Source of the DNA: Paramacrobiotus metropolitanus
Lineage: Eukaryota; Tardigrada; Eutardigrada; Parachela; Macrobiotidae
Direction of reading: 5' to 3'
DNA: 64,000 bases
Assembly (NCBI RefSeq): GCF_019649055.1
Contig: NW_026570296.1
Location: forward strand, 372,001-436,000
Shown here one piece after another: positions 1-64,000 of the stretch (positions within the stretch are counted from its first letter, which is position 1; each line of letters opens with the position of its first letter). The notes under the pieces are model-generated. The model was not told the origin of the DNA, made no database searches, and worked only from the letters and a program-made list of their open reading frames with translations. The position numbers and the translations under genes are program-made.

Positions 1-52
1 TGTAACACTAAAGAGATTTCACCGCCGCCTTATCTGATCCAAGCGCACTCTA

Positions 53-1923
53 CTACTTTTGGTCAGCCTTCCATTGGTCCATCTGCTTGCCGGAAAACTT
101 GAGCTGCATAAAATCCACACTGTATTCACGGCCGGCGACGCTAACCGTATGCAGTCCTGCGCGCTGCTGACCATACTTCGCTTCCATAAACGCACCATCA
201 ATGTAGACATACACTAGCTGGCCACGTTGGAGAATATCCGCAGCACGCACGACCTGTGTCGGTGCAACGAGGGATGCAGCAGACGGTGGATCTAGCTTCA
301 GGACCAGCGGGGGATGGGGGTCCACTAAATTGTCGCCGCACACTTTGGCGGGATGCCAGTAGCCGCTCTTGCACGCCAGGACGATCTGCTCTTTGGGCTT
401 ATAGGGTTTATCCGTAAATGGGTGTACGCCGGAGCTGGTTTGGGACACGCAGAACCCATAGGTCAAATATTTCCGAGGCTCCGTGGAAAACTTTAGCGGT
501 TCCTTAATGTCTGAGTGCTTGTACACGTAAATCTTAGACACTTCCTCCGAATCCAGCATACCATTCTGCACAACAGCACAATAACTAATCAAGCAAGGAT
601 TTCAGTTGTTTTTTTAATGTTTCATTTTTAACTATTAATTAGTGTATCAGCGCTTGCAGTTACTGTTGTTTGGGTGACTGTTGCCAATAAAAGAACATCA
701 AGCAAATGTCTTTTTCTTGGGAGCATGGTAGTGCCAGCTAACCTTAGCGGGTCCGATCGCCAGTTGCTTATCCGTCAGCAGCGGAAAGCGAATTAGGAAC
801 ACAGCATCCGCCAGCACTTTCCGAAGATTCGCAGCGGAGGGAGGCAGGTGCTTCTGAGTGCAGGCAGCTATCGCCCATCTACGACATTAACGCTTAATTG
901 GTATACTCACGTGGGGCACACAACTGCAAAAAATTTCAAAACAGTGACAGCTTACTTTTCTACGGCGGTGTAAATGACATTCTCCTCAGCCGACAGTGTA
1001 TCACGCTGCAGAATCATCTCCAGCGTCTTCATTCCGATCTCCGTGAACCCATCCGACTGGAACACAGTCATGCTGAACTCGTCCACGACATCCAGGCACT
1101 TCTCCACAATCTGCTCACAATCGGGAGTCCAGCGGAGCGCCTACAAAAAGCCGCGATGCCCCTATTAAGAGCGATAATGCAGACTCACGTTGATGCAGAC
1201 TTACGTTTTCCAGGAGCATAAGGCAGTTGTGGGGCTTCACCTGCTCGAAAACGAAACCCATGCAGCGGTCCGCCAACCATGGCAAATCGTACTTGTCAGC
1301 GCAGTACAGGGTGTGTATGACGTTCTCAGGCTTCAGATTCTCCACGGAATCAGTGTAAATGTAGCTGAAAGGGAGCAAAAACCTATAGCTGCGAAAGGAT
1401 TTCGCGAAATGGTTGCCTAATGCACAAACTGTTGCAAGCACAAGCCGTCTTCAGTCCCACAGCCTACTTTTCAAGTATCCAGTCAGGTAAGTATTGAGTC
1501 GTTATGGCAAGCAAGCAGAACGACAGAGGGCTCCTTTAACGTTGCATAACTAACGTTGAATACCTGAGCATGATAGCAAACGCTTCGGGAAGGATTTCAG
1601 GAACTGGAATGATGGTTGCGTCGCGTTTCGCCAAGCTCCCGTGAAACATGGTGTAGAACACATCGCTGCTGATGCTCAGAGCGAACCTGCAATGTTTACA
1701 TCATCATGTTAGGAGTCAATACAATAATACATGCATATGCATTCGTCGTATGTCAAAGCAGCACACACTTATGGGCTGGAAACATCTTCAGGTCGCCATG
1801 TTCGCGACCCACGGCAAATTCAATATCGCTGAGCTCTCCGTTAGCCAAGACGGCCTTCATCCGACTGGCGATGTGAGGAACCGTGCCTCGATGTTCAGCA
1901 CTGATGAACGATGGTTGGGACAT
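53..1923 (-). CDS. BTB-BACK protein with tandem barrel-like C-terminus (cluster copy A, intact)
   Basis: Six coding exons on the minus strand: 1923-1769, 1686-1564, 1364-1205, 1140-956, 878-743 and 565-53. All junctions are GT-AG and in phase, giving 423 residues. Exons 1-3 form a BTB/POZ fold (LSDIEFAVG, HGDLKMFPAHK, SISSDVFYTMFHGSLA, ADKYDLPWLADRC). Exons 4-5 form a BACK domain (EKCLDVVDEF, TLEMILQRDTLSAEENVIYT, VLADAVFLIRFPLLTD). This arrangement matches the BTBD3/BTBD6 group, whose members act as cullin-3 substrate adaptors; that role is inferred here. The last exon is not the PHR domain of that group. It has two blocks around WHPAKV and AKYGQQRAGLHTVSVAGREY, each reading like a Tudor/Agenet-type barrel. 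The start is the ATG opening MSQPSFISAE, shared with sister copies. Confidence 0.85.
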
Positions 1924-3309
1924 GATCCAGCTCCAACTGCGCTACTGCACAATCCAACTTGGACGAGAGAGACTCTGTAGATAGTTCGATACTATACGAG
2001 ATCAGCACTTAAAGTAATGATACTGAAGATACTCGTACTGTACGAGTCGTACAGTAGTGTCTAGTGTAGTAATTACTGCCAACAGAAGGCGAGTCAAAGT
2101 GTTAAATTATCTTGTGAAATCTCTTTTCGGACTTCTCAGTGTCAAAAGAAACGCAAAACGAAAGGAATAAATTGCAAGGCATAAACAAAAAAGTCAAAAC
2201 CAGAAAATAAAGATCGGAAGGAACTGACAAGTTGACAGCTGTTGTGGAGTTTTAGGACTGGTTTCGGCTGACAGCCAGCCAGCGTAACGAAGCTACCGAG
2301 TTACACGTAACAGCACACCACGAGTTTACCTCTGATTCTTTGAACAGCTGATTCCGGCGGAAGCTGACCTGGCTTCCATTGGCGGCTCACCATCAAAATC
2401 GTTCCCGTAGAGGCGTATTATGCGTATACATATTGATATCTCCGATTCTCCACTTGCCATTTTGCCAAAAACACAGCATTCTATACTGTTTGTTAAGTGT
2501 TAGCAACTACTCTGTAGACCATCTTTAATCATAATTCCTGAATAAAACTACGCCATAAGGGGCTGTTAGTAACTGTCAAGCGTCTCAAAATGACAGGTAT
2601 ACCGGAAATTTCTCCATGCAATTGGGATTTAACGGGTAAAAGTATACGAACATCAACATAATGTGGTGTTTGTTGGCAAACAGTTGCATAGGTATGAATA
2701 TGCTCCAAAATGTTGCTCACAAGGTTGTGCGGTTGCATATACCGGTAACTACTGGGTACAGCTTCACTAGAACAGAAGGCGCAGTTGCTGGAAATGTAAT
2801 GTCTCCTTCCAAGATATGCTGTTTGAAAAATAATGCCACCCAAAAATTTCGCCACTTCCCCGGAACAGGACCCCGTCCGCAGCAACCTTCGACCTATTTG
2901 CGTCCCACAGCCACAAATTCGATAATTATGGTATTCGGCAACTCGCACATAACCGCTCGCACTCCCACACTCGCAGAACCACTAACCAGCTAACTTATCA
3001 GAACGCCAGCTCAGATGTGGCACATAAGTATCTATATACCGCTTCTTCTTAACAGCATTAACACCGTACAAAACAGATCGACGATAAGCGGCAGCTTCTG
3101 TCCAGCTTCATTAGGAACATTACGATACAGACATCAGTATTCAATAACTATGCAAAGGGCAAAAAGATCCAGGCTGAACATATCCAAGCTTATAAAGAAA
3201 AACAAGCGTCAGTGTCAGTCCTGTAAACTACCTATTCTTATGTGGCCTCACTGGCCTGCTCATAAAATATCCCTGGTGACTATGGTTTCCCGTCGCTCTA
3301 ATCTTCGTA
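1924..3309. other. Intergenic spacer between copies A and B
   Basis: This stretch holds the upstream region of copy A and the 3' flank of copy B. Apart from the motif at 2304-2324 nothing was recognised. The longest open frame, minus strand 2948-2529 (139 residues), has no recognisable domain and overlaps an equally long frame on the plus strand, so it is probably chance. Confidence 0.4.
2304..2324 (-). promoter_or_regulatory. Shared upstream motif of BTB copy A
   Basis: Plus-strand CACGTAACAG followed by CACACCACGAG lies about 380 bases upstream of the copy A start. A closely similar block is upstream of copies C, D, F and H at 200-380 bases. A promoter role is inferred only from recurrence. 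Confidence 0.4.
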
Positions 3310-5104
3310 TCATTCATTCTTCAAAGTGTTCCTTTTAACTAACGCTTCGGTGAGTTTCCAAAAACTGACGTGCTTGTTGGCAATCCTCAGCTGCATAAAA
3401 TTCACCTGATGTTCTCGACCGGCGACGTTCACCATATGCAATCCAGCGCGCTGTTGAAACTTGACAGTACGTGGCGTCCTTATATTCGCCATCAATGCAG
3501 ACATCCATGGGAAGACCCCGTTCCAAAATATCGACAGCGCGAACGGTTTGTATTGGCACAGCCAACGGCGATCGCGGTGGTTTTAACTTCAGGGCAGGCG
3601 GGGCATAGCGATCCAGTACATTCTCACCGGAAACCCTGGCAGGATGCCAATAGCCGTTCGTGTATGCAGCAAATATCTTTTCCTTGGGCTTGTACGACTT
3701 GCGCGTAAAATGATATACATTCCTGGTTCCGACGTCATAGGCCAAATATTTCCGAGGTCCGTGGGAAACTTCAGCCCTTCTTTGGTGCCAGCATGCTTGT
3801 ACACATAAATCTTGCACACTTCGTCGGGATATAACAAACCACTCTGGAATCGAAAAAGAAATGTTCGACCACGCAACTATCGATTATCGACAGTTTTCCA
3901 GCTCACCGTCACAGGTCCCTTAGCCAGTTGCTCATCAGTCAGAAGTGGAAAACGAACAAGGAACCGGGCGTTTCCTAGCGCGTTCCGGTGATTAGCGACG
4001 GAAGGAGGCTTGTTTTGGCGGGTAGAAGTTGCCATCGCCCACCTACAACAAATGGTAATATTACCAGAATACAAAAGCGCTGTCCATTTATTGAATTCCT
4101 CTTTCAAGTGTGCAACTACATTAGCTGCCAAAATAGTGCTCACGTACTGTTCCACTGCTGTGTAGATAACATTCTCCTCCGCCGACAGTGTGTCTCGTCG
4201 CAAAACCATCTCCAGTGTCTTCAATCCGATCTCCCGGAAATGATCCGACTGGAGCACAGCCAAACTGAACTCGTCCACAATATCCAGGCACTTCTCCACA
4301 ATCTGGTCATGATCCGGGGTCCAGCGTAATGCCTGCACAGAAACGATATGCTTTTGCTAAACATCAGAAGACTGATTGGAAATGACCTTTCACAGTAACC
4401 TAAACGTTTGCTTACTGGGTTAATATGAGCGTATTAAATATTAATTTTTTTGACACAGACCCACATTTTCCAAAAATACCAGGCAGTTATAGGGCTGCAT
4501 TTGCTCAAGGACGAAGGTAATGCAGCGGTCCGCCAGCCATGGCAGATCATACTTGTCAGCGCAGTACAACGTCTGGACAACGTTCTCTGGCTTCAGATTA
4601 TCCACGGAGTCGGTGTAGATGTAGCTGGAAGCAGAGGAAAAAAACATACTACTCTGTTTTTCTACAACTCTGTAGTAGTTAGCTGTAAGCTGAATTCAAG
4701 TCTTTAAAAAAGTTGAACACAATACTGGCTTGCTGCTCAAACCTGAGCATGTTGAGAAAGGCTTCGGGATGGATTTCAGGAACTGGAATGATGGTTACGT
4801 CGCGCTTAGCTAAGCTCCCGTGAACAGGGTGTGGAACACATCGCTGCTGATGCTTAGAGCGAACCTGCATCGTTCAAATCGTCAAGCCACGATCGGACGC
4901 TCGTTAGTACAAACTAGTTTAGGTTAGGTTGGATAGAATCATAGAAAAGAGCAGTGCGCACTTGTGGGCTGGAATCATCTTCACTTCGCCATACTCGCGT
5001 CCCACGGCAAATTCGATGTCGCTCAGCTCTCCGTTAGCCAAAACTGCTTTCATTCGGCCGGTGATGTGCGGAAGCGTGCCTCGACGTTTTGCGCTGACAG
5101 ACAT
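3310..5104 (-). pseudogene. BTB-BACK family pseudogene (cluster copy B, at least three frameshifts)
   Basis: All six exons are in place: 5104-4962, 4864-4743, 4624-4465, 4332-4148, 4042-3907 and 3843 onward. Splice sites look good, but the frame is broken. Exon 2 is 122 nt instead of 123, with one base missing near 4823-4830. Exon 6 lacks a base near 3757 relative to sister copies and shifts again near 3455-3465. After the last shift the frame runs past the usual family end to a stop at 3310. The BTB (LSDIEFAVGREYGEVK) and BACK (TLEMVLRRDTLSAEENVIYT, VLG then NARFLVRFPLLTD) residues are otherwise well kept, so inactivation looks recent. The first and third breaks are not in long homopolymers, which argues against simple sequencing slips. 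Confidence 0.75.
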
Positions 5105-6300
5105 GGTTTAACTCGCCACCGCACAAATCGTCAAAATAATGTAAAAATAATCCAAACTACAGCCAAAAGATTCTAAACGACGAAAGCGAAATTATGTAAA
5201 AGTGCTAGGCCTTAGACTTTCCGATCACAGGAATCAACGCTGACAAGAAGACCAGGGAATATTGCCGATTGAAAGTCCCAATTTGGAACTGATTTCGGGC
5301 TTTTTTCGTGTCGAATAATTTTAAAATGCAAGTGCAGTAGAACTAGTGTAAAACTATAGTCCGTTCTTACTGTGATCATTACAGCTAAGAACGGACTACA
5401 ACAAACAATAGAGAGCGCAGCCCACACGCAATTAACTGGGCAGCTGTTAACCAATCAAAACGTCCAGGAACTTTGCAGACAGACACTACTCTAGTCTGGG
5501 AAATCTGGGATTTCTGGCTTCGTGCGAGGTATCCTCGCCGAGGATTCCGATTTTCGTAAAGAACGACGAAATGAAATTCTAATTCTGCAGTCGATCCGGC
5601 GACCTTCGGTATTGATAGGCGACCTTCGGTATAGTCCCGTATAGATATGCCGCCGCCGCTGAATGACTATCAGTGTTTGCCCGTATACATATATATTATT
5701 TTTCCATTACTGTTTATTTTATTCATGTCAGTTCGGCGACAAAAAGCTATGCGTTTCTATAAAACTAATAAAAGTTAAACTATGCGCTGATTACACAGGC
5801 GCGAGCAGAAATATGCAGCCTAATTAACCAGAACATTCCGTCTAAATTAGCCAATGGTGCAGTGCAGTTCCGGCCGCGTTCCCATGCTGGATTTCGATGC
5901 CGATCTCGCTATGTTTCGCTTGTTTCCTGTCGTACCTTCTTCCCGAGCTCGGTGACAACGCGAGAAGCGTCCGGTCCGAATGGTTGGAGCGCTTCGACTA
6001 TTCGGACAATAGCATATTCTGAATGTATCCCATAATACAGATCTCCGTGACCTTTGTCTGCCGCTTAAAGTTTACACTATCTACAACTTACTAGTAAAAA
6101 TGCAATGGTACTGACGTGTACTGGCGTCCCTTAGTACACATCGGTACTACTTTACTACTTCTACCCCTACAACTAAGGCTTAGGCTTTACTACATCTTCT
6201 ACGCGAGTCCTGACCCCGAGTCTCTACTTCGACTTCTCAGAAATCCCCAGCAGAGAACTTTGACCGCGACTTGCCATTTCGACGTGACCGCGCTTCGATG
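5105..6300. other. Spacer upstream of copy B
   Basis: No gene was recognised. The stretch near 5970-6035 resembles 36650-36720, upstream of copy D, indicating that flanks were duplicated together with the genes. A hairpin is listed separately at 5357-5398. The CACGTAACAG motif of other copies was not found here. Confidence 0.4.
5357..5398. repeat. Inverted repeat (stem-loop)
   Basis: TAGTCCGTTCTTACTGT pairs with ACAG-C-TAAGAACGGACTA around a seven-base loop. The stem is about 17 bp with one bulged C. It lies 250 bases upstream of pseudogene B and has no known role. Confidence 0.6.
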
Positions 6301-6488
6301 ACGTAGCTCAACCTGTTGTTCTAGTGTATTAGTTGACCTGATGTTCTCATTAGTCCACGTGTAGTTGTGCAGCGGTGTGATTAGTCCACGTGTCCTCAGA
6401 TGTCTCTTATTGGCTAGAGTTTATATCCCTATTGTTCTCAGACCCGTACCTGCGTGTACGAAGAGCCAGCACCTGCGGTGCCCAGGGC

Positions 6489-6496
6489 TATATAAG
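6489..6496 (+). promoter_or_regulatory. TATA box in the putative 5' LTR
   Basis: TATATAAG sits about 600 bases before the presumed LTR end, in the position expected for the U3 promoter of an LTR element. GC-rich sequence follows. Confidence 0.45.
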
Positions 6497-7092
6497 GCGC
6501 TCGTCGCCCATAGAAATGTCAAGAGTTGTAATCCCAACAAAAGTATAGTCTTGTTACTCGATCTGATTAACTTCAGGCTTTTGCTCTGGTCTTCTCTTTC
6601 CAAGTGAGGCTGTTCAAACTGACCTCTGGGTGACCTTTCACCTATTGTCAGGGGTCATTCCTCTACTTCGTCGACGTGCATTATCATCTTCGGATAGTCT
6701 CGTGACGTAACAGGCTACCCACTTGATCCCACTTGTTTGCCTTGACCTTTCGGTCCCTTCGATCTTCATGCCCTGTAGTGCCAGGTTGATGGATTTGTCA
6801 TACTCATACGCTTCAGCTACCATCTAGCGTCGGACAGGTAACGTATGACTTCACGCATCCCTTGTGTTTCCTTTCGTGTCTTCTCTTTCAGCAGGCTTTC
6901 GAGTTCCGGATCCTCTTCTTCATCCTTGCATATCATCTCATACTTGTACATCAACATCCTTGAACTTTCGCTCCATGAAATACATAAGAAGTTGAGATTA
7001 AGAGTCGCTCTATTCCCCGACTGGTCGTGGTTTGGGAAGTGCATATTTCCACCGCACAACCGCCTTATTTTATTCAACTATATTGCACGACA

Positions 7093-7110
7093 TGGCGCCC
7101 ACCGTGGTTC
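7093..7110 (+). promoter_or_regulatory. Primer-binding-site-like sequence of the plus-strand element
   Basis: TGGCGCCCACCGTGGTTC follows directly after a CA dinucleotide (7091-7092) that would end the 5' LTR. The TGGCGCCC start is typical of tRNA primer-binding sites in LTR retroelements. The donor tRNA was not determined. Confidence 0.5.
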
Positions 7111-8135
7111 AAACTTTCCCGATGGAGCAGAAAGTTTAATTTAATTTGATAGTACAATTAAATTGATGGTGCAGGATGGTTGGTGGTCAACTCGAGAGAG
7201 CCCACATTTAAGAAAGTCCGTTAGGAGCCACTAGTGTGGTGCAGGAGGTCTGCGTTCCAGTACTGACCTAGGGTAACCGAGTCCCCCGGTTTGATTGATG
7301 TATAGATTGATTCGCACTTAGCGACATATATTTTGGGTGACAATACGGACTGAGAACAGTATAGGCACTTGAAAACTGTTCGTGTATGCGGCACTTTACG
7401 TGTCTATGATTGAAAAAGCACCGTAAGACCATTCGAGGTCAAAATTTCCTTTCAATTTATTTTCTTTTCTGAACCGGGCAAGCCAGAAAGACTACGTGAA
7501 TTTGAACGGCAGAACCAGCAGGATTAGCTGATCGGAAATTGTAAGTCAAACGTGCGAATATTCGCAACCTATTTTAGCCGTTCTTTGATACTGAACCTTC
7601 GTAAAAATGTTGAATTTTTGTAAATATGGCGTATCCGAGTTAGCGGAGTAGCCATCGTACTACGATTTTTGAAAATTTTCGGTAATCAACAGAGCAGATA
7701 TAGCTGTCTCTTGTTGTGAAACGCAGTGTCACTGTTAACTGGAAATCAGTCACAGTGTTGTAACTAGCGGTTAAATACGATTCGCAGTTGAAACCTTAAA
7801 GGTCAGCTGTAAATACGAGTTGCTCACTTACGCTTGAGTGCGTGTTGTAGCAACGAGATTCGTACGAGTTGGTTACGCATGCTTGAGTGTTTGCTGTAAC
7901 AACGAGACTTTCGGACGTGTTGTTTCGGTACCGCGGAAGTTGGTATTGAGTCAGCGTCGTCCTAACGAAACGGTGTCGTCAGGAGTCACAGCTTTGAGTA
8001 GCGTACGTGCATTTCTGTCAAGAGCCGTGGGTCATACGAGTTGGTTGATTCGTCAATCAACGGGAACAGTGTAACTTTCACTTTCTGAATCCAGTTGTAA
8101 TTGGTAAGGTTAGTCGCGGTTGCATTGCAAACAAA
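7111..8135 (+). other. Leader region of the plus-strand element
   Basis: This is an untranslated leader about 1 kb long. It includes a direct duplication near 7828-7916, where a block beginning GCTTGAGTG and continuing through GTAACAACGAGA appears twice with small changes. No convincing coding frame is present. Confidence 0.4.
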
Positions 8136-11100
8136 ATGTCAGAATTAGCAGATTTAACTGTGAAACGAGATGGCTTTTGGCCATTAAGAAAAGTTGAATC
8201 AGATAGATTGCAGTCGAAAGCTGTTGAAAGCGGGTTTGATACTCGTTTTCAGTTTCCGAAGAAAGTTCCCCTTGGCTTAATGTATAGGGCAGTAGGGTTA
8301 GAACCTCCGGAGAAAAAAAGCGCGTATTGCAGTCAACAATGGGTTGACTGGGAAGACAAAAATTCAACGTTGGTAAGAGCTCCGAGTTACTATAGCACTT
8401 GGTTCTCGCACGAACGGTCTATCCCGTCAGCTTATTTGAATATGTCAGAAGCAGAGTTTAAAGCAGCAAAAGAATGGGCGACCTTGAATGTCACTGCGTA
8501 CGAGGCAGAAGTTCAGCAAAGAAAGGAGTCAGGTACTGGTAAGAAATCTCGGGATACCATAGTTATGTCAGATGGGCAGCTAAATGCCTCGGTAATTATT
8601 GAGAATTCTGGGAATGCGGTAAGCGAGTCGTTGTTGGACTTGGAAGATAGTTCGGCTTCGAGTGCACAGAAAAATGGCATGACTCTGTCCAGTATGCAGT
8701 TGATTTCAAGCCAGTCAGTTGGTACGGTTAATCCTGGGAAACAGGTAACTCCGTCAGTGGTAAATCCAGATCAAGTGGTGGATCCGAGGAGATCGGTGAT
8801 GTCGCAACTGGTAATTCCACACTCAGTAGGGCAGTCAGTAAATGTGCAGAATACAGAAGTAGTTGGAAATGCAGTTGAAAATTTGAATTCGGTAGCGGTA
8901 GGGAACTTCGTGACTCCGTCCAATATGGCGAGAGAACGTAGTGCAGCGGCTCAAGTGAGCGATGAACGCGTGTTTACTATGAGTAATGATCAGAATAATA
9001 ATACGGTTGGCGGTAATATTACGATGAGAGAAGGAACTCCTTTTTCTGGAAATTCAGATGATGAAAATAATACGGCGTTTAATTGTGAAAAGTCATTATT
9101 GGATGAAGATATTCCTTTCGATGAAAATGTGAATAATCTTTTGCATCCTCTTCAGTCAGATTTGCGGCATTTCATTTTTGAAAATGATTTTGATCCTTTA
9201 AATCAGGAATTTGCGCAAGAAGTAAGTGAGGTGGACGCTAAGTTGAAAGCTTCAAAATCGGAGCAAGAGGCTTTAGCAGTCACTCGTGACTCATTGGGTA
9301 CTATGATTCGGTGTACGAAAAATTATGTTGCATTGTGTCTTAGGCAATTGCAAAATAGCGATGAGATTAATCGGTTGAATGAAATTTTGTCTAAAGACGA
9401 TAAATTGAAAAATAAATTACACGGTGATATTTCGGCTCTAAGGCAGCAGTTATTGGCAGTGCAGGCAAGTAATGCAGAACATGAGAAAAATGTTCGTGCA
9501 CTTTCGAGTAAGTGTCAGGTGAATGAAAAACGTATTCGCGATCTTGAGGAGGAAGATTCTCAGTCGTCGAAATTAATTTTGGAAAATCAGGAGCTTAGTG
9601 CTCAGTTGCGGTCAGTAAATGAACAGTTGCAGAAAATCAAGGCAGAAGCGTCGAAATCGCTTGGTTCGAGTAATTTGCAGGCCTTAGCTGTTTTCAAAGA
9701 AAATGAGAAGAAATTGCTTTTGGAAATTGAGCAGTTAAAAGTTAATTGTAAATTGGAATGTAATGCGAAAATTGTGGCGGAAAAAGATTTGAAATCAGCT
9801 TTGAGTAGGGAACGCAAGCTTAATGCAACGCTTGAAGAGAAAGAGAAATTAATTCATTCAGTTGGTGTCAGAATTGACGGTAAAGATTCCGAAATTCTTG
9901 ATTTAATCCAGCGTATGGAAAAATTGCGAGTTGAAGCAGAAGAATTGAAAGGTAATCAGATTTCGCATGAAAGGGAATGGAATTTTGAACCTGAGGTTCG
10001 TGTAGGTACGGGTAATTTGGCTTTTAATCAGCCACCGGCTTACAGTAATATTGCGCAGATGTCAGGTCAGTCTCAAGGTTTTATACCGAGCGGTACTCTG
10101 AATAATCATGGTAGCGGAAGCAGTCAGTTTTACGCGGGTAATTCAGTCGGTAGCGGCAGCAATCAAGTTTGCGGGGGTGAAAATTCTCTCCGAGTTCCCT
10201 CAGTTTCGCGTAATGACAGTGGTCAGTTAAACGAACCGAGATCAGATCAGCCTCGTTCGGCAGCGTCTCGTGTTAGGCATCAGTCGCAAGATAGGCGGCA
10301 TACGCAGGCGGTTAACGTAGGGCATGTTCCCTTGATTAATATTGAAATACCGGTAAATAACGGTATCGATGATGACGGTAATGTCGACAAGGAAGACGTG
10401 AATGCAGCGCCGGTCGGTGGTTTTGCTGCACAGCAGAATGCGAATCCAGATTGGCTTGGTGTGATCAAAATTATGGCGGAAGCGATGAAGAATGCAAACT
10501 CCAGCAAGCCGAGTAATGTGATGAAATTACAACCGTACGAAGGTAAGCGGAAGTCAGGTTCGATTGAACATTGGCTCACGCAAGTTGATCAGTGTCGATT
10601 GTCGAACGGATGGAGTGACAATGATACGTGCAGGCAAGTTGTTGGTGCATTGAAAGGTAACGCAGTATTATGGTTCCAAGGTTTACTTCGCGATAAACCA
10701 AATCGCGATTGGGAGAACTTTTATAAGAAAGAAATTCTTGAACATTTTAATATTGCGACGTCTCCAGCAGATATACGTAGGGAAATGACGGCAAGAATCT
10801 TTCGAGACGAAGATACAGTCGATAACTACGCGGATAGTTTTATTAAGTGGTTTAACGATTTGGAATTAGGCGATATCGAGAAAACTAGCATTTTGCTTGA
10901 AGGATTGAAAAGTAATAAGCCAGATTGGTATAGGCATTTATTTATCATGAATATTACTGATCCGTATGAATTGATTAAGCACATGAGAGAGTTGGAAAAA
11001 CTTCAGAATATTCTCGGTGGTGAGAAAAAGTCTCCTGAAACTCAGCGTGTAAGTGCAGGCGGTAACAATGGTTTCAGCGGATTTAGCAGCACTTTCAGAG

Positions 11101-11384
11101 GTGGCCGTGGTAACTATGGAAGTCGCGGTAATTATTCAGCGAGAGGTAATTCCTTCCGTGGTCAGTATTCAGGGCGTGGAAATTATTCACGTCAGTATGG
11201 TAATTTCGGTAATAATAATGGCGGTAACTGGAGTGGTCAGCCTGTTCAGATGGTTCCACCAGTTTATCAGAATCCGGTAGTTTTGCAGCAGCCTGTGTTG
11301 TCTTCTGTACAGCAACCAGTGTATGCTCCAGTTCAGATGTCGAATCCAGTGCAGATGTCAGATCAGCAGTCTTTTGTCAGATAG
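8136..11384 (+). CDS. Gag-like protein with long coiled-coil N-terminus
   Basis: The product is a single 1082-residue frame. Residues 1-135 form a Trp-rich globular-looking start (TVKRDGFWPLRKVESDRL). Residues 140-335 are Ser/Asn/Val-rich and probably disordered. Residues 355-610 are a heptad-rich coiled coil. Residues 793-960 match the retrotransposon gag capsid family (LQPYEGKRKSGSIEHWL, VGALKGNAVLWFQG). The tail, about 975-1040, is Gly/Arg/Asn-rich with RGG-type repeats, likely RNA-binding. Gag would form the particle and bind element RNA. It stops 18 bases before the next frame begins, and that frame lies in the -1 register. Length is about twice that of a usual Ty3 gag because of the coiled coil. 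Confidence 0.75.
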   Translation: MSELADLTVKRDGFWPLRKVESDRLQSKAVESGFDTRFQFPKKVPLGLMYRAVGLEPPEKKSAYCSQQWVDWEDKNSTLVRAPSYYSTWFSHERSIPSAYLNMSEAEFKAAKEWATLNVTAYEAEVQQRKESGTGKKSRDTIVMSDGQLNASVIIENSGNAVSESLLDLEDSSASSAQKNGMTLSSMQLISSQSVGTVNPGKQVTPSVVNPDQVVDPRRSVMSQLVIPHSVGQSVNVQNTEVVGNAVENLNSVAVGNFVTPSNMARERSAAAQVSDERVFTMSNDQNNNTVGGNITMREGTPFSGNSDDENNTAFNCEKSLLDEDIPFDENVNNLLHPLQSDLRHFIFENDFDPLNQEFAQEVSEVDAKLKASKSEQEALAVTRDSLGTMIRCTKNYVALCLRQLQNSDEINRLNEILSKDDKLKNKLHGDISALRQQLLAVQASNAEHEKNVRALSSKCQVNEKRIRDLEEEDSQSSKLILENQELSAQLRSVNEQLQKIKAEASKSLGSSNLQALAVFKENEKKLLLEIEQLKVNCKLECNAKIVAEKDLKSALSRERKLNATLEEKEKLIHSVGVRIDGKDSEILDLIQRMEKLRVEAEELKGNQISHEREWNFEPEVRVGTGNLAFNQPPAYSNIAQMSGQSQGFIPSGTLNNHGSGSSQFYAGNSVGSGSNQVCGGENSLRVPSVSRNDSGQLNEPRSDQPRSAASRVRHQSQDRRHTQAVNVGHVPLINIEIPVNNGIDDDGNVDKEDVNAAPVGGFAAQQNANPDWLGVIKIMAEAMKNANSSKPSNVMKLQPYEGKRKSGSIEHWLTQVDQCRLSNGWSDNDTCRQVVGALKGNAVLWFQGLLRDKPNRDWENFYKKEILEHFNIATSPADIRREMTARIFRDEDTVDNYADSFIKWFNDLELGDIEKTSILLEGLKSNKPDWYRHLFIMNITDPYELIKHMRELEKLQNILGGEKKSPETQRVSAGGNNGFSGFSSTFRGGRGNYGSRGNYSARGNSFRGQYSGRGNYSRQYGNFGNNNGGNWSGQPVQMVPPVYQNPVVLQQPVLSSVQQPVYAPVQMSNPVQMSDQQSFVR

Positions 11385-11401
11385 CGCAACAGCCAGGTAG
11401 T

Positions 11402-13204
11402 ATGGCGATGGCTCCGGTAAATAGCGGTCAGCCAGTTCAAAATTTTCAGCCTTTGCAGAATAATCAGAATATGATGAATTCACAGAATTTTCAGAATCAG
11501 GGTAATTTTAGGCAAATGGCGCCTATGAATAATTTTCGCGGACAGAATAATCTTAGACCGAGATTTCAGAACGGTAATAATTTTAATCGCGGCGGTTTGA
11601 ATGGAAATAATGGTAATGGAAATTTTCGTCCTCGGTTTAACGGTAATAATAATTTCGGTAACGGTGGTAGTAATTTCGGAAATAACGGCGGAAATTTTTC
11701 GAATGATATTCGAAATGATCAGCAGCAGAATAATGGTCAGTTTAATGAGAGTCAAATTCAGAGAGACAAGTGGAGATTGTCGAATGGTAGGGAAATCTGC
11801 TATAAGTGTCATGATCTACATGCAGCGTCAGCCTGTCAGCGACCCTTAGCGTTTCCTCGTCTGATTGAGCCTACCCTAGAAATGTTGCGACGTTATGGTG
11901 CGCAGGTAAATGTGATTGAATTCGAGTATATATGGCAGAAGAAACCAGCGCAGTGTAACACTACAGAAGTTATTGACATGTCGAAGTATCCAGCGTCAGA
12001 ATTGGTAATTCATAAGCCGACGTTAGACGCGCAGGCGTGGTACTGTACGATTGACGTGAATTACAAACAGGTTAAGGTCATGATCGATACAGGTTCGAGT
12101 ATTTCGATAATTCCCTTTCGGTTAGCGAAGAAGTTAGATTTGCATATTTTTCAATGTCCGAGTCATGTTAAGGGTATGTTGGTAAATACGGCATATAACG
12201 GTCAGCATGCGGTTGAACCTCTGTCGACCTTGATCACTATTCATGAATTTGATACGGCATTTGAGCATACGTGTTTAGTAAGCACAAATTGCGATCGTGA
12301 TCATATTATTTTGGGAATGGACTTTTTCGTCACGAAGCCTTTTATTTTGGACTTCAGTTCTATGACTTGGCGTATGATTCGTCAGAATTCGTTAGCCAAA
12401 CTACATGAGAATGCGTTAAGGAAGACTTGCGATATGGATGAGATTGTCAGAGAGCATAATTTCGTAGAGTTAGCTCCAGTGCATACGTATTATGGTAAGT
12501 CGATTCCGGCTTTAATGCAGGCGAACATGTTGGGTTTTGCTCCGTATGCGGAATTTCTTCCGTATAAGACAGCGCATAATGTGTACATCGGTGCACCAGT
12601 CGATATTTGTCAGATGGAAATGGATTATGCGGTGAGAAAATGGCCGAGAGTGTCAGATTCGATCTGTTATGCAGACGTAGATAATTCGGAATCTCAGTTG
12701 AGTAATAATCAGCAAGCAGGTGGCGGTAAGCAAGTTTGCGAGGGTGTATCTCAATCCACCGCCCAGCAGAGAGAAGTTACGGATAATTCGGCAGTAAATC
12801 GTAGTGTAAGGGATGCAGAATTAGCAGATGTTCGTAAGCGATATGATAAATTACTTGGTCATAATGATGAACCGGTAAGCGTGAGTAATCCGAATTTTCG
12901 CGGACAAAATAACGGCAGAATTTTTGAGGAAGAAGTTTTCAGTATTACGAATTCAGGTGAACAGCAAGTTTGCGGGGGTGTGTCTCAGCAAGTTTGCGGG
13001 GTAATTCTTTCTCAGCCGATAGCAGTACTAAGCAAGTTTGCGGGGGTGAAAATAAGCGTGAAAACGTACGCGGTAATGTTGAGAACGTGCATAGTTATGC
13101 GGCCCCACCCGCCCAAACCCTTCAGAATAATTCACAGAATAAGAGTATTGTGCAGCGACGTACTTTTCCTGATTCGAATATGGTTAAACGTAATCAGCAT
13201 TTGA
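11402..13204 (+). CDS. Asn-rich/zinc-knuckle-like/aspartic protease segment of the element polyprotein
   Basis: The frame opens with an Asn/Gln/Gly-rich region (residues 1-115). A Cys-rich motif CYKCHDLHAASAC follows near residues 133-145; it resembles a zinc knuckle but has three rather than four residues before the His. A retropepsin-type protease follows, with active site VMIDTGSSISIIP near residue 225 and the later ILGMDFF near 302. Open frame upstream of the ATG shows it probably continues from gag by a -1 shift rather than starting on its own. Its last stretch, from about 13000, is out of the likely native frame because one copy of a repeated motif has four G where its neighbours have five. 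Confidence 0.7.
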   Translation: MAMAPVNSGQPVQNFQPLQNNQNMMNSQNFQNQGNFRQMAPMNNFRGQNNLRPRFQNGNNFNRGGLNGNNGNGNFRPRFNGNNNFGNGGSNFGNNGGNFSNDIRNDQQQNNGQFNESQIQRDKWRLSNGREICYKCHDLHAASACQRPLAFPRLIEPTLEMLRRYGAQVNVIEFEYIWQKKPAQCNTTEVIDMSKYPASELVIHKPTLDAQAWYCTIDVNYKQVKVMIDTGSSISIIPFRLAKKLDLHIFQCPSHVKGMLVNTAYNGQHAVEPLSTLITIHEFDTAFEHTCLVSTNCDRDHIILGMDFFVTKPFILDFSSMTWRMIRQNSLAKLHENALRKTCDMDEIVREHNFVELAPVHTYYGKSIPALMQANMLGFAPYAEFLPYKTAHNVYIGAPVDICQMEMDYAVRKWPRVSDSICYADVDNSESQLSNNQQAGGGKQVCEGVSQSTAQQREVTDNSAVNRSVRDAELADVRKRYDKLLGHNDEPVSVSNPNFRGQNNGRIFEEEVFSITNSGEQQVCGGVSQQVCGVILSQPIAVLSKFAGVKISVKTYAVMLRTCIVMRPHPPKPFRIIHRIRVLCSDVLFLIRIWLNVISI

Positions 13205-16083
13205 TGGAGAGAGGAATTAATCAGCCAGCAGTTAATGGCGATAAAGCGGTTAATAATGGTAAATCTTTGACGATTGCGGGTAAGAAATTGAACGTAGTTC
13301 CGGTTGAACAGAATAACGGTAAGAGAGTGCCTGTTAAAAGTGCACAGTATAAAGTTGATTCGGATTGGAAACGTTGGATGATACCGAGACTTGATCCGGA
13401 AACGCGTGAGATGAAACCGAGTCTTGCGGATTTCAATAAGGTTACTTTTTGGCGAGCACAGCAGAGAGCGCAGGGTGACGCTAGGTGTTGGTATCATTTG
13501 TACTTAAATCCTCATAAGGCAGATACGAATTTCATTAAGGAGGAGATTAATTGGTTTACGATTTACGATGGAGTTTTGTGTCATAAGAATGAGGCGCGAG
13601 GCGCTAAACCACGTATTTTTGTACCGTATCATTGGCGTGTTAAACTAATTTTGGCAGTACATGCGGCAGTTAAGCATGAGAAAATTTTGAAAGATAATAC
13701 GACTTATCGTCTTTTGGTTGAAAAATTTTATTGGCCGAACATGCTAGTTGAAATTGATCATGTCGAGTCTAATTGCAAGTTCTGTTATCCTGAGCATCGG
13801 GATACACGTCCTCCGAGACATCCAGATCCGGCAAGTAATGAGTACTTGCAGTCAGATATGTCGAAAGATGAAGTTGCGACTTGGGTTGATCCGAAATACA
13901 CGAATAAGTTCGCGGTATTGCAAGGAGAAACTGGAGATTTTGTAAATGGAAAATTTGTACCGGCTGAAGGCAATTACGATGTTGACCTTGGTAAGGCACC
14001 TGTCTCAGCGGAAGACCAGCGTGCTATGGCGAGAGCTATTTCTCGAGTGGATTTTGACGGTCCTATTCAGGTAAATAGACCAGGAGTAATACGAGATCCG
14101 TTACCGAGTAGTTTTACGGATACGATCCAGCGGAATAGAGTAGATGCGGCGTATAAGAAGTGCGATAAGCCGACGAAGACTAAGAAAAAGGGTAAGAAAG
14201 TGACATTTTCAGGAATAGCACCGGCAGATGATGATGAGTGGTCAGTTCCACCTGTTCAGTCGAATGTTAAGCAAAACGTTAGACAGTCCAATGTTGAGAA
14301 GAGAAATCTTCGGAATGGGTCTGTTCCTCGGAATGAGTCTGCTTTTCGGAATGAGCCTATCTTTGAGTTGAACAAAACGGTACCTGCGGTGAGCGGTGAA
14401 ACGGCACGTCTTGTGAATGAAGCGGCAACGAAGCAGAATAAACCGGCAGTTAATTTTTGTGCTATGGAAGTTTTTCCTCAATTCGCAGTTGATATTAAAC
14501 CTCGGTCCAAAGGTGTGATCCGTGCTCGCATAAATAAGTCTGAATCTGAAATTGCTGAACTGGTGAGAAATGGTTTGGTTGAGCAAAATTTTGAGTATGA
14601 AGGTAAACGGTTTGGCAATTTGCTTCTGTTTGACGGTGTGATTGATGTTAATGAAAATGGGTGTTTGCGTATTGCTGTGATGAATCTGTCGGATAAAACG
14701 GTGCAAATTGGCAGTAATCTATTTCTGGGTGAATTAGATCCTATTGACAAAATTTATGCGGTTGGTTCGGATAAATTCAACAATAACTTTCATGATGCAG
14801 TTTGTACTATTGCCAAAAATTGCGAGTGTTGGGCGAAAAAACTCGTTAATAGGAAAGTAGGTGTCGATAATATTGACCGAGATACGGAGGAAATGGTCAG
14901 TAAACTCGAGTCTAAGCACTTAGTCTCCGATTCCACTTTTGGAACTCCTGCGGTGATTGTGCAGAGGAGTAACGGGTCAGTAAGTTTAACTGACGATTGG
15001 CGGAAATTATCGCATAGGATAAAAGACTTACCTAAGCGAGAGTGTCAGGTAGCCACTATGGAAACAAAGAAGGCCGTTAGTACTGAAGCAGTAAAGGTTA
15101 GTAGTGGACCGCCAATTCAGAACGGTAGGCAGGAAATCGATATTAGTATTGAAGGCATGTTCGAGAGTGTGCCCGAATCAGAACTAAATATAGTAGTCCT
15201 GGGAAGACAAAAGGTCGAAGAAACTGTGCCGATCCCGGCAGTACAGGCGATTAAGGAAGTTGTTTCAGTACCGGTAATTCAGATTCAGAAATCAGTAGAA
15301 ATTAATACGGCAACTATGAAGCGTTTAGCAGATTTTAGTAAATTAGGGTTAGTACCTCAGTATCCGATTGAAATTCAGCCGAGAAATAGGGGAGTTATAC
15401 GTGCTCGTATTAATAAATTCGGAAGTGAATTAGCAGAATTAATTAAGGGCGGATTATTGGAACAAAATTTCGAATATGAAGGTAAAAATTGCGGTCTATT
15501 ATTGTTTTGTGACGGTATTGTTAAGTTTGATGAAAATGGTTATTGCGGTATAATTGTTGTGAATAATTCGGACGAATCAGTAGATTTATCTGAAAATTTT
15601 TATTTGGGAAATGTTGTCCCGGTTGAAGAAATTTATTCAGAAGGCGAAAACTATTATGAAGATGATTTTCACGATGTTGTTTGTAAAAAGTTACAGGCAT
15701 GTGAGTGTAACGCAGTTAATATTTTTAATGAAAGAAATGGTGCTAATAGTATCTGCATTAAAACTTCGAATGCTTTTTGTAACAATGGAAAGTCAGTCTG
15801 TATTGTTAAAGATAGTAAGGGAATACATAAAGTAGCGGACGACATCCATCTAGCCGTTTCCTTTTGCGCTGACGGCATCCACATAGCCGTTGCAGTGGTC
15901 ACATTCACTGCAGTACCATTCTGCAGTGGTGACCTTTCCCTTTTATCCGGTGGTTTAGGGTCGGGTCGATCAGTAGGCTCACCGGTGCCTACTGATCTTG
16001 CCCGTTTCCCTGAACCGGCGCACCACCTTGTTGTACGCCCTGGACATTTCCCTGTTGTTGTCCGTTACCATTTGCCGGGTTAG
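12970..16083 (+). CDS. Polyprotein segment with integrase-type HHCC finger and duplicated spacer module
   Basis: The native frame appears to be entered near 13000. An HHCC zinc finger of integrase type spans residues 229-271 (VHAAVKHEK, then CKFC). Two similar modules follow at about 505-600 and 795-890 (KGVIRARINKSESEIAELVR; RGVIRARINKFGSELAELI). They resemble the beta-rich segment that precedes reverse transcriptase in Ty3 elements. No YxDD polymerase motif or DDE core is visible. From about nucleotide 15840 the frame runs into unrelated sequence belonging to the opposite-strand element, so the last 75-80 residues are not native. Confidence 0.6.
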   Translation: MRGCVSASLRGNSFSADSSTKQVCGGENKRENVRGNVENVHSYAAPPAQTLQNNSQNKSIVQRRTFPDSNMVKRNQHLMERGINQPAVNGDKAVNNGKSLTIAGKKLNVVPVEQNNGKRVPVKSAQYKVDSDWKRWMIPRLDPETREMKPSLADFNKVTFWRAQQRAQGDARCWYHLYLNPHKADTNFIKEEINWFTIYDGVLCHKNEARGAKPRIFVPYHWRVKLILAVHAAVKHEKILKDNTTYRLLVEKFYWPNMLVEIDHVESNCKFCYPEHRDTRPPRHPDPASNEYLQSDMSKDEVATWVDPKYTNKFAVLQGETGDFVNGKFVPAEGNYDVDLGKAPVSAEDQRAMARAISRVDFDGPIQVNRPGVIRDPLPSSFTDTIQRNRVDAAYKKCDKPTKTKKKGKKVTFSGIAPADDDEWSVPPVQSNVKQNVRQSNVEKRNLRNGSVPRNESAFRNEPIFELNKTVPAVSGETARLVNEAATKQNKPAVNFCAMEVFPQFAVDIKPRSKGVIRARINKSESEIAELVRNGLVEQNFEYEGKRFGNLLLFDGVIDVNENGCLRIAVMNLSDKTVQIGSNLFLGELDPIDKIYAVGSDKFNNNFHDAVCTIAKNCECWAKKLVNRKVGVDNIDRDTEEMVSKLESKHLVSDSTFGTPAVIVQRSNGSVSLTDDWRKLSHRIKDLPKRECQVATMETKKAVSTEAVKVSSGPPIQNGRQEIDISIEGMFESVPESELNIVVLGRQKVEETVPIPAVQAIKEVVSVPVIQIQKSVEINTATMKRLADFSKLGLVPQYPIEIQPRNRGVIRARINKFGSELAELIKGGLLEQNFEYEGKNCGLLLFCDGIVKFDENGYCGIIVVNNSDESVDLSENFYLGNVVPVEEIYSEGENYYEDDFHDVVCKKLQACECNAVNIFNERNGANSICIKTSNAFCNNGKSVCIVKDSKGIHKVADDIHLAVSFCADGIHIAVAVVTFTAVPFCSGDLSLLSGGLGSGRSVGSPVPTDLARFPEPAHHLVVRPGHFPVVVRYHLPG
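15968..15997. repeat. Perfect stem-loop spanning a stop codon
   Basis: GATCAGTAGGC and GCCTACTGATC form an 11-bp stem around the loop TCACCGGT. The TAG stop of the minus-strand gag gene (15991-15989) lies inside one arm. An effect on stop readthrough or frame change into pol is possible but unproven. Confidence 0.6.
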
Positions 16084-19000
16084 GATTCTGTCCGTTTCCC
16101 ATGTTCTGGCCGCCACCATTATTTTGTCCGCCACCCTGTTGGTAGTTTCCTTGGCCACCTCCGTTTCCGCCGCCTTGGTTATTGCCGTAGTTCCCGCGGC
16201 CATAGCCTCTGCCTCTTCCTCTGAAGCCGCCGCGGCCGTAGCCACCACGGCCGTAGCCGCCATTCTGGCCACCGCCATTTCCATTTCCGTAGTTCCCATT
16301 TCCGTTCCCTTGGTGGTTTTGGAAGTTTGCTTTGTGCTGGTACCATTGGGCGATAAGGTCATATCCGTTATTCACCGCTAGGCGCCAACCACCAAGTCCG
16401 CGCAGTCGTTGCCATTCGTTAAAGGCGAACAGGTTCGGGTTCTGGTCCGGTGGTGTGTTGGCGAATTTGCATCCCTGGGTCTGGTGGTTGCCGTACATAC
16501 AATACTGGCACATTTGCACTCCGTTTGCCACCCATCCATCAATCAACTGGAACTTGAATTCCGTCCGTGACCCTTGATTCTGCTGAAAGTTATTCTGATT
16601 TCCTCTGTTTGGCTGGAAGTTGCCTTGACCTTGACCTTGATTCTGATTCTGGAAGTTCCCTCGACCTCCGTTCCAATTTCCATTTCTGTAACCATTTCCA
16701 CCGAAATTTCCATTGCCCACTCCCTGTTGTGGTAACCCTACATTCATAGGGGCCACATTCTGTGGTACCTGTGGGGCCGCATTCTGAGGTGCTGGCCTCG
16801 CTTGAGCGGCCACCTGTACCGCCGCCGCTTGTATTGCTGCAACCATTGCATCGGCAAGCGTGACCTCCTTTATGACTTCTTGAGCCGGGTTTGTCCTGCG
16901 GTATTCCGGTGGCTGCTGAACTGGCGCCACTGCCATCCTCTGTTGTGGCATATCTTCAACTTGGCCGGTACGAATTGTCACATAGTCTTGATTGCGTTGA
17001 CCTTTAGGCGCTTTATACTTTTCTTCTCCTGCTGACCAATGTCTGAAGAAATCTTTAATTTCGGTCGGTGTTCTGCACTGTTGCGTACGCAGTGCCTTAT
17101 AAAGGTCACTGTCCACTCTGCATCCTTCAATCAGGAAACCGACTGCTTGTTTTTCAGTGATAATCCGCTTCGCCTTGTATTTCATGATCGCTTGATAAAA
17201 CTGATCAAGCGATTCTTTTCCAAGGTCGAATTTCCTTGCCATGGCTTCTCGTAGGCCGAGGACTTCTTCGTCACGGTCACCGTATTCATCTTTGAACTTG
17301 TTCATCCATTCTGTTACAGTGTATTCAGTTTCTTCTTGGAGTGCAATTTCTCTCTCTCCTTCAAACCAGATTTTTGCCGGTCCTTTCACCGCGCTGGCTA
17401 TCTCAATTAGGATCTGGTCATCGGTAAGGTGATACGTTCGCTGGGTATCCCTAACCAATTGGGTCCACCCATTCACGGCATCGCGACTTCCATCAAAGGT
17501 CACCAGAGTCGTTTTGCGTCCCATCGATTTGAGCGCATTTGCCAATTGCTCCGATGCTGATTGTCCTCTCTGGTCATCTTCCTCTTCGCTACCGTCGTCG
17601 TCGTTTTGGTTTCGTTTCACCTTTTCATAACGAGACTTTCGTGGGCGTTCTTGCCGGCTAGACGGTCTATCTCTATGTCTTTCATCAATGAACACGTTTG
17701 TTTCGATATGTGGGGGAAACTGTGAAGGGTCACCTCGACTCATATGCGGGTAGCTTTCTGAAGGTGGCTCTTTGTCATCTTTGACCTTTTCACCGTCCCT
17801 TTCATTTTTGACGCTTCCTTTGCCGGTACCGGTTCGTAGCGGCATGTCAAAGTGGAAACTTTTACTCGTGCCCGTTTCATGCGCCTTGCTGTAACTGGGC
17901 GGCGGTGATTCCACTGTTGTTGTCCTGACTCCATATTGCAGCAGCTGTTCATCTTTGTGTTTGTTCGACATGTTGAGCGCCTTATTTTCATCTTCAAGGC
18001 GTCTGATCTTCAACTGGAATTCCTCCTTCTCGGTTTTTAGGCTCTGGTTCTCCTCGTTGACCTTTAGCATATGCTGATGCAGCTGGAAAGTCTTCTCCTG
18101 AACGACCTTTTCAGTGTCATTCTCCACCCTTTTAATGTGTTCCGCCAGTCGGGTCACATCCCTTTCCAACGTCGTGTATTCCTCAGCTGCTGTTTTCAGC
18201 TGATTCTTGGTTGCAATCAACTCATCATCTTTCGCCAGTGCTGTAGTGGTCATCTCGAGCAGTTCAGTATTCAGCTTTGTGACTTCTTGGCTCTTTTGGG
18301 CGACTTGTTGTTGCCATTCTTTGTCCTTCAGCTCTAATGCTGTGACCATCGTATCCAGTCGCCTTGCTTCCTTTTGCCACTTAAGCCCTTCCTTTGTGAC
18401 CTTTTGAATATCTGCAGTGACCTTTTCATTTTCGTCGTTGACCTTTTTAATCTCTTCTTTCAACTTTTGTCCTTCTATTGCAGTGAGGTCTCTCGCATCG
18501 CGCATCGCTTTGGTTATCTCGTTGCGTAGCCTTTCGGCTTCGTCAGCACGTTCCTGATGACCTTTCGACTCATTTTCCAGGGTGCTGATGGCTTCGTCTC
18601 GTAGCTTCAGGTCATTTCTGAGTTTGAATGTCTCTGTAGCCAGCGTTGTCAATCGTTGTGTGACTCCCGCGAGGTTGGCCGCGTACTCGTCCCGCTTTGC
18701 CTCCGCTTCGGTGACCTTTTGGCGTAATTGGTCACATTCGTTCTTCAATTCAGCTAAGTGCCGTGACCTTTCCGCCGACTCTTCCGACATACTCTCGTTA
18801 AGGTCACTGACTGCAGGATGACCTTCCATTTCTCTGTCATCTACCATTTTCAGATATTCCTCAGCGAGTTCTTTTTGACGCTCGTATTTGATTTTCCATT
18901 CATCCGCTGTGCTTTCCAAATAAGCCTGTTGTTGCTCCAATTCGTAAATACGAGCGTTAAGAGACCCCGTCTGGTTATGGTATTCCTGTCTCCTTTTCAT

Positions 19001-19771
19001 CACCAGACCTTCCTTAACTTCAAGTTCCTCTTCCAACTCCTTCACGCGTCTTTTCAGAGTTGACGTGGGACTGTTCGGTGACGGTGGTCGTACATTGATG
19101 ACCTTTCCTGTTTGTGTCCGTTCGATAAGGTGCTCTGGTATCTCTTTGAAAGGTGTCATCCCTTCAGCACGGTCAGCTTGTCTCATCGCAGATTCGAAGG
19201 ACATATGCATCGTCGCTTCATCATCCGCGAAGTATGACTCGTTCGATTCGTCTGAGACCATTGGAGTTGCCCAAAGGTCATCGCCTGCGGTCTTATCGTT
19301 CAGTGAAAGGTCATCCAGACCCAGTTCAGCGAGTTCTTCTTCGGTGACCTTTGTCTTATCAACTTCCATTTGAGTCAGGTTCACGTTTTTATCCTGCTCA
19401 TTGGTGGTAGCATCCGACTGTGATGCTCCAACTGGTTCCGCTCTTCTTTTTGTGGGCTTATCCTCCCCGGTGACCTTTATCTGGTTCATCGGATGACTTC
19501 CCGCCGCAGACGCGGGAGTATGCTTCTGGTCGTCACTCGAACTTTCCTGGTTGGCGACCGCCTCGAGCGCCTTCTGATAAGTGCTATCAGAGCCTCGCGA
19601 ATCCTTCTTCTCGAATGCTTTAGGCGCTCGAGTGTTCCGCTCATGTCCGACTGGACGTGAGTACGTGTGAAAATCCCTTTCGTATGGGTTTGGTGCACCT
19701 TGCCGTGAGCTGCGGGAGCTTTTGCTTCCCTGACTGCTGTTAGATGTCGGTTCTTCTTTGTCTTTATCCAT
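15989..19771 (-). CDS. Coiled-coil gag-like protein with CCHC knuckle and RGG tail
   Basis: The product is an uninterrupted 1260-residue frame. Residues 1-230 are charged and disordered. Residues 235-630 are a long coiled coil (VKELEEELEVKEGLVMKRRQ). A gag capsid-like region spans about 755-915 (LVTFDGSRDAVNGWTQLVRD, AVKGPAKIWFEGE). Near 1085-1100 a clean CCHC knuckle reads CQYCMYGNHQTQGC. The tail is Gly/Asn-rich with RGG-type repeats (GRGGYGRGGFRGRGRG). The layout parallels the plus-strand gag at 8136-11384, so they are distant relatives. After the stop, a -1 frame stays open to about 15845 and looks like the beginning of pol before the junction. AGGTCA-containing words occur more than 20 times in the coding region. 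It could be an active element gag or a host-retained gag; the sequence does not decide. Confidence 0.75.
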   Translation of the reverse strand: MDKDKEEPTSNSSQGSKSSRSSRQGAPNPYERDFHTYSRPVGHERNTRAPKAFEKKDSRGSDSTYQKALEAVANQESSSDDQKHTPASAAGSHPMNQIKVTGEDKPTKRRAEPVGASQSDATTNEQDKNVNLTQMEVDKTKVTEEELAELGLDDLSLNDKTAGDDLWATPMVSDESNESYFADDEATMHMSFESAMRQADRAEGMTPFKEIPEHLIERTQTGKVINVRPPSPNSPTSTLKRRVKELEEELEVKEGLVMKRRQEYHNQTGSLNARIYELEQQQAYLESTADEWKIKYERQKELAEEYLKMVDDREMEGHPAVSDLNESMSEESAERSRHLAELKNECDQLRQKVTEAEAKRDEYAANLAGVTQRLTTLATETFKLRNDLKLRDEAISTLENESKGHQERADEAERLRNEITKAMRDARDLTAIEGQKLKEEIKKVNDENEKVTADIQKVTKEGLKWQKEARRLDTMVTALELKDKEWQQQVAQKSQEVTKLNTELLEMTTTALAKDDELIATKNQLKTAAEEYTTLERDVTRLAEHIKRVENDTEKVVQEKTFQLHQHMLKVNEENQSLKTEKEEFQLKIRRLEDENKALNMSNKHKDEQLLQYGVRTTTVESPPPSYSKAHETGTSKSFHFDMPLRTGTGKGSVKNERDGEKVKDDKEPPSESYPHMSRGDPSQFPPHIETNVFIDERHRDRPSSRQERPRKSRYEKVKRNQNDDDGSEEEDDQRGQSASEQLANALKSMGRKTTLVTFDGSRDAVNGWTQLVRDTQRTYHLTDDQILIEIASAVKGPAKIWFEGEREIALQEETEYTVTEWMNKFKDEYGDRDEEVLGLREAMARKFDLGKESLDQFYQAIMKYKAKRIITEKQAVGFLIEGCRVDSDLYKALRTQQCRTPTEIKDFFRHWSAGEEKYKAPKGQRNQDYVTIRTGQVEDMPQQRMAVAPVQQPPEYRRTNPAQEVIKEVTLADAMVAAIQAAAVQVAAQARPAPQNAAPQVPQNVAPMNVGLPQQGVGNGNFGGNGYRNGNWNGGRGNFQNQNQGQGQGNFQPNRGNQNNFQQNQGSRTEFKFQLIDGWVANGVQMCQYCMYGNHQTQGCKFANTPPDQNPNLFAFNEWQRLRGLGGWRLAVNNGYDLIAQWYQHKANFQNHQGNGNGNYGNGNGGGQNGGYGRGGYGRGGFRGRGRGYGRGNYGNNQGGGNGGGQGNYQQGGGQNNGGGQNMGNGQNPNPANGNGQQQGNVQGVQQGGAPVQGNGQDQ

Positions 19772-19844
19772 GTTGATCGGATAACTTGGACGCTCCTGCC
19801 AATTGTTCTCACAAACACGTTATTGTATGGTTTATTCAATTGTC

Positions 19845-20460
19845 CTAAAGGTCACTTTCGTTCTGTGAAATTTTCTAAGTCCTTAGTAAAGGTCACTTTT
19901 CGATTGAAAAATTTCGACTAAGTCCCGTTTAAAGGTCACTTTTTCGATAAAAAGTTCGAGAGATTTGCCCTAAAAGCTCACTTTCGGACAAAACTTCGAA
20001 ACCGCTTTTACAGTTCAGAGCACGTTAGCGAATAAGATCCTACAGCTGCTGGTATCGCTGTACTACTAATCAACTCAATTTCGACTTCGTTAAAGGTCAC
20101 TGTTGGTTGCTTTCAGATCATAAAGGTCACTTTAATAGGTCAATTTGGTCAATTCCAACTTTTTAGTAAAGGTCACTTTCCGAATCTCAAAGGTCAACTT
20201 CTGGTCGTAAAGGTCACTTTCATACTCGTCTTAACTCACAAGGTCACTTCCCAACACGATTTAAGTTAAAAGGTCACTTTCCCGCTCAATTCAATCAAAG
20301 GTCACTTTTCCTTTGTTTCAACTCAAAAGGTCACTTCTCAACTCGATTTAAGCTAAAAGGTCACTTTCTAGCTCAATTCACTCAAAGGTCACTTTTCCTT
20401 TGTTTCAACTCAAAAGGTCACTTCTCAACTCGATTTAAGTTAAAAGGTCACCTTCCCGCT
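19845..20460 (-). repeat. Leader array of AAAGGTCAC repeats
   Basis: About 16 copies of plus-strand AAAGGTCAC(T), including one or two variants, are spaced roughly 25-45 bases apart. At 20240-20460 they form a higher-order tandem repeat of about 90 bases (three AAAGGTCAC words each). On the sense strand of the minus-strand gag gene this reads GTGACCTTT, all in one orientation. The array lies between the putative TATA box and the ATG, so it is probably transcribed leader. Confidence 0.8.
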
Positions 20461-20539
20461 CAATTATCTCATCTCAAATCAAATTTCCCATTACGACTCG
20501 AGTTCAACGGAAAATCCCCATTCGGGTTGTTTACTTCGT

Positions 20540-20760
20540 TCTGATTGGTCCGCTAGCTCAGAATATTCAGCTCAAATTTCGGCCAATCACAGCTCAGATA
20601 ACTAACCAATCACGTCAGTCCACTTAAATTTTATATTAGCCTGACGTCACGGTCAACGGCCAGACATACGCGCCGTGTGCAAAACTCCGCCTACATCTAC
20701 GCTCAGCTCAGTACGGACCAATGAAAATTGCCAATTTTACTAACTAGCCAATCCCGTAAT
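20540..20760 (-). promoter_or_regulatory. Putative promoter with CCAAT boxes, full CRE and TATA
   Basis: CCAAT or ATTGG pentamers occur at least five times (near 20545, 20582, 20605, 20720 and 20750). A perfect palindromic CRE, TGACGTCA, is at 20642-20649. Read on the minus strand, ATATAAAA (20636-20629) follows the CRE by a few bases. Transcription toward the minus-strand gag would start near 20600. Whether this lies in an LTR is unknown, as no second copy was seen. Confidence 0.5.
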
Positions 20761-21020
20761 TAATAACGGTTTTCTACCTGTTAACCGTCCGTCCGTTCCG
20801 CGTTCCACGGGGAATCGATCCAGATGATCCAGATTCTTCTTCCACTATCCGTTCCCGCGTCGCCGCTGTTCCGTAGCGTGCCTCGCGCTATTGGTAGGCT
20901 ACTGTGCCGGCTGTGCCGTAGCAACAGTAGTTATACGCTCTACACCAGTTTGGTGGAGTCTGATCTGTCTTTTTCCCGTGCGCCCGTTTCGGCGTTTCGG
21001 CGCTTCTGCCCCACGGCTTA

Positions 21021-21165
21021 GGATTCGCTGAATCCTTGCCGAGTACCAATGACACCAGTGTAGGTCTTCGCTGAAGACTCTACACCGAGGAACACTGGCG
21101 ACTGAACTCTTGCACTCTTTCACAGCTAAGGAAACAGCACGGTTCTTCGCTGAAGATACCGTACC
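21021..21165. repeat. Three related triloop hairpins with compensatory changes
   Basis: GGATTC-GCT-GAATCC (21021-21035), a GTCTTC-GCT-GAAGAC stem extended by GTGTAG/CTACAC (about 21057-21084), and ACGGT-TCTTC-GCT-GAAGA-T-ACCGT (about 21142-21163) share the GCT loop. They differ in the stem yet keep pairing. The second and third both carry a single unpaired T on the 3' side. Confidence 0.6.
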
Positions 21166-21756
21166 GAAAACCGAAGCTGGTTATCCGCGTCCGATGGAGG
21201 GAAATTGCACCGCTTGTGGTGTGCGCTTTGCTGTTGTACACACCTGTGCCTTACTGGTCACAGAAAACACGTCCGATAACAGGCCAACTTTGCCTGACAC
21301 AAATCAAATCAATTCAAATCAGAGAACCGCTGTCGGCTCTGCTACCATCTAAAGCTAGATCCAGAATGGATCCAGAGACGGAGACAGAAACGGAATCTAT
21401 CCCGTGGAAGTGAGCGATACGACCTGGATCGCGAACTATGCGGAAACACAAACGTCGCGCCGTAAATCGCTGACTTTTAATAATATTGAAAGTCTGCACA
21501 ACAGAAATCAACAAGTGATCGGCGCAGCTCGATCGTAAAACGTAGAGCCCGTTCAACAGTGTGCAACACTGTGCAGCACGTGCTATGCCGCGCCCACTAT
21601 CAAAACGCAAGCCAATCAGAAGAGACACAACACAGACACGTAATCCAAAGGCGTAGCGCCACAGGCGTAGCGCCACTGACGTGAACGCTAGTGATCCCGG
21701 TCTCACACCATCTATTCAGTTTGCTGCAAATCTGACTACTCACCTTCTGAATGAAG

Positions 21757-22132
21757 GTATGGCCCCAACCCTGAAGATTCTGCATGCAAAACTGGCATTA
21801 CATCTGTCAGAGAGCCGGCTTCTTCAAGCAGAACGTTACGACCAAAAACGTGTCAAACAAAGAGAGTCCGTTCAAATGAAAAAAGAAGAAAATCAAAAAC
21901 TGGCGATCGAGCAGACGAACAGCGGGATGCGGATGTTGCTGCACGAGTAAAAAATTACATCGGCGACATTGTCAAAACAACTCCCAAGAAAATGGGCCGT
22001 CCTTGCAAGACGAAAGAAACCACCTCCCTGCGCAAGCGTGGACGCAACTGGACAGACAGCGACAGTACGCCTACCAGAGTATCTGCTAGAAAAAAAACCA
22101 AACTTTATTCTAGCGGGGACGGTGAAATTTGA
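21757..22132 (+). CDS. Possible terminal exon of an unrecognised basic nuclear protein
   Basis: A frame without its own start Met runs open from after a TGA at 21752 to a TGA at 22130-22132. An AG just before 21757 could be a splice acceptor. The translation is strongly basic with Lys/Arg clusters (NEKRRKSKTGDR, KKMGRPCKTKE, RVSARKKTKL), suggesting nuclear signals; GRPCK resembles an AT-hook core with the central Arg replaced. No family was recognised. No upstream exon was identified, and another frame on the same strand is open for 89 residues, so this is tentative. Confidence 0.35.
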
Positions 22133-22580
22133 CTTTTTTCTGATGTATGTTGATGTTGTTTGTGTATTTTCTGATGATTCTGATGGTCAGAATAAAGTTG
22201 AGTGTGGATGCAGGTTTTTATTAATTTTCATAAGACACGGATACATACAATGCAGATCGAAAACAGTTAATCATAGTAACACAATTCACACAGTGATATT
22301 TTCGAAACATTTATTACTGCAGATCAGCGATATCCTTCAAGGTCACATTGGCATCCCCTTTCTAAAAATTTAACAGCTACATAAGTAAAGAATGTATGCG
22401 CTGGAAAAAATCTATACACAGACAGTCACATTTCGCTCTAGCACAGTAAACGCCGAATCGTGGTGGCAGTACGCTATTTTGCTTCAGCATCACGGGCGGC
22501 AGTGCTAATGTTGCCTAATGCAGCGACCAGCCGAAGGCGGTTGACATTACATTCTGCCAACCTTTCGCGTTGGCACCGTC
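22133..22580. other. Spacer
   Basis: AT-rich sequence with a run of TGATGT-like words at 22138-22180. Nothing was recognised. Confidence 0.4.
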
Positions 22581-23547
22581 TTATTCACGGAGCGAAATGC
22601 GACTGGTAAAGTGCATGACTACACTGAGTGCACTCACATCGACTCCGGCAATTTTGTCCGGAAACATCTTGCGAACTAGCAGCAGGAATTCTTCCGGATA
22701 AACCGCCGTTTTTGACACAACGCCCGCTTTCTAAAATATTTATCAAAAAGTTTTCATATGGTACTTCAATATTTAACAAAAATATCAAAATTATTGTATG
22801 TGCTTGCAAAACAGACCGTTTATTACAGTTATGTAACTGAAGGCGCGGAATAAGTTTTCGTACAATAATGATCATGGTTGTTTTTTTAACGTTTACATTC
22901 CTATCATTGGCCAGTGCCGAATAAAAGAGGAGTTATGTAACCTGTTAATTCAATAACATTTTAGAGAAAGACGTGTAAGAAGTATTGCACAAACAGTATC
23001 CATTCAAATAGCATCTGCGCGTACACACCTTTAGTTTTATGTACATCTTCCGGTAAATGTGAGCACGCTTAGCTGCGTCGGAATCTTTTATTCGGGCAGC
23101 TTCCCGAAAAAGCTTTGTCAGCCAAAGCGGAGTTTCCAAACTGTCAATGGTGTTGTACGTTATCTTACGTGAGCCGCAATACATTACAATAATTACGTGT
23201 AATTTCACAATGAAATAATGCTCAGAAATTATATCAGTGATAATTTTGTACCTGTTGTCTTTAAACAGTGTATGCAGATCAAAGAGTTCCGGCAAAGCCA
23301 TAATCCAGTGATATGTGTAGTCGTGTACCAGAGCCAAGTAATTAATCCCTTATGAAAAGCAGTGCTTCAAGTAATAAAGTAATCTCCGGCAGTGCCATGT
23401 TTTACAAGACGCAGGTGTCCCTTTGCGAAAGCTGACAGACAATGGAGGATATGTAATCAAACCTGAGCGTAACAGTTTCCCCTGCGCTGTGTCCCTTTCT
23501 GCGTGAACTGGAAAGCGAATGTCCAGCGCCACATTCAAGACGCGGAT
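22581..23547 (-). CDS. Four phased exons of an unrecognised gene (3' part)
   Basis: Four minus-strand segments join in phase with GT-AG borders: 23547-23463, 23348-23252, 23140-23029 and 22730-22581, for 147 residues plus a TAA stop. Readable pieces include RVLNVALDIRFPVHAER, ALVHDYTYHWIMALPELFD, SLETPLWLTKLFREAARI and YPEEFLLLVRKMFPDKIAG. Amino-acid texture and consistent phasing support real coding, and intron lengths of 111-298 bases fit the neighbourhood. No family was recognised and the 5' exons were not found. It could be a live gene or a recent relic. The accessory setting offers no functional hint. Confidence 0.4.
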
Positions 23548-24211
23548 CTGACCGCGCGATGTGCGAACAGAAAAACAATTGCTGTGAAAAAAAGTCCTGT
23601 TTTTGTTCTCGAGTGTACCAAAAGTCTCGTTTCTATTCGTTTTTTTTCCAACTTTCTCAGTAAATGCCAATGTAGGCCAAGATCGTTTTTACTTTTTACA
23701 CCGAACGGCTTATCTAGCTTAATTTTGAAATAAGTTATCGAATTTCAAAAACTTTGAAATTCAGTTTAAAATTTTAAAACAACATTTGTACGGTGGCTCC
23801 GTGTAAAAACGATCCTTATGTGAATGCCCATTTTTTGACAAAGTTTGAATTCAATAGGGTAATAATAAGACTTTTGGTACACCGAGGCGTGTTTAGGATT
23901 TATCCTCTTTTAAGTTTCCATTAACTTTACAACCGAATGTTTTGCGCGTATATCGTTTTCACAGTCATGCCACCAAATCGCTCAGCTAGTGGATGCAACA
24001 AAGTAATTTAAAAAACGTAACTGTTTGCGCGCAAGTAACGCAGGTTGTACAGGTAGACATGAATTTGAGGCCATGTACCGGCATATTTCCCTTAAGCGAT
24101 TGTTTAGCGGTCGTTAGCCGCGAATTAGAGGAGGAGGAGGAATGCTTCAGTATTATATTGAGAACAAGAAAGTTTTGCGAAACTTGAAATGATTTTTTTA
24201 GTTTGTCATAG

Positions 24212-24328
24212 AAGGCGGATCCGCAGAGGACGCCGAGCTACGACGCGGGTGAAGCTGGCGGAGTAGGAATGGATGGCAACCTGTGCAACCTGCTATACAC
24301 TTCCCAGTTCCGATTCAACGAGCGATGA
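24212..24328 (+). CDS. Possible 3' terminal exon, unrecognised
   Basis: After a T-rich tract and AG at 24210-24211, 38 codons stay open to a TGA at 24326-24328 (KADPQRTPSYDAGEAGG, NLCNLLYTSQFRFNER). The base composition is coding-like relative to the AT-rich flanks. An upstream partner exon near 24000-24170 is possible but not convincing. Confidence 0.25.
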   Translation, partial: KADPQRTPSYDAGEAGGVGMDGNLCNLLYTSQFRFNER

Positions 24329-24890
24329 AAAAAATATTATAGTGCTTTAAAACGGCAGTTTACTTTTTGCAATATACCGTTAATTGCTTTGTAAACACAA
24401 AGCAATAGAAAACCATTTAAAAATCGGAATCTTTTTTGATAATTTGACTGTCTAACGGGAATATTTGATCCATTATCAGCATTTAAAGGCTGCACGACTA
24501 ATAGTGGCACCTTGAAATTAGAAACAGTTCGATCGAGCGCGATGGTAAAAGTAAGAGCTTTTTGCAACTGGGCGAGAAACTTGAATGATGATCATTGACT
24601 GGTGCAAAGGATTTGCTCTGGAGCTTACTCATTTCCGGGAAAAAAATTTTAAAAATTTCCAGTGATCATGTCTAAGATTTTCCTGACAATCGACGGGATG
24701 AAGAAACAAAAGAAGAACTAGAAGGGACAGAAATTTAAAGCTGGTCATTTTTTACTATAGTCTGTAATCAAACTACTGATAATTCTATAATGCCCTCAAA
24801 AATTTACTTACGTAGATCTATAGGAGTAGTAGGTAGTTGTAAACAGTTATTTCTCGCAATTTGCATTGATTTTTGTATCGTTTATTTATT

Positions 24891-24907
24891 CCGCGCAATT
24901 TGCGCGG
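24891..24907. repeat. 17-base palindrome, copy 1
   Basis: CCGCGCAATTTGCGCGG has an 8-bp stem and one central base. It is followed by GGTCT. The same block recurs at 28162-28178 in the same orientation. Confidence 0.6.
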
Positions 24908-24913
24908 GGTCTA

Positions 24914-25092
24914 CGAGGACATTTGGGTGCTGTGAACATACCCTGCACGATTAGGCTGCGATGAACAGCTGGTTAGCCGTAGCTCGCAACGCTACTGATA
25001 TCACAGTCTGAATGCAAACGGCTGTAAATTTAGCCGGCTGTTCATCGCAGCCTAATCGTGCAGGGTATGTTCACAGCACCCAAATGTCCTCG
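24914..25092. mobile_element. Foldback/MITE-like element with 56-bp inverted ends
   Basis: Positions 24914-24969 and 25037-25092 are perfect inverted repeats around a 67-base centre. TA flanks both ends (24912-24913 and 25093-25094), consistent with a TA target duplication of Tc1/mariner type. There is no coding capacity. Confidence 0.7.
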
Positions 25093-25228
25093 TACTAGTG
25101 GTATACTAATTTTCTAGCGCTGCGCGCACTTGCAGATCTCTTGTTTCCTGTTTATACCGATCATGCCCATTAATACAAGCTTATTCAATTCAGTCTTCGT
25201 TCTTGAAGACGATGAAATCAGGCGGCAT

Positions 25229-25306
25229 GGGCTTGCGACAGACATGACGGACGATGGTCTAATTATCAATAATTAGACCATCGTCCGTCATGTCTGTCGC
25301 AAGCCC
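25229..25306. repeat. Near-perfect 38-bp hairpin with two-base loop
   Basis: Arms 25229-25266 and 25269-25306 are perfectly complementary, with CA as the only unpaired bases. A smaller stem GTCTTC/GAAGAC lies just upstream (about 25193-25210). It may be a collapsed inverted repeat, a tiny foldback element or an assembly artefact. Confidence 0.7.
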
Positions 25307-25857
25307 CCACCTTCTGCCCCAAACAACGGCTGAAATCATATTCATTCGACCGAATTATTCAGCTTAAACCGATTCGAGGAGCCTATTTAAAACCTGGCTC
25401 GACAGTTGCTATACAGTTCTTGGTGGAAGAGACTCCGGGCCCGTGGTTTGTAACCCCAGGAGAAATGTTTCCTTCTGAGGTGCCCCTAGAGCTATCCGGC
25501 GGGACGATAATATGGCACACAAACAGCACGCGCGAAAATAAATCCTTGGATTTTGTGCCTGTTAAATTCATTTGCTTGCCAACGGATACCGGAGAGATCC
25601 AGGATCGGATTGCTAATCGCGCGGAAACGGAGACAGCTGAAAAACTGTCGGTTAAAGATCTAAGTGGCAATATTATTTGTCGCATGGATTTTGCCAAGCG
25701 CACCATGGATCTATTTCAGGAGTTTCCATTGCTGTCCCCTGGAAACATAGACGCAATTAGGGATGAAATGAATAAGTGTGAACTCCCTAAACTGAATTGT
25801 CCGGCATTCATAACTGCACTAGACACTAAGAATCTCTCGTACATAATAATCGCGTAA
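25273..25857 (+). CDS. Possible terminal exon of an unrecognised protein
   Basis: This is an open frame of 194 codons ending in TAA at 25855-25857. Coding-like text begins near 25320 (SFDRIIQLKPIRGAYLKPG, TVAIQFLVEETPGPWFVTPG, DFVPVKFICLPTDTGEIQD, CPAFITALDTKNLSYIIIA). No ATG fits the start, so it is probably an exon or 5'-truncated fragment. The frame begins inside the 38-bp hairpin, which may mark a break. Alternating hydrophobic residues suggest a beta-rich domain. No family was recognised. Confidence 0.4.
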   Translation, partial: LDHRPSCLSQAPTFCPKQRLKSYSFDRIIQLKPIRGAYLKPGSTVAIQFLVEETPGPWFVTPGEMFPSEVPLELSGGTIIWHTNSTRENKSLDFVPVKFICLPTDTGEIQDRIANRAETETAEKLSVKDLSGNIICRMDFAKRTMDLFQEFPLLSPGNIDAIRDEMNKCELPKLNCPAFITALDTKNLSYIIIA

Positions 25858-27326
25858 GCCTTAATCTTTGTTGAGTCCGTCAGCTCAACGCACTGATCCA
25901 AACTGCCATGACTATGTATCATTCGATAGCCCTTAAAGTGTAGATTTGCCATCACAAATCCGTTTTTCAAGAAAAAGTTAAGTTTGAAGGAAAACTTTCA
26001 AAAACTTTAACATACAAAGTCTATGGGAAAACCCAAGAACCCACCACTGCTAAACCGAACACCTCATCACTGTCTCAACAGCCAACACGCTTTTTTGACA
26101 GTTTCCATTCAGATGGATGGAACTTTTACGTTCCATGACAGATAATATTCCATCGTTTTTATTTATATTTCTCATCAAAATTTAATTTTCAAAAAAAATT
26201 AAACGAAAGAAAGAAGACAAAGGGGCTGCGAAAATTCTGCGACTGTTGGATGGTTTTTAAGTCTGATTTTAAAAATGTACCTGACCCCCGCACTGGGTTA
26301 TTTAGTTTCCGCTTAACTACGCTGTGAAGTGCCTTCCCGGGCGGGCGCGATTGCCTTTCGTGGCAGAATTGCCCGCGAATTAAGGCAAATTTGCTACTTT
26401 TTCGTTTTCAGTAAATAAGGCAAGGTGGTGTTGAGAAAGACAAACAGGGAACTTGGAATATTTAAGATTTGCTTCTAAGGACAGCAAGCTGTTTGCGTTG
26501 CACGTTGTGTTTGGATTAAAGAACCTGTATACATACGAGTATCAATGCAAATCCCACTTTCTGCTCAAGCTAAATCAGTTCAGTTTAAAAATGGGTAGGG
26601 TGGAATTGATGTGGAGCGAATTGTACTATGTAAGGCGGAATGCTTCATTGTTAAGTAAAAAAGGACAAATGAATTTTTCAGTGCGCTATATAGCATGCTG
26701 GAAAGGGCGCAAACGGAGCTCGCGAAGCAGCAAGCACGTAAGAATTTCATTTAAAGTTCTCGCTTTGAAAAAGAATTACCGTAAAAGCGAAGATGGAAAG
26801 TTGGAAACCCAACGAAATGCGTCTGTTCTTATTTAAATTTAAAGTTTGCAAATGTGCTCTGTGGTTAAGGCAGTGGTAAAAAAGAAACGGCGATAGCAAG
26901 TAAAGCGGTTGCTCTGTCAGTGTCATCGTTTAACTGGGGTAAAAAGGGCACCAGTGGTATTACTATTCAAATTGGGATTTATAGTACAAGTAAACTGTTA
27001 TCGGATAGTCTACGGCTCTAAAGCTTTAAAAAGCGCGGAATGACAAAAATGGGAAGGAGAGCAACTTCTAATAAATTTACGGATGCCCTGTTCAGCAGGT
27101 GCACGAAATTTAAATGACTGATAACTGATCTGGAAATTAAAAAATAGGTGGGGAACTAATGAGGAAATTTCTTGTCTTTAACACGCAGAATTTTGCATTT
27201 CAGGTTTAAGGTCATCTCTGCAGTCAATTAAAGCGGCAGGCAAATTTTTCAGTAGACATTATCGTCATCTGTGACTTTGGTATATTGTAGAATTTTACGC
27301 TTCGTCCTTAAAATAAAGGGTGGTAT
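25858..27326. other. Unrecognised accessory stretch
   Basis: The main open frame is plus strand 26453-26836 (127 residues, Lys/Arg-rich, without an ATG at its first codon). It has no recognisable domain and is not called as a gene. The rest is AT-rich and unremarkable. Confidence 0.35.
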
Positions 27327-28082
27327 TATAGGCACCCCTTTCACCCCCGTTTGCTTTAGGCATCTTCTTTTGCACCCTGTTTTACTGTAGGCACCCCTTT
27401 TCAGTTAAATAGATAGTTCTCGCACCCGGTTTTTTCCGCCGACTATAGGTACCTATTTTTAGTTATTTTCCGCATGACTGAAAATGGTTTTTTGACAGTT
27501 TTTTCGGTTCACAAAAATTTCTTCAACAATCTGATATGTGACTAGGTCAGGCATTCACATAAAAGGTGTACAAGGGAGTAGGGACCACATCCGACAAGGG
27601 ACCGGTTTGGATGATCGAACGAATGGTTGGAAACGAAACATTTGACTACGAATGGTTGGAACGTTTCTCTTTGATAACGCTTGAAAGTAGCTTCGAATGC
27701 GGAAAAGCCAAAAAGGGCGGGTAACTGCAGGGTAGCCTTCTGGTAGACCAGGTCATCGTCAGATCGTGGATGATCTTCGGATGGGTTACTTATTACAGAA
27801 TTGGACAATATGAACATAGAGCCGTGTCAGTTCTGCTGGAGAGCTCGCATGAATTACAAGAGAAAAAACCTGAGGTCGATAGTGCATATGACTTTCAGAA
27901 ACTTCTATAAGGTCATGAAATTCGGTCTTAAAACATAGCACAAGAAAACAAAGGGTGAGCTTATAGCTTTTGCACGTGACAGGGTGCAGGAATTAATTAA
28001 TGGAAAGTGGTGCCCACTTTGACTCAAAGCGGGTGCGAAAGGGGATGCCTGTAGATAACGGGGGTAAAAAGGGGTGCCTATA
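27327..28082. mobile_element. Non-autonomous element with inverted terminal and subterminal repeats
   Basis: The left end TATAGGCACCCC followed by TTTCACCCCCGTT matches the reverse complement of the right end, AACGGGGGT then AAAAAGGGGTGCCTATA. Degenerate copies of GGCACCCCTTTT recur inside the left end (near 27356, 27385, 27418) and inverted inside the right end (near 27980, 28010, 28035). The flanks TTAAAATAAA and CTAAAATAAA are similar. No transposase was seen. Confidence 0.6.
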
Positions 28083-28161
28083 GTCACTTCCTAAAATAAA
28101 ACCTGTACTTTACCTGCAGGTTGCAATTATGAGTTATGATTTGTCCATCGCATCAATTATT

Positions 28162-28178
28162 CCGCGCAATTTGCGCGG
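28162..28178. repeat. 17-base palindrome, copy 2
   Basis: Identical to 24891-24907, again followed by GGTCT. Confidence 0.6.
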
Positions 28179-28415
28179 GGTCTGCTAGTACCTTTTATTC
28201 ATAAATGGTAGAAAATACATAAAAATGGATAAATCAAGATCAGAGACACTGATATTCCAGTCGGAAATCCATTAACAGGAGCATTTCTTTAGCTAATTGC
28301 CATCATGGGCGGCTACAGTATACACCGTGACACCTGCAACGTTTAAGTACACAGTCATGTCACGAGAAGATATGCATTCCTGCGCTGCTTGGTCCCGTGA
28401 CAAAGCAGCACGCAC

Positions 28416-28570
28416 TTATGGGCTGGAAACATCTTCACATCGCCATGCTCGCGACCCACGGCAAATTCAATGTCGCTGAGCTCTCTGTTTGCCAAGACGG
28501 GCTTCATCCGACTGGCGATGTGGGGAACCGTGCCTTGACGCTCTGCACTGATGAACGATCACTGAAACAT
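28416..28570 (-). pseudogene. Lone BTB exon 1 relic (copy C)
   Basis: A 155-nt match to exon 1 of the BTB family includes the conserved donor after CATAA. Codon 4 after the ATG is TGA (28561-28559) instead of a sense codon. The remaining text is well kept (SDIEFAVGREHGDVKMFPAH). No exons 2-6 lie downstream on the minus strand; accessory DNA begins instead. Upstream it retains the family motif at 28770. It is a truncated copy of the unit. Confidence 0.75.
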
Positions 28571-28769
28571 GGTTGAATGGTTCAGCACGAACCTACGCAA
28601 AGCTTCATATCGTAATATCCAACTCGGCTAAAAGTGAATCTGCAGATTGTAGAATTTAGTTTTTAGTCAAAACTGTCAGCTGTTCTTCGCCCGAAGATTC
28701 TCGATGTTTCATACAAGTGATGGTCAGGAGTAGGACACTAGTACTGAGCGCACGGATAACCAAAGTTTG

Positions 28770-28790
28770 CACGTAACAGTCCACCACGCG
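28770..28790 (-). promoter_or_regulatory. Shared upstream motif of BTB relic C
   Basis: CACGTAACAG followed by TCCACCACGCG lies 200 bases upstream of the relic start, matching the block upstream of copies A and D. Confidence 0.4.
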
Positions 28791-29267
28791 TCTGCCGTAA
28801 ACCGCAGAATCTGGCGGATTTCAGCAGGGTTACTTTGTTTAACAAAGTATTTTGCAAGTCGGACTGTTGCACGGCATAAAAGGATTAGAAAATACCTGCA
28901 AATAAAACTGACAATAAGAGATATACATGACTACATGTAGCAACTCCATCGCGTAAACTGATTCGGGTGGCTGCTTTAGGAAAATTATTGAACTTTCGTC
29001 TAATAACCCAAAGGCGCGCCGCGTTTCTATCATTTAATGATTAATCATTCCAAAGAAGTAGTACGATTTAAATGCCGGCTTTTTCTTCGAACTACAAAGA
29101 GAAACGGTACACTAATAACGACGCAAAGAATAAAAAAGTCACAAAGTAAGTAATCATTTGAATGTACGAGCATGGAGATGCACAGGTAGACAGTCCATAA
29201 AATACGGAAGAGATTACCGTAAGATATACGCCACACGTCACAAACTAAAGAAAAGATTGATCGTCGT
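28791..29267. other. Spacer between relic C and copy D
   Basis: Nothing was recognised. Short open frames here have no domain signature. Confidence 0.4.
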
Positions 29268-32200
29268 CTATTTTAGATCACAACCAGTGGACTGATTTCT
29301 GGTCGCTTTCCTCTCTTCAACATATTCGTCGGCAATCTTCAGCTGCATACGATCCACATTATGTTCTCGACCGGCGAGGTAAACAATATGCCGACCGGCG
29401 CGCTGTGAGCCGTACATCGCCTCCTGATAATTCCCGTCAAGGTAGACGTACACTGGCAGACCACGCTTCAGAATGCCCGCAGCACGCACCCTATCCGTTG
29501 GCAAGAGCCTTCCTTTGGGTTTTTCCAAATTCATATCCGGCGGCGGGCTGGTACGCACCAAATTCTCCCCGGCAACGGTAGCAGGACGCCAGAAGCCGTT
29601 CGTGTATGCAACGAAGACCTTTTCCTCCGGTGTGTACAGCTGAGCACACCCGTACCTGGATGACCAGACGCGGTAGCGCGCACATTTCCGGGGTTCCGTG
29701 GGAAATTTCAGTTCTTCTGTGGCTGCAGCATGCTTGTACAGATAGATCTTACACAATTCTTCTGGATGTAGGATAGCCTTCTAAACGAAAAGGAACAGTT
29801 ACTCGAGAACACCGCAGTCTATGCACAGTTTTGCGTAGTGACTGTGATCCCTAACCTTCACGTGTCCGTTAGTCAATTGCTCATCGGTCAGCAGCGGGAA
29901 ACGGACCAGAAACAGCGCCGCGCCCAACACTTTGCGACGATTACCAATGGAAGGAGACAGTTTCTGGCGAGTGCAGGCGGCCGTCGCCCATCTACAACAC
30001 GACACAACGGGATACAGAACCTTCAGTACATCATATTTAGAAAAGGTGTAGGTTGTTTAGAAAGACTGCTTCTTCAGCTCCAGGAGCTAAACACGACTGA
30101 CTGACTTTTCTACCGCTGTGTAGACGGCATGCTCATCAGCGGACAGTGTATCCCGTCGCAGGATTATCTCCAGAGTCTGTAGTCCGATTTCCGTGAACTG
30201 ATTTGACTGGAACACGGCTAAACTGCATTCATCGACAACATCCAAACATTGCTCCACGATCTGATCATAATCTGGCGCCCAGCGGAGCGCCTAAACAAAA
30301 CCGCAGTGCCAATGAGTCACTGTTACGTACGTAGTGCATTTAAAGTACAGTAATTAACACATAAACAATAAAATTGATACAATTAAGGTGGTTTTGGTAG
30401 TTTGCTTTAATGAAGAGTAATTCCAAGTGTCGTTAACATTGTAATTGTAGCTTCTTATATACTCAGTAAAACAGTCAGATTGACTAAACTTCTGAGTAAC
30501 AACTTCGCCTTTAAGGCCGGTGTATGACAAAGGGGCTGGGTGCCAACATGAGTAACAGACATTAGTAACGGTTACACTCATTTATTCTAACACCCCCTTT
30601 CACCCAGTCCGCGGTCATTCAGTCCATGCATCCCGAGCAGTCCGGTGATGGATTTGACCTTGATCCCTCCGAGCGCCTTCGTCAGCATGTCCGATGGATT
30701 TTGATCCGTTGGAATATAGCTCACCTCGATCGATCCGGCTTTCGTTTCCTGGCGGATTCGGTGGTAGCGAATTCCGACATGCTTGGTCCGCTTATGGAAT
30801 TCGGGATCCTTCGACAAGGCAATCGCGCCTTGATTGTCCACATACATCTGGGTGGCCTTTGTCATGTCCACTCCGAGCGCATCCAGAAACGGTCTGCTCC
30901 ACTCGTTCTGCTTAACTGCCTCGGCCAGTGCCATGTATTCGGCTTCCGTCGCAGAGAACGCTGTCACTTTTGCAGCTGGGAACTCCAGGCAACAGGTCCG
31001 CCTCCCAGGGTGAATACATATCCGGAGGTTGATTTCCGCTCATCCGGATCACCTCCCCAATCCGAGTCACAATATCCGGTCAACTCCATACTTGCTGTAC
31101 CAAACGTCAAAGCCATAGTTAATGTGCCTTTAAATAGCGCATTACCCGTTTAACAGCTGTCCAGTGGTTGAATCCCGGTTTCTTCCCAAACGACGCCAGG
31201 CGGTTCACTGCGTAAGTGATATCCGGTCGTGATATGGAAGAGATGTAGATGAGGCAGCCAATCGCTTCCATGTATGGACAGCTATATGGCTCTTCTCCAT
31301 CCTCAGATTTCATCAGCTTGACATTCGGATCCAGAGGAGACGTATAGGTTTTACTCTCCTGTAGTCCAAATCGCTGCAGCATGCGATTGATGTATCCCTG
31401 CTGGTTGATGCTGATGGTGCCGATCTTCCTGTTCCGACCGATCTCCATGCCCACATAACAGTCTGGCTCATGAACCGTCAGTTCGAAATCTTCTTTAAGT
31501 TTCTTCAGGAAATCATCCACCACTTTTCGCGTCGCACCACATACCAGCCCATCATCAACATACAGACACAGTACCATGTACTCCTTACTCGTACCTTTCT
31601 TCACGTAGACGCACGGATCTTCACTGCATGCAACAAATCCATGTCCAGTTAGTACTGCGTTCACTCGCTCGTTCCACAATCTTGGACTTTGCTTCAAGCC
31701 ATATATTGAACGCTTCAACCGGCATACACGTCCACTACCGTCGTCGTACGTTGCCGGCTGGTCCATATATATGACTTTATCCAAGTCACCATTCAGAAAT
31801 GCAGTCTTCACGTCAAACTGCACCATTTCCAGGTTGCGTGCAGCAGCCACCGCTAACACACAGCGCACCGATTCGTGTCGTACGACGGGGGCAAAGGTTT
31901 CGCCGTAGTCGATGCCTTGCGCTTGTGAGTAGCCGCATGCCACAAGCCGCGCTTTCCGCTTATCCAGCTCGCCATCTGGAAGTAGTTTCGATTTAAAAAC
32001 CCACTTACACTTCACAGTGCGCCGGTCTGCTGGTAGCTGTTCCAAAGTCCAAGTGCCCGTTTTATACAGCGCTTCAATTTCAGCATCCATTGCTTCCTTC
32101 CACAGGTGCCCGTCTGCTCTCGACAGCGCATCCTGAACATCAACTGGATCTGCGGCCGTGGCCATTGCGCTCAACGCAGCTCCCTTGGCTCTGGTTTCCA

Positions 32201-35200
32201 TGGGATGCGGAAGAGGCGGATCCTTCACCAGATTCTTTGATCCCGGTGGTCGCCCTGGCCGTCGCTTCTCAACTGCTGCCTTTTCTACAGCAGTCTCGCT
32301 TCCCAGCTCATCCTCCGCATCTTCCCACTCTTCGTCATCATCCCGCTCGCTCTCATCCCCCTTTGAGGCAGGATACCGTAGAGCAACTTCGGGAATCTCG
32401 TCGCCACCATCCGCGACAACCACATCTCCAACCCGCTCCACCTTTTTCGTTTCCCGGTTGAACACCCGGAACACTTTCGTGGTATCCCAATCGTAACCTA
32501 CAAACAGTGTTTTTACCGACTTGGGATCCAGCTTCCGTCTCTGATCCTCCGGAACTTTCACGTAGGCAGTTGATCCGAACACCCGCAGGTGGTCAACTGT
32601 TGGCTTTCGGCGGTGCCACAATTCATACGGGGTAATTTCCAGCTTTCCCCGATTTGGCACAATGTTCCGTAGGTAGGCAGCGGTTGAGATGGCTTCATTC
32701 CACAGAAGATTTTTCTCACTTTTGTGATGTCCGCATCGTAGAGCAGCGTTCGCGCACTGTCACAGAGCGTGCGGTTTTCCCGTTCTGCCATGCCGTTTGC
32801 TTGCTTCACGTACGCCGGACTTCTTTCGTGCTTTATCCTCTGTTCTGAAACAGCGTTTCAACCTCCTGGTTGATGTATTCAGTCCCGTTGTCCGTGCGAA
32901 TCGACAACACCTTTCTACCAGTTTCCCTTTCTGCTGTGATAATCAACTCTTTTGAATGCATTACCCACAGAGTGCTTACTTGGTAGTGTTCGAACCATTC
33001 TGTATCCGCTGCTTTCATCTTTGAACGTCAAGAGATATCGATGTCCTTCCCAGGAGTCTGCGCCCATATGACACACATCACTATGGAACCTCTCACCTGA
33101 TAGACATTCCCTTCCAGCACTGCTGTCATGGGTGTTAGCCGTTTGCTTTCCCATATGACACGCTTCACAGTCACCGCGCTTCGAGGTCACCACCTCCAGG
33201 CCGTCCACCACCTTGTTGCGGACCATGGAGTCGACCAATGCGTCGCTGACGTGTCCAAGTCGTTGGTGCCAAATTCCCACAGGCTGCGCCTTCAGCGCAC
33301 CTCCACTTGGCGGCACCACGCGTATGAAAGGTCGGTACGTTGTACCGTCACCTCGCACTCCACCCAGGAACGGCTTGCCATCTCTGCTGATTGTCATCTT
33401 GCCTTTAGCGTGGGAAAATGCGAATCCTTCTCGCTCCAAGGTCACCGTGGACAGCAGCGTAGTGTCACATGCATCGGGTGCATAGAAGACATTCTTCCAA
33501 TCCACTTCCCGCCACTGTCTCCCATCAACGGACACTTCGACGTCAATCGTGCCAATATGGGTAGCCTTGATGCTCTGATTGTTGCCAACCACGAACGATT
33601 TGGGAACATCTAGCTTAACTAGAGTTTTAAACCAGTTGTATTTATTCGTGATATGGTCACTTGCCCCACTATCGGCGATGATCACATCCTCACTTCCGGT
33701 CGCATGCATGGCTGATACCATCATCGATTCCTTCTTGTAACCGTGACCGGACTTGTCCTGTCGCTTGTTGGTGACTGTTTCCCCTTTTGGCTTTGACCAG
33801 CAATCGGCCTCTTTATGGCCCGCTTTGCCGCAGTTGTGGCAGCTTCCGGTGAACTTCTTCTTCGCTCCAGTTGGTAGTCGCTTACCTTTTGCGTACAGCG
33901 ACTCACCGGCTGGACTGGACCTGCTTCCTTCTCCCTGTCCCTTCATCATCTTTTCCGCTAGGAGCAGCTTCTCCCGGAACTTGGACATCTCAGGATTAGG
34001 ACCGGCCATCATGTTCCACGACGACACAAATGACGCGTACTGTTTGGGCAAGCTGGCCAGCGTCTTACCGATCAACCAGGTGTCGGTAACCTTTTCCGGC
34101 TTCCCGCACGCGTCTATCTTCGCCGCTAGAACATACAATGATGCCATGAATGTATTTGCGTCGTCTACCTCCTTCCACTTGACTTCGAAAAATTCGGTCA
34201 TCGCCGACATCAAGTCGTTGTCAGTCTTCGGCTCTTTCAGCTCCTGGATCCTCTTCAGAATCTCAGCGGACGTCTTGCAGTCCCGACACTGACTGAAGGT
34301 GGTATCATCCACTGTTGCGCGCAAAATACTTCTGGCTTTTCCATCGGCAGCTATCCACTTCAGGTGGTGCTCATGCGCCGCTTTATCCGTTGCCGAATCT
34401 AGGGGCATCGTCAGTGTCCCATTCACAACAGACCACAAGGACTCACCAGTCAACACATCCTCCACCTGTACCTCCATCGCGAGTAATTGGAGTCGTTTAA
34501 CTCGGTGACCTTAATACTCTTCAACTGCGCCATTGTATTATCCACAACACAATGATAAAACAAACTTCACACAAACACTGCTTAGAGACAAGCAGGTCTC
34601 ATAATCTGATACAATTAAGGTGGTTTTGGTAGTTTGCTTTAATGAAGAGTAATTCCAAGTGTCGTTAACATTGTAATTGTAGCTTCTTATATACTCAGTA
34701 AAACAGTCAGATTGACTAAACTTCTGAGTAACAACTTCGCCTTTAAGGCCGGTGTATGACAAAGGGGCTGGGTGCCAACATGAGTAACAGACATTAGTAA
34801 CGGTTACACTCATTTATTCTAACAAAAATGTTCATATGCTTTGTTCCTATGCTGTCGATGCCAGCTGTACATTTCACAATTCGCATGTTTTAAAAATAAA
34901 AACTTCCTTATTTTTTGTCGGTAGAGATACGGTCGGCAAAGATACTATCCGTCTTCAGCAAATAGTGTAACAGTTTCCATGGGTCAACTTCGTTACCAGC
35001 AAGCAGAAGGAAATAAAATAAAAACTTTTTTATTTTTTGTCGGTAGACTCACGTTTTCGAGAAACATCAGGCAGGTATCAGGCGTTATTTTCTCGAGGAC
35101 GAAGCTGGTGCAGCGTTCCGCTAGCCAGGGCAAATCATACTTGTCTGCGCAGTACATGGTCTGAATAACGTTCTCGGGAGTGAGATTCTCCACTGCATCA

Positions 35201-36181
35201 GTGTAGATGTAGCTGAAAGTGAAGACAATATGCAACGGTCAGTGATGTTCGTAAAACGGCTATCTGCCGTACTCGTGCGTACAAAAGGCAAAGACACTAT
35301 CCGTCTTCAGCAAATAATAGTTTCCATTTGGATTGGATGGCTGTCCGGAGGTGTCGGTGCATGGTGTGGAAGTGAAAAATAGTTCGGTGGTGGGAATAGG
35401 CAGTGGAGGTATATCTGTATAGAAAAACAGGTTAACTTCAGGTAACCATCAAGTAGGTAACCATCCATAGATAACCATCCATAGGTTAACTTCTTCAGGT
35501 AACCATCAAGTAGGTAACCATCAAGTAGGTAACCATCCATAGGTAACCATCCATAAAATTTTAATAGGCAATAGCCGTCAAAGTAACAAGAAGTGCAAGC
35601 GCAGGCACACTACGTTAAAAGCTGGACCGAAAACGCCAAACGTTTCAACCACTAAGGATAGAAGGAGTATCGGTTTCCTAAACCTGCGTACTTCCGTCGC
35701 CATAGGTTAACCATCCATAGGTTAACTTCTTCAGGTAACCATCCATAGGTTAACTTCATTACCATCAAGTACAAGAGCAACAGTTCTCTGTTTTCGGTAC
35801 TTCACCTGAGCATGTTTGCAAAGGCTGTTGGAAGAATATCAGGGATTTGGATGACATCTAGATTGTGTTTGGCCAAGGTTCCGTAAAACATAGTGTAGAA
35901 GACATCGCTGCTAATGCTCAGAGCGAACCTGCAACGTCAAAATACGGTAGATCATACAAGAGCAAAACAAGCATCGCTTCGCTGCTTTATCAAATGAAAA
36001 AAAGCAGCACTTACTTGTGCGCTGGGAAGATTTTGGCGCATCCATGATCGCCACCCACGGAAAATGCAATATCGCTGAGCTCCGCACAAGCCAAAACAGC
36101 CTTCATCCGACTGGCGATCTGTGGAACTGCGCCTCGACGCTCTGCACCACTCGTAGACGTTGTAAACGACGACTGAGACAT
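29268..36181 (-). CDS. BTB-BACK protein with tandem barrel-like C-terminus (copy D; copia in intron 3)
   Basis: Exons are 36181-36015, 35928-35806, 35212-35053, 30290-30106, 29991-29856 and 29780-29268. All are in phase with GT-AG borders, giving 427 residues. Exon 1 is 12 nt longer than in sisters (extra TSTSG near the start). BTB text includes ELSDIAFSVGGDHGCAKIFP and YTDAVENLTPENV. BACK text includes CRWATAACTRQKLSPS and VLGAALFLVRFPLLTD. The C-terminal blocks are EKVFVAYTNGFWRPATV and EAMYGSQRAGRHIVYLAGRE. Intron 3 is 4.76 kb because a 4.45-kb copia element sits in it on the same strand; the coding frame is untouched. Expression could still be disturbed by the element's own LTRs. Confidence 0.8.
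30375..30592 (-). repeat. Copia 3' LTR
   Basis: 218 bp, identical by eye to 34607-34824. Confidence 0.9.
30587..34533 (-). pseudogene. Copia gag-pol polyprotein, frameshifted
   Basis: Fragments in order on the minus strand: gag with CCHC knuckle CHNCGKAGHKEADC (near 33850-33800); protease IIADSGASDHIT (near 33690); pre-integrase HQRLGH then CEACHMGK; integrase core residues within RFHSDVCHMG, RTDNGTEY and AERENRTL; reverse transcriptase with LYVDDGLV (near 31560); RNase H with ATEAEYMAL and VDNQGAIAL. The likely start ATG is at 34533. Frame changes occur near 34475, 32950, 32833, 32713, 31129 and 30970, most at short A runs. The 513-residue reverse transcriptase frame (32660-31119) is otherwise uninterrupted. 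Confidence 0.85.
34607..34824 (-). repeat. Copia 5' LTR
   Basis: 218 bp. It would carry the element promoter. The adjoining internal sequence begins GATTATGAGACC on the minus strand, the expected primer-site position. Confidence 0.9.
35428..35765. repeat. Minisatellite of GGTAACCATCCATA units
   Basis: Tandem, slightly varied 14-16-base units containing GGTAACC (itself palindromic) with CATCCATA or CATCAAGTA spacers. A dense block at 35428-35565 is followed by a smaller one at 35700-35765. It lies in intron 2 of copy D. Confidence 0.75.
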
Positions 36182-37107
36182 GATCCAGCTACTTACAAAC
36201 TTTGTTTTGCTGCACAAACAACGAAACAGGTTAAATCCAGCTTGGCCGAGACTCGAGAGGGACTCCGACACCACTGATCCTAATTCCTACCTACTCTGTA
36301 CTGAACTCCTTTGGAATTTCCAAAGATAAAATTGAAATAGCATAACAGTGTACAAAGGAAAGCGTAAATTTACTGCTGGCAAACGGAAAAAGCTCAAAAT
36401 AAGAAATACACAGTTACAAGATACTGCCTTGGTCAATGTTCAGTAATTTCTGTAGAAGTACTGTCCAGTTCTCCTATACAGCAGAGTGAGACCTGTCATT
36501 TGCTTGGCCTGTATTTGGCAGGCAGTCCCTCCACTTGGTGATCACCAAGTGTGTACGACTGTACGTAACAGCCCACCACAACTCTGCCTTTACATCGCTA
36601 ATTCTCGCGAGTAATCTTTTGCCACCGAGAAGTATTAGGCGTCAGAGTTTCAGATCCCGTCAGTCCCAGTGATCGGAGCGTTTCGACCATTCAGATACAG
36701 CTTATCCTGAACGTATCCCATGTCATATGTTTCGGTGGTTATTGTCTATAACTTAAAGAAGGCTTTTCTGCCTCCCGAAAGGATGATAATTCAACTTTTT
36801 AAAGGTTTACGTTGTCTGCATAAATAAAAGCGTATAGTCAGCAGAGCAAAGTCTGCTCTTCCTCACAGAACCTGACTGCTTACAAAATAATCTGACAAGA
36901 AGACACAGTTGTCATGCATATGAAAAATAAAAGCTAATACAAAAAAATATAAATAAATACACATTTAGATTGACTTAGAAAAATATGAAAGCAAAAATGC
37001 AAAATCAACACACCAATCACAACCTTAACATAACACCCATCCCGCAAAGCCGGCAGGCACGATCCCTGGGCGATCTCTGACTGGAAAAATGAATCAACAG
37101 ATATCAG
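36182..37107. other. Spacer between copies D and E
   Basis: Holds the copy D upstream region and the copy E 3' flank. The part at 36650-36720 resembles 5970-6035. No gene was recognised. Confidence 0.4.
36562..36582 (-). promoter_or_regulatory. Shared upstream motif of BTB copy D
   Basis: TACGTAACAG followed by CCCACCACAA lies 381 bases upstream of the start, the same distance as in copy A. Confidence 0.4.
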
Positions 37108-39678
37108 TTAATTGGCAGAAGCAGTAGTCTGCGCTTTCCATAGCTCAGCTTCCTTCTCCGGGATGATCAGTTCAGCGAATTCAGCGCTGCGCTCGCGGCC
37201 CGCCAGATTGACGATGTGCCGCGCCGCGCGTCGCGTCCCATACGTCCCCTCCACGAAGACACTGCCGTCGAAGGCCTCAACGCTCCGACCGCGTTTCAGG
37301 ATATCCGCGGCCCGGATGATATCCTCCGGCGGGGCCGTCTTCTCCTTCATCAGCTGCGAGTACCATTCCAAGACAAACCGCGCATCCTGCATCCCCATCA
37401 CCTTCGCCGGGTACCAGCCGACTCCACCCGGGCATCTGACGAAGACTTTCTCCCGATGTTTAAAGGCGGGCTGGTCGGTGCGGTGGACTGAATACACACG
37501 CGGATCCGTGCGAAAGGCCGCGGGCTGCTTGGCCAGCTTCGTGGTGTGCTTGTGCACGTAGATGTCGCGCAGTTCGTTCAATAACAGCAATCCACTCTAT
37601 ACCATTTTATTGGTCAGCAGCACGTTGTTATTTAACTGTACCGCGACTGAAACAGCATCTTACCTCAATAGGACCGTCAGCCAACTGGGCGTCCGTGAGT
37701 AGCGGAAATCGTACTAGCGACAAGGCCGGTCCCAACATCTCACGGCGGTTAGCAGCGGATGTGTCCAGGTTGTTGCGCGCGCATGCCGCGGCCGCCCATC
37801 TGAAACAACAATTATCGATATCAATATGCACCGTATAACAGCCAAAAAATGTAGGAGCACGGCCGGTGGCGTGCATCACTAACCAAGCTACTAAATACCG
37901 TGATTATCGAATTTGCACCTTTCGCAAAAGCAAACCTCCGCTCTTACCCGTTGTAAAAGTTTACCCAAACCCCAAAATTAACTCTCAGGGAACGTTAATG
38001 ATTGAACAGTTTTATGCGCTCAGAAACACTGAACACTGTACAACGCAAGAAACGGGTATAAGAATGTAAAACGAAAGTTAAGTAACTGAAACTGCTGCGC
38101 TAAATTTAGTTTAAGGGAATGCGCAGTTGACAGGAAAAATAACACCCCCTTCCTATCCAAAGCTTGGTTTTTAAAAAAACTAGGGCCACCCCGTCCCTGG
38201 AATAAGCTGTTTCTCGATGACGTTTGAGTTTTTGTACCAAAGAAGGGCGAATTCGACAATTACGGCAAAACGGTGTTGTTCTTCCGTTGCTTACTTCTCA
38301 ACAGCCAAGTAGATAACATTCTCTTCTGCCGACACAGTATCACGCTGCAAAACCGTCTCCAGCGTGGTCCGTTCCAGTTTCGGCCAGTAATCCGATTGCA
38401 GAACGGCCGCGCAGAATTCGTCGACCAAATTCAGACATCTCTCAATCGCAATAGAACAATCCGGGACCCAGCGTACGGCCTAAAAACACGTAGAATAAAA
38501 CACGATTCCAGCTGTAAGGTGGTGTGTTAAAGGCCCTTACATTTTCCAGGTACGTCAAACAGTTGTCGGGCTTCAACTGAACGAGGACGAAGTCAGTGCA
38601 GATCTTCGCCAACCACGGTAAATCATATTTCTCAGCGCAGTACAGGGTCTGAAGAACGTTCTCTGATTGCAGATTCTCCACCGAATCAGTGTAGATATAC
38701 AATGTACGACAAAAAGAGGTTGAACCGATCAGTCGGTCCGCGGTTCAAAATAACCTCGCAACGACACGCCACCACTAAAACTTGGACGCTTACTGACTAC
38801 TTTCAGACGCTCGCGCTCCGTGAATATCAATGCAGCTATTAGTTGCATATCAAAGGTGAAACAAATTTTAAACTTTTTGATACTAAACCTGTGGCGGTTT
38901 ATGGCGAACCGCACAAATTCTAGCCATTTTGCTTTCCCATAGACTTAAGCATTGATTGCAAGCCAAACGGTTATGCGCACAGATCCTATGCTGTGCCTAC
39001 GAGAAAGCAAAATGGCTAGAATTTGTGCTGTTCGCCATAAACAGCCACAGGTTTAGTATCAAAAAGTTTAAAATTTGTTTCTACACCTTTTGATATGCAA
39101 CTAGTATAGCTGCACTTTGATATTCACGGAGCGCGAGCGTCTGAAAGTAGTCAGTAAGCGTCCAAGTTTTAGTGGTGGCGTGTCGTTGCGAGGTTATTTT
39201 GAACCGCGGACCGACTGATCGGTTCAACCTCTTTTTGTCGTACATTGTAGCTAAAACGATACAATATGATCTGTTTAAAGGCTAACAAGCGTTACAACAT
39301 GTTCGCACGTCGCCCCACCTGAGCATATTGGTGAAAGCATCGGGAGGGATATCGGGAATATCGATGGGTTTGTCCGTGAGCTCGACCAAGCTCCCGTAGA
39401 ACATGGCATGGAAAACATCGCTGCCGACGCTCAGCGCCAATCTATCGTAGAAAACACCACGACGTTCAACGCTTCTGCAGCGGAAACTCCTTGAACGCGT
39501 TGCAGACGAGTACTGGCTTGTGTGCGCGGAGGAGCTTCACTTCACCACATTGGCGGCCGACGGCGAATTCCACATCCGTCAGCTCGCTGTTGGCCAGAAC
39601 ATTTTTCCACCGACGGGACGTCAGAGGCAGTGCACCGCGACGTTCGGAACTTACACACGAGTCGGATCGCTGCGCCAT
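37108..39678 (-). pseudogene. BTB-BACK gene of second subfamily (copy E), disrupted by a transposon
   Basis: Exons are 39678-39518, 39441-39319, exon 3 ending at 38541, 38479-38295, 37799-37664 and 37596-37108. Exon 3 is split: a 548-bp foldback element sits three nucleotides after its acceptor, so the acceptor AG and the first bases are at about 39250 and the rest starts at 38699. The exon 1 donor reads GC where the sister copy I has GT. Coding text is otherwise clean (SELTDVEFAVGRQCGEVKLL; MLGPALSLVRFPLLTD; GGVGWYPAKV; VEGTYGTRRAARHIVNLAGR). Copies E and I form a distinct subfamily with diverged C-terminal domains. It is scored as disrupted, though excision or alternative splicing cannot be ruled out. 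Confidence 0.7.
38700..39247. mobile_element. Long-TIR foldback element (Tc1/mariner-like MITE) in exon 3 of copy E
   Basis: Inverted arms of about 240 bp (38700-38940 and about 39002-39247) begin CAATGTACGACAAAAAGAGG. They differ by only a few changes around a central 60 bases. TA flanks both ends (38698-38699 and 39248-39249). There is no transposase frame. Confidence 0.85.
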
Positions 39679-42600
39679 GATGGCACTTGCAGGTATCCTG
39701 CCCCGATTCAAGCAATTACTGCATAAACAAGCTGTTGTAGTCGCAGACTCGCAGTCAACAAATAAAGAGAGGAAATATCCAATATACGGCAGTATTCTGG
39801 ATGTGGTTGTGTAACTCTGCCGAGGTCCTATTCTGGAAGCTAATATGGGAGTTCTGGAACCCCGATTAAAGACTCGACGATCAAATCTACAAGCTGAAGC
39901 AGTTGTAGAAAATTCAAAATTGTGAAAGCCGATGTCATGATGGGAGCTGGGATGACACAGAGACAGCTATTCTTTTGGCAAGTCAAATGTATGACTTGCC
40001 ACAGCATGTCATTCCCAGAGGCGCCGAACAGCGCACCACAATCTACTCGATCAGCCCACAGGCACGTACCGTCGAACAGCATTCTCGTGAAGAGATGCCC
40101 TGCTGCAGTTTTGCAAAATATTGGTGCTGTGGATCGTTGGAACAATGTGTAACAGAAGTTCAGGAATAAGGAAGCACAGTGGACTTCAAAAAAATGCCAC
40201 AGTCGGTCCGTGACGGCCAGTTTGTTAGCCATGAACAATATTTCCCTACTTAACACTTCTCTTTTGCATACAGTCTGAAAAGCGCTTTCACTAGATCTAC
40301 ATCGGTATACTTTCCGGATGCCATTTTACGCCATTCTATGCAAACAATGCCCAACCGGAAGAAAAGAATAACCAAACCATTACAAAATTAAAACCATAAC
40401 TGCTGGAGCACGAACGACAACATACGGCCGACAAAATTTGTTTTTATTAGTCGGCGGCCGATTGCCAGCCGGAAGTGGCTGCTTGAGAACAGTTAAGTGC
40501 CCATATGCGTGCGTTTTTGTAATTGTGGTTACACAAGTGTAATTGTGGTTACCTTTTTGATATCCACTGTATATCGGTGTTACAAGCGCTACCTATGCCA
40601 CATGTCGAATGCACACATCACTCCTTTGTTATTATGCACCTTGAAACGAGCTTTATAGCCGCCTTCCGTATTCGCGCTGTGCTCCGGTCTAGGAGTGCAC
40701 AGTCTGCTGCATTTTCCAAGTTTATTTATTTGCTGATTTACAACCACTTATCCTACAGAAACGTATTTCATCAGGAAAGGATGATAGGAACCATCCATGT
40801 ACTGTGCTACGCCACGTCGATTGCGCAACCTACCGGCAACTACTGACGTTTACAAGCGCTATTCCCGTGCCGGCGTGCCGATAACGGCCGGCATGAGAAT
40901 TGGACTTGTGAACGTTAAAATCGTCAGGAGCGGCGGCAAAAACAACAAAACGTGGTGAACGGAGTGAAAGGTACAGAAGGTAGTGTGCGCAAAAGGCACT
41001 TTACGGAGAAAAGGTGGTGCAGAAAGTTGTGAATGGAGTGGACACCTTGAAAATATGCTAAGTAATTTGTGTCAAGTTTTTCACTGTACGTCGTTTGGCT
41101 TAGAAACTTGCCAGTGGAAAATGGTTGGATTTTGTGGTTGCACAAGGTTAGTAGGATACGCTTATATTAAGGGCCTTTAAGGCTATTTTTGTACGGGTAG
41201 GCCTGGATGAGCTTATCGCTATATTCAAGTACAGACGGCAAAAACTCCCACGTCCGAATAAGTGTCCAGTCACCGGGAGATAGTGGCGCGAAGCAAGTCA
41301 AGAGCCTAAGTCGAAGCCTGAAGTATGTCTGCTATCGAGAAATCGCCATTAATGTTAACAACTGCCCAGTAGCTGGCGGTATTTCGAACCCAGGGCCAAT
41401 GTACCATGTGAGAGATACACGCGGGATCTGTCAATTGTGAATCTGGAAGAAGTTATCGCCACCACAATGTTTGCACTTTCCAGGCGAAACTCCGAAAACT
41501 AAACTTCCGCTTCCAACCTTGGAACCGGTTCCAAATAATCTTGCTGCTCGCAGCCTTCGGACTAACCATGGCTTTATTAACAATAAATGCCGTGTTAAAT
41601 TTAGCCTTGTCATGCATCCATCTGACAATTTAAACTGTTGCTGTGCGCTGCAAACCTATCGAGCCCGCCACGGTAATGTCAGTAACACTGAACACAGTAC
41701 TGTAGCTACTGTTTTTCAATCCTCTGGATACTGTACCGTCTGTACGTTATTATACGCGTCTATGTGCTGCACACTTACAGTGGTCGCCCTTTTTAAAACA
41801 GGCTTGCATTATTAATTTTCTAATATAACTGAATAGCCTACATTGATTTTAATTACTGATGCTGTCAATGGTGCCTGAGAAGGGAATTAAATCGCGCAGC
41901 TGATTGTAGCCACCGGATTTCCGGTTTGTGGGCCAGTGGCCTTATTTTCCCAAAGTAGAACCACAAAATATAGACCTTGAGCGAATATCCACGAATTCAT
42001 GTACTCGTACTCGGTACTACCGAATTCCTTCACCATGCTGTAATCGGTGTGATGTACGTTATCTAAGCTGACTAAGCAAAAATAATTTTCTGCAAAAATA
42101 ATTGCAAAAATAATGACTGCAAAAATAATTTTCTGATGCATCGGCTTAGTTTAGCGAGAGTGGACGCCGTCATAGTCTCCAAAAAGAACGGGAAGTAATG
42201 CCGCACTTTTGCAAAGTGTGCTTGCATCCAGTTAAATGGGCAACCACCGACAAAGGACAAACATATATATTAAGTACAACGTCCTTCGGACATCGGTGGA
42301 TATAGTGATCTTGCCGATATCAGGAAGATTCAGCACACAGAAAAATAAAACGGTGTTTCGTATACGCAACTGCAGCGAGGACATGCAGTTTCTGTTCTCG
42401 GTACATTTTGCGATCGAGAACAGAAAGCCGGCATATAATGTCCAAAAAGAACCGGAAGTAATGTCGAACTTGTGCAAATACTACTGGTATATAGTGTCAA
42501 TGCAACTGCAACCACCGACAAACACAGAAGTATGTATACTTCTACTACATGTACAGTCTGTATATAGATATAGCATGCTTATGAACACAGTCACTTTCTG

Positions 42601-43041
42601 ATTGTACAGTATTAATGCAGAGTATGGGCAACAAAACGTCAAGGTAGGAATCTGTTTGATTACAAGGGAGACGATCTACCGACACCACTCTACCGCGTTC
42701 TTATGGTACCCGTTAGTCACTTCAAAAAAATAACACCTAAATTTTGATTCTCTGCTGTGAATTGTAACATCAACACACACTACATCGATAACTATACAAA
42801 AGAACAAAGCAGTAATGGAATGCATGTAGGTATACAAACTAAAAAAGTACAGAGGCGAATGCAAAATAAAAGCACAAAGGATAAAAAATAAAAGCAATGA
42901 CAAGAGCAATAATCAGTTCCGTAATCATTTCATCATATGTATACCATCCATGAAAGTGCTACCTAAAACATCATTCCGGATTTTTCCGACAAACTGAAGC
43001 AATTTACCACCGAGTAATCCGATTCCCACGCACGTCCCCCA
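39679..43041. other. Spacer between copies E and F
   Basis: No gene was recognised. The minus-strand frame 40256-39840 (138 residues) and the plus-strand frame 41471-41815 have no domain signature. From about 41440 to 43040 the sequence is repeated, in diverged form, at 48060-48850 and 50510-51480, showing duplicated flanks. Near 42075-42135 there is a short GCAAAAATAATT tandem. Confidence 0.45.
41440..42300. repeat. Duplicated flank, copy 1
   Basis: Diverged direct match to 48060-48850 (for example the shared CTTATTTTCCCAAAGTA and GTCCACGAATTCATGTAC-like words). Non-coding. Confidence 0.6.
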
Positions 43042-46000
43042 CTACTTTTTGGCCGCCTTCCACTGTTCAATCTGCTTGCCGGAGAACTTGAGCTGCATAA
43101 AGTCCACATTGTATTCACGGCCGGCGACGTTCACTGTATGCCGTCCAGCGCGCAGCTGACCATATGTCGCTTCTTTAAAGGCACCCTCCACGAAAGCAAA
43201 CAGCTGCTGTCCACGCTTCAGAAGATCCACAGCACAAGCAATCTGGTTTGGCAAGGCGAACTTTCCCACTGGTATTTCCATCTTCAAGCCAGACGGTGGA
43301 CTGGGATCCAGCTTGCTCTCACCGGAAACTACTGCCGGATGCCAGTATCCGCTCGTGTACAGAATGAAAATCTTTTCCCTCGGCTTGCACGACAGATACT
43401 TGTATGAACTGGAGTCGTCCATGGAAGCGACGCGAAACTCATGGGTCACGTATTTCCGGGGCTTTATGGGAAACTGCAGGCCTTCTTTGGCAGCACCATG
43501 CTTGAATAAGTAAATCCGGTATATTTCTTCGTGAAGCAGCGTAGCGCACTAAATAACAAACAGTATTATCTACATAATCGACCGAAGCGTAGCGAAGGTC
43601 TTCTATGTTCAGCGTTTATGAAAAAAGTGGTGTCCGTCGGTCACCGCCACTTAATGCACACATGCGCAGGTTTATTATCAAATGCACGTATGCGCGCTGA
43701 CCGTATATACTCGAGCCGCAAGCAAACTATGGTGTCCGTCGGTCACCGCCACTTAATGCATAAATGCGCGGGTTTAGTATCAAATGCACGTATGCACGCT
43801 GGCCGTATATACTCAAGCCGCAAGCAAACTATGGTGTCCGTCGGTCACCGCAACGTAATTCACCGCAACGTAATTCACACGTGCGCAGTTGCCTTTTCTA
43901 TCAAATTCCCACATGCGCCGTGGCCGTATATACACCCACCTTATATATTCTGGTGGTATCCGTCCGTCGGTCACCGCATCAAAAGTGAAAAGGCACAGTG
44001 GCCGTTTATTCTCGCGCTACATATGAATTGTAATGACAGTACATTGGTCACCGCCACCGAATGCACACATATGAACGGTGGTATTTGTTACCGTCTGCAG
44101 TCTGCGTACACATGCGACGTGACCGTATAAACTCGCAACCGATGGTATCCGTCCGTCGGTCACCACATACAAAACAGAAAGGGCTCAGTGGCCGTTTATA
44201 CTCACGGGCCACGGCTATCGCCAGCCGTGGTGTCATTTGTCTGGTACCGATGCCCTTTGGTTACTTTGCTATACATATTTACAAACTGTATACAATACTA
44301 TGAATTATAACCATTCAAATACAGACAATTTGAGCAAAATTGGGCAGCAGAAATATCAATGGCCAGATTATGGCAATAGCCGTTCCGTAGTCCGTCAACG
44401 AGACGGCTGTTGCAAACTGCCGCATTTTTCCCAAATCGCTCAATTTGCTAAAATTGCTTTTGAATACTTTAGCCGCTCGATGATAAAGCACTACCTGGTC
44501 TGGTGCGAAAAAACTCAAACGATGGTCGATGTATTGTATTTGGCGAAATTAAAGCAAGGCAAAATTATACCAGTTGCCGTTTTTGTGATACTATGTAGAT
44601 AGAATTTTGAAACGGCTGCCTTACAATGGCACAGCCATCCGCTGGGTCAAAAGAACTTTCTTCGTACTGTGGTCCAAGGGTGCTGCCCTTAGAGGGGATT
44701 TTCAAAATTTGCCACTGTGACTGTAAGAGATGACCTTCAAAATCTCTTTCCAGACCGTCTCCTGTACCTGCCCATCGTCAAACAGGCAACCTTCGGCAAG
44801 AATGATGAAACACGAAACGGAAATCGTGGTTTTTACATTAATGTATTACCTTACCGTTGAATACCTAAACTGCCCAAGCGTTAACAATGCATCACCACGA
44901 CGAAAAAAAAAGTTCATCGAAAATTAATCTTATTTGAGGAAAACTACTTTTGATTAAAATTATTCGTGCGAAATGAGAATCATTGTTACCGAAAACTTGA
45001 TAGATGTGTTTGGCAGTAAGGAACACATTAATTGTCTGAGATTCAAAATGGTGAGTCCGGCATGAATAACATTGAACCGTCATACCTAAAGAACTTGGCA
45101 GAGCAAATTTACGCAGTTTAGGAACAACCAAATGTTCATCTGTCCGGGCGGTTTTACCGGTTATAGATTTTCTATGTACTTTTAAACGTCTACCTTAGTA
45201 AAGTGGATGTTGCAGAGTACAGCAAAGTGCTATAACCGGTAAAACCGCCCGGAAACTCAGACTTCGAAATATCGTATTTGGAACTATTTACAGTACTTTA
45301 TCCTGCAGAGCTGCATCAAATTTTACAGTCACTTTACTAATTTGCGGCAGCTCTGCAGAAGCCAAAGTACTTACTGCAAATAGTTCTAAATCGATAATTG
45401 TAAACATCGTATAATGGACTCCTACCGCCAACGACCTAATGCGAATTATCTAATCCTGATACGCTTCGGTCATGCAGTGCCCGCCAAAAGCGAGAGCACT
45501 TTCCTAGTTTTATTGAACGTGGTATTTACTCACTATTTCGTAATCCGATTAAGAATCAGTACCACGGTGGATACTCTAACCTTTATTTGTCCCTTGGTCA
45601 ATTGCTCATCGGTCAGCAGTGGGAATCGGATGAGGAAGAGAGCGTCGCCCAGCACTTGTCGGCGGTTTGCAGCGGAATGAGGCTTATTTTGGCGAGTGCA
45701 GGCAGCCACCGCCCATCTACGCCAACACAGTTGGAGTAACAAGAACATCGGTTATTGACAGATTTTCTGTATTTGCTAGCAACTAGATGTCAGTAAATGA
45801 TGCACCTATGTTTCTGCCTGTTTGACGTGTTAGCGAAGCGATGCAGCGCTCACTTACTTGTCCACGGCGCCGCAGATAACATTCTCGTCAGCCGACAGTG
45901 TATCCCGTCGCAGGATCATCTCCAGCGTCTTCTGTCCGATTTCGGAAAACTGTTTGGACTGCAACACCGCCATACTCGACTCGTCCACAACATCCAGGCA

Positions 46001-47017
46001 CTTCTCCACAATCCAGTCACAGTCGGGCGTCCAGCGAAGCGCCTACATACACAGAACCGCAATATGAACTTATTCCCTTACGGAAGTCGGTCGACAAACA
46101 GAAACCAGAATATGAGCTAAGTAAAACGTGTAAAATAACAGTTGAAAGGGAGTATTACATTGAAGAACCGAAAAAGAAAAACCCTGACACCGCTCCATTT
46201 CAGATCCACTTAAAAAAAGCACAACGAAAATGCAGATAAACAGAGCAAGACAAAATACCAAAATACAAAAAGCTGCAGTAGAGACCGAAAATTTGTGTTT
46301 CACTGAGAAACATTTAAAGTGAATTTTCCATTCAGTCAGTTTATGCTAGTGAATCTTGGGATGTTTAACGTCTGTACACTTACATTTTCCAGAAACATCA
46401 GGCAGGTATCAGGCTTCATCTGCTCGAGGATGAAGCTAGTGCAGCGGTCGGCCAACCAGGGCAAATCATACTTGTCCGCGCAGTACAGAGTCTGCAGAAC
46501 GTTCTCGGGCTGCAGATTCTCCACCGAATCAGTGTAGATGTAGCTGCAAAGGGAGCGAAAATACCGTTGAAGTTGGCGAGTGGATTTCATTCTTAGCAGC
46601 TAAAAGTTCCAAGGAGGCACAGCAATACCCTGACACTCTGCTTCGCGCTAAGGTACCTGAGCATGTTGGCGAAGGCTTCGGGAAGGATTTCCGGGACTTG
46701 GATGATATCCAGATTGTTCTTGGCTAAACTCCCGTGGAACATGGTGTAGAACACATCGCTGCTGATACTCAGAGCGAACCTGCAAATACACCAGCTCAAG
46801 CATGTCAGGACAGGACAAACGTCGCTTTACTGCACTGTTGAGTGGAGAAGAGCATCTCGTACTTGTGGGCTGGGAAGATCTTTGCTTCGCCATGCTCGCG
46901 GCCCACAGCAAACTCAATGTCGCTCAGCTCTGCGTTGGCCAGAACAGCCTTCATCCGACTGGCGATGTGAGGAACTGCGCCTCGACGTTCTGCACTGATA
47001 AACGACGATTGAGACAT
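43042..47017 (-). CDS. BTB-BACK protein with tandem barrel-like C-terminus (copy F, intact)
   Basis: Exons are 47017-46863, 46779-46657, 46543-46384, 46042-45858, 45716-45581 and 43548-43042, for 421 residues. BTB: AELSDIEFAVGREHGEAKIF, SISSDVFYTMFHGSLAKNNL, ADKYDLPWLADRCTSFILEQ. BACK: TLEMILRRDTLSADENVICG, RRQVLGDALFLIRFPLLTD. C-terminal blocks: EKIFILYTSGYWHPAVV and EATYGQLRAGRHTVNVAGRE. Unlike its sisters, exon 6 uses an acceptor two bases further in; a two-base gain downstream restores the frame. Intron 5 is about 2 kb and holds a 102-base minisatellite and two foldback repeats. Confidence 0.8.
43630..44190. repeat. 102-base minisatellite in intron 5 of copy F
   Basis: Units begin GTGTCCGTCGGTCACCGCCA at 43630, 43732 and 43834. 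More diverged partial units follow near 43960, 44045 and 44145. The period of 102 is a multiple of three, which explains a 199-residue open frame on the plus strand; no coding role is proposed. Confidence 0.8.
45144..45252. repeat. Foldback with 23-bp perfect arms
   Basis: Arms 45144-45166 and 45230-45252 (starting CCGGGCGGTTTTACCGG) are perfect inverted repeats around 63 bases. It lies in intron 5 of copy F. Confidence 0.7.
45271..45396. repeat. Second foldback, imperfect arms of about 45 bases
   Basis: The left arm ATCGTATTTGGAACTATTT and its extension to CTGCAGAGCTGC pair with the right arm ending AAATAGTTCTAAATCGAT, with small indels. It immediately follows the 45144-45252 foldback. Confidence 0.55.
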
Positions 47018-47318
47018 GATGCAGCGGCCCGCGGGAAACTGCCCAGGATGACAAATACAGCAAAATCCTACTCGGGCGGAATTGACTCGGTAGATTATTG
47101 CTGAATTTACAGTTTAAAATGGGAATCTATCAAACAGTATAAACCAGCAAAGAATAAATTACCGTGCAAAAAAAGGCTAGATTCTAGAAGTCGTGAGTAG
47201 AAGAGTGAATTCCTCAGTAAAATGTAGAAATATCGTAATTTATAGAAAGTAGTGACAAGTTGACAACTGACAAGGTCTCGATTTCCTGCAGCTTTGCAAC
47301 CGGATGTGCACAGTTGTG

Positions 47319-47327
47319 CACGTAACA
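47319..47327 (-). promoter_or_regulatory. Shared upstream motif of BTB copy F
   Basis: CACGTAACA lies 302 bases upstream of the start, preceded by GTGCACAGTTGTG. Only the core is kept, and the CCACCACG extension is lost. Confidence 0.3.
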
Positions 47328-47401
47328 CGAATAACGAAGCCACACCGTGCGGCGCGCATGTACTGTACTTCGAATTACGGTCGCAGCGAAGAATGTCCTA
47401 C

Positions 47402-48015
47402 CTGAACGGGACCATCCGCCAGCTCGGCGTCGGTCAGCAGGGGAAAGCGGAGGAGGAACAGGGCATCGCCCAGCATCTGGCGCCGGTTGACACCCGACGC
47501 GTCCAGATTATTGCGCGCACACGCCGCCGTCGCCCACCTATATGTCCACAACCCATCATCATAACGGTTTCACAAGAAGCAATCAGAAAGCATAAGGCAT
47601 TTTACTCGTAGTACGATAGTAGACTAGTAGCAATGTTAATTTTCATTTTTTCAATATTAAACCGAATAATGGGTCGCGCAATATAAAATCTAATGCATAC
47701 GCCTCTTCTAACTACAGTAGTGTCTTCGGTTTCTTTATCCTACGGTTGGTCGTACTCAAGTTATCTCTTAAAACAGACCTCTGCGTACAGTAGCTAAAAA
47801 CGATTGTCATACGCGAACACGACGGCACTCACTTGTCGACCGCCGTGCAAATGGTGTTCTCGTCCGCCGACAGTGTGTTGCGCCGCAGAATCATCTCCAG
47901 CGTGCTCCGGTCCAGGGCGGGCAAATGCTCCGACTGGCAGACAATAGCTGGATGCATCCACAATGTCCCAGCATTTCTCCAGCACCGCATCACACTGCGG
48001 AGTCCAGCGGAGCGC
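47402..48015 (-). pseudogene. BTB family relic: exons 4 and 5 only (copy G)
   Basis: Exon 4 (48015-47833) is 183 nt instead of 185, with two bases missing near 47950, so its frame is broken. Exon 5 (47537-47402) is a full 136 nt and open. Both are nearly the same as exons 4 and 5 of copy I at 56.0-56.7 kb, including about 80 bases of flank and the intervening intron. Exons 1-3 and 6 are absent. It is a partial segmental duplicate of copy I. Confidence 0.75.
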
Positions 48016-48059
48016 CTGTCATGAACAAGTACAGTACTTGAGCCGTTGCGCCGCAGACT

Positions 48060-48850
48060 GGGAAGAGCAAAGTCCCAGAATCTGGAAGAAGTCGCCACCC
48101 CAATGTTTCCAGTCTCCAGATGAAACTCCGGAAGCCAGACTTCCGCTAATATCCGGCCTTGGAATTGCGACACTCCATTACTGCAATCTTGCTCAGTATA
48201 GCTGCATTCTGCATCATCAGGAGTTGGTACTTACTAATTCCTGTAAACCTGTCAGTTGTAAGCCATAGTAACAAAGTACATAGTACAACAGCCACTAGTA
48301 CTAGCCACTGCAGTGGCTGCTGCTCCCTTACAGTAGTCTCTTTTTGAAACGGTTTTGCTTCATTAATTTTCTAATATAACTGTATATTCTACATTGGTTT
48401 TAATTACTGACGCTGTTAATGGTACCGGAGAAAGGAACGAAATCGCGCAGCTGGCTGCAACAACCGGATTTCCGGTTTTTAGGCCTGTAGCCTTATTTTC
48501 CCAAAGTACTGTATATCCACAAAATATACACCTTGAGTGAATGTCCACGAATTCATGTACTAACAAATTCCTTCACCACGCTGTAATGTACGGTATCTAA
48601 GCATGACGATTGCAAAAATAATTTTCTATTCATCGGTTCAGTTAAGCGAGAGCGGACGCCGTCATCGTCTGCAAAATGAACCGGAAGCGATGCCGCACTT
48701 TTGCAAAGTGTGCATGCATCGCAACCACCGACAAAGGACAAACATATTAAGTACAAGATCTATACTACGCGCGGCGCCCCATAGTTTTGAGATCTCTATA
48801 ACCATAAAACTTCTGGAAAAACGGACAACGTCATTAGATCCGGGATAGTT
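48060..48850. repeat. Duplicated flank, copy 2
   Basis: Diverged match to 41440-42300. It lies just upstream, on the minus strand, of relic G. Confidence 0.6.
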
Positions 48851-49061
48851 CAGAAGTGGCCGGCATGTGTTTTTTTTTATGAAAATATCGAGCCGGCATC
48901 AAGCCGGCATCAAGACCAGATTGATCCAGCCCATCTTAAAGGTCACCTTGAAACTTGGAAATATTTGCCTAGATACAATACAAAATACCAATTGACATAA
49001 TTATCACACTAATTAAACCGAAAAATAAATAAATTATTGTACTTATTCAAACACTCGCGTT

Positions 49062-49297
49062 TAAGGGGCATCCATAAATTACGTACGCAGAAAACCACGA
49101 TTTTTTCACCCCTCCCTCCCCCTTCGTAGCGGTCCGTCACATTTGCTTGACCCCTCCCCCCTGGTTCGTTCAATCGTAATATATGGAGCTGACCACCCCC
49201 TCCCCCCTGGGTTCGTCGAGGCCGTCACAGCTTGTCACGCTTTTTGGACCCCTCCCTCCCTGGTTCGCTGCGTACGTAATTTATGGATCCCCCCTTA
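49062..49297. mobile_element. MITE-like element with 30-bp terminal inverted repeats
   Basis: The left end TAAGGGGCATCCATAAATTA mirrors the right end, TAATTTATGGATCCCCCCTTA. The inside is C-rich with repeated CCCCTCCC runs. Ends of the type ATCCATAAATTACGT occur in many animal miniature elements. ATTCAAAC occurs on both sides of the element. Confidence 0.65.
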
Positions 49298-49389
49298 TTC
49301 AAACATTGCTGCCGGTGTTGCCGAGCTCGAAACACGTTTAAAATCAACCGATATAAAATGTAAAAATATCAATTATAAAATCAATACGA

Positions 49390-50190
49390 AAAATCACTGG
49401 ACGAGTGAGTGACCGAAACACTATCACCGACCGCTGAGCGGAATCTCTAGATGAGTGGGTGACCGAGCTACCACCACTGACCAGTAAGAAAAATCACTAG
49501 ACAAGTGAGTGACCGAAACACCTTTACTGCCCACTGAGCGGAATTTCTAGGTGAGTGAGTCATCGAGCGGGCTTTGTTCTTGCTCGGTCACATCCTCACC
49601 TAGCGATTTTTCTCCTTACCTAGCGATATTTCTTACTGGACAGGTTGAGCTCGGTCAGTCACTCACCTAGTGATTGAGTGCGTCAGAAAATCGCTAGGTG
49701 AGTACGTGACCGAGCTACCACCACTGTCCAGTGCCCAGAACCCGTTAGGTGAAAGAGTACCGAGATACCACTACTGTCCAGTGCACAAACTCCGCTAAGT
49801 GATCTAGTGACCGAGCTACCAATACTGTCTAGTGCATAGATCCCGTTAGGTAGATGGGTGACCGAGCTGCCGATACTGTCCAGTGCATAGATCCCGTTAG
49901 GTAGATGGATGACCGAGCTACCAATACTGTCCAGTGCATAGATCCCGTTAGGTAGATGGGTGACCGAGCTACCAATACTGTCCAGTACACAGAGCCCGTT
50001 AGGTGAACGCGTGACCGAGCTACCACTACTGTCCAGTGCACGAACTCCGTTAAGTGATCTAGTGACCGAGTTACCAGTACTGGCCTTTGCATAGATCCCG
50101 TTAGGTAGGTGGGTGACCGAGCTACCAAAGCTATCCAGTGCACAGAGCCCGTTAGGTGAACGTTATGACCAAACTGCAATATTACTGAGC
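49390..50190. repeat. Minisatellite, 51-base unit, with related GTGAGTGACCGA region
   Basis: From about 49730 to 50180, nine units of about 51 bases each contain CCCGTTAGGTAGATGGGTGA, CCGAGCTACCAATACTG and TCCAGTGC. The preceding 49390-49700 is a looser array of GTGAGTGACCGA and CTAGGTGAGT words on both strands. The 51-base period keeps a minus-strand frame open (137 residues), which is taken as chance. Confidence 0.8.
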
Positions 50191-51480
50191 AGAATAGAGC
50201 AGGGCCTGCTAAGTTCTTAATGGATGACCTATCTGGCACCACTGTCCAGTCTTAGCGTCCTTTTAGTTTGTAATGTGATACTCTCGTGGGTGATTAGATT
50301 CGGATGGTTTTTCGCTAAGAAAATTTAACAAAAAATGATCTGTAAAGTCAAAGTAATTGCGTTCGACTGCACGAAACCAAAACATCCATTTTTTTATAAA
50401 ATTTTTGTTATCGGGCTCTTCAGATTTATCCGTTCTGAGTTAACAATCCGTTAACCGGCCAAGGAGTTTAGAACCCAGGAAACGCGGAGGCGAAGCCGAG
50501 GCTGTTTCTTGTACTAGTATAACGTCCATCGGACACTGGTAAATAGAGCGATCACTGCCAATATCAGGAAGATTCATCACACAGACAAACAATGCGGTGT
50601 TTCGTGTACGCAGTTAAAGGCCTGTTTTTCACTTCAGTTCAGTCTCGTTTTATACGTGCGTCAAAATGGAGGCTCATGTGTGCCCACTACACCACCGGTG
50701 CGTATGCCAGAAATGAGGTCCGTAAGAAGAAGCGGTGCTGACATCCAGCTTCGCCCGTGCTAATGAACACAGCCTCTTCCGAACTGTACAGTACTTACTA
50801 ATGCAAAGATTATCGACAGTACAGGCACCCCCCGCTCAAGAAAGTTTTTAAGCCAAAGAATTGGTATTGAGATTATAAGCGAGGAAATGCGGCTTCTTTT
50901 CTCGGTACATTTAGCGACATGGTAGAGAAGGAAGATGTGTACTTTGCCTTTCATTTAGATGAATGGAAATGGTGCTATGATTTTTTTGGTTAACTGATGC
51001 TCTTGTACTGTACTTCTATTACATTTTCCAGTATGAATCGCTAATAAAAATGCCCGTGTAGTGCCAAGTATGTGGCACAAAACGCCAACTTAAGAATCTG
51101 TTGGATTACATGGGAGACGATGTATCGACACCAGTCTATCGCGTTCTTATGGTACCATTTACCAGAAAAATAATACCCAAATTTTGATTATCGGCTGTGA
51201 ATCGCAACAGCAAAACACACTACATCGATAACTATACAAAAGAATAAAACATCAATTGAATCCATGTATATATGCAAACTAAAAAGTACAGATGCGAATG
51301 CAAAATAAAAGCACAGAGGATAAAACATAAAAGCACTGACAAGAGGAATAATCAGTCCTATAATCATCTCATCATATATCATTCATAAAAGTGCTAAAGC
51401 ATCATTCCGGATTTTTCCCATTTTTCGACAAACTGAAGTAATTCAACACCGACTGATGTGATTCCAACGCACGGTCCCCA
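50191..51480. other. Spacer upstream of minisatellite to copy H 3' flank
   Basis: No gene was recognised. Parts at 50520-50620 and 50870-51480 match 42280-42440 and 42560-43040 in diverged form, as the shared 3' flank of copies F and H. Confidence 0.5.
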
Positions 51481-53772
51481 CTACTTTTTGGCCGCCTTCC
51501 ATTCGTCCACCTGTTTGCCGGCGAACTTGAGCTGCATAAAGTCGACAGAATGCTCGCGACCGGCGACGTTAACCGTATGCAATCCAGCGCGCTGTTGACC
51601 ATAGGTCCCCTCTTTAAAAGCATCCTCCACATAAGCGTACACTGGCTGGCCACGCTTCAAGATATCAGCAGCACGAACGATCTCGGTTGGCGAGAATTTC
51701 CCCGCTGGTTTTTCCACCTTCATGCCCAGCGGCGGGTGGGGATCCAGCACATTCTCTGCGGTGACGCTAGCAGGATGCCAGCAGCCGTTCGTGTATAGAA
51801 TGAAGACCTTTTCTTTGGGCTTGTATGACTCACACATGTGGCTACATTGAACGCGATACTTCACGTACTTGCGGGGCTCAGTAGAAAACTTCAGACCTTC
51901 TTTGGCTGCAGCATGCTTGTACAGAAAAATTTTACACACTTCTTCGGGATGTAACATCGCACTCTAGATAAACACAACAACAGTTGAGGATTAGTAATCT
52001 ATGGATAACTACGGGCAATTCAACGTTTTTCGCACTCCGGACCCTTTCACATTACGCATTCGCAATTTCGGATACGGGACACCAGACCCTTGAACGAATG
52101 TATCGAATGTATTCTCCACGTTTTTCCACAGAACAAAAACTGCAAAAACTGGTGATAATTACGTGATAATTAGTGTTTTTATACAAGCTTCTACACGAAA
52201 CTAATAAAGATTATCAAGTTTTCTAATGTGGAACAACACAGAGAAGAGCCTCTTTGCCCTTTGATGTCCGGTACGCGAACCCAAATTGTGAAAGCGTCCT
52301 GAGTGCGAAAAACACCGAAGTATTGCAATCGCTAACCTTGATGTGTCCCTCAGCCAGTTGTTCATCGGTCAGCAGGGGAAAGCGAATCAAGAACAGAGCA
52401 CTGTCCAGCATTTTCCGGCGATAACCAACAGATGGATACAGTTTCTGGCGACTGCAGGCAGCCGTCGTCCATCTGTGGCAACACAATTAGGGGTACAGAA
52501 ACACTCACTACTCTTTCTTTACGTACCCGCTTAGCGTTTACACTGGGCTGTAACGCAAAAAAAAGGCAAAAAAAGGCAAAAAAAGGCAAAAAAAGTACTG
52601 TAACGCTCACTGACTTGTCTACGGCGGTGCAGATGACACTCTCCTCAGCGGACAATGTATCCCGTCGCAGAACCATCTCCAACGTCTTCAATCCGATCTC
52701 CGGAAACTGTTTCGACTGGAGCACGGCCACAGTGCATTCATCGACAATATCCAAGCATTTCTCAACAATCGCGTCACAATTGGGTGTCCAGTGGAGCGCC
52801 TACAGACGCGATAATTATCAGCTACTAGCATGAAAACATGAATTTCTAAAAATTACTTTTCAATCGTTACTGCTCAAAAACAGTTAAAAAACATAAGTAC
52901 TTATCGAGTTCACATCTGCAGAAAAATTATTGATGAAAACGCGGATAAGATCCTAATATGAGCGAGAACATCGACATAAAAAAACAACGGGAAAGAGAGA
53001 AAAATGCCACCGATGTATGTATGTCTAAAACTGAGCCGAGTTCTGCTGAAAAACTGAAACAATTTTAAAATCTTATTTCGTCGGTTAGGGATCTTTAAGG
53101 TTGCTTTTTTATAAAAAGTACTGTGTCCCCAGACGGCAGATTTACATTTTCCAAGAACATCAGGCAGGTATCAGGCTTCATCTGCTCGAGGACGAAGCTG
53201 GTGCAGCGGTCGGCCAACCAAGGCAAATCATACTTGTCAGCACAATAAAGAGTCTGCAGAACGTTCTCGGGCTTCAGATCCTCCACCGCATCAGTGTAGA
53301 TGTAGCTGCAAAGTGAGCGAAACACCTTTAACGTTGCGAATGGATTTCATTCTCAGCAGCTAAAGTTCCAAGGAAGCACAGCAGTACCCTGATACTCTGC
53401 TTCGCGGTGATGTACCTGAGCATGTTGGCGAAGGCTTCTGGAAGGATCTCAGGGACTTGGATGATATCCTGATTGTGTCTGGCCAAACTCCCGTGGAACA
53501 TGGTGTAGAACACATCGCTGCTGATGCTCAGAGCGAACCTGCAAATTTGATCCAAACATGTAAGGATACTGCACGCATCGCTTTGCTGCGCTGGCGATGG
53601 AAACAAACACCACGCACTTGTGGGCTGGGAAGATCTTTGCTTCGCCATGATCGCGCCCCACAGCAAACTCAATGTCGCTCAGTTCCCCGTTGGCCAGAAC
53701 AGCCTTCATCCGACTGGCGATGTGGGGAACCGTGCCTCGACGTTCTGCACTGGTGTACGATAATTGAGACAT
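51481..53772 (-). CDS. BTB-BACK protein with tandem barrel-like C-terminus (copy H, intact)
   Basis: Exons are 53772-53618, 53538-53416, 53305-53146, 52799-52615, 52472-52337 and 51963-51481, for 413 residues with all junctions in phase. BTB: GELSDIEFAVGRDHGEAKIF and SISSDVFYTMFHGSLARHNQ. BACK: TLEMVLRRDTLSAEESVICT and RRKMLDSALFLIRFPLLTD. C-terminal blocks: EKVFILYTNGCWHPASV and EGTYGQQRAGLHTVNVAGRE, ending with a Lys-rich tail. It is closest to copy F. Intron 4 has a short GGCAAAAAAA tandem near 52555-52596. Intron 5 contains an imperfect inverted-repeat element at about 52028-52315. Confidence 0.85.
52028..52315. repeat. Imperfect inverted-repeat element in intron 5 of copy H
   Basis: TTTTTCGCACTCCGGACCCT at the left resembles the reverse complement of the right end (GTCCTGAGTGCGAAAAAC). 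About 60 bases pair at each end with mismatches. It is probably an old miniature element. Confidence 0.5.
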
Positions 53773-54685
53773 GGTTCAGCGTGAAACTGCGCAGTCCACA
53801 GACACTACAAAATTCGACTCGGACGGAACTGATTCGGTAGATTATTGCTAAATTTACAGTTCTAGATGGGAATCAGGAAAACAGTAACCAGCCAAGAATG
53901 CATAACCGTTCAAAAAGGCTAGATTCTAGAAGAGTGAATTCCTCAGTAAAATGTAGAAATATCGTAATTTATAGAAAGTGACAAGGGTCTCCATTTCCTG
54001 CAGCTTGCCAACCGGATGTGCACAAATGTGCACGTAACAGGCTACCAGGCGGTTGCCCTAACAGTTACCTTGTTCGGGTGATTTACGTTGGATATTTCTG
54101 TGCGGTATCACAAGTTCACAACAGAATGAACAGATCCATGCTTTCTGCCTTTTTCCTTCAATTTGCTCCTAAATAATACATTTGCAACATCCAATCGTTT
54201 TCATGTTGTTTATTCTTCATCTTTGCAATAGAAAAATTTTAGGTAATGCCACTTATCAAAAAGGAATAGGATAGCCTGGAACTGGATAGGAAATTTTTTA
54301 AGTTTGCAAGGCAAACTGCATTACGCTGCCACTCTGGGCGGGCGTAATCGTGTCAAACGCCGGAAGTCCCTGGTTTTCCTTTGTTTTACGTTCTTGTTTG
54401 AAGTTTCTCAGTGAAATGTAATTTATATTAAAGAGGAAACAAATTTCCGCGGGAATACAGTCCAGTCTGAAAGATATCGGCCGTGTGTATTACGAGCGGT
54501 GGATCTCGAAACGACTCTCTATTTCTTTTCGGCAGTGAAAATGGAATGTTAAACAGAATATTCATTCCTATTCCCGTCTTCCCGACAATATAGGCTGTAT
54601 AAGCAGCAAGCAGTTAGCCTTTTGACCAACATAAAGCTATCGTGTGCATCACTGAACTTTAATCACTGTTTACAAGTAGGTATAT
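53773..54685. other. Spacer between copies H and I
   Basis: The part next to copy H is similar to the flank of copy F (47040-47340). The rest is AT-rich and unrecognised. Confidence 0.4.
54031..54051 (-). promoter_or_regulatory. Shared upstream motif of BTB copy H
   Basis: CACGTAACAG followed by GCTACCAGGCG lies 259 bases upstream of the start, next to GTGCACAAATGTG as in copy F. Confidence 0.35.
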
Positions 54686-57600
54686 TCAGCAGAGCATAAA
54701 AAAATCTACTGCAGCTCCAATATAAAAAAATAAAAAAATAAAGCCAAAAAACCGACCGATAATAAGCGGCAGCTTTTCACGTACACGGTAACACACAGAA
54801 TAAAATGTCATAGGAAAAAAACAAATACAGCAGCTCCATAAAAAAATCTCACAGCATACTTCAAGTATAGAAATACAATTTACAAATGGCAATAAAAGCA
54901 ATAAGAACGGAATATCACGCAGCAGCGGTATGCAATCCGTTATTAAGCAGCCGCCTTCTCTGCTTTCCACACCGACCTCCTTATCCGAGATAATCAAATC
55001 GGCTAACTCCACGCTGCGCTCCTTTCCATCCAGGATGACGATGTGCCAGCCGGCCCGTCGCACCACATACATCCCCTCCACAAACACCTCCCCGTCGAAG
55101 ACGTCCACGCGCCGCCCTCGTCGGAGGATGTCCGCCGCCTGGATAACGTCCGACACTTCCGCCGTCTTTTCCTGCATCATCCGCGAGTACCACTCGAGGG
55201 GCACGCGGGACGTGCCGTTCAGCTGCCGGTCACCGAGCACCTGCGCCGGATACCAGCCGCCCGCGGCGCCTTTGACGAAGACCTTCTCGTACAGCTTGAA
55301 GACGGACTGGCTGGTGATCTGCGCGGCATACCGGCGGGGATCGCTGCGGAAGGGTAGCGGCGGCTTCCGGTGGGGGGAGGCGTGATTGTAACGGTGGATG
55401 TCATCCCGTTCCGCCGGGGTCAACAGTTCGCTCTATCATGAGAAGTTAATCAGTGCAACATTGCTGCAAATTTCTATCAGTTTCCGATAAAATTATTTTT
55501 TAAAATTTAATTACTGCGCTAAGAAACCCAGCTTTAACGCCGTTTCATCGGTGGCGCCTTTTTGTCAAAAATCCTGTGTTTTTACGGCTCCGCCCGGAGA
55601 CGGAAGATACATAAAAGCAATAAATGGAAGAAATTATTTAATGATCAATGAGAACTACGTACAGAAATTATTGAATAATTATTTTAATTACTTAATCCCA
55701 AATTAATTAATCTGCTAATTAACAAAGTTATAATTTATATAAACGAAAACGGATCTAAATTTTACACAATCGCGCAATTTCAAATCTGAATTACTGAAAA
55801 ATTGAATAAAAAATTCACAAAAATCCGACCAAATGTTTAAAAGGTTCGGGAAAATTCATAAAAAAATAAATAAAACTCAATTCGCCCATTCCCAAGAAAC
55901 AGGAGACTGCTTGTAGCTACTTTCTCCAAAAACAGACGATATTTTTGCGTTCAGAACCACACTCGCATACAAAGCATAAAGTATACGCATAACGAAGCCA
56001 CACCGTGTGGCGCGCATGTACTTCAAATTACGGCCGCGGCGAAGTATGTCCTACCTGAACGGGACCATCCGCCAGTGCGGCGTCGGTCAGCAGGGGAAAG
56101 CGGAGGAGGAGCAGGGCATCGCCCAGCATCTGACGCCGGTTCGCGGCCGACGCGTCCAGATTGTTGCGCGCACACGCCGCCGTCGCCCACCTACATGTCC
56201 ACAACCCATCATCATGACGGTTTCACAACAAGCAATCAGAAAGCATAGAGCATTTACTCGTAGTACGGTACTAGTAATTAATGTTAATTCTTTCAATTTT
56301 AAACCGAATAATGGGTCGCGCAGTATAAAATCTAATGCATACGTCTCTTCTAACTAGTGTCTTCGGTTTCTTTATCCTACGGTTGGTCGCACGCAAGTTA
56401 TCTCTTAAAATAGACCTCTGCGTATACCCGTTAAAATGATTGTCATACGCAAACACGACGGCACTCACTTGTCGACCGCCGTGCAAATGGTGTTCTCGTC
56501 CGCCGACAGAGTGTTGCGCCGCAGAATCATCTCCAGCGTGCTCCGGTCCAGGGCGGGGAGATGCTCCGACTGCAAGACAATAGCGCTGGATGCATCCACA
56601 ATGTCCCAGCATTTCTCCAGCACGGCATCACACGGCGGAGTCCAGCGGAGCGCCTGTCAGGAACAAGTACAGTACATGAGCCGTTGCGCCGCAGACTGGG
56701 AAGAGCAAAGTCCCAGAATTTAATCTTTTTCCAGCTTAATAAATTATATACTATATAATTTATCCTAAATACCTCGTTTTATACGTACATGTCGTGTACG
56801 TTGCTGTCCTAGCAACTACTGTTTTACTTCATACGTCTTCCTGTTATATTCCTGTCATTCGACCTGCTGCGCAGTTCCTGTTCACTTCATTAATTATGTA
56901 GTATTGATTACCTATTAAAGTATTACTTATACAATACTTCACATTGGCGTGAAGAATTCGAATTCATGCTTACTAATTTCTCCTACGACTACACTCTACG
57001 GTCATAATCTGCCATGGGAGGGATCCGATGCCGATTCCGCATGCACTCGCCTGGCAGTCTGCCACCGCCCCACACCTGTTCGGCAGCGGATGCTCTGCCA
57101 CCCTTTTCCCCACGATGCTGGTGGATATTATTTACTGCTGGTACCGCCCTGCCAGTACCATAGCGCTACCAACGGATCTTCGTTCCGTGTAGCTGCCTGA
57201 ACGTGCATCGCCAAACTGCTCAACGTAATGCCAATCGTCCTTCTGGATGATCTGGATGGAGCAAATTCTTCGTAACGCCCTGATGACCTTGCAGAGCGCT
57301 ATTTCGCCCTACGCGTCATTCCATTCAGTTGCTGTTGGTTGTTGTCATGGCCTGCGTTCACCATTGTTCTATGCAGCGTTTACTCTGCAGTCCTGTTATT
57401 CCGTACAGTACGTATCCTTGTTTACCTCCTTCCGTTAAATCCACAGAGCAACCTGAACGCGTTATGTACGAATGTACAGTACGTCCTGTCCTGGAGTACA
57501 ATACACAGTATCGTACAATGTTACACCGTTATTCGAGCCGACTACGCAATGGTTAAATCCTTCGTATGGCGCCTTACACTTTGAATCTGGATAACCTTGC

Positions 57601-58768
57601 TACTGCGGTTCGTATAGTTTACACCGTATTTCCTGCACTTGGATGATGCGATGAATTTCAACTCACATGCCAGTTGCCGTTCCAGTTCGGTTGCCTGGAT
57701 CCGGGATCGTACTCCTACATGCACTTTACAATGCAGTGCAATACTTTAATTTATACGGATTAATTCTTATACTTGCTTATACGGTTTCGCTAATACGCTA
57801 CTTAATTACAAGTGCTTACCTAACTGCTAAATTCTATGCAAGTTCGTTTCTACATCCCGTACAATTACAATTCCGATACTTAATTCGTATCACTTTCGAT
57901 ACGTGGGGACGAGTTGTCGTGTACGTTGCTGTCCTAGCAACTACTGTTTTACTTCATACGTCTTCCTGTTATATTCCTGTCATTCGACCTGCTGCGCAGT
58001 TCCTGTTCACTTCATTAATTATGTAGTATTGATTACCTATTAAAGTATTACTTATACAATACTTCACAGTACATGTTCCAAGTAAATCAAACAGTTGTAC
58101 GCCGTCAGATGATCCAGGATAAAATTCGTGCACAGCTCGGCCAGCCAGGGCAAATCGTACTTGTCAGCGCAGTACAGTGTCTGCACCGCGTTCTCCGCTG
58201 CGAGATGCTCCATCGTATCCGTGTACATGTAACTGCAAACGCAAAAATCACCCTACAATGCATTCCAACGGATGCAATTCAGAAAAACGTGCTGGGATAT
58301 TAGACGTATTTGCTGCAGTAAACAAAGTCCCATATGTGTGAGATGCTGGCCAAACACGTTTAAACATGTCGTCGTGCACCAGACGTACCTGAGCATGTTG
58401 GCGAACGCGTCTGGAGGGATCTCGGGGATCTGGATGACACTGGCACAGCGCTCGGCCCAGCTCCCGTCGAACATGGCCTGGAAGACGTCGCTGCTGACGC
58501 TCAGCACTAACCTGCCGTACAAACCACCTTGTTTTATTTTTCCTGTGAGAGAAGCAGTATAGTGTGGCCTGTGGGACGCTGTCGATTAAGGTGCGGAGTC
58601 TACTGACTTGTGTGCGCGGAACGTCTTCACTGCGCCACACTGGCGTCCCACGGCGAATTCCACATCCGTCAGCTCTCTGTTGGATAGAAGACTCTTCCAA
58701 CGACTGGACAGTAGCTGGAGAGAACCACGACGCTCAGAACTGGCAGATGAAGATGAAATCTGCGCCAT
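54686..58768 (-). CDS. BTB-BACK gene of second subfamily (copy I), altered C-terminus
   Basis: Exons are 58768-58608, 58511-58389, 58232-58073, 56653-56469, 56190-56055 and 55432-54686, all in phase. BTB: RELTDVEFAVGRQCGAVKTF and VFQAMFDGSWAERCASVIQ. BACK includes LLRFPLLTDAALADGPVQ. C-terminal blocks: EKVFVKGAAGGWYPAQV and VEGMYVVRRAGWHIVILDGK. The expected end of the family (a short WKA tail followed by TAA at 54945-54943) is in another frame: a shift near 54970-54985 sends the frame through about 85 further residues rich in Leu, Phe, Ile and Cys that would look like membrane segments. A 1.28-kb LTR element fills most of intron 3 and abuts the exon 3 donor. It is either a recently altered gene or an early pseudogene. 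Confidence 0.65.
56790..58068 (+). mobile_element. Miniature LTR retrotransposon (TRIM-like) in intron 3 of copy I
   Basis: Two identical 154-bp direct repeats (56790-56943 and 57915-58068) begin TGTCGTG and end TTCACA. They flank 971 bp without a retroelement gene. A primer-site-like TTGGCGTGAAGAATTCG follows the first repeat, and a purine-rich ACGTGGGGACGAG precedes the second. The five-base target duplication GTACA is present on both sides (56785-56789 and 58069-58073). Identical repeats suggest a recent insertion. Confidence 0.88.
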
Positions 58769-59474
58769 AACTGCAGGCTACTGTTCTGCGTAGCAGCTGC
58801 AGAGACTACACTGTGCGGCCAATTCGCAAACGGGGAACAAATAAAAGCAACAGAAAATGCAGTATAATGAAGTGGGGTTGCTGAACTGAAGCTCTAAAAA
58901 TTCTGAAATTTCTCAAACCAATCAACTGTAAAAAATGAGCGAAACTGAAAAAACCAAGATTGCTTATTTCCTAAAAAATACAAAATGCAGACATGGTAGT
59001 GCGGACTGAGGAGAAAGGCCAGCTGATCGGAAGTGATGTGAATGAATTGCCATAATTCATAGTCTGCACCGAACCGCCCGCCACGACCTACCTAATCAGC
59101 CAGCATGAGTCAGACCGTGGCACGCTGCTGGCCTGTGTGTGACTGTGTGTATCATCGGCTCTGTCGACTTTGTTTGGATATCCTGGTTCAGACTTCAGCG
59201 CTGTCTCTCTGTCTCTGTGCTGAACTCGCTGCTGCTTCTGTACGCGAGTGTTATAACACACTGCAGTACGCACTACGCAGCGCAGGCCAAAAAGCGATTA
59301 ATACAGCTCGAGTGGAGAACTGTGATTGTTTATCTCTCCTCATTCCAAGGACCCCCCAAATCTGCATTGCTCACAAATCAATCCCTTGTGTATTTCCCAA
59401 ATGCATACATCATAATCTCTATTTTACCTTGTTCCTGGTGATCCGTGTTGTGGATGGCCCATTCATCGGGGGCG
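58769..59474. other. Divergent spacer between copy I and the kinase gene
   Basis: This separates the minus-strand BTB cluster from the plus-strand kinase. It probably contains both promoters and the kinase 5' UTR. No TATA box is obvious. Confidence 0.4.
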
Positions 59475-63899
<4,425 letters not shown>

Positions 63900-64000
63900 G
63901 TAAGTAAAGGCTACTTTTGCAAAATAGCATCTCTTTGGTAATAAAAGAAATAAGTATTAATGAAGTTGATTTTTAAATTAAATGTAATTTATTTTGGTGA

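What the first reader, a model, noticed from the sequence alone, without database searches (positions are those of the whole stretch)
15989..20460. The word AGGTCA saturates a gag gene in all three reading frames and its leader
In the minus-strand gag coding region AAGGTCA or its complement appears more than 20 times; a random 7-mer would be expected about 0.23 times per strand in 3.8 kb. It is read as Lys-Val-Thr/Asn, as Lys-Gly-His/Gln and as Arg-Ser at different sites, so the DNA or RNA word itself seems favoured rather than a peptide. About 16 more copies fill the leader. AGGTCA is also the nuclear-receptor half-site (established knowledge).
Basis: seen in the sequence. Interest (0 to 1): 0.8.

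Follow-up and report, generated by a model that had tools for sequence, protein, structure and literature searches.

The report
Retrotransposon saturated with one switchable word
A large family of animal jumping genes carries the same eight-letter DNA word over and over through its leader and protein-coding regions on both strands, and one branch has another word instead, which suggests a private address label read by a DNA-binding protein.

Summary
The window copy is a truncated Ty3/gypsy-type LTR element (window 21707-15840, minus). AAAGGTCA and its complement are the two most over-represented 8-mers of its gag; 0 of 5000 codon-preserving shuffles reach the counts. Sixteen of 21 gag copies compared (window included) show the same excess. 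So do pol, a third long ORF and the leader; the stretch examined of one 5' LTR has none.

Both orientations are enriched in coding DNA (x9-16 and x20-100), word codons are synonymously conserved (203 of 237; 139 expected), and most sites differ between the two worded lineages. The other five copies, subfamily D, have 0-1 copies in gag. Subgroup D1 carries a different word, GAGATCR, in leader, gag and pol.

I read this as a dsDNA recognition code under selection, re-spelled in one branch. The best candidate reader is the element's own ORF3 (about 1,650-1,850 aa), whose C-terminus has a borderline linker-histone-like match. The closest known system is VANDAL/VANC anti-silencing in Arabidopsis; a host nuclear receptor is the main rival. 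No binding was tested.

The parts
15840..21707 (-). Truncated copy of a Ty3/gypsy-type LTR element: 5' LTR start at 21707; homology to longer copies ends at 15840, next to a plus-strand element
   Evidence: blastn of L004, L009, L036, L035 against the window; L036 and L035 share the same LTR start
20684..21707 (-). 5' LTR start and the following sequence matched by L036 (88.5% over about 1 kb). The LTR's inner end was not determined. No AAAGGTCA/TGACCTTT here
   Evidence: word positions
19847..20450 (-). Leader array: 15 TGACCTTT (sense), 10 of them as AAAGTGACCTTT, spaced 28-30 bp in its main block; none in the other orientation
15989..19771 (-). gag CDS, 1260 aa; 12 AAAGGTCA and 4 TGACCTTT in sense; AGGTCA occurs in all three frames. 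No Pfam hit at E 0.01
17012..17563 (-). Capsid-like piece of gag (named by position and by its matches, not by a domain hit) used to find 150 scored genomic matches, 57-100% identity
16469..16510 (-). CCHC zinc knuckle CQYCMYGNHQTQGC of gag (aa 1088-1101); the four D copies shown have CQNCGFGN..AQNC
   Evidence: motif read by eye
15840..16064 (-). Start of the pol frame, overlapping the gag end (open frame 15669..16064), cut off at 15840
   Evidence: assignment to pol is inference
18397..18446 (-). Example cluster of three coding words read as K-V-N, K-V-T, K-V-T

Best explanation
The element family carries a distributed double-stranded DNA recognition code. The site, AAAGGTCA followed by C/T (sometimes A, almost never G), is repeated through the internal region: arrayed in the leader, dense in one copy's post-integrase DNA, and planted at synonymous or tolerated positions in gag, pol and ORF3. 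Selection on the DNA maintains it. A sequence-specific DNA-binding protein recognises the element by the density of these sites, most likely to keep its chromatin open, i.e. sequence-specific anti-silencing of the kind known for VANC proteins. Shown: enrichment, both orientations, synonymous conservation, site turnover, the different word of D1, and the existence and long open frames of ORF3.
For: Codon shuffles. Both orientations enriched when word codons are left out of the codon pool: gag ABC x13/x37, gag E x11/x39, pol L021 x16/x71, ORF3 ABC x12/x100, ORF3 E x9/x20; the antisense figures rest on 59, 21, 5, 4 and 1 sites. Word codons synonymously identical in 203 of 237 cases against 139 expected (five ABC pairs) and 58 of 74 against 32 (three ABC-E pairs). 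Only 7 of 23 ABC site columns and 7 of 24 E columns coincide. D1 word GAGATCG: gag 24 against 4.1 (three copies), pol 12 against 3.1 (two copies), and frequent in leaders. A leader site before gag keeps TGACCTTT in one D1 leader (L014), one ABC leader (L008) and, less surely, one E leader (L019), compared by eye, so the old word looks ancestral. ORF3: open frames of 1,640-1,848 aa in 9 of 10 loci read, 1,652 in the tenth, which starts inside; 6 of 9 C-terminal domains hit Pfam Linker_histone at E up to 1, best 4.1e-6; of 4 scanned, two pass the cut-off (27.2 and 24.9 against 22.4 bits). Same base excluded 3' of the word in leader, coding sense, coding antisense and 3' DNA. Three comparison ORFs from two other elements in the window show no such word.
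Against: No binding, chromatin or expression data. The linker-histone match is borderline: two of four domains fall below the cut-off, no linker histone is among PDB matches to E 1, hhalign with the host's own H1 gives probability 1.7% and P 0.03, and the genome search at E 0.001 lists only the host H1. Linker histones bind with little sequence specificity (recalled). The D1 word is weaker (x3-8 in gag and pol) and weak in D1 ORF3 (x0-4); D2 has no clear single word. Leader words of ABC and E are all in one orientation, which orientation-free binding does not require. Word codons are also conserved somewhat beyond expectation between ABC and D, which lacks the word (58 of 110 against 44, z 2.8), so shared ancestry explains part of the conservation. 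D-specific replacements in ORF3 do not visibly cluster (by eye); those in gag lean towards the zinc-knuckle region (p 0.025, region chosen after looking), which would favour Gag as reader. The C9 copy keeps only a remnant of ORF3 yet is full of words; that fits only if ORF3 acts in trans. ABC-E comparisons rest on a 42-45% identity alignment.
Confidence: 0.5

Rival explanations
1. Host transcription-factor sites: the element is an enhancer or insulator platform for a host nuclear receptor (NR4A/ERR/FTZ-F1 type) that binds AAAGGTCA, as gypsy uses Su(Hw).
For: AAAGGTCA is the NBRE monomer site (recalled). The host genome has 63 zf-C4 exon matches. Gypsy carries 12 host-factor sites in its 5' UTR (PMC2374998, passages).
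Against: D1 carries GAGATCR instead in leader, gag and pol. The 3' flanking base is constrained, which a receptor monomer does not need (recalled). Saturating pol and a third ORF is unlike the leader-only gypsy array.
Confidence: 0.25
2. RNA-level code: the word and its complement pair within or between genomic RNAs, or Gag's zinc knuckle reads them as dispersed packaging signals.
For: In the 16 worded copies the leader has only UGACCUUU, while body words are mostly AAAGGUCA, hence complementary. D-specific residue changes lean to the zinc-knuckle region.
Against: Both orientations are enriched inside the coding regions and occur in one copy's DNA outside recognisable genes (17 sense, 6 antisense). 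D1 leaders hold both orientations (7.0 and 4.7 GAGATC per copy), so leader-body complementarity is not kept. A single-strand reader would not select the complement within the same RNA. Pairing itself was not modelled.
Confidence: 0.15
3. Mutational or gene-conversion origin: a biased process keeps making or spreading AAAGGTCA without selection for function.
For: The leader array grows by tandem duplication (29-bp steps in L004).
Against: Coding words sit at synonymous or tolerated positions in protein alignments and are conserved beyond codon-matched expectation. They are absent from the LTR stretch examined and not enriched in neighbouring elements. The word-rich C9 3' stretch is not a tandem array of the word.
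Confidence: 0.07
4. Codon usage, repeated peptide or composition artefact.
For: Lys-Val-Thr runs raise the codon-shuffle expectation above chance for the sense word.
Against: 0 of 5000 codon shuffles; three frames; both strands; three genes; different word in D1.
Confidence: 0.01

Closest known systems
VANDAL DNA transposons and their VANC anti-silencing proteins (Arabidopsis)
   Same: A short (8-9 base) word accumulated at high density within one element family, arrayed in one orientation in tandem repeats, differing between related families; element-encoded protein with highly variable regions (PMC5735166, passages; PMC10398659, abstract)
   Different: Those are DNA transposons of a plant and the words sit mainly in non-coding regions; coding probes lack them and bind poorly. 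Here an animal LTR retrotransposon carries words throughout coding DNA in both orientations. No VANC homology tested; no binding shown
gypsy insulator, Su(Hw) sites (Drosophila)
   Same: Array of about a dozen short sites in the leader of a Ty3/gypsy element (PMC2374998, passages)
   Different: Host-factor site, a different word, confined to 340 bp of 5' UTR; here the body is saturated too and one subfamily has another word
NBRE / nuclear-receptor half-site AGGTCA (recalled)
   Same: The 8-mer AAAGGTCA is identical
   Different: Constraint extends to the 3' base, and the related subfamily D1 uses GAGATCR
Ty3/gypsy LTR retrotransposons (Metaviridae)
   Same: LTR, gag, PR-RT-RH-IN order
   Different: 17.5 kb between LTR starts in the one copy measured, gag near 1,260 aa, and an extra ORF3 of about 1,650-1,850 aa after integrase

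Membership tests
Ty3/gypsy LTR retrotransposon | PR-RT-RNaseH-IN domain order | tested here: met
   Pfam on L021, L024, L035
Ty3/gypsy LTR retrotransposon | Flanking long terminal repeats | tested here: met
   L036:1395 and L035:4844 share 158 bp at 100%, one copy; LTR length not determined. For four other copies the pieces held showed no LTR pair, but did not reach both LTRs for certain
Ty3/gypsy LTR retrotransposon | tRNA primer-binding site | not tested
   -
VANDAL/VANC-type anti-silencing system | Short word enriched in one element family, other elements lacking it | tested here: met
   (three comparison ORFs from two elements of the window only)
VANDAL/VANC-type anti-silencing system | Word differs between related subfamilies | tested here: met
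   AAAGGTCA in ABC and E, GAGATCR in D1; D2 unclear
VANDAL/VANC-type anti-silencing system | Words mainly in non-coding tandem repeats | tested here: not met
   Leader array fits, but gag, pol and ORF3 are saturated as well
VANDAL/VANC-type anti-silencing system | Element-encoded protein that binds the word and removes silent marks | not testable with these tools
   Only a candidate, ORF3
VANDAL/VANC-type anti-silencing system | Homology to VANC proteins or a Mutator-like transposase | not tested
   No VANC sequence was compared; this is an LTR element, so membership is not claimed
Nuclear-receptor response element | Bound by a zf-C4 receptor | not testable with these tools
   zf-C4 exons exist in the host; no binding data
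Linker histone H1/H5 globular domain (ORF3 C-terminus) | Profile match above curated cut-off | tested here: inconclusive
   Above cut-off in L049 and L048 (27.2 and 24.9 against 22.4 bits), below it in L042 and L045; 6 of 9 members match at E up to 1 (9 of the 10 loci were given, L047 left out because its frame departs near the end); no linker histone among PDB matches to E 1; hhalign with host H1 P 0.03
gypsy-type insulator | Su(Hw) consensus YRYTGCATAYYY in the leader | not tested
   The leader repeat unit is AAAGTGACCTTT; no scan for the Su(Hw) consensus was run

The most novel reading that the evidence does not exclude
An animal LTR retrotransposon family has evolved its own address code: a 9-bp word spelled dozens of times through leader and genes on both strands, read by the element's own third protein (with a linker-histone-like DNA-binding end), and re-spelled wholesale when a subfamily's reader changed specificity. 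This would be an independently evolved counterpart of VANC anti-silencing, written into protein-coding sequence.
Probability: 0.4. Interest if true: 0.92.

Novelty: new variant of a known kind. Interest (0 to 1): 0.8.

Why it matters
It shows selection on DNA words strong enough to shape synonymous choices across three genes of a retrotransposon, and a change of word between subfamilies that runs through leader and genes. If a self-encoded reader is confirmed, sequence-specific self-recognition by transposons is not a plant DNA-transposon peculiarity but a strategy that also arose in animal LTR elements, and protein-DNA recognition could be studied by natural co-variation of word and reader.

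Tried and rejected
Peptide or codon artefact: rejected by shuffles. Word confined to gag and leader: rejected. Rooting with the plus-strand element's capsid: the outgroup branch is too long, so the order of ABC, D and E is unresolved, and D1 and D2 do not separate cleanly on that short piece. Locating a specificity region by D-only residues: nothing visible in ORF3, weak and post hoc in gag. I first took the D2 copy in C7 and the C9 copy to lack ORF3; one search showed other D2 copies have it, and one search found a remnant in C9 (L035 2735-3342). Linker-histone match: kept as suggestive only. PF00105 search: shows receptors exist, decides nothing. Searches for a published description (titles and abstract starts in the listings) showed none of this element or word; that is no proof of absence.
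Full report
Observation. The gag CDS (window 19771..15989, minus) holds AAAGGTCA 12 times and TGACCTTT 4 times in sense. Codon-preserving shuffles average 1.24 and 0.13, and 0 of 5000 reach the counts. Scanned against 1000 shuffles, the word and its complement are the top two of all 8-mers. The leader has 15 TGACCTTT and no AAAGGTCA in sense, 10 of them as AAAGTGACCTTT, at 28-30 bp steps in the main block. In the whole window, 32 of 38 8-mers fall in the element.

What carries it. A capsid-like piece found 150 scored matches of 680 first-look candidates in the 170-Mb genome. I fetched leader plus gag for 20 of them, chosen for long open frames and spread of identity, and gag regions of 6 more. 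With the window, 16 of 21 show the excess (13 to 19 observed per gag, about 1 expected) and 5 of 21 do not. L003 was counted from a later Met. Of the 6 later ones, L031, L032 and L034 hold 13, 25 and 23 words and L029, L030, L033 hold 0, 1 and 0 over the whole locus; in these six the frames are broken, and in L032 the word is not among the top six k-mers listed for its two ORFs of 250 aa or more, its words lying mostly outside them. The element has LTRs, Ty3/gypsy-order protease, RT, RNase H and integrase, and after integrase a third long ORF with no Pfam hit above cut-off over most of its length, open for 1,640-1,848 aa in 9 of the 10 loci read and 1,652 in one that starts inside. The C9 copy has 17.5 kb between LTR starts; in place of ORF3 it has word-rich DNA with a short ORF3 remnant. 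Genome-wide there are 42,584 AAAGGTCA against 15,540 of the reversed control, and 1,297 of the 12-mer AAAGTGACCTTT against 116; how much of this excess lies in the family was not measured.

Extent within the element. Pol of L021: 35 words against 2.77 expected, Poisson p 2e-26; part of pol of L022: 13 against 0.69. L023 was fetched too and holds 20 and 2, none after position 3722; it was not put through shuffles. ORF3: 11.0 against 0.86 (mean of three ABC copies) and 14.0 against 2.0 (three E copies). Post-integrase DNA of C9: 22 sense, 7 antisense, of which 17 and 6 lie outside the ORF3 remnant; the 5' LTR stretch examined: none. Three comparison ORFs in the window (two of the plus-strand element, one copia) show no k-mer of this strength; their best p is 3e-5.

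Properties. Leaving word codons out of the codon pool, AAAGGTCA is enriched x9-16 and TGACCTTT x20-100 in gag, pol and ORF3; the antisense figures rest on 59, 21, 5, 4 and 1 sites. The base 3' of the word is almost never G (1%, 1%, 0%, 0% in leader, coding sense, coding antisense, 3' DNA). Word codons stay synonymously identical in 203 of 237 cases between five ABC pairs against 139 codon-matched, 58 of 74 against 32 between three ABC-E pairs, and 58 of 110 against 44 between four ABC-D pairs. The last is smaller but not nil (z 2.8), so shared ancestry contributes. ABC and E share 7 of 23 and 24 site columns, so sites turn over.

The switch. Subfamily D (56-61% gag identity to ABC; E is 42-45% from ABC and 41-43% from D) lacks the word in gag (0,1,0,0,0) and nearly so in the leader (3,3,0,0,2). 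In D1 the top gag 7-mer, CGATCTC/GAGATCG (8.0 per copy, 1.35 expected), is also the second commonest leader 7-mer. GAGATCG and GAGATCA are enriched in D1 gag (24/4.1, 14/4.9; three copies, two of them 93% alike) and pol (12/3.1, 24/5.7; two copies), weakly in ORF3. D1 pol keeps a residue of the old word (7 against 1.1). A leader site before gag reads TGACCTTT in L014 (D1), L008 (ABC) and, less surely, L019 (E), while L016 (D2) reads tgatctcc at what looks like the same place, all by eye. I take AAAGGTCA as ancestral; the tree itself does not root this. D2 shows several weakly enriched related words and no single one.

Mechanism. Orientation-free, frame-free enrichment in genes and outside them, a nine-base footprint, conservation and turnover all point to double-stranded DNA sites for a sequence-specific protein (inference). 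Because leader, gag and pol of D1 all carry the other word, one reader is the simplest common cause (inference). Element-encoded candidates are ORF3 and the Gag zinc knuckle. ORF3 evolves faster than gag (ABC-D 38-45%, ABC-E 27-29%). Its C-terminal 155 aa gives linker-histone hits in 6 of 9 copies at E up to 1, with two of the four above the curated cut-off, but PDB, hhalign and whole-genome searches do not confirm it. D-specific residues are mildly concentrated near the zinc knuckle (p 0.025, chosen after looking). I therefore rate ORF3 first, Gag second, and a host nuclear receptor as the main outside rival.

Comparison. VANC21 of VANDAL21 binds a nine-base word arrayed in one orientation within its own elements, and VANC6 has other words (PMC5735166, passages; PMC10398659, abstract). 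The present case works like that in pattern, but in an animal LTR element and inside coding sequence; membership is not claimed. Gypsy's Su(Hw) array (PMC2374998, passages) resembles only the leader. Literature searches listed nothing describing this element.

Noticed in passing
L041-L050: ORF3, open for 1,640-1,848 aa in 9 of 10 loci, after integrase; two alpha/beta-looking repeats (module A, by eye) and a linker-histone-like C-terminus; possibly a new kind of accessory protein in LTR elements
   Followed up: partly
L035 2076-4843: The C9 copy keeps only an ORF3 remnant (2735-3342) amid word-rich DNA, next to a matching LTR start (100% over 158 bp): perhaps a non-autonomous derivative served in trans
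   Followed up: partly
window 8049-16083, plus strand: Second Ty3-like element: long gag and a protease, weak integrase zinc-binding hit, no RT hit in the three ORFs scanned; converges on and abuts the finding's copy at about 15840
   Followed up: partly
L025 437-2125: In the E-type gag-pol linker a second word, AAGTAACT, is also over-represented (10 against 0.73)
   Followed up: no
pol of L021, L026, L027, L028: CAGTACCA recurs in pol of ABC and D copies (7 against 0.30 in L021; 4, 4 and 6 in the others), probably from a repeated peptide
   Followed up: no
window 49706-50157: 51-bp tandem repeat, about 9 copies
   Followed up: no
window 31119-34510, minus: Copia-type element in two ORFs (named by eye, no family search run)
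   Followed up: no
window 4383-7798: Five stray AAAGGTCA/TGACCTTT words upstream of the plus-strand element, with no blastn match of 120 bp or more to the 16 family loci compared
   Followed up: no
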